In this document: positions 1 to 23,422 of the stretch, piece by piece
Numbering within the stretch: the first letter of the stretch is position 1
How the letters are laid out: each line of letters begins with the position of its first letter
Origin: a virus
Reading direction: 5' to 3' (one strand)
Length of the DNA: 23,422 bases
IMG/VR virus record: IMGVR_UViG_3300050821_000709
Span: 1-23,422 of that record
Notes under the pieces: generated by a model
Database searches by the model: none
The model's input: only the letters and a program-made list of their open reading frames with translations
What the model was told of the DNA's origin: nothing
Translations under genes and position numbers: made by a program

Positions 1-89
1 CGCCCTGGGCGAGAACCTTCACGGGCACCATGTCCCCGGCTCTCTCCGAGGCTGAGAAGCTCGTGGCCGACGTCAAGAAGGTTCTCTGA
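1..89 (+). CDS. C-terminal end of an unknown protein (partial)
   Basis: The reading frame starting at base 3 is open from the left edge to a TGA at 87-89 and gives the last 28 residues of a protein ending in a Lys/Glu/Val-rich, probably helical tail (SEAEKLVADVKKVL). The next gene starts 24 bases downstream with its own GAGG ribosome binding site, as expected for co-directional neighbours in one transcription unit. Too little is present to name a family. The frame choice is supported only by the open frame and the neat spacing to the next gene. Confidence 0.55.
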   Translation, partial: PWARTFTGTMSPALSEAEKLVADVKKVL

Positions 90-113
90 CAACTTCACTC
101 GAGGATAACTCCG

Positions 114-1598
114 ATGCGCAAACTGGTATGCTCCGCTTCTATCGCCGCCATCGTTACGGTCCTGGCTTCTGCGTCGGCGCAGGCCTATCAGGTCTACCCC
201 GGCTGCACTGTTCCGCCCGCCGCGCCGGCCGCGACCGCGCAGGTCTGGTACGTCGACCCGGTCAACGGCAAGACTCCCGCAGCCGGCGGCAACGGATCGC
301 AGGCTGCGCCGTGGAACTCGATCCAGGGCGTCCTCAGCGGCCTCTGGGACAACAACATCGTCGTGCCGGGCTACACACGCCCGCTGCTGTCGAGCGTCCC
401 CTACAACCATCAAGGCCTCCACACCGCCGACAATCTGGGCAACCCGCCTGTCCATCCCGGCGACACGATCATGCTGATGACCGGGAATTACGGCAACGTG
501 GCCATCGGCACCAACGGCGTGAGCACCGCTAACTCCGACTGGGTCACGGTCCAGGCTGCACCTGGTGCCCTTCCGGTGTTCTCCGGGCTCACGATGAGCG
601 GGACGAACAAGTGGATCTTCAACGGTGTCAAGATCACCGGCGTGGTTCCGACCGTGCGCGGGCCTTTCCCGCCGGCGCTCTTGGCCGTCTCGGATCAGGG
701 AGCCGCGATCCCAACCACTGACATCATCTTCAACGGCATGCAGCTCAGCACGGTGGATGACGCGTCTGCATGGACCAAGGCTCAGTGGCAGACCTCAGGC
801 CGCAACGGCTTCACCGCGACGGCCACTGCCGGCAACGGGACGAACGGCCAGCCGAACCTGACTTGCATCTCGATGACAAATTCGAAGATCAAGAACGTGC
901 GCTGGGGCATTACGATGGTGCAGAACAATTCGCTGTTCGCCAACAACGACCTCGGTTATTTCGGCGACGACGGCATCGACTACGCGGCCAACAATATCGC
1001 CATCACGAACAACTACCTGCATGACAACTTCGACGTTGGAGACTCCAACCATGAGGACGCGATGCAGGGGCAGAACGGCCCGACTGGTGGCCGCCCGCTC
1101 AACTTCTATTCGAACATCCTGATCGACCGCAATGTCGTCGTACGTCAGACGGACCCCGCCCTACCCTTCCCGACCTATCTGCAGGGGATCGACGCGTTCG
1201 ACGAGGATTGGACGAACCTGACGATCACGAACAACGTCATCGTCACCAGCTCATGCTACGCGGTCGCGGTGTCCAGCATCCACAACAGTTTGATCGCCGG
1301 CAACGTCGGCCTGGACGACGGGAAGGTGGTCACCGCTGGCTGCACGCCAGGGATCGGTGGCGGCCAGCAGACTCACGAAGGTCCTCCCAGCACGAACAGC
1401 CGGTTCTCGAACAACATCGCGAACTCCTACACGATCGGCGGACCTGGCGCGGTCGGCGTGACCTACGACCACAATCTCGCGGTCAACGGCGGCTTCGTCC
1501 ACTACATCAATGGTGCGTGGGTGTTCGGCTCGCCTGTGGGCACGGACGCCAACGGCAACGTGACGATGGCCAAGGGGACATTCACCTACCCGGATTGA
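114..1598 (+). CDS. Secreted right-handed parallel beta-helix protein (pectate-lyase-like fold)
   Basis: This 494-residue protein starts at an ATG 9 bases after GAGG (101-104). Residues 1-24 form a typical Sec signal peptide: basic MRK, a hydrophobic Ala/Val/Leu core and an A-Q-A cleavage site. The rest reads as short repeated strands of the beta-helix type: 'WVTVQAAPGALPVFSGL', 'KWIFNGVKITGV', 'NIAITNNYLHDN', 'NLTITNNVIVTSS', 'HNSLIAGNVGLDD'. An N-H-x-D-x-x-Q motif at residues 312-318 (NHEDAMQ) sits on a helix turn, as in many polysaccharide-lyase-like beta-helix proteins. Such folds usually bind or cleave acidic polysaccharides, and phage tailspikes use them too. The signal peptide argues for export by the cell rather than assembly into a virion. 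It is the first of three consecutive signal-peptide genes. The substrate and catalytic residues cannot be determined from sequence alone. Confidence 0.72.
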   Translation: MRKLVCSASIAAIVTVLASASAQAYQVYPGCTVPPAAPAATAQVWYVDPVNGKTPAAGGNGSQAAPWNSIQGVLSGLWDNNIVVPGYTRPLLSSVPYNHQGLHTADNLGNPPVHPGDTIMLMTGNYGNVAIGTNGVSTANSDWVTVQAAPGALPVFSGLTMSGTNKWIFNGVKITGVVPTVRGPFPPALLAVSDQGAAIPTTDIIFNGMQLSTVDDASAWTKAQWQTSGRNGFTATATAGNGTNGQPNLTCISMTNSKIKNVRWGITMVQNNSLFANNDLGYFGDDGIDYAANNIAITNNYLHDNFDVGDSNHEDAMQGQNGPTGGRPLNFYSNILIDRNVVVRQTDPALPFPTYLQGIDAFDEDWTNLTITNNVIVTSSCYAVAVSSIHNSLIAGNVGLDDGKVVTAGCTPGIGGGQQTHEGPPSTNSRFSNNIANSYTIGGPGAVGVTYDHNLAVNGGFVHYINGAWVFGSPVGTDANGNVTMAKGTFTYPD

Positions 1599-1600
1599 TC

Positions 1601-1636
1601 TGACATTTAAGTAACTTCGGAGCTGAAATGAAACTT
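1601..1636 (+). repeat. Leader/start-region repeat, copy 1
   Basis: The bases from TGACA at 1601 through the first codons of the 1604-residue gene closely match those before the serine protease gene at 6480-6514. Both run TGACA-(3 nt)-AAGT-(1 nt)-AC, then GGAGCTGAAATGAAACTT, with small differences only between these blocks. The shared part includes the GGAG ribosome binding site and codons Met-Lys-Leu. The match suggests one translation-initiation and signal-peptide cassette was copied to drive two secreted proteins. Confidence 0.75.
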
Positions 1637-4600
1637 TTTGTTGCTGTCGCCACCCTCGCCCTCGCAGCCATGACGGGGCTGGGTGTGGCGGGCTTGGTCC
1701 AGCGGCCTGCGATGCACGGGCACCCAGCCACCGGCGGTGGCGGCACGACGTTCGCCACAGGCATCACGCTTCAGCCGATCGATGGTGAAAGCCTCACCGG
1801 GGCCAACAACCTGACCTCGACTACGAACACGCACAACTACTTCGCGCGTAACGGGTTCACGTTCGCTGCGAGTTCTACGTACAACGCCAATTACAACAAC
1901 GGCGGCTGGGACGATCCCCGCTTCTTTCCGATCTGCGATGACCGCGCTTTCGCAGAGGGGACAGACACTTCTGTCTTTAAGGCTCTAGGACTTAACTGCG
2001 TTGTGCGCGTGACCTCGAACTACAACATGAGCCTTCTGGACGCCGCCGGCATCTACGCTATTTCTCAGCCAACAGAAAATCCTGGGTTTGGGAATGAGAC
2101 CGTCGGGTGGCACATAGACGAGCCATTTTGCTGGAATAATACTGACACCTGTTCCTCCGGCGAGCCTGATGTGGTGACGAATGTGACGTCGGCAGGGGAC
2201 GGCAATGCTGGCCGTTTTCGTCACGCGTCTTTCACTCCGGACGTGTTCGAGGTTGGGGTGCCGAATCGTGGGGTTGAAAACGCCCCGCTCGGCAGCATGG
2301 CCGGAGTTATGGGAACCGGAATCAGCACGTCCGGTGGGACGGTAACGCTGAATACCCCATCGGCGGAGGTCTACTGGTTTGCTAGCTCGTCTCTGCCAGC
2401 CAGCGGGAACCCGTTACCGCAAATCGTCTGCGGCTTTCTCTATAACGGCGGGACCAACTGCTCGGCGGCGCAGATGGCAGACGGCGCTTTCTACGGTGAC
2501 GCGGTGGATATCGAGCGGTCGTCGTGGATGACCTCTCCTGCCGTGTCTGCCCCCCTTGCCGGAAGCTACGTCGAGACTGAAGAGGCGCTTTTCACCCAGG
2601 GCGGTCGAAGGATTCTCCCTCAGGAATATTCATGGGCTATTTGGTCAGAGATCATTCACGGGGTCAGACAGCTTAATCTCTTTGGGGGAATTAGCAACTT
2701 CGGCGCGTCCGCGACATTTGGGTTCGACGCAAACACCTTACCCGGGGCGCAGATCTTCCAATACAACCCCGGCGCGCTGATTGTGAACATGCAGAGTCAG
2801 GCGACGATCACGCATTTGGCGATCGCCAATCTGGCTCCGATCATCAAGTCCCCATTTGCCTTGAATTACGTCTCGGCTACGCCTGCGGGATATAAGTTCC
2901 CGACACTCCATCAGGTCATGACCAACGGCATCGACTCGATGGCGAAATGGTTCACAGGCACGCCCTATACACCGTCATCGGGGCCGTTCGCCGGGACAAC
3001 GTTCGGCGACGGCTTCTACATCTTCGCCAACGTTCGTGGCTCGGCTACGCAGACGAACATCAGTGCGACCTTCACGATCACAGGCGCACCGACCCAAACC
3101 GGGATCCCGGTCGTCGGTGAGGGCCGTACAGTGAGCATCACAAACGGCGTTCTCACCGACACGTTCGCCAACGCCTACATCACCCACATCTATGGGCCCA
3201 TTCCCGCTTCCAGCGTTCAGGCGTCAAATTGCCCCATGGGCAGTGCGTTGCCGGATGGGTGCGCGGGTGCTCCCGCGCCTCTGACTGCTCAGTTCTACCA
3301 ACCTAATGGCTTCCAGTCTGGCGGGTACATCAACACGACTGCCGCGACATCTGCCAACTATATGGCGGCGAACTGCGGCCCATCAGCCAATGTCGCATGT
3401 CGACCACAGTGGAACGTCGCCGGCTTTGATTACGCCATCGGTAATTATAATCTGAGCGGCTCCCCAGTCCTCCAAGATCCAGCCACCATGTCGCTTGCCG
3501 GGTGTAGCTATAGTCTCACAGCCTCTGGGACGGGCGCAGGACTTCTAACGTGTGGCAACCCAGGCTTTGCAGGTTTGCTCCAACATGTCGAGCTTGGTCC
3601 TGTCGGCGGCCACGGCTGCACAGCACTTCGGCTGAACGGGTCTTCTGCGGCTACGACTTATACGCTCGACGATATCCACTACTTTAATGATAGCGGAATG
3701 TGCTCTGCCTTTGTCAGTTCTGAACCGTTCGCTATCCTTACCCCAGCCATAACACAGAACGTAGTTATGACGAATATATTTATGGACGGGAATGCTCGCA
3801 CTTGGCCGAATGAACAGGGTGGTTGCGCAACACTTCTTTGCAACCCTGGCGCGGCTTGGAGCATCAGCACAACTGGCTCGCTGACAATCAAGTATACCGT
3901 CGCGCTCAATTTCGCCGGTCGTGCGATGAGCATGCCAGCGAATGCGTCATCCGTCGCCATGCAGTTCAGTTACGTTGAGGGATGGCTGGCCAAGGCTTTA
4001 TGGGGTCACGGCGAGTGGTATTTGGGCGGTGGCGCATCGCAAGGCGTTGGCTCACTGACCTTAAGTTACATGACCGCTGTGGATCGGTGGGATGTTCAGC
4101 AGCAAGGAGAAGCCCCCATCTTTCCAGCGACGAATTTTCCTAATGCAACAGGTGCGCTCGACATAGACCATTTCGTCAACATCAACTCGTCGGTTGGCAA
4201 GGCTTCAAAGACTGGCACTTTCCAAGGATGTATCGGAGCAACGTTCAGCGGCGGAGCCTGCTCAGGGGCCGGGAACAAATTCTTCATGACATCTCTGACG
4301 GGAACGATTGGCTACGGTATTGCGATAGGCGCATACGGAGTTGCTGGCTGCAATACCAGCGGCAACGTTTATTATTTCGATACTGATCTGGGGGCTGGTT
4401 CTGGATATATTGATTCCTGGACTATGGACTCCGCCACTACGCCAGCATCTTTGCTTTCGGTCGGCCCGTTTAACGGGTGCCCCAGCAATTCGTTCACCAA
4501 CCAGATTGCCAACATTGGGTTTCTGGCTCTTGGCGGGGCTCCTCTGGGAACCTCGACTATCCATGACAACTACATGGATGTGGCCAGCATGGCTGGAGCG

Positions 4601-6442
4601 CCTGCGAGCCCCAACATTTACAGCACGGGCGTTGGCATCGCGGTTACCAACGTCACGGGCACAGTCTCCAACGCTACCCTGACCCTATCCGCACCGGCAA
4701 CAATCGTTGTGCAGTCGTCCGCAAACGGCACCGGCATCACTGGATGCTCTTCAGGTATCTTGGGTTGTCCGGTGACCACTACCCCAACTTCAACCGGAAC
4801 TGTATTCACGCTCGACACGAGTGGTGGAAGCGTGGGGCCGATCCCGATTGCGATGACGCAGCAAACCTTCTGCACCACGCCGACAACCTTCTCTAACAAC
4901 ATCGACATGACCGGAACACCGGCCACCCAGGCGGTAGTCAATCGGTGGTCGCAAAACCCATCTTTAGGATGCGACGGCAGTGGTGGCAGCACGACGTTCG
5001 CCACAGGCATCACGCTTCAGCCGATCGATGGCGAGACGCTGACCGGGGCGAACAACCTGATCTCGACTACGAACACGCACAGCTACTTCAGCAGGAGCGG
5101 ATTCACCAAGGCGTCAAGTTCGACCTATAACGCCAATTACAACAATGGCGGATGGGACGATCCACGCTTCTTCCCGATCTGTCAGGATTACGCCTTCGGT
5201 AATGGGACAAGCACCGCTGTCTTTCTGGCTATGGGGCTTAACTGCTCCGTGCGCGTAACTACGCCCTACACCATTAGCCTTCTCGACGCTGCTGGCATCT
5301 ACGCGATTCCGCAGCCGACAGAAAATCCCGGATTTGGGAATGAAAGCGTTGGCTGGCATCTCGAGGAGCCTCAGTGTTACGATAACACAGCGGGAGGTTG
5401 CGCGGGACAGCCAGATATCGTCAGCAATGTGAAGTCCGCCGGGGCAGGCAATGCGGGGCGATTCAGGCATCCGAGCTTCACCGGCAACCAGTTTGCTTTT
5501 GGACCTCCTGGCGGATCGCCCGGCGGGACTATGCAAGGACTCATGGGGACGGGAATCAGCACGACCGGTGGCACTGTGCACCCCGACACTCCCTCGGCAG
5601 ATATCTATTGGTTTGCTAGCTCGCCTCAGCCAGGTGGGGGCGCTCAGTTTTTTTGCGGATTGATCTATAACGGTGGGACCAACTGCTCGACGGCCCAGAC
5701 TGCGGATGGGGCCTTCTATGGTGATATGGCCGATGTTGAACGTTCGTGGCTAACATCCCCCGCTGTGTCAGCCCCTCTCGCCGGAGCTTATATTGAGACT
5801 GAAGACGGGCTTGTCGGCGCAGGCGGCCGTGAAATTATTCCCCAGGAATACTCTTGGGCCATTTGGTCCTCGATCATTCACGGGATACGGCAACTCAATC
5901 TCTTCGGGGCGACATCGAACTTCGGCACTGGCGCAACCTTTGGGTTTGGCACGACGGTCCTGTCCGGTGCGCAGATTTTTCAGTACAATCCAGGCGCGCT
6001 CACTGCGACGATGCAGCACCAAGGGACGATCACACATCTGGCGATCGCCGATCTTGCACCGATCATAAATTCCCCGTTTGCTCTCAATTACGTCTCCACG
6101 TCTCCGACCGGATATAAATTCCCGACGCTGCATCAGGTCATGACCAACGGCATTGACTCGATGGCGAAATATTACGGCCCCAATGCAGGTGCGCCGTTCA
6201 CCCCGTCGTCTGGTCCGTTTTCTGGCACGACATTTGGGAATGGATTTTACATCTTCGCCGACGTTCGCGGCTTGCCTACACAGACGAACATCAGTGCGAC
6301 CTTCACGATCACCGGTGCGCCGACCAAAACGGGGATCCCGGTGGTGGGCGAGGGCCGTACAGTGAACATCACAAACGGTGTTTTGACCGATACGTTCGCC
6401 AACGCCTACACCACCCACATCTATGGGCCGATCACCCCTTGA
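1628..6442 (+). CDS. Giant secreted protein: glycosidase-like domain, beta-rich linker, second glycosidase-like domain
   Basis: This 1604-residue protein starts at ATG after GGAG. Residues 1-25 are a signal or anchor segment (MKLF, then a hydrophobic Ala/Val/Leu/Gly run). Residues 40-526 and 1122-1604 are two copies of one domain. Each holds a G-W-x-x-[DE]-E-P motif (E165 / E1247), an E-T-E motif (E316, E318 / E1390, E1392), a W-S-x-I-I-H-G-[VI]-R-Q-L-N-L-F-G stretch and a C-terminal 'TDTFANAY-THIYGP' stretch. Together these resemble TIM-barrel glycoside hydrolases with a C-terminal beta-sandwich, and the two Glu sites would suit a retaining mechanism; I cannot assign a GH family. Residues 527-1121 are Gly/Ser/Thr/Asn-rich and probably beta-helical ('TSTIHDNYMDVASM'). 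Many Cys are conserved between the copies (PIC, LNC, FCGL/VCGF, GTNC), fitting oxidised extracellular folding. Base composition drops in the linker. Tailspike is an alternative role, but the signal sequence speaks against it. The enzyme call is inferred. Confidence 0.65.
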   Translation: MKLFVAVATLALAAMTGLGVAGLVQRPAMHGHPATGGGGTTFATGITLQPIDGESLTGANNLTSTTNTHNYFARNGFTFAASSTYNANYNNGGWDDPRFFPICDDRAFAEGTDTSVFKALGLNCVVRVTSNYNMSLLDAAGIYAISQPTENPGFGNETVGWHIDEPFCWNNTDTCSSGEPDVVTNVTSAGDGNAGRFRHASFTPDVFEVGVPNRGVENAPLGSMAGVMGTGISTSGGTVTLNTPSAEVYWFASSSLPASGNPLPQIVCGFLYNGGTNCSAAQMADGAFYGDAVDIERSSWMTSPAVSAPLAGSYVETEEALFTQGGRRILPQEYSWAIWSEIIHGVRQLNLFGGISNFGASATFGFDANTLPGAQIFQYNPGALIVNMQSQATITHLAIANLAPIIKSPFALNYVSATPAGYKFPTLHQVMTNGIDSMAKWFTGTPYTPSSGPFAGTTFGDGFYIFANVRGSATQTNISATFTITGAPTQTGIPVVGEGRTVSITNGVLTDTFANAYITHIYGPIPASSVQASNCPMGSALPDGCAGAPAPLTAQFYQPNGFQSGGYINTTAATSANYMAANCGPSANVACRPQWNVAGFDYAIGNYNLSGSPVLQDPATMSLAGCSYSLTASGTGAGLLTCGNPGFAGLLQHVELGPVGGHGCTALRLNGSSAATTYTLDDIHYFNDSGMCSAFVSSEPFAILTPAITQNVVMTNIFMDGNARTWPNEQGGCATLLCNPGAAWSISTTGSLTIKYTVALNFAGRAMSMPANASSVAMQFSYVEGWLAKALWGHGEWYLGGGASQGVGSLTLSYMTAVDRWDVQQQGEAPIFPATNFPNATGALDIDHFVNINSSVGKASKTGTFQGCIGATFSGGACSGAGNKFFMTSLTGTIGYGIAIGAYGVAGCNTSGNVYYFDTDLGAGSGYIDSWTMDSATTPASLLSVGPFNGCPSNSFTNQIANIGFLALGGAPLGTSTIHDNYMDVASMAGAPASPNIYSTGVGIAVTNVTGTVSNATLTLSAPATIVVQSSANGTGITGCSSGILGCPVTTTPTSTGTVFTLDTSGGSVGPIPIAMTQQTFCTTPTTFSNNIDMTGTPATQAVVNRWSQNPSLGCDGSGGSTTFATGITLQPIDGETLTGANNLISTTNTHSYFSRSGFTKASSSTYNANYNNGGWDDPRFFPICQDYAFGNGTSTAVFLAMGLNCSVRVTTPYTISLLDAAGIYAIPQPTENPGFGNESVGWHLEEPQCYDNTAGGCAGQPDIVSNVKSAGAGNAGRFRHPSFTGNQFAFGPPGGSPGGTMQGLMGTGISTTGGTVHPDTPSADIYWFASSPQPGGGAQFFCGLIYNGGTNCSTAQTADGAFYGDMADVERSWLTSPAVSAPLAGAYIETEDGLVGAGGREIIPQEYSWAIWSSIIHGIRQLNLFGATSNFGTGATFGFGTTVLSGAQIFQYNPGALTATMQHQGTITHLAIADLAPIINSPFALNYVSTSPTGYKFPTLHQVMTNGIDSMAKYYGPNAGAPFTPSSGPFSGTTFGNGFYIFADVRGLPTQTNISATFTITGAPTKTGIPVVGEGRTVNITNGVLTDTFANAYTTHIYGPITP
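1745..3205 (+). repeat. Domain duplication, copy A (N-terminal glycosidase-like domain)
   Basis: This segment encodes residues 40-526 of the 1604-residue protein and is repeated in frame at 4991-6439. The match is near-identical at DNA level at the two ends (for example ACGACGTTCGCCACAGGCAT at the start, and the block around CAGACGAACATCAGTGCGAC towards the end) and more diverged in the middle, where several short insertions and deletions occur. It keeps G-W-H-I-D-E-P (W161, D164, E165). Confidence 0.9.
4991..6439 (+). repeat. Domain duplication, copy B (C-terminal glycosidase-like domain)
   Basis: This segment encodes residues 1122-1604 and is the direct repeat of 1745-3205. All the large motifs of copy A are present, but the G-W-H-x-D-E-P motif reads G-W-H-L-E-E-P (E1246, E1247), so the first acidic residue has changed from Asp to Glu. 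High identity at both borders and lower identity inside suggest a fairly recent duplication, or gene conversion limited to the ends. Confidence 0.9.
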
Positions 6443-6468
6443 CACACTGAGATCAACCCTCATATTGC
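6439..6468 (+). promoter_or_regulatory. Candidate sigma-70-type promoter before the serine protease gene
   Basis: A perfect TTGACA at 6439-6444 overlaps the stop codon of the upstream gene. It is followed by CATATT at 6461-6466 after 16 bases, or TATTGC at 6463-6468 after 18 bases. The -10 match is weak (four of six at best). The 63-base gap before the protease start is among the longest in the window, which leaves room for a separate promoter. Chance occurrence of TTGACA is possible. Confidence 0.35.
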
Positions 6469-6479
6469 TGGTCGTACAC

Positions 6480-6514
6480 TGACACGCAAGTGACATGGAG
6501 CTGAAATGAAACTT
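6480..6514 (+). repeat. Leader/start-region repeat, copy 2
   Basis: This is the second copy of the leader found at 1601-1636, ending in GGAGCTGAAATGAAACTT. It supplies the ribosome binding site and the first three codons of the serine protease gene. After these codons the two genes diverge. Confidence 0.75.
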
Positions 6515-7522
6515 CTCGCTGCCGCTTCCCTCTTCGCCCTACTCGCCGCCGCGCCGGCCGTTGCCGGCCCTGCTGACCCGGCCACCATCAACGACGTGAT
6601 CAACGCGACGAACTTCGTCGTGGCGAACCAGTGTTCAGGCACGCTGATCAGCCTCAAATACAAGCTGGTCCTCACCAACGATCATTGCCTCAGCGGCTAC
6701 GTCGACAAGGTCGAGAAGGAAGAGACAGGCAAGGACGGCAAGGTCGAGACCGTCAAGCGCGAAGTTTTCAAGGACATGGAGCTGAAGCAGAAGTCCTACG
6801 CGAATTTCGAGGAAGTCAGCGCCGCGACCTTCCAGGCCAAGGTCCTGTTCCACAGCGCCAAATATGATCTCGCGCTTCTCAAGATCAAGGCCGACAGCAT
6901 CCCGCAGACGATGGCCTCGCAGGTCCTGCCGGACAGCAAGCATGTTCAGCGCGGCGACAAGGTCTATGTTGTGGGTAACCCGCTGCTGCTCGATGCTAAC
7001 CTGAACGAAGGTGTCGTCTCCTCGATCAACCGGTCGATCCACTGGGACGAGACCAACGAAGACGTCCACTATTACGGTATCGACGCCGGCGTGAACCCGG
7101 GCAACTCGGGCGGCGCGCTCTACAACAATGACCTGGAGCTGATCGGCGTCCCCGGCGCTGGCGTGAAGGGTATGACCGGCCTTGGCTTCGCCATCCCGGC
7201 CGAGACCATCCGCGCGTTCCTCTCCGAGCATTGCTACGAGAGCGTCTGGAACGACAAGGCCAAGGACAAGGAGACCTGTGAGAGTGGCAAGCTCGACAAG
7301 GTCAACGAGTCCCGCGCTAAGGCCGGCCTGCCCGCTCTTGAGGCCCCCAAGGAGCAAGACAGCCTACAGGGTGACGGCACTGTCGCCCACGCCACGCACC
7401 TCGACGTCGAGAAGCCTGTACCGGCTCCTGCTGCCGCTCCTCCGATGTCGTCGCCATTGGCCCGCAAGGCCGAGTGGTCACTGCTCGGCTTCCTGAGTGG
7501 CTGGGGCATCGAGGTCCGATGA
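6506..7522 (+). CDS. Secreted trypsin-like (S1-type) serine protease
   Basis: The protein has 338 residues. Residues 1-20 are a clear Sec signal peptide (MKLLAAASLF..., cleavage after A-V-A or nearby). The chymotrypsin-fold triad is complete: H60 in 'LTNDHCL', D121 in 'KYDLALLKI' and S201 in 'GVNPGNSGGAL'. C43 and C61 flank the His as in the conserved His-loop disulfide. The pattern around Ser and the 'GLGFAIPAETIRAFL' end resemble HtrA/Deg-type catalytic domains, but there is no PDZ domain. Instead there is a Lys/Glu-rich insertion (about residues 66-95) and a C-terminal Pro/Ala linker ending in a short Trp-containing hydrophobic tail. The start is fixed by GGAG and the signal peptide. The gene shares its leader with the upstream glycosidase-like gene, which suggests joint deployment of secreted enzymes. 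The natural substrate is unknown; it could process its two secreted neighbours or degrade host surface or matrix protein. Confidence 0.85.
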   Translation: MKLLAAASLFALLAAAPAVAGPADPATINDVINATNFVVANQCSGTLISLKYKLVLTNDHCLSGYVDKVEKEETGKDGKVETVKREVFKDMELKQKSYANFEEVSAATFQAKVLFHSAKYDLALLKIKADSIPQTMASQVLPDSKHVQRGDKVYVVGNPLLLDANLNEGVVSSINRSIHWDETNEDVHYYGIDAGVNPGNSGGALYNNDLELIGVPGAGVKGMTGLGFAIPAETIRAFLSEHCYESVWNDKAKDKETCESGKLDKVNESRAKAGLPALEAPKEQDSLQGDGTVAHATHLDVEKPVPAPAAAPPMSSPLARKAEWSLLGFLSGWGIEVR

Positions 7523-7581
7523 GCCAGCTCGCCATCGTTGTCGTCATCGTGGTGCTTCTCTGCATACGCGCGATGCTGTGA
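7519..7581 (+). CDS. 20-residue hydrophobic micropeptide
   Basis: ATG at 7519 overlaps the protease stop as ATGA, and its own TGA (7579-7581) shares one base with the ATG of the next gene. Residues 3-14 are almost entirely Ala/Ile/Val/Leu, followed by Cys-Ile-Arg, which gives a minimal membrane-spanning peptide. No independent family evidence exists for something this short. The case for a real gene is the exact stop/start chaining on both sides and the membrane-like composition. If real, a small phage membrane function (lysis or membrane modulation) is possible but unproven. Confidence 0.45.
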   Translation: MSQLAIVVVIVVLLCIRAML

Positions 7582-7697
7582 TGGACCACGGTGTTATCTA
7601 CATCGCCGGCGTCGGGGCCCTGCTTGTAGGCTTTGGCCTCGGATCGGTCTTGGTCGCCTGGGCGGTGACCAGGATCTTCCCTCCGCCGCCCTGGTGA
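7581..7697 (+). CDS. Small single-span membrane protein (38 aa)
   Basis: ATG at 7581 lies in the upstream stop region (TGATG). The product has a short polar N-terminus (MDHG), one hydrophobic Gly/Val/Leu/Ala-rich segment of about 24 residues, then Thr-Arg and a Pro-rich end (IFPPPPW). The size and single span are compatible with a small holin-like or accessory membrane protein, and phages often keep lysis genes near the terminase. No enzymatic lysis gene is visible beside it, so the function remains open. A longer in-frame version from 7497 would run through the end of the protease gene and is less likely. Confidence 0.55.
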   Translation: MDHGVIYIAGVGALLVGFGLGSVLVAWAVTRIFPPPPW

Positions 7698-7701
7698 CGT
7701 T

Positions 7702-7878
7702 GTGAACCCTCTCATCCCGCTCATCCGCATGTCCAACGACATCGCCAGGTTTCTCGGCGCGGTGCCGACCCGTAAGACCGCGTTCGGGATCGATCTGTTC
7801 GACCCTGTGACCGAGGTGTTCGTCTGGACCTTTCAAGGCGAACGGCTGGTGATGCCGAAGCTGATCCTGTGGATGTGA
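7702..7878 (+). CDS. Small protein of unknown function (58 aa)
   Basis: This is an open frame from GTG at 7702, four bases after the previous stop, to TGA at 7876-7878. An ATG at 7729 would give a 49-residue version. The product is soluble-looking and contains 'FGIDLFDPVTEVFVWTFQGERLVMPKLIL', which reads as alternating hydrophobic strands. No strong ribosome binding site precedes either start, so translational coupling is likely. Next gene starts 3 bases later. Family not recognised. Confidence 0.5.
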   Translation: MNPLIPLIRMSNDIARFLGAVPTRKTAFGIDLFDPVTEVFVWTFQGERLVMPKLILWM

Positions 7879-7881
7879 TCC

Positions 7882-8085
7882 ATGGGCCGGGCCACCACCA
7901 TTGTCTACCCTGATCTCAGGGACAGGCTCAGCGCGCGTGATGACTTCTCCGTCATCCGTGACGAAGCATGGGATGATCACATACGCTTCATCGAGTTCCT
8001 GCATCCTGAAGCCCCCGATGGCCGCCACGTCGATGTGATCCTTGAAGGGCCGGTGCTGCGGTTTAAGCCGGACGCCGATGTCTGA
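7882..8085 (+). CDS. Small acidic protein of unknown function (67 aa)
   Basis: ATG at 7882 to TGA at 8083-8085, overlapping the terminase start by 8 bases. The product is rich in Asp/Glu/Arg and alternates between strand-like and helix-like segments ('FSVIRDEAWDDHIRFIEFLH', 'HVDVILEGPVLRFKP'). Its position directly before the large terminase is where a small terminase subunit is often found. At 67 residues, with no visible helix-turn-helix, I do not call it one. Confidence 0.55.
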   Translation: MGRATTIVYPDLRDRLSARDDFSVIRDEAWDDHIRFIEFLHPEAPDGRHVDVILEGPVLRFKPDADV

Positions 8086-9640
8086 CGCCCCCATCATTTA
8101 CTACAAGCCGCCGCCGATCGCCCGGGAGTTCATGAGACGCCACCTGAAGGGCGAGCTTTTCTACGACTGGATCGTTGGCCCGTTCGGCAGCGCCAAGACC
8201 ACCGCGGCTTTCATGAAGCTCTGCTACCTCGCCGCTCAACAGGAGCCTAGCCCAGATGGTTTCCGATACTCCCGCGCCGTGGTTGTCAGGAACACGAACC
8301 CGCAGCTCACTGACAATACGCTTGTCTCATGGAACTACTGGTTCCAAGACGGTAAGCACGGAGAGTGGCATGCCTCCGAGAGGCGGTTCACCCTCCGGTT
8401 CAGCGATGTCATCTGTGAGGTACTCTTTCGACCTCTTGACACCCCCGCTGACGTGGTTCGTGTCCTCGGTCTCGAGGTAACCTTCGCTATAATCGACGAG
8501 TTCCGCGAGATCCCCAAGCAGATCGTCGAAAACCTGTCAGGTCGTCTCGGCCGGTACAAGATCCCTGGTGGTGTCAAGCCAACAACGTGGGGCATGTGGG
8601 GCCAGAGCAACCCAGGAACTGAAGATATTTGGTGGTACGATTACCTTCACAGCACAGTGAACCAGGAGACCGGCAAGCGTCAGGGCTGCGTCCCAGTCAT
8701 GTTCCCGCAAGACGACGCGGCCCAGGCAGCGTATCAGCGGCTGATGGGCTTCTCCAGCGACGAGGAGACTCAGACTGACGAAGACGGTAACGTCACGCAT
8801 GTCAACAACGCCTGGTATTTCCTGCAGCCATCCGGTCTTTCGAAGGATGCCGAGAACCTAGAGAACTTGCCTGGCAAGCGCTCGTACTACACCAACCTCG
8901 CCAAGGGCAAATCACATGGCTGGGTCAAGCAGTATATCGATGCCGAGTGGGGCTTCTCGGCCGCCGGGACGCCTGTCATTTCGAGTTTCTCGGGCGACAA
9001 ACACATCTCATCGACTCCCCTGCCCTTCGATCGGCGCAAGGCGCTCGTGGTCGGCACTGACCCCGGTCTGGGCGGTTCGGCCTTTGTTTTCATGCAGCAA
9101 GCGTGGAACGGGCGTGTCAATGTACTGGGAGAACTGGTCCAGCGCGGCCTCGGTGCGGAGCGTTTGATCAAGGAGCGGCTTCAGCCGTACCTCACTGAGC
9201 GATTCCCTGGGGCAAAAGTGATCATCGCGTTAGATCCGGCTGCCTCGATCCGCAACAATAACGACGAGAAGCGGGTTATGCAGACATTCAGGAAGGTCTA
9301 CCCTATCGCGATCGAGAGCAATAACCGACTACCTCTTAGAATTAACGCATACGATCACTATTTCTCTACTCTAATCGAGGGTGGGTCCGCTACACTGATC
9401 GATGGAGGTCAGTGTCCTAACCTGATCCGCGCGCTGAAAGGCGGCTGGCGATACGGGATTGATATAAAACGCGATGAGATCAAGGGCGCAGAGCCTGAGA
9501 AAAACTCGTGGTCGCACGTTGGCGACGCTGGCGGATACGGATACCGCTACTTTCATAAAGGCATTGTCGCCCAAGACCCTGAGCGCCGCGGGGCCTTCCG
9601 CCCGCCAGTGTTCTCTGGTAATGAGTACAACGCTCAGTAA
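8078..9640 (+). CDS. terL: Terminase large subunit (DNA-packaging ATPase/nuclease)
   Basis: This 520-residue packaging motor subunit starts at ATG 8078. The frame extends upstream to a TTG at 8042, but that would deepen the overlap with the preceding gene. The ATPase domain has a Walker A-type loop G-P-F-G-S-A-K-T at residues 34-41 and a Walker B 'TFAIIDE' ending at D140-E141. The RNase H-like nuclease domain follows, with acidic residues at D328 ('VVGTDPGLGG'), D386 ('VIIALDPAA') and D483 ('HVGDAGGYGY'), in the order usual for terminases. It cuts concatemeric DNA and pumps it through the portal, encoded next but one. The length is normal for podoviral terminases. The Walker A lacks the common second glycine (GxxGxGK), reading G-S-A-K, a known type of variation in terminases. 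Confidence 0.93.
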   Translation: MSDAPIIYYKPPPIAREFMRRHLKGELFYDWIVGPFGSAKTTAAFMKLCYLAAQQEPSPDGFRYSRAVVVRNTNPQLTDNTLVSWNYWFQDGKHGEWHASERRFTLRFSDVICEVLFRPLDTPADVVRVLGLEVTFAIIDEFREIPKQIVENLSGRLGRYKIPGGVKPTTWGMWGQSNPGTEDIWWYDYLHSTVNQETGKRQGCVPVMFPQDDAAQAAYQRLMGFSSDEETQTDEDGNVTHVNNAWYFLQPSGLSKDAENLENLPGKRSYYTNLAKGKSHGWVKQYIDAEWGFSAAGTPVISSFSGDKHISSTPLPFDRRKALVVGTDPGLGGSAFVFMQQAWNGRVNVLGELVQRGLGAERLIKERLQPYLTERFPGAKVIIALDPAASIRNNNDEKRVMQTFRKVYPIAIESNNRLPLRINAYDHYFSTLIEGGSATLIDGGQCPNLIRALKGGWRYGIDIKRDEIKGAEPEKNSWSHVGDAGGYGYRYFHKGIVAQDPERRGAFRPPVFSGNEYNAQ

Positions 9641-9657
9641 AGTGGGATCACACTGAC

Positions 9658-9843
9658 ATGGCCGACACCAAGAAATCAGGATCATTTGACGGCAAGTCCA
9701 ATGCTCTCGGGCATGGCGGCCGTGCAGCGCAGCTGAAGGCCCAAGGCGTGCCAGGCGGCGTGATCGGCGACATCGCCCGCGCGAAGGGCGCTGCCCCTGG
9801 CGGCAAGAATTTCCACGGCAAAGGCATGCCGAAGCCGCGATGA
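9658..9843 (+). CDS. Small basic Gly/Ala-rich protein (61 aa)
   Basis: ATG at 9658 lies 17 bases after the terminase stop; the stop at 9841-9843 overlaps the portal start by 4 bases (ATGA). The product is rich in Lys, Gly and Ala ('GHGGRAAQLKAQGVPGGVIGDIARAKGAAPGGKNFHGKG') with no hydrophobic core and is probably partly disordered, possibly nucleic-acid binding. Its location between terL and the portal gene and the coupled overlap support a real gene. Function unknown. Confidence 0.65.
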   Translation: MADTKKSGSFDGKSNALGHGGRAAQLKAQGVPGGVIGDIARAKGAAPGGKNFHGKGMPKPR

Positions 9844-12101
9844 CCGACAATCTTCCTGCCGAAGTCGAGAACAAACCGCCGACCGTCACTGTTCCGGTGG
9901 CGAGCAAAGACGCGCCTGTACGAGAGATCCCCGGTACAAACCTGACCATGCTGGCGCACCGCCTCATGGCGCTGTTCGACCAGTACCGCATTGAGCGCCG
10001 CATCGCAGAAGAGCGATGGCTGCGCAACCAGCGTCAGTATCTCGGCATCTACGACCCCGAGATCGAGCAGGCGATGAACCCTAACCGGTCCAAAGCCTAT
10101 CCGAAGATCACCAGGGTCAAGTGCATCACCGTCGTGTCGCACATGATGAATTTGCTTTTTCCTGGCAACGAACGGAACTGGGAGCTGAAGCCGGGCCCGC
10201 CCACGGATATTTCGCTGGACGACGTCAAGCAGGCGATCGCTGAGCAGCAGAGCCGTGATCAGGCTGCCGGCGTGCAGCCGCAGCCGGTCGACGCCGATTA
10301 CGCGATGTCGGCGGTTCACGAGTTGCTCTGCGACCGCGCCGAGAAACTCAGTTGCGTGATCGACGACCAGCTTGAGGAACTAGGTGGAGACCAGCACTAT
10401 GACTACATCGCTCTTAACCGTGAAGTGATCCAGAGCGGCACCCTGTATGGGCTCGGGCTTCTTCGTGGTCCGTTCGCCGTCCCCTGCAAAACGGTCGAGT
10501 GGTCGATGGAAGAGGGGCAGAACGTCCCGATGCCGAAGGCCAAGACTTCCTACAAGCCGATGTTCGAGTTTGTCAGTATCTGGGACTTCTACCCGGATTT
10601 GACTGCGAAGACCTTCGGCTCTGCAAATGGCTATTTCCTGCGCAAGGTCATGAGCAAGTCACAAGTAATTAAGCTCAAGAAACGGCCTGACTTCTTCGCA
10701 GAACAGATCGACGCGTATCTAGATCTACATCCAACAGGTAACTACAAGGCGCTTGAGTTCGAGTGGCTGTTACGTGTTATGGGTGTGCGGTCCAACGTCA
10801 ACGACCAGAAGCCCGACAATCAGAGATACGAGATCAAGATCTGGTGTGGCAAACTGGACGGACGTATGCTTGAACTGTGCGGCTGTGATGTAGACCAAGA
10901 TAAGCTAAACGAAGAGCTGGACGCAGAAGTCTGGTTCATCGACGATTTCATTATCTGCTGCAAGCTCGACCCGTGGGCTAAGCTCAAGGTCGACGTGAAT
11001 ATGCTGCACTGGTTCCTTTACGACAAGGACGACACCTCACCGATAGGCTATGGCCTGCCGAACGCCATCCGTGACAGCCAGATGATGGTCAGCGCGGCGA
11101 CGCGCATGCTGCTCGACAACGCGTCAGTGACCTGCGGACCCAACCTGGAGCTTAATACGGCGCTCCTGCGCGCGGACCAGGATCTGACCAGCCTGCGGTC
11201 CTACCGCATGTGGTATCGTGACGACAGTGACGTGACCGCTCAGTGGCCTGCCGTGCGCAACGTCCAGATCGACAGCCACATGAAAGAGCTGATGGAGATC
11301 ATCCAGCTCGGGCTGAAGTTCGCCGACACCGAGACTTTCGTCAACGCCGCCAACGGGGCCGACCCATCAGAACTGCCGAGTGAGCCGATGCGCACTGCAT
11401 CCGGCGCGAGCATGCTCAGAGGCAACGCGGCGCTGCCGTTCAAGGACATGGTCCGGGGCTTCGACAGGTTCACGCAGTCAGTGCTCCAGTCGATCGTGGC
11501 CTTCAATCGGGTCTTCAACCCGAACACGGACCACAACGGCGACTACAACGTGATCGCCCGCGGCGCGACGAGCCTGATCGCCAAGGAAGTCAAGGGCGAG
11601 CAAGCCGACCAGCTGGCGCAGACACTGACACCGGAAGAGAAGATCTACGTGGACGCGAAGAAGCTCCTGAAGGTTCGCCTTCGAGCCCGCGACATGGACG
11701 ACATCATGGTCAGCGACAGCGAAGCCGCTCGCCGCCAGGCCGCGCAGGATCAAGATCAACAGAAGCAGGAAGACCAGCAAGATCAGATGCAGCAGGCGCA
11801 ACTACGCAAGTTGCTCACCGATGGCTACAAGAACATGGCTGCAGGGCAGAAGAATATCTCCGCAGCCGACGCGACTACTATCTCCGCATTTATCGACATA
11901 CTTGAAAGAGGAGCAATGATCCATGGAGCCCAACCACAACTCGCAGGCCCAGCAGCCGGTAACCCCCAAGGCCCAGATGATGGAACTGGAGCAGCTGATC
12001 CGCAGGGAGCGGGACCGCAACCCAGCGATCTTGGCGCTCCTGCAGCTCCTCCGCCTCAGGCTGGAGGATATCCGGGACAAACTGGTAACTTCGGCTCCTG
12101 A
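9840..12101 (+). CDS. Portal (head-to-tail connector) protein
   Basis: This 753-residue protein starts with an ATGA overlap with the previous gene. The length, position after terL and content match large podoviral portals. The early part has a helical 'RRIAEERWLRNQRQYLGIYDPEIE' region and 'KAYPKITRVKCITVVSHMMNLLFPGNERNWEL'. A strand-rich wing follows with 'FEFVSIWDFYPDLTAKTFGSANGYFLRKVMSK'. Then comes a long stem/crown-like helical part ('MLHWFLYDKDDTSPIGYGLPNAIRDSQMMVSAATRMLLDN'). Residues about 640-675 are Gln/Asp-rich coiled coil, and the last 60 residues are a Gly/Pro/Ala/Gln-rich tail. That tail is encoded by DNA which also carries a second gene in another frame (11923-12204). The protein forms the ring at the DNA-entry vertex and docks the terminase and the adaptor (15765-16595). 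Confidence 0.85.
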   Translation: MTDNLPAEVENKPPTVTVPVASKDAPVREIPGTNLTMLAHRLMALFDQYRIERRIAEERWLRNQRQYLGIYDPEIEQAMNPNRSKAYPKITRVKCITVVSHMMNLLFPGNERNWELKPGPPTDISLDDVKQAIAEQQSRDQAAGVQPQPVDADYAMSAVHELLCDRAEKLSCVIDDQLEELGGDQHYDYIALNREVIQSGTLYGLGLLRGPFAVPCKTVEWSMEEGQNVPMPKAKTSYKPMFEFVSIWDFYPDLTAKTFGSANGYFLRKVMSKSQVIKLKKRPDFFAEQIDAYLDLHPTGNYKALEFEWLLRVMGVRSNVNDQKPDNQRYEIKIWCGKLDGRMLELCGCDVDQDKLNEELDAEVWFIDDFIICCKLDPWAKLKVDVNMLHWFLYDKDDTSPIGYGLPNAIRDSQMMVSAATRMLLDNASVTCGPNLELNTALLRADQDLTSLRSYRMWYRDDSDVTAQWPAVRNVQIDSHMKELMEIIQLGLKFADTETFVNAANGADPSELPSEPMRTASGASMLRGNAALPFKDMVRGFDRFTQSVLQSIVAFNRVFNPNTDHNGDYNVIARGATSLIAKEVKGEQADQLAQTLTPEEKIYVDAKKLLKVRLRARDMDDIMVSDSEAARRQAAQDQDQQKQEDQQDQMQQAQLRKLLTDGYKNMAAGQKNISAADATTISAFIDILERGAMIHGAQPQLAGPAAGNPQGPDDGTGAADPQGAGPQPSDLGAPAAPPPQAGGYPGQTGNFGS
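11905..11913 (+). promoter_or_regulatory. Ribosome binding site inside the portal gene
   Basis: AAAGAGGAG lies 9 bases before the ATG at 11923 and within the portal coding sequence. It is one of the stronger Shine-Dalgarno matches in the window and would drive the out-of-frame nested gene. Confidence 0.6.
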
Positions 12102-12204
12102 GGATTTCCCGGGGTTCCAGGGCATGGCCCTGCAGCTGAAGTCCCTTATCCACACCCTCACCACTGACCCACCGCCGCTGCCATCAAAGGAGAATTACAC
12201 GTGA
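11923..12204 (+). CDS. Out-of-frame gene nested in the portal 3' end (93 aa, helical)
   Basis: ATG at 11923 has a strong AAAGAGGAG ribosome binding site upstream. The frame overlaps the portal gene for 179 bases in a different frame, continues about 100 bases beyond the portal stop, and ends in a GTGA overlap with the next start at 12201. Without this gene, the 99 bases between portal and scaffold-like gene would be a gap. The product has a short Gln/Asn/Pro-rich head and then a charged leucine-rich helical core ('MMELEQLIRRERDRNPAILALLQLLRLRLEDIRDKL'), likely a coiled coil, and a Pro/Lys-rich end. The regular hydrophobic spacing looks like a true protein, whereas the portal frame in the same bases gives only a Gly/Pro-rich tail. 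Family unknown; a small head-assembly accessory role is inferred from position. Confidence 0.7.
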   Translation: MEPNHNSQAQQPVTPKAQMMELEQLIRRERDRNPAILALLQLLRLRLEDIRDKLVTSAPEDFPGFQGMALQLKSLIHTLTTDPPPLPSKENYT

Positions 12205-13085
12205 GCACGGAACCCGCCGCCGAAGACAGTTTCAACGGATTCTTCGACAACCTTAGCGATCTCGCCAAGGCGAATAAGTCAGTTCCTCGTGATTTCGGAG
12301 CCCCAGATGTCGTCGTCCAACCAGCCGCCGCCGATCCAGTTGCCGCTGCCGTTCCCGCCGATGCCGCCCCAGCCGACACCGGACCCGTGGCCGTTGAGCC
12401 CGTCGCGGTCACTGAACCTGTTGCGCCGCCGCCCGCTCCGGCCCGTTCCGATGACGCAGTTGCACTTGGACGTCTAGCCGATCTTCTCGAGAGTCGGCAG
12501 CCACCGCCCGCGCCCGTTTACCAACCGCAGCCAGCTCCGTCCCTCTACACTGCTGAGCAGATCGCTAAGATGCAGGCCGTGGACAAGGATTACCCTGATC
12601 TGGCGGAGTACGTTCAGCTTATCACCCGCGGCACGACCGTCCAGAACAACGCCTACCTGATGAACCGGATCAACGAGAGGGTGGCTCCGGTAGAGGAGAT
12701 TTCTGGGACAGTCGCGAGCAATTACCATATCGATACGCTGCACAGAGCGATCCCAGACTACGACACCATCTACGATCCGGTGACACAGTGGGTCACCACT
12801 GATCGTAGTATTCCACCCCCCTTGCGGGCTGCATACAGGAGTGTTATGGAGAGCGGAGAAGTCAGTGATGTCAAGTGGCTCACTGATGAATGGCGGAAGT
12901 CTACCGGGAAGCAAACGCCCTCAGTGACCCCCGCCAAACCGGCAAATGAGCTGTCTGAGGCTGCCAAACAAGCGGCAGCATCCTTAGCCCCAGTCGTTTC
13001 CAGAGCAACGGCAGTAGTAACGTCCGCTGACCCTGTCACGTATGATGATGCGTGGGCAAAGTGGAGTGCTCCTGCCAAGGCCTAG
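12201..13085 (+). CDS. Probable capsid scaffolding protein
   Basis: This 294-residue protein starts at GTG 12201, 7 bases after AAAGGAGAA, with a 4-base overlap to the nested gene. About residues 30-85 and 235-275 are Pro/Ala-rich and likely disordered. The middle is helical: 'YTAEQIAKMQAVDKDYPDLAEYVQ', 'RINERVAPVEEI', then 'HRAIPDYDTIYDPVTQWV' and 'AAYRSVMESGEVSDVKWLTDEWRKSTGK'. That 'hPDYD...V..W...lr.ay..v...G...dv..l...w' pattern, and the slot between portal and major capsid genes, are typical of scaffold proteins of phages with N4-gp56-type capsids. It would fill and shape the procapsid and leave before DNA packaging. No protease or catalytic motif is visible in it. Confidence 0.72.
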   Translation: MSTEPAAEDSFNGFFDNLSDLAKANKSVPRDFGAPDVVVQPAAADPVAAAVPADAAPADTGPVAVEPVAVTEPVAPPPAPARSDDAVALGRLADLLESRQPPPAPVYQPQPAPSLYTAEQIAKMQAVDKDYPDLAEYVQLITRGTTVQNNAYLMNRINERVAPVEEISGTVASNYHIDTLHRAIPDYDTIYDPVTQWVTTDRSIPPPLRAAYRSVMESGEVSDVKWLTDEWRKSTGKQTPSVTPAKPANELSEAAKQAAASLAPVVSRATAVVTSADPVTYDDAWAKWSAPAKA

Positions 13086-13111
13086 AACCCTTTGGCTAAT
13101 GGAGCCCCACG

Positions 13112-14173
13112 ATGGTTGCGATTACGTCATATGGTGACATCTCCCCCGCGGTTGCCGCGTGGAGTGTCGTCAAGATGCTGGAGCGCGCGATGCCGCTCCT
13201 CACACTCGAAAAATTCGGTCAGACGTACCCTTTGCCCACGCAGAGCACGCAGACCGCTAAGTTCCGTCGTTACTACCTGACCGGCTCGGCCGGCGCGGCC
13301 GGTCCCGACAACGGTGCGGGCGTCAACGGCGCAGGCACTGCGTTCAGCATCCCGACGGCCACCACGCCACTGACTGAAGGCGTGACCCCCTCGGGCGCGA
13401 CGCTGGCCAACACTGACTACACAGTGCAGCTGTATCAATACGGCAACTTCGCCACGATCACTGATGTGATCATCGACACGCACACTGACCCTGTGCTGGC
13501 GCAGATGACGGAAATCCTCGGCGAGAACGCCGCGGTCACTGTCGAGACGCTCCGCTGGAACGTCCTCAAGGCCGGCACGAACGTCTGGTACGGCAACAAC
13601 GTCGCCGCTCGCGTCAACGTCGTGACTGCGATCGCCCTCGCCGACCAGCGCCGGGTGACGACTGGCCTGAACCGCCAGAACGCCAAGAAGATCACGAAGG
13701 TTGTCGCGTCCACCCCGGACTTCAACACGACCTCCGTTGAAGCGGCCTACGTCGCGGTCGGTCACCCCGATCTGGAAAGCGATATCCGTAACATGACCGG
13801 CTTCATCCCGGTCGCCAAGTACGGCCCGCACTCGACTCCCTGGGAAGGCGAAATCGGCTCGGTCGAGCAGGTCCGCTACCTCATCACCACGATCGCCGCC
13901 CCCATCGCTGACGCCGGTGGCGCGAAGGGTGCTCTGCGGTCGACGTCAGGCACCAGCGCCGACATCTACCCGATCCTCATCTTCGCCCGCGACGCCTACG
14001 GGATTGTGCCCCTCAAGGGCAGGTCCTCGATGGCTCCGATGGTCGTCAATCCGAAGCCGGCAGCGGGCGACCCCCTCGGCCAGCGCGGAACGGTCGGCTG
14101 GAAGCTCTGGACCGGAACCGTCATCCTTCAGGACGCCTTCATGGCCCGTCTCGAGGTTGGCGCTACGGCGTAA
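13112..14173 (+). CDS. Major capsid protein, N4-gp56 family type (HK97 fold)
   Basis: This 353-residue protein starts at ATG 13112 after GGAG. Features I associate with the N4-gp56 capsid family include the N-terminal 'KMLERAMPLLTLEKFGQTYPLPTQSTQTAKFRRY' segment, 'TPLTEGVTPSGATLANTDYTVQLYQYGNFATITDVI', the long helix 'QMTEILGENAAVTVETLRWNVLKAGTNVWYGN', 'DIRNMTGFIPVAKYG', 'GEIGSVEQVRYLITT', and the C-terminal 'IVPLKGRSSMAPMVVNPKPA--DPLGQRGTVGWKLWTGTVILQDAFMARLEVGA'. It has no long N-terminal delta-like domain, consistent with a separate scaffold. Codon choice is very regular (C/G third positions), as expected for a highly expressed gene. A GC-rich hairpin directly follows the stop. Confidence 0.9.
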   Translation: MVAITSYGDISPAVAAWSVVKMLERAMPLLTLEKFGQTYPLPTQSTQTAKFRRYYLTGSAGAAGPDNGAGVNGAGTAFSIPTATTPLTEGVTPSGATLANTDYTVQLYQYGNFATITDVIIDTHTDPVLAQMTEILGENAAVTVETLRWNVLKAGTNVWYGNNVAARVNVVTAIALADQRRVTTGLNRQNAKKITKVVASTPDFNTTSVEAAYVAVGHPDLESDIRNMTGFIPVAKYGPHSTPWEGEIGSVEQVRYLITTIAAPIADAGGAKGALRSTSGTSADIYPILIFARDAYGIVPLKGRSSMAPMVVNPKPAAGDPLGQRGTVGWKLWTGTVILQDAFMARLEVGATA

Positions 14174-14179
14174 CAACTC

Positions 14180-14198
14180 CGGGGGCTTAGTGCCCCCG
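14180..14198 (+). terminator. GC-rich hairpin after the major capsid gene
   Basis: CGGGGGC at 14180-14186 pairs perfectly with GCCCCCG at 14192-14198 around a 5-base loop (TTAGT). It starts 7 bases after the capsid stop. Only CCACCCTTT follows, so the T-tract is poor. It may be a leaky terminator or an mRNA-stabilising hairpin that raises capsid message over downstream genes. Confidence 0.55.
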
Positions 14199-14226
14199 CC
14201 ACCCTTTCAGCTCCAGGAGAGCCTCC

Positions 14227-14769
14227 ATGACCGCATATGCCTGCAGCATCGTTGATCCCACGATCCACGGTACTTCGTTCCCGGCGACCTACGTCGCTCC
14301 GGGCAACCTCCAGAACCTCGGTGTCGGCTCGACCGCCGGTAGCACCTCGGGGACGCTCAACGCGAATGCTCCTGCGACGCTCTCGATCGCCGCAGACACC
14401 GGCAACACCTACACCCTCATCGCCGCCAACTGCCGCTTTGTTGGTGGGGGAGACACCGTCGGGATCGCTGGCGCGTTCACGCAGGCAGGCACTGCCGTCG
14501 ACGTGTTCGTTCCGATCGGCTTCTACCCGACGAAGGTCGAGTTGAACGTCGCCCTGTCGACCACGGAAGTCGGCTTCTACCAGTGGATGCACGGCATGGG
14601 CGCGGACATGATCGCCTCGCTCGTGGGCGCTGACGAAGCCTCAACGGCAACGGCGGCCATCACAGTGGTTGCGGACAGCGACGGTGGCGACGGCAACGTC
14701 TGCTACGTCAAGTTCCCGGCCGCGCTCGTTGTTGCCAGCCAGCTCTGCTGCTTCCGCATCCTGGCCTAA
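14227..14769 (+). CDS. Putative head-associated protein (180 aa, beta-rich)
   Basis: The gene starts at ATG 14227, 7 bases after GGAG (14216-14219). The product is 180 residues, rich in Gly/Ala/Thr/Val with few charges, and reads as alternating strands ('TLIAANCRFVGGGDTVGIAGAFTQAGTAVDVFVPIGFYPTKVELNVAL', 'AAITVVADSDGGDGNVCYVKFPAALVVASQLCCFRIL'). Its place immediately after the major capsid gene and between two hairpins fits a decoration, head-fibre or other stoichiometric virion protein. I do not recognise the family. It is not obviously homologous to the next gene, though both are small and beta-rich. Confidence 0.65.
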   Translation: MTAYACSIVDPTIHGTSFPATYVAPGNLQNLGVGSTAGSTSGTLNANAPATLSIAADTGNTYTLIAANCRFVGGGDTVGIAGAFTQAGTAVDVFVPIGFYPTKVELNVALSTTEVGFYQWMHGMGADMIASLVGADEASTATAAITVVADSDGGDGNVCYVKFPAALVVASQLCCFRILA

Positions 14770-14805
14770 TCGACCCGCGAGAGACCCCCGCGGTTCAGTA
14801 ATCAG

Positions 14806-14831
14806 GGGGGGCCATTGTGCCCCCCATTTTT
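14806..14831 (+). terminator. Rho-independent terminator
   Basis: GGGGGGC at 14806-14812 pairs with GCCCCCC at 14819-14825 around a 6-base loop (CATTGT), followed by A and TTTTT at 14827-14831. The strong stem and T-tract make this the best terminator candidate in the window. The next gene starts only 17 bases later with no clear promoter between, so read-through or partial termination is likely. Confidence 0.7.
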
Positions 14832-14847
14832 CTATCAGGAGACCATC

Positions 14848-15267
14848 ATGGCCATTGTCATCGCCCGTACCTTCTCCGGCCAACCGGTCGCGTTCGAAGT
14901 CGACGGTCGCCCGATCGAGTCTGACGCCGTGAACGCTGCGGAAGTGGCGATTGGTGGCGCTACAGGCAGCGCCAAAGCGGCGGCGTCCGGCGCGGTCACG
15001 CTCAACAATGCAACGGCTGGCGTCATCACGTCAGAGACCCTCAGCACTGCGGCTGCAGCTATCTACACGTTGACACTGACAAGCAATCTGATCCTCGCCG
15101 GTTCGGTCGTGTTTGCGTCCGTGGCTCTCGGCACGTCCACCACTGGCGACCCCATCATCACCCAGGTCGCCCCGGCTGCAGGTTCGGTTGTGATCAAGGT
15201 CAAGAACGACCACGCGTCGGCCGCTCTAAACGGCACGATCAAGATCGGATTTGCGATTTACCAGTAA
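14848..15267 (+). CDS. Putative head decoration or fibre-like protein (139 aa)
   Basis: I chose ATG 14848 after AGGAGA. An upstream in-frame start at 14815 would begin inside the terminator hairpin. Residues 1-30 form a short strand domain; the rest is Ala/Thr/Ser/Val-rich and beta-like, ending in 'PIITQVAPAAGSVVIKVKNDHASAALNGTIKIGFAIYQ'. Short proteins with this 'V.PG.GSV.I...N.HA.AALNGT..I.FAI' ending occur next to capsid genes in many phages and are often noted as structural proteins of unknown role. The stop overlaps an ATG at 15267 by one base. Confidence 0.7.
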   Translation: MAIVIARTFSGQPVAFEVDGRPIESDAVNAAEVAIGGATGSAKAAASGAVTLNNATAGVITSETLSTAAAAIYTLTLTSNLILAGSVVFASVALGTSTTGDPIITQVAPAAGSVVIKVKNDHASAALNGTIKIGFAIYQ

Positions 15268-15269
15268 TG

Positions 15270-15277
15270 AAAAGGAG
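15270..15277 (+). promoter_or_regulatory. Ribosome binding site that favours the GTG start at 15285
   Basis: AAAAGGAG lies 7 bases before GTG 15285. The alternative ATG at 15267 lies upstream of this site and overlaps the previous stop codon, so the Shine-Dalgarno position argues for the GTG start. Confidence 0.7.
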
Positions 15278-15284
15278 ACTTAAA

Positions 15285-15752
15285 GTGACAGAAGAAATAG
15301 AAGAGAAGGCAGCCCCAGCCAAGCGTAAGCGTCGTTCACAGACCCAGATCGAAGCCGAGATGCGAGCACGCATCATGGCGGAGGTTATGGCCGAGATGCT
15401 GTCTACAACCCCGGAAGGGTACGCCAAGGCCGCCGAGACGGCGATCGCCATGGCCGAGCCAGGCATCGTCGACCAGGTGCGCGCTGCGCCAAACATGCCG
15501 GAAGGCAGGATCTGGATCGTCCTTCAGGAGAGTCCTCACATCCAGCGCGGCCAAGGTCAGTTCTTCGGCATCAACGGTGCCGGGTTCCTGCTCAAGCCGG
15601 GCAAGAAGGCCTACGTGCCGAAGGGCATCGTCGACATCCTTGAGAACGCCATCGAGGAGATCCCGGACGTTGATCCGGACACTCTGCAGGTTGTCGGTTG
15701 GCGTCAGCGCCTCCGGTTCCCCTACTCGATCGTGGCGGCTCCGACCGCCTAA
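15285..15752 (+). CDS. Conserved small virion-type protein of unknown function (155 aa)
   Basis: The start is set at GTG 15285 by the AAAAGGAG site; an ATG at 15267 would add six residues. The N-terminal 60 residues are Glu/Lys/Arg/Ala-rich and helical ('QTQIEAEMRARIMAEVMAEML'). The C-terminal half is compact: 'RIWIVLQESPHIQRGQGQFFGINGAGFLLKPGKKAYVPKGIVDILENAIE', then 'VDPDTLQVVGWRQRLRFPYSIV'. A domain of the type 'I.L.es..i...G..f.vNG.gyll..G..v.VP..iv.vL.nA' recurs between capsid and adaptor genes of podoviruses. I know it as conserved but not as functionally defined. The position suggests a head or head-completion component. Confidence 0.7.
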   Translation: MTEEIEEKAAPAKRKRRSQTQIEAEMRARIMAEVMAEMLSTTPEGYAKAAETAIAMAEPGIVDQVRAAPNMPEGRIWIVLQESPHIQRGQGQFFGINGAGFLLKPGKKAYVPKGIVDILENAIEEIPDVDPDTLQVVGWRQRLRFPYSIVAAPTA

Positions 15753-15764
15753 CTGGAGCACGTC

Positions 15765-16595
15765 ATGGCCGGCTGGAAATTAGGTGCCTTGCTCAAGGAG
15801 TTGAGGAAGGGCCGGCTCCACGACGTATCCGACCAGGTATCCGGGGCAAACTCCGACTACCTATGGGATGACGATCAGCTCTGCCGCTACATCAACGAGG
15901 CATGCCGCCGGTTCGCGCGGCAGTCGCTCTGTCTGCGCGACTATACGTCGCCGATCACCCAGATCACCACCGTCGACTCCCAGGAGTTCTATCCGCTCGA
16001 TCCTAGCATCGTGGCGGTAATCTCAGTGCGTCAGACGGGCGGCACCTCAGTGCTACAGCCGACGGTAACTAACCCGCCCGACTTTCAGGATCTGGTGCGC
16101 GCCGGCCACGACGGGTTCGACACCTATCATACGCCTGACCTGATGTTTTCTGACGTCAACCAGCTCGAGAACTTGCCCCCTGGCAAGCCGCTCGCGTGGG
16201 CGACAGACGAAGGCGTTGTCGCAGACGTCAACGGCAGCTTCGGGGCGATGAGCCTGCGGTTGTTTCCGCTATGCGCAGCACCGTTCGACGGCAACGTGTG
16301 TCAGTTGCGCGTATGTCGCGAGCCCATCAACGATTTGACTATCAAGAACCTCAGTGCTTACCCTGAGATCCCGGCCGCCAACCACCTAGACATCCTTGAT
16401 CACGCAGCGTATCTTGCGCTCTCGAACGTTGACACTGACGTCGCAGGGGCCAACGCAGTGGAGCGTGCGGAGAACTTCGAGAAGAAGTTCGAAGCTAACT
16501 GCGTGAAAGCCCGGCGCGACGCGATGCGGAAGTTCTTCACTCCACTTCAATGGGGGTTTGGTCAAAATGGCTGGACTTGGGAGCCGAACGCCTAA
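15765..16595 (+). CDS. Head-tail adaptor protein
   Basis: This 276-residue protein starts at ATG 15765 after TGGAG. The N-terminal region has the helix pair typical of podoviral connector adaptors: 'LLKELRKGRLHDVSDQ', then 'YLWDDDQLCRYINEACRRFARQSLCLRD'. A strand-rich middle follows ('ITTVDSQEFYPLDPSIVAVISVRQTGG', 'MSLRLFPLCAAPFDGNVCQLRVCREP'), then a long C-terminal helical part ('ILDHAAYLALSNVDTDVAGANAVERAENFEKKFEANCVKARRDAMRKF'). This matches the general shape of P22 gp4 / SU10-type adaptors that form a ring below the portal and join it to the tail. It sits after the capsid genes, as expected. The exact family cannot be proven without a profile search. Confidence 0.72.
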   Translation: MAGWKLGALLKELRKGRLHDVSDQVSGANSDYLWDDDQLCRYINEACRRFARQSLCLRDYTSPITQITTVDSQEFYPLDPSIVAVISVRQTGGTSVLQPTVTNPPDFQDLVRAGHDGFDTYHTPDLMFSDVNQLENLPPGKPLAWATDEGVVADVNGSFGAMSLRLFPLCAAPFDGNVCQLRVCREPINDLTIKNLSAYPEIPAANHLDILDHAAYLALSNVDTDVAGANAVERAENFEKKFEANCVKARRDAMRKFFTPLQWGFGQNGWTWEPNA

Positions 16596-16607
16596 GGAGA
16601 CTATGTG

Positions 16608-17600
16608 ATGGCCATGCAGCCGGTGATCAAGCCGCAAGAGACCAAGCCGGCACCGCTGCCGGCGTATTCCGTTGCACCCCCGAGCCAGACCCAGACCAGC
16701 TCTCGCGGCATGGTGCCGCCGAAGCACCTCGCCGGTGGCGCGGCCTACGCAGGCGTGCCTAAGGGCATCCCTCATTACGCTGATGGGACGTCAGACGTTT
16801 ACCCGGCAGCAGCCCCAGGGTTTGAGGACTTCTACAAAGCAAACCCCGATCTGGCGGCGAAGGCGGTTCTGAACCAGAGGCTCAACGGCCCAGTGTCGGC
16901 CCCAGGCCAGATCCCGCTGTTTTCGAGGGAACTCCCCGCCAATGGAGCCCCGACTCCGACGTTTAGCGAGATGCAGGCAGCTCATAGAGGCGCATTCGCC
17001 CAAGCTGTATTCGGCGGCATCACCCCTCAAGCACCCGCGGTCACGGCCGGCACGACACCAGGCGGCGCTGTCGCTGCGCCTGCACCGACCCCCGCAGGGC
17101 CTCAGCCCACCGTAGCCCGCGGAGTGAATACCGGCGGTCTTGAACCTGGTGGCGACGGCGTTACTCTTCAAGGTCAGCCATACGCGAGTACTCCTGCGCA
17201 GGTCGCTACCGCGGCGAGCCACACGGGCGTAAGCCCGGTCGCTCTCCAGAACGCTGCCGGAGCTGCCCGGGACGCCATCGGCAATCCGACGGCCCACACC
17301 CCTCAGACGTTTGCCAATGCGACCAGAGGCATGTCGCTGTATCAACTTCAACAGTTGACATCGATGATGCATTACGACCCTGCGCGGGACATATTCAACG
17401 CTGCGCAAAGACAACAGGCGTCGCATGCGGCAGCGGTGAGAGCCGGCGGGATGGTCAACCCGAAGACACAGCAGCCATACTCTCAGCAAGACGCGGAAGC
17501 CTTGGCACTACAACTAGACGCGGAGAGAGAAGCGCAGGCGGCGGTCAAGGGCGGTTACTCGACCGTGCAGAAATACTACCCGTCTACCGAAAACCAGTAA
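16608..17600 (+). CDS. Pro/Ala/Gln-rich probable virion protein (330 aa)
   Basis: AAGGAG at 16594-16599 is followed 8 bases later by ATG 16608; a GTG directly before it (16605) could also be used. The first 60 and the middle (about residues 120-185) are rich in Pro, Ala, Thr and Gly and probably disordered. The C-terminal third is helical and Gln/Ala-rich ('MSLYQLQQLTSMMHYDPARDIFNAAQRQQASHAAAVRAGG', 'DAEALALQLDAEREAQAAVKGG'). No catalytic motif or membrane segment is visible. It lies 3 bases before the giant protein gene. It may be an internal (ejected) virion protein or partner of that giant protein, by analogy with podoviruses that cluster ejection proteins here. Confidence 0.6.
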   Translation: MAMQPVIKPQETKPAPLPAYSVAPPSQTQTSSRGMVPPKHLAGGAAYAGVPKGIPHYADGTSDVYPAAAPGFEDFYKANPDLAAKAVLNQRLNGPVSAPGQIPLFSRELPANGAPTPTFSEMQAAHRGAFAQAVFGGITPQAPAVTAGTTPGGAVAAPAPTPAGPQPTVARGVNTGGLEPGGDGVTLQGQPYASTPAQVATAASHTGVSPVALQNAAGAARDAIGNPTAHTPQTFANATRGMSLYQLQQLTSMMHYDPARDIFNAAQRQQASHAAAVRAGGMVNPKTQQPYSQQDAEALALQLDAEREAQAAVKGGYSTVQKYYPSTENQ

Positions 17601-17603
17601 GCG

Positions 17604-20600
17604 ATGTCGATCTACGACGACATCAACGCACAAGCAAATCCGCCCCGGCCGTCAGCCCCGACTGGACCTGCGCCCGGGAGAGGCATGCCTGCGCCTACGC
17701 CCCGCGGCGACAACGGTCTCATGGGCTATGTCGAGGCTCCTGTCGCCGGCGCGCTCGGTACGGCCGCAAACGTCGTTCAGGCGGGCCAGGCCGGCGCGAA
17801 GGCTCTCGGTCTCGATAACGCCGCTGATACCGCTCGCGGCTGGGCTGACTATCTGCGCCAAGCCGGCGCAGGCTTCCAGAGCCCTGAACTAGAACAGAAC
17901 GCCCAGCAGCACCCGTGGAGCCCGTCCAACATCGGCTATCAGGTGCTGAAGGGTGCGCCAGGCATGGCCGCCACTCTCGGCGGTGCTCTCGTCGCACCTG
18001 AAGCAGTTGGCCCTGCGCTGGGCGCGGGTCTCGCCGCACTCCCCCAGATGATCGGCGGTAACGTCGAGACCTCAGAGGCTTCGAACGGCCCCCTCACTCA
18101 AGGGCAGGCCGCCAAGGCGATCGCGCTGGGCGTCCCCGAGGCTGCGCTGGGCGCGTGGACTGGCGGCCGGGCGGCTCAGACCTTAGCGGGCGGCATTGTC
18201 GCCAAGAGCGCCGCGCGCGCCGCGGCCAGCCAAGCGTTTGTCGGTGGTGTCGCAGGCGCTGGCCAAGACGTCATTGCTCAGCAGATGGGCGACCCCAACC
18301 GGCCGATCGCCGACCGCATGAACGAGATGATCGCCTCGGCGTTGACTGGCGCGCTGATGGGCGGCGGCCTCCATGCGCTGGCGAAGGCTCCCCCCGAGAG
18401 TGTCACCAACGAGCAGCTGCTCGACGCGACGAAGACCGCTGATCCGAACGCGCCCGCTGAACCCCAGAAACTCCTTCCTCCGCCCGCCATCCAGGCCGGA
18501 CCTCCGCTCGACACGATAGCTCCAGCGGACCTGATCGCGCGTGCGCGCGCAGGCGACAAGGATGCGGCGCAGGAGATGATGCGCCGTGCCGGGCCGTCAG
18601 CGCCCGCGCCAGAGGTACCTGCGCCTGAGACCGAACCGCTCGTTCCTCAACCAGATCTTGAGCAGGTCGGGCTGGGCAATGAGCCAGCCCCAGAACAGAT
18701 TCGCCCCCTGGACGAGGCCGCGACTCCGCCGACTGCGGAAGATTTTGAAGCCCAAGGCCCAGCACCCGCAGTCCCGCTCTCGAAGCAGGATATCGGGTCC
18801 AGGCTGTTCAACCAGATGGACCACACCAACGCGGACACGCAGCGCGAGTCATTTCTCGACGCGCTGCCTGACGCTGCCCAGACCGGCGACCAGCCGTTGA
18901 AGGGCGCGCAGTTGCGCGCCGCTAAGGCGCTCGACATCCCCGTGGACGAGAAGACCGGCAAGATTATCCCAGAGACCGCCGAGAACGCGGTCCCACGAGA
19001 TGCCTTCACCACCAAGACGGAGAAGGCCAACTGGGACCAGGCGCAAGATCTGCGCGCGCAGGTGGCTGACGCTCCGGCGATGACCGAAGCGCTCGATAAG
19101 GTTCAGACGACCCCTGGAGACAAGGACGCTCCCGCGCTCTTGCAAGCCGTTGAGGATCACGTCGCCAGTAAAGACACCGCTCCGCTACAAGCAGAGCCCA
19201 AGGGTGTGTTCGAAGGATCAGGAGCGTGGCATGTAGCACTGCCTGATGGGAACACCGCCCGGATCAGGGGGGTGCGCAACGGTACGGATTTCAGGGCGGA
19301 TATGGTCGACGTGGTAGACGGGGATGGTAATACCCTGCCACCAAATAGTGTTGGCCAGAAGACCGTCAAGCAGATTATGGGGGCATTCCTTCAAGCAAAC
19401 CCGGGGGTGAAGACGATCTCCGGGGCTCGGATAAGCGGGGCAAGAGCGGCAGCTGGGGTGGCGAACACGTCCCCAGAAGCCAAGGTAAATGTACTACCTC
19501 CCGAACCTGTCACGGGCCCGTCGGAAGAGGCTGTCGCCCAGACGCCGCCTGTGGCGACCAAGCCCGTTACGGACGCGATCGCCGCGGCGCAGCAGTCGAT
19601 CAAGGCGCTTCAGACACGCGTCACAGGTAAGCCAGACTTGGCTGGAGTCGACCAGGGCTACCAGAAGGGTCTGGCGCTCCAGAGCGCCAAGCTGGCCCAG
19701 ATCTCGGATTTGATTAAGGACGGTGGCCCACAGGCTCGCGCCACGCTCGCCTCAGTCGGCACGAAACCGTTCGCCTTGCAAGAGGTGTTCGATAGCTACG
19801 GAGGCAACTTCCCGCCTGTTGCACAGGCGTTGATGAAGAGCCATCTCGGCAAAGAGCAAGCCGTCTTGAACGAACTTGGGAAGGCCTACCCGCCGGGCGA
19901 CCTGTTCGGCCCGCGCGCCGCCCCGACTCCGCCGACACAGCAGGGCGTCGACCTCGAGCACATCGCTAACAGCGGCGGTACGCTCAAGGACCATCTCGCC
20001 TACCTGCAGACCAATGGCGAGAACGGCGCGATCAAGACGGTGGCACGTCTGCTGTCGGCAAACGGCGTGGACGCCCCGGTGCGTATATCTGGTGAGGGGC
20101 TGCGCGATGAGGCGGCGGCGCAATACGATCGCGGGAATAACTTGGTCAGTTTCCGCCCCGGCGAGACGAATGGTCAGATAGTGCTGCACGAGGCGATGCA
20201 CGTCGCCACTGCCAACGCTATCGACGCCGGAGGCCCGGCTGCAAGAGACATGCAGCAACTCTACGAGACGGTGAAGGCACGATCGCCAGGTAATGATGCC
20301 TACGGTCTCAAGAGTGCTCATGAATTTGTCGCAGAGGCCTTCACCAACCCAGAGTTCAACCAGTTCCTCGACAGCCACCCGGTCGACTCCACAGTGGAGC
20401 AGCCGAAGACGATGTGGCAGGCGTTCAAGGATACTGTCGCCAAACTTCTGGGCGCGCGTGGGGGCACGCGCACGATGCTAAACCAAGTCATCGAGACCAG
20501 TAACCGGCTGATGGACGAGAACCGCAGCGCACCCGCGACAGACGCCAGCCCGCTCTACGCCGCCAGTGATCGGGTCAAGCAAGCGCAAGAGTTTAAAGGT

Positions 20601-23422
20601 TCACTCGTGAACCATCTCTTGGGGACGGTTTCTTCAGCCAAGGGCGCTCTGCAGCACATGCTCCTGGGCACGGACGGCAACGTCGATATCGGGACTGTAG
20701 TTCTACCGCGCCTCGGTATCGAAAGTGGAAAACGCTTTATCTCGACGTTGAAGGACAAAGAGAACATCCCGAATGCTATGGATGCGGCGAATGTCAAGGC
20801 ACAGGGCGCGTACAATGCTCTTAACGCTAAAGACAAGGCGAATATCGACAAGGCGATATACCTGACTAACCGCGGGATGTACCCGGATCGTGCGTGGAAA
20901 GATCAGCCTACAGAGATGCAGAAAGCAGCGAAAACTAATCCGGCCATCAAGCAGGCTTGGGTAGACGGCTCGCGCGCGTTCAATGACTCGTCGCCTGCCG
21001 GTCGAGAGGCGTACGCACTTCAAGTTGCGGGTAACCAAACTGATCGACTAGCGAATATCGCTGCGCTCGTGCATGACAGCGTCACGAGAGAGATAGGGGC
21101 GATCCCAGGGTTCGAGAACAAGCCAGGGAAGGTCTTCCAGTTCGACGAGAAGATGCAGAGCGACCCCCGGGAAGCGCAAGCGGCGCTGACGGCTGACCTC
21201 AATATCCGCGGACAGAGCATTGATAAGGCGCTCGCGGCAGGCACTCTGACGCCCGAGCAGGCTAAGGTGCTGGAGAACGCGCGCGGGCTTATTAACCAGG
21301 TGGTCGCGGCCAATGATGCGGTCCCGAACTTCCACATGAGCCACGGCCAAGGCGACTATTTCGTGGCCGCTAGGCTTGCTCCAGTACTAGACCGTATAGG
21401 GATGTCTACTGACAAACCTAAACCAGAAGCGATAGCAGGGCTTCAGAAGATCCTCGAGGCGCACGGGTTCAAGGATCGGCATCTGGATGTTCTGAACGAT
21501 AACCCTGCGGTGTTCGCCCGTGTCGAGAACCCAGGGATAGCCACGAAACTGAGGGCTGCGTTCCAAGAAGCTATGGCCGCAGGACACCTCGACAGCGATC
21601 ACAGCATCGCTTCTGGCTTGGCGGAGGAAGGCGGCCTCGAAGGTTTGATGCCTACGCAGATGAAGGATTACCTGAAGTCGCTGGAAGCCAACAGACCTGA
21701 CACAACGGGGCTCGATAAGGCGCAAGCGGACTCCATGAACGACGCTTGGAACCAGCACATCAAAGAGACCCGTCGGGGGCTTATGGACCTGATGCCGAGC
21801 AGCTCGGCGACCAAACTGTTGGCGAAGAAAGAGAACGTACAGCTCGCGACCAAAGACATCGGCGCAGCGTTCCAGTATCGCGCCGCGGCCGGCTCGCGCC
21901 GCTTCGGCAATCTGAGCACGTCGAGCGACTATTCTGCGGCGATATCAGCCATGCGGGATGAGCTGAAGGCGGTGAAAGAGAACCCGAACATACCGATCGA
22001 GAAGCAAGAGCTGGCGCAGAGATCCCTCCAGCAATTGCTGGTGAACCAGATTGACCGTCCGAGTGGCCCACCGACTGCGCTTATTTCAGGTCTGAAAGGA
22101 CTGAGTTACCGTATGGAGCTGGCGTCGCCGGCTTACGCCGCGCTGCTCCATTCGCAGGTCTACACGCTCGTTCTGCCGAGACTGGGATCTGTGGTGGGCT
22201 ACGTGAAAGGGGCCAAGTATCTCGGGCAGTCCGCTCCGGAGATGTTCCAGGCGCTCCGGGGGATGATGCTCGACGAGCACTGGACCACTGGCGGCATTCG
22301 CCCGGACAACATGACGAAGGCTGGGCTGTCTCAAGAGAAGGCTAACCTTCTGGCGGAGGCCGACAACCGGGGGCTGATCAGCGGCAGTTCGTTCACCAAG
22401 CAGATGGCCCCCAACGAAGAGGGATCAGGAACGCTCGCCAAGGTCGCCAATATCTCCAGTGCGTTCATCTTGTACTGCGAAATGCACCCCCGCATCCTGG
22501 CGACGCTTGCCGCTGACAGGGCGTGGAAAGAGATGCCCGTCGAACGGCAGGGCCAGTTCAAGGGCGACAAGTGGAATTTCATCGAGCAGATGGTCAACAA
22601 GAGTTCGCTCGATTTCAGCGCGTCTAACAATGCGCGGATTCAATCTCGGGCCGGCCCGCTCGGCGAGACCGCGCCGCTGTTCACGCAGTTCACCAAATTC
22701 CGCTCAATGATGACGACGCAGCTCTACCGCGATTTCGAGGCTGGGTTCTCACGCAAAGACGCCACCCAGGCAGAGCGCTCGCAGGCTCGATCATTTCTCG
22801 CGGGCCACCTTGCAGCCACGACGATGCTTGCAGGCTCGTTGGGGATGCCCATGGTAGGCGTGCTGGCGTCAGTAGCAGACAAGCTGGCGGACTGGGCCAC
22901 AGGCGATCCTACGCACGACTTCATCGCCTCCTACCGGGGATGGCTGACCCACATGTACGGCGCGACCGCCGGGGAGGCGATCGCCAGAGGATTGCCCAGG
23001 CTGGTCGGGGCTGACTTCCAGAAGGCTAGTGAAGCCTCGCTGGTGCCTTGGGTCAGCGATGCGTTGATGATCGGGACCGAGAAGCGCAAGCTGGAAGACG
23101 CCGAGAAGGACTGGCTGAAGAAGGTCGCCGGCCCGGCGATCGGCCTGCCGGTGGACTGGGCCCTCGGCCTCCGCGATATCGCCAACGGCGACTACCTCCG
23201 CGGCATGCAGAAGATGGTCCCCGAGGGGCTGCACGGGGCTGTGGAAGCGACTGAGGCCGTGAAGTATGGCTACCGCGACAAGAATGGCATGATGGAGAGG
23301 ATCGGCGGACACCAGTTGACCCCGACCGCCCAGGACATCGCCATGCTCGCGCTAGGCATAGATCCAGCGAAGAACGCTGAGTACGACGAGCAGCAGCGCG
23401 TCGCCAGCGGGCTAGATACCCG
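17604..23422 (+). CDS. Giant polyvalent, probably ejected virion protein with HExxH metallopeptidase-like motif (partial)
   Basis: One frame stays open from ATG 17604 to the right edge (1939 codons, no stop), so the C-terminus is missing. Residues 1-40 are Pro/Gly-rich. About 112-155, 170-228 and 239-261 are Gly/Ala-rich, weakly amphipathic segments that could insert into membranes. Residues about 290-390 are Pro/Glu-rich linker. About 533-615 is a compact alpha/beta module ('GAWHVALPDGNTARIRGV', 'ADMVDVVD', 'VKTISGARISGAR'). H862-E-A-M-H866 is an HExxH zinc site, with E907 and E911 in 'AHEFVAEAF' as possible third ligands. The remaining 1000 residues are mostly helical, with a hydrophobic segment near 1733-1755. 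This mosaic resembles large polyvalent phage proteins that travel in the virion and act in the newly infected cell. Peptidase activity and ejection are inferred; a tail or tape-measure-like role is the alternative. Confidence 0.75.
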   Translation, partial: MSIYDDINAQANPPRPSAPTGPAPGRGMPAPTPRGDNGLMGYVEAPVAGALGTAANVVQAGQAGAKALGLDNAADTARGWADYLRQAGAGFQSPELEQNAQQHPWSPSNIGYQVLKGAPGMAATLGGALVAPEAVGPALGAGLAALPQMIGGNVETSEASNGPLTQGQAAKAIALGVPEAALGAWTGGRAAQTLAGGIVAKSAARAAASQAFVGGVAGAGQDVIAQQMGDPNRPIADRMNEMIASALTGALMGGGLHALAKAPPESVTNEQLLDATKTADPNAPAEPQKLLPPPAIQAGPPLDTIAPADLIARARAGDKDAAQEMMRRAGPSAPAPEVPAPETEPLVPQPDLEQVGLGNEPAPEQIRPLDEAATPPTAEDFEAQGPAPAVPLSKQDIGSRLFNQMDHTNADTQRESFLDALPDAAQTGDQPLKGAQLRAAKALDIPVDEKTGKIIPETAENAVPRDAFTTKTEKANWDQAQDLRAQVADAPAMTEALDKVQTTPGDKDAPALLQAVEDHVASKDTAPLQAEPKGVFEGSGAWHVALPDGNTARIRGVRNGTDFRADMVDVVDGDGNTLPPNSVGQKTVKQIMGAFLQANPGVKTISGARISGARAAAGVANTSPEAKVNVLPPEPVTGPSEEAVAQTPPVATKPVTDAIAAAQQSIKALQTRVTGKPDLAGVDQGYQKGLALQSAKLAQISDLIKDGGPQARATLASVGTKPFALQEVFDSYGGNFPPVAQALMKSHLGKEQAVLNELGKAYPPGDLFGPRAAPTPPTQQGVDLEHIANSGGTLKDHLAYLQTNGENGAIKTVARLLSANGVDAPVRISGEGLRDEAAAQYDRGNNLVSFRPGETNGQIVLHEAMHVATANAIDAGGPAARDMQQLYETVKARSPGNDAYGLKSAHEFVAEAFTNPEFNQFLDSHPVDSTVEQPKTMWQAFKDTVAKLLGARGGTRTMLNQVIETSNRLMDENRSAPATDASPLYAASDRVKQAQEFKGSLVNHLLGTVSSAKGALQHMLLGTDGNVDIGTVVLPRLGIESGKRFISTLKDKENIPNAMDAANVKAQGAYNALNAKDKANIDKAIYLTNRGMYPDRAWKDQPTEMQKAAKTNPAIKQAWVDGSRAFNDSSPAGREAYALQVAGNQTDRLANIAALVHDSVTREIGAIPGFENKPGKVFQFDEKMQSDPREAQAALTADLNIRGQSIDKALAAGTLTPEQAKVLENARGLINQVVAANDAVPNFHMSHGQGDYFVAARLAPVLDRIGMSTDKPKPEAIAGLQKILEAHGFKDRHLDVLNDNPAVFARVENPGIATKLRAAFQEAMAAGHLDSDHSIASGLAEEGGLEGLMPTQMKDYLKSLEANRPDTTGLDKAQADSMNDAWNQHIKETRRGLMDLMPSSSATKLLAKKENVQLATKDIGAAFQYRAAAGSRRFGNLSTSSDYSAAISAMRDELKAVKENPNIPIEKQELAQRSLQQLLVNQIDRPSGPPTALISGLKGLSYRMELASPAYAALLHSQVYTLVLPRLGSVVGYVKGAKYLGQSAPEMFQALRGMMLDEHWTTGGIRPDNMTKAGLSQEKANLLAEADNRGLISGSSFTKQMAPNEEGSGTLAKVANISSAFILYCEMHPRILATLAADRAWKEMPVERQGQFKGDKWNFIEQMVNKSSLDFSASNNARIQSRAGPLGETAPLFTQFTKFRSMMTTQLYRDFEAGFSRKDATQAERSQARSFLAGHLAATTMLAGSLGMPMVGVLASVADKLADWATGDPTHDFIASYRGWLTHMYGATAGEAIARGLPRLVGADFQKASEASLVPWVSDALMIGTEKRKLEDAEKDWLKKVAGPAIGLPVDWALGLRDIANGDYLRGMQKMVPEGLHGAVEATEAVKYGYRDKNGMMERIGGHQLTPTAQDIAMLALGIDPAKNAEYDEQQRVASGLDT

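Follow-up and report, generated by a model that had tools for sequence, protein, structure and literature searches.

Phage depolymerases are usually regarded as parts of the virion, and phage-borne secreted enzymes are already known as a kind. Among described phages, the Sulfitobacter phages pCB2047-A, pCB2047-C, and NYA-2014a resemble the locus considered here in having a Trypsin_2 protease, with about 31-32% identity to ours across 213 amino acids, and the protein of the cultivated phage pCB2047-A is also leader-bearing. However, the Sulfitobacter phage gene lies beside lysis genes and not terL, it has neither of the beta-helix and giant protein genes described below as a neighbor, and its product lacks the long C-terminal extension. 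WceF of Pantoea stewartii is an exported right-handed beta-helix protein with a tailspike-like fold that cuts exopolysaccharide (PMC7949094), but it is the product of a bacterial gene, it has a Tat signal, it is a trimer, and no sequence relation to our beta-helix protein has been shown. V-Csn, a soil viral chitosanase, is an active polysaccharide-cutting phage enzyme (PMC9485262); it differs from the proteins described here in its GH75 fold, and the main text of that report does not mention a signal peptide. The T4 antiholin RI (PMC8385771) is a further tailed-phage product made with a cleavable Sec signal peptide, although it is a small lysis regulator and not an enzyme. A limited literature search, with most subscription journals outside it, found no report of a comparable secreted cassette; the three genes analyzed here are this phage's own assortment.

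The window, i.e., the whole stretch of DNA analyzed, is a linear contig of 23,422 bases from a virus of the podovirus type; no tRNA genes were found in it. Its packaging module is anchored by terL (8078-9640, plus strand; PHROG 2, E = 8e-22), which is 78% identical in contigs L004 and L005. The terminase resembles those of the short-tailed phages BcepC6B and Cronobacter phage Ss1, and its best match is to Pseudomonas phage Rollin at 39%. Genes for a portal-type protein (9840-12101), a scaffold-like ORF (from 12201), the major head protein (13112-14173), and more structural proteins follow on the plus strand. Positions 17604-23422 hold an ORF of at least 1939 amino acids that contains a PLxRFG-type domain and runs off the contig.

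Upstream of terL, and again on the plus strand, three genes lie in series and are hereafter called the trio: those for the beta-helix protein (114-1598; 494 amino acids), the giant protein (1628-6442; 1604 amino acids), and the protease (6506-7522; 338 amino acids). They are separated by gaps of 29 and 63 nt, respectively, and have plausible ribosome-binding sites. The trio is preceded by the 3' end of another plus-strand gene (3-89), whose product ends in SEAEKLVADVKKVL, and is followed by small plus-strand ORFs and then by terL. The first two of these may encode membrane peptides of 20 amino acids (7519-7581; MSQLAIVVVIVVLLCIRAML) and 38 amino acids (7581-7697; MDHGVIYIAGVGALLVGFGLGSVLVAWAVTRIFPPPPW); L004 also has small hydrophobic ORFs at this place, including a peptide, MDPGVAVMIVAGASLLLVGAGSILVAWAVSRWRP, similar to the second. 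Two small conserved ORFs without leaders (7702-7878 and 7882-8085, plus strand) complete the interval. The former has homologues before terL in L004, L005, and L016, and the latter has one before terL in L005; in both cases, 0/500 shuffles scored as high. Promoter and terminator scans gave no more sites than chance, and none stood out clearly as belonging to the trio itself; the sequence TTGACA-N16-CATATT at 6439-6466 is one of a class of sites whose count is at the chance level. Because the trio is encoded on the same strand as the late genes and has no clear signals of its own, its late expression is likely. In codon usage, the trio falls inside the range seen for the remaining genes of the phage, except for the middle region of the giant gene, which is just below that range.

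It had been predicted that the three consecutive genes before the small ORFs and terL all bear leaders, and this was borne out by both their coordinates and the leader calls. The calls were made with a purpose-written, rule-based caller that looks for a positive n-region, a hydrophobic h-region, and small residues at -3/-1. Of the 13 window proteins tested, it flagged the three of the trio and no others, whereas shuffles of the same window proteins were flagged at 1.3-1.6%. Across 85 terL-bearing loci, 13 of 369 upstream genes (the trio accounting for three) were flagged versus 5 of 404 downstream genes, and the leader background in related loci is 1-3%. Putative cleavage would follow MRKLVCSASIAAIVTVLASASAQA in the beta-helix protein, leaving YQV at the mature N-terminus; the corresponding sequences are MKLFVAVATLALAAMTGLGVAG before LVQ in the giant protein and MKLLAAASLFALLAAAPAVA before GPA in the protease. 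The giant protein leader is the weakest of the three, with a likely non-AxA site between VAG and L. An 18-nt leader sequence, GGAGCTGAAATGAAACTT, spans the ribosome-binding site and first codons at the giant gene start (1619-1636, plus strand), and an identical copy is present at the protease gene start (6497-6514, plus strand); even with up to three mismatches allowed, only 0.01 chance matches are expected. The common 18 nt suggest a shared or copied leader. Overall, export of the trio proteins is predicted from sequence and is well supported by comparison.

The third gene had been thought to encode an S1 serine protease, and its predicted product is confirmed as an HtrA/trypsin-like protease of the S1 clan without a PDZ domain. 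The protein matches the Trypsin_2/Trypsin profiles (Trypsin_2, E = 9.9e-21), its intact triad, H60/D121/S201, is invariant in four phage sequences, and Pfam gave no PDZ match. The curated DegP model scored 98.8 bits against a cut-off of 416, which leaves the protein outside the HtrA/DegP subfamily proper. A C-terminal extension of ~95 residues ends in WSLLGFLSGWGIEVR. In L004, a copy 74% identical occupies the same place before terL, and in L005, a divergent copy adjoins the terL region; a predicted lipoprotein (L005 6273-6971, with an LAAC lipobox) is encoded there between a TerS-like gene and the protease. The protease (dN/dS 0.20) and domain D of the giant protein (dN/dS 0.16) are both under purifying selection.

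No match to the beta-helix protein was found in Pfam, PHROGs, or NCBIfam, and a sequence search of solved structures returned nothing significant. Relatives are nevertheless present in two unrelated phages, represented by the locus L003, on a 103-kb contig (54% identical), and by L014, a contig with ribonucleotide reductase-like genes (about 36-38%). The L003 relative passes the Pfam Beta_helix model (32.2 bits versus a cut-off of 25.9), and an AF2 model of the window protein made from the three sequences is of moderate quality (pLDDT 63, pTM 0.72); on these two grounds, the original prediction of a beta-helix protein as the first of the three genes holds, and the modeled fold is a right-handed beta-helix. 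The top Foldseek matches to the model were GH136 lacto-N-biosidases, PL6 lyases, and AlgG/AlgE epimerases, which are secreted or periplasmic proteins that act on glycans, and the Sf6 tailspike was found further down. Every TM-score was below 0.5, however, with identities of 10-14%, and any PL6 or GH136 membership would be based on these fold matches and on no sequence match. The leader comprises residues 1-24, and the mature protein would begin YQVYPGC. Leaders are present in all three proteins; their sequences have diverged, but the mature start Q-V-Y-x-x-C is common to them, which is the pattern expected of functional signal peptides.

Bacterial genome scans with the beta-helix protein gave no confirmed relative, by a method that needs exact 7-8-residue matches and that distant relatives may escape; in all searches made, the family was found in viral contigs only. 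The tail module of the L003 contig is at ~34-54 kb and includes a 1537-aa tape-measure-like ORF, whereas the beta-helix gene is at 84.1-85.8 kb, ~30 kb off, and adjoins another leader-bearing gene. Its distance from the tail module speaks against an obligatory virion role. The adjoining gene, directly before that for the beta-helix protein, encodes 130 amino acids, and next to it, within positions 8576-9885 of the L003 locus, there is also a gene with a possible Tat-type leader (RRGFLRALG; Pfam TAT_signal below cut-off).

The giant protein likewise has no Pfam, PHROG, or NCBIfam match and represents a family without current annotation. It consists of the leader, a domain that we call D, a beta-helix-like middle, and a second D. 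Copy 1 of D, of about 489 amino acids, is encoded by 1733-3199, the middle region by 3200-4981, and copy 2 by 4982-6439, all on the plus strand. The two copies are 76% identical, and all six cysteines are kept in both. The original prediction described this protein as double glycosidase-like; the duplication is clear, but the glycosidase is without family or structure support. Family profile searches with domain D matched no glycoside hydrolase or other enzyme family, sequence searches of solved structures with domain D and the middle region returned nothing significant, and AlphaFold reached a pLDDT of only 27.6 on domain D. No family or fold stands behind the name double glycosidase, and it is best dropped until a structure exists. 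The high cysteine content of the protein had also been taken as evidence for an oxidizing location, an argument that fails because two other late genes have 2.5-2.8% cysteine while the giant protein has 1.87%; the conservation of six cysteines across the D copies is a better point.

The sole bacterial relative found for domain D is a predicted lipoprotein encoded on an Arthrobacter plasmid (L015), which matches nothing in Pfam either; copy 1 aligns with it over the full length at 26% identity. Scans of bacterial genomes with domain D, again dependent on exact 7-8-residue matches and liable to miss distant relatives, gave no confirmed relative, and none was found in a viral scan. The middle region, which is probably also a beta-helix, matches a 1005-aa phage protein of L002 in two colinear stretches, one 47% identical over 45 amino acids and the other TIHDNYMD. 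The L002 protein (8405-11422) has Ig-like domains and repeats, and its gene lies between portal-type and scaffold-type genes.

The idea of the trio as one linked unit next to terL did not survive comparison. The block was missing from each of the 43 further loci that have at least 3 kb before terL (one of the block scans was run without a positive control), and the protease alone recurs, in L004 and L005. The beta-helix and giant proteins look like exchangeable cargo, whereas the protease recurs in the phage group. The gene end at window positions 3-89 resembles that of a membrane/coiled-coil protein gene in L016 (local alignment 41, shuffled mean 21.8, 0/500 as high), a weak match with 28 residues remaining. 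Between the L016 gene ending ADVKKVL and terL lie 1.07 kb, compared with 7.99 kb in the window, where the trio comes after the similar gene end. This difference in spacing, anchored on the 28 residues, is suggestive of a cargo insertion. Misassembly or host contamination, raised beforehand as something that might undo the prediction, was judged unlikely from the protease-terL synteny in L004, the codon usage of the trio, and the finding of the beta-helix family in viral contigs only. Two related leader-bearing proteins (LSGTGDNVxF, IGxFNGQHT) are encoded upstream of terL in the relatives L053 (2004-2642) and L076 (302-973), in both cases on the opposite (minus) strand.

Predicted export is also seen in relatives of the same group. 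Contig L016 ends inside a 476-aa, cysteine-rich, repeat-like ORF that reads LLVAAITLAAPAFA followed, after the putative cleavage site, by GSIERPAMHKGAG; the mature start would be GSIERPAMH, and the leader lacks its first residues. A 5'-truncated leader of this type was found only in L016 by the criteria used, and the ORF shares RPAMH with the giant protein (GVAGLVQRPAMHGHPATG). In L005, a repeat protein encoded before the packaging genes (3560-5062) ends in LTAANFVL, and its C-terminus matches Peptidase_M10_C (22.5 bits versus a cut-off of 20.7); no such end occurs in the other 41 records searched. In serralysins, Peptidase_M10_C belongs to the type I secretion region, and the match suggests type I secretion of this phage protein. 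It had been considered as a tailspike, a candidacy dropped in view of this C-terminal Pfam match. Neither the L016 nor the L005 protein is significantly related in overall sequence to the beta-helix or giant protein of the window; they are different proteins and thus support a theme and not homology. It is conceivable, though in our view rather doubtful, that, during infection, this short-tailed phage group delivers exchangeable polymer-degrading enzymes beyond the cytoplasm through host export routes (Sec in the window phage and probably in L016, and type I in L005), in parallel to virion tailspikes.

For the window phage itself, we give about even chances to the trio being late-operon cargo whose products are exported by Sec, released at lysis or secreted, and then attack envelope or matrix polymers, easing progeny release and spread. 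The genes, part of the late operon immediately before terL, would be expressed late, and the infected cell would export their products by the Sec pathway. The proteins would fold and form disulfides in the periplasm, a placement by Sec export that the conserved cysteines fit. A Sec leader alone reaches only the Gram-negative periplasm, and action outside would thus need lysis or a further step through a host secretion system. Envelope or matrix polysaccharide would then be cut or modified by the beta-helix protein and probably also by the giant one, the HtrA-like protease would cut envelope or matrix proteins, and progeny would be released and spread more easily. The original prediction was that cells, and not virions, carry the trio out. 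Its export component is favored by the leaders of the homologues, the conserved cysteines, the L003 gene far from its tail module, and the intact protease triad; its treatment of the trio as one unit is not.

The exported enzymes could instead be lysogenic-conversion or auxiliary-metabolism cargo that serves the living lysogen, by feeding on environmental polysaccharide or remodeling its surface, and not the lytic cycle. Tyrosine integrases are present in G001, the nearest long relative, and in G013, the contig of a beta-helix relative, and thus leave room for a lysogen benefit; the Arthrobacter whose predicted lipoprotein resembles domain D is a soil bacterium, and soil viruses are known with an active chitosanase gene (PMC9485262). 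We nevertheless consider this unlikely, as the trio is just before the packaging genes, on the same strand, and lacks clear promoter and terminator signals, and there is no integrase among the ORFs of the window, which is an incomplete fragment. It appears quite improbable that the trio products are tail proteins or tailspikes of the virion and that their N-termini, though hydrophobic, do not signal export. Phage Rollin does have a tail-fibre gene upstream of terL, and the beta-helix is the usual tailspike fold, with Sf6 among the structural matches; however, leaders with a conserved cleavage context are present here and absent from the Rollin tail fibre, the L003 relative is far from tail genes, and the protease and domain D are related to proteins that are not virion components. 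Likewise quite improbable is a periplasmic lysis or exclusion function, in which the protease and small membrane peptides would aid lysis or destroy receptors while the two large proteins act on periplasmic polysaccharide: small hydrophobic ORFs do follow the protease in both the window and L004, and the pCB2047-A protease is beside a lysis cassette, but the protease of G001 is ~18 kb away from a likely endolysin and membrane gene and thus not a member of a lysis cassette there.

If the infected cell does export these enzymes, their effect on the surroundings would come at burst or earlier, which would change the view of phage spread in biofilms and of the viral turnover of environmental polysaccharide. 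Phage beta-helix genes would then need to be checked for export tags before they are annotated as tailspikes.
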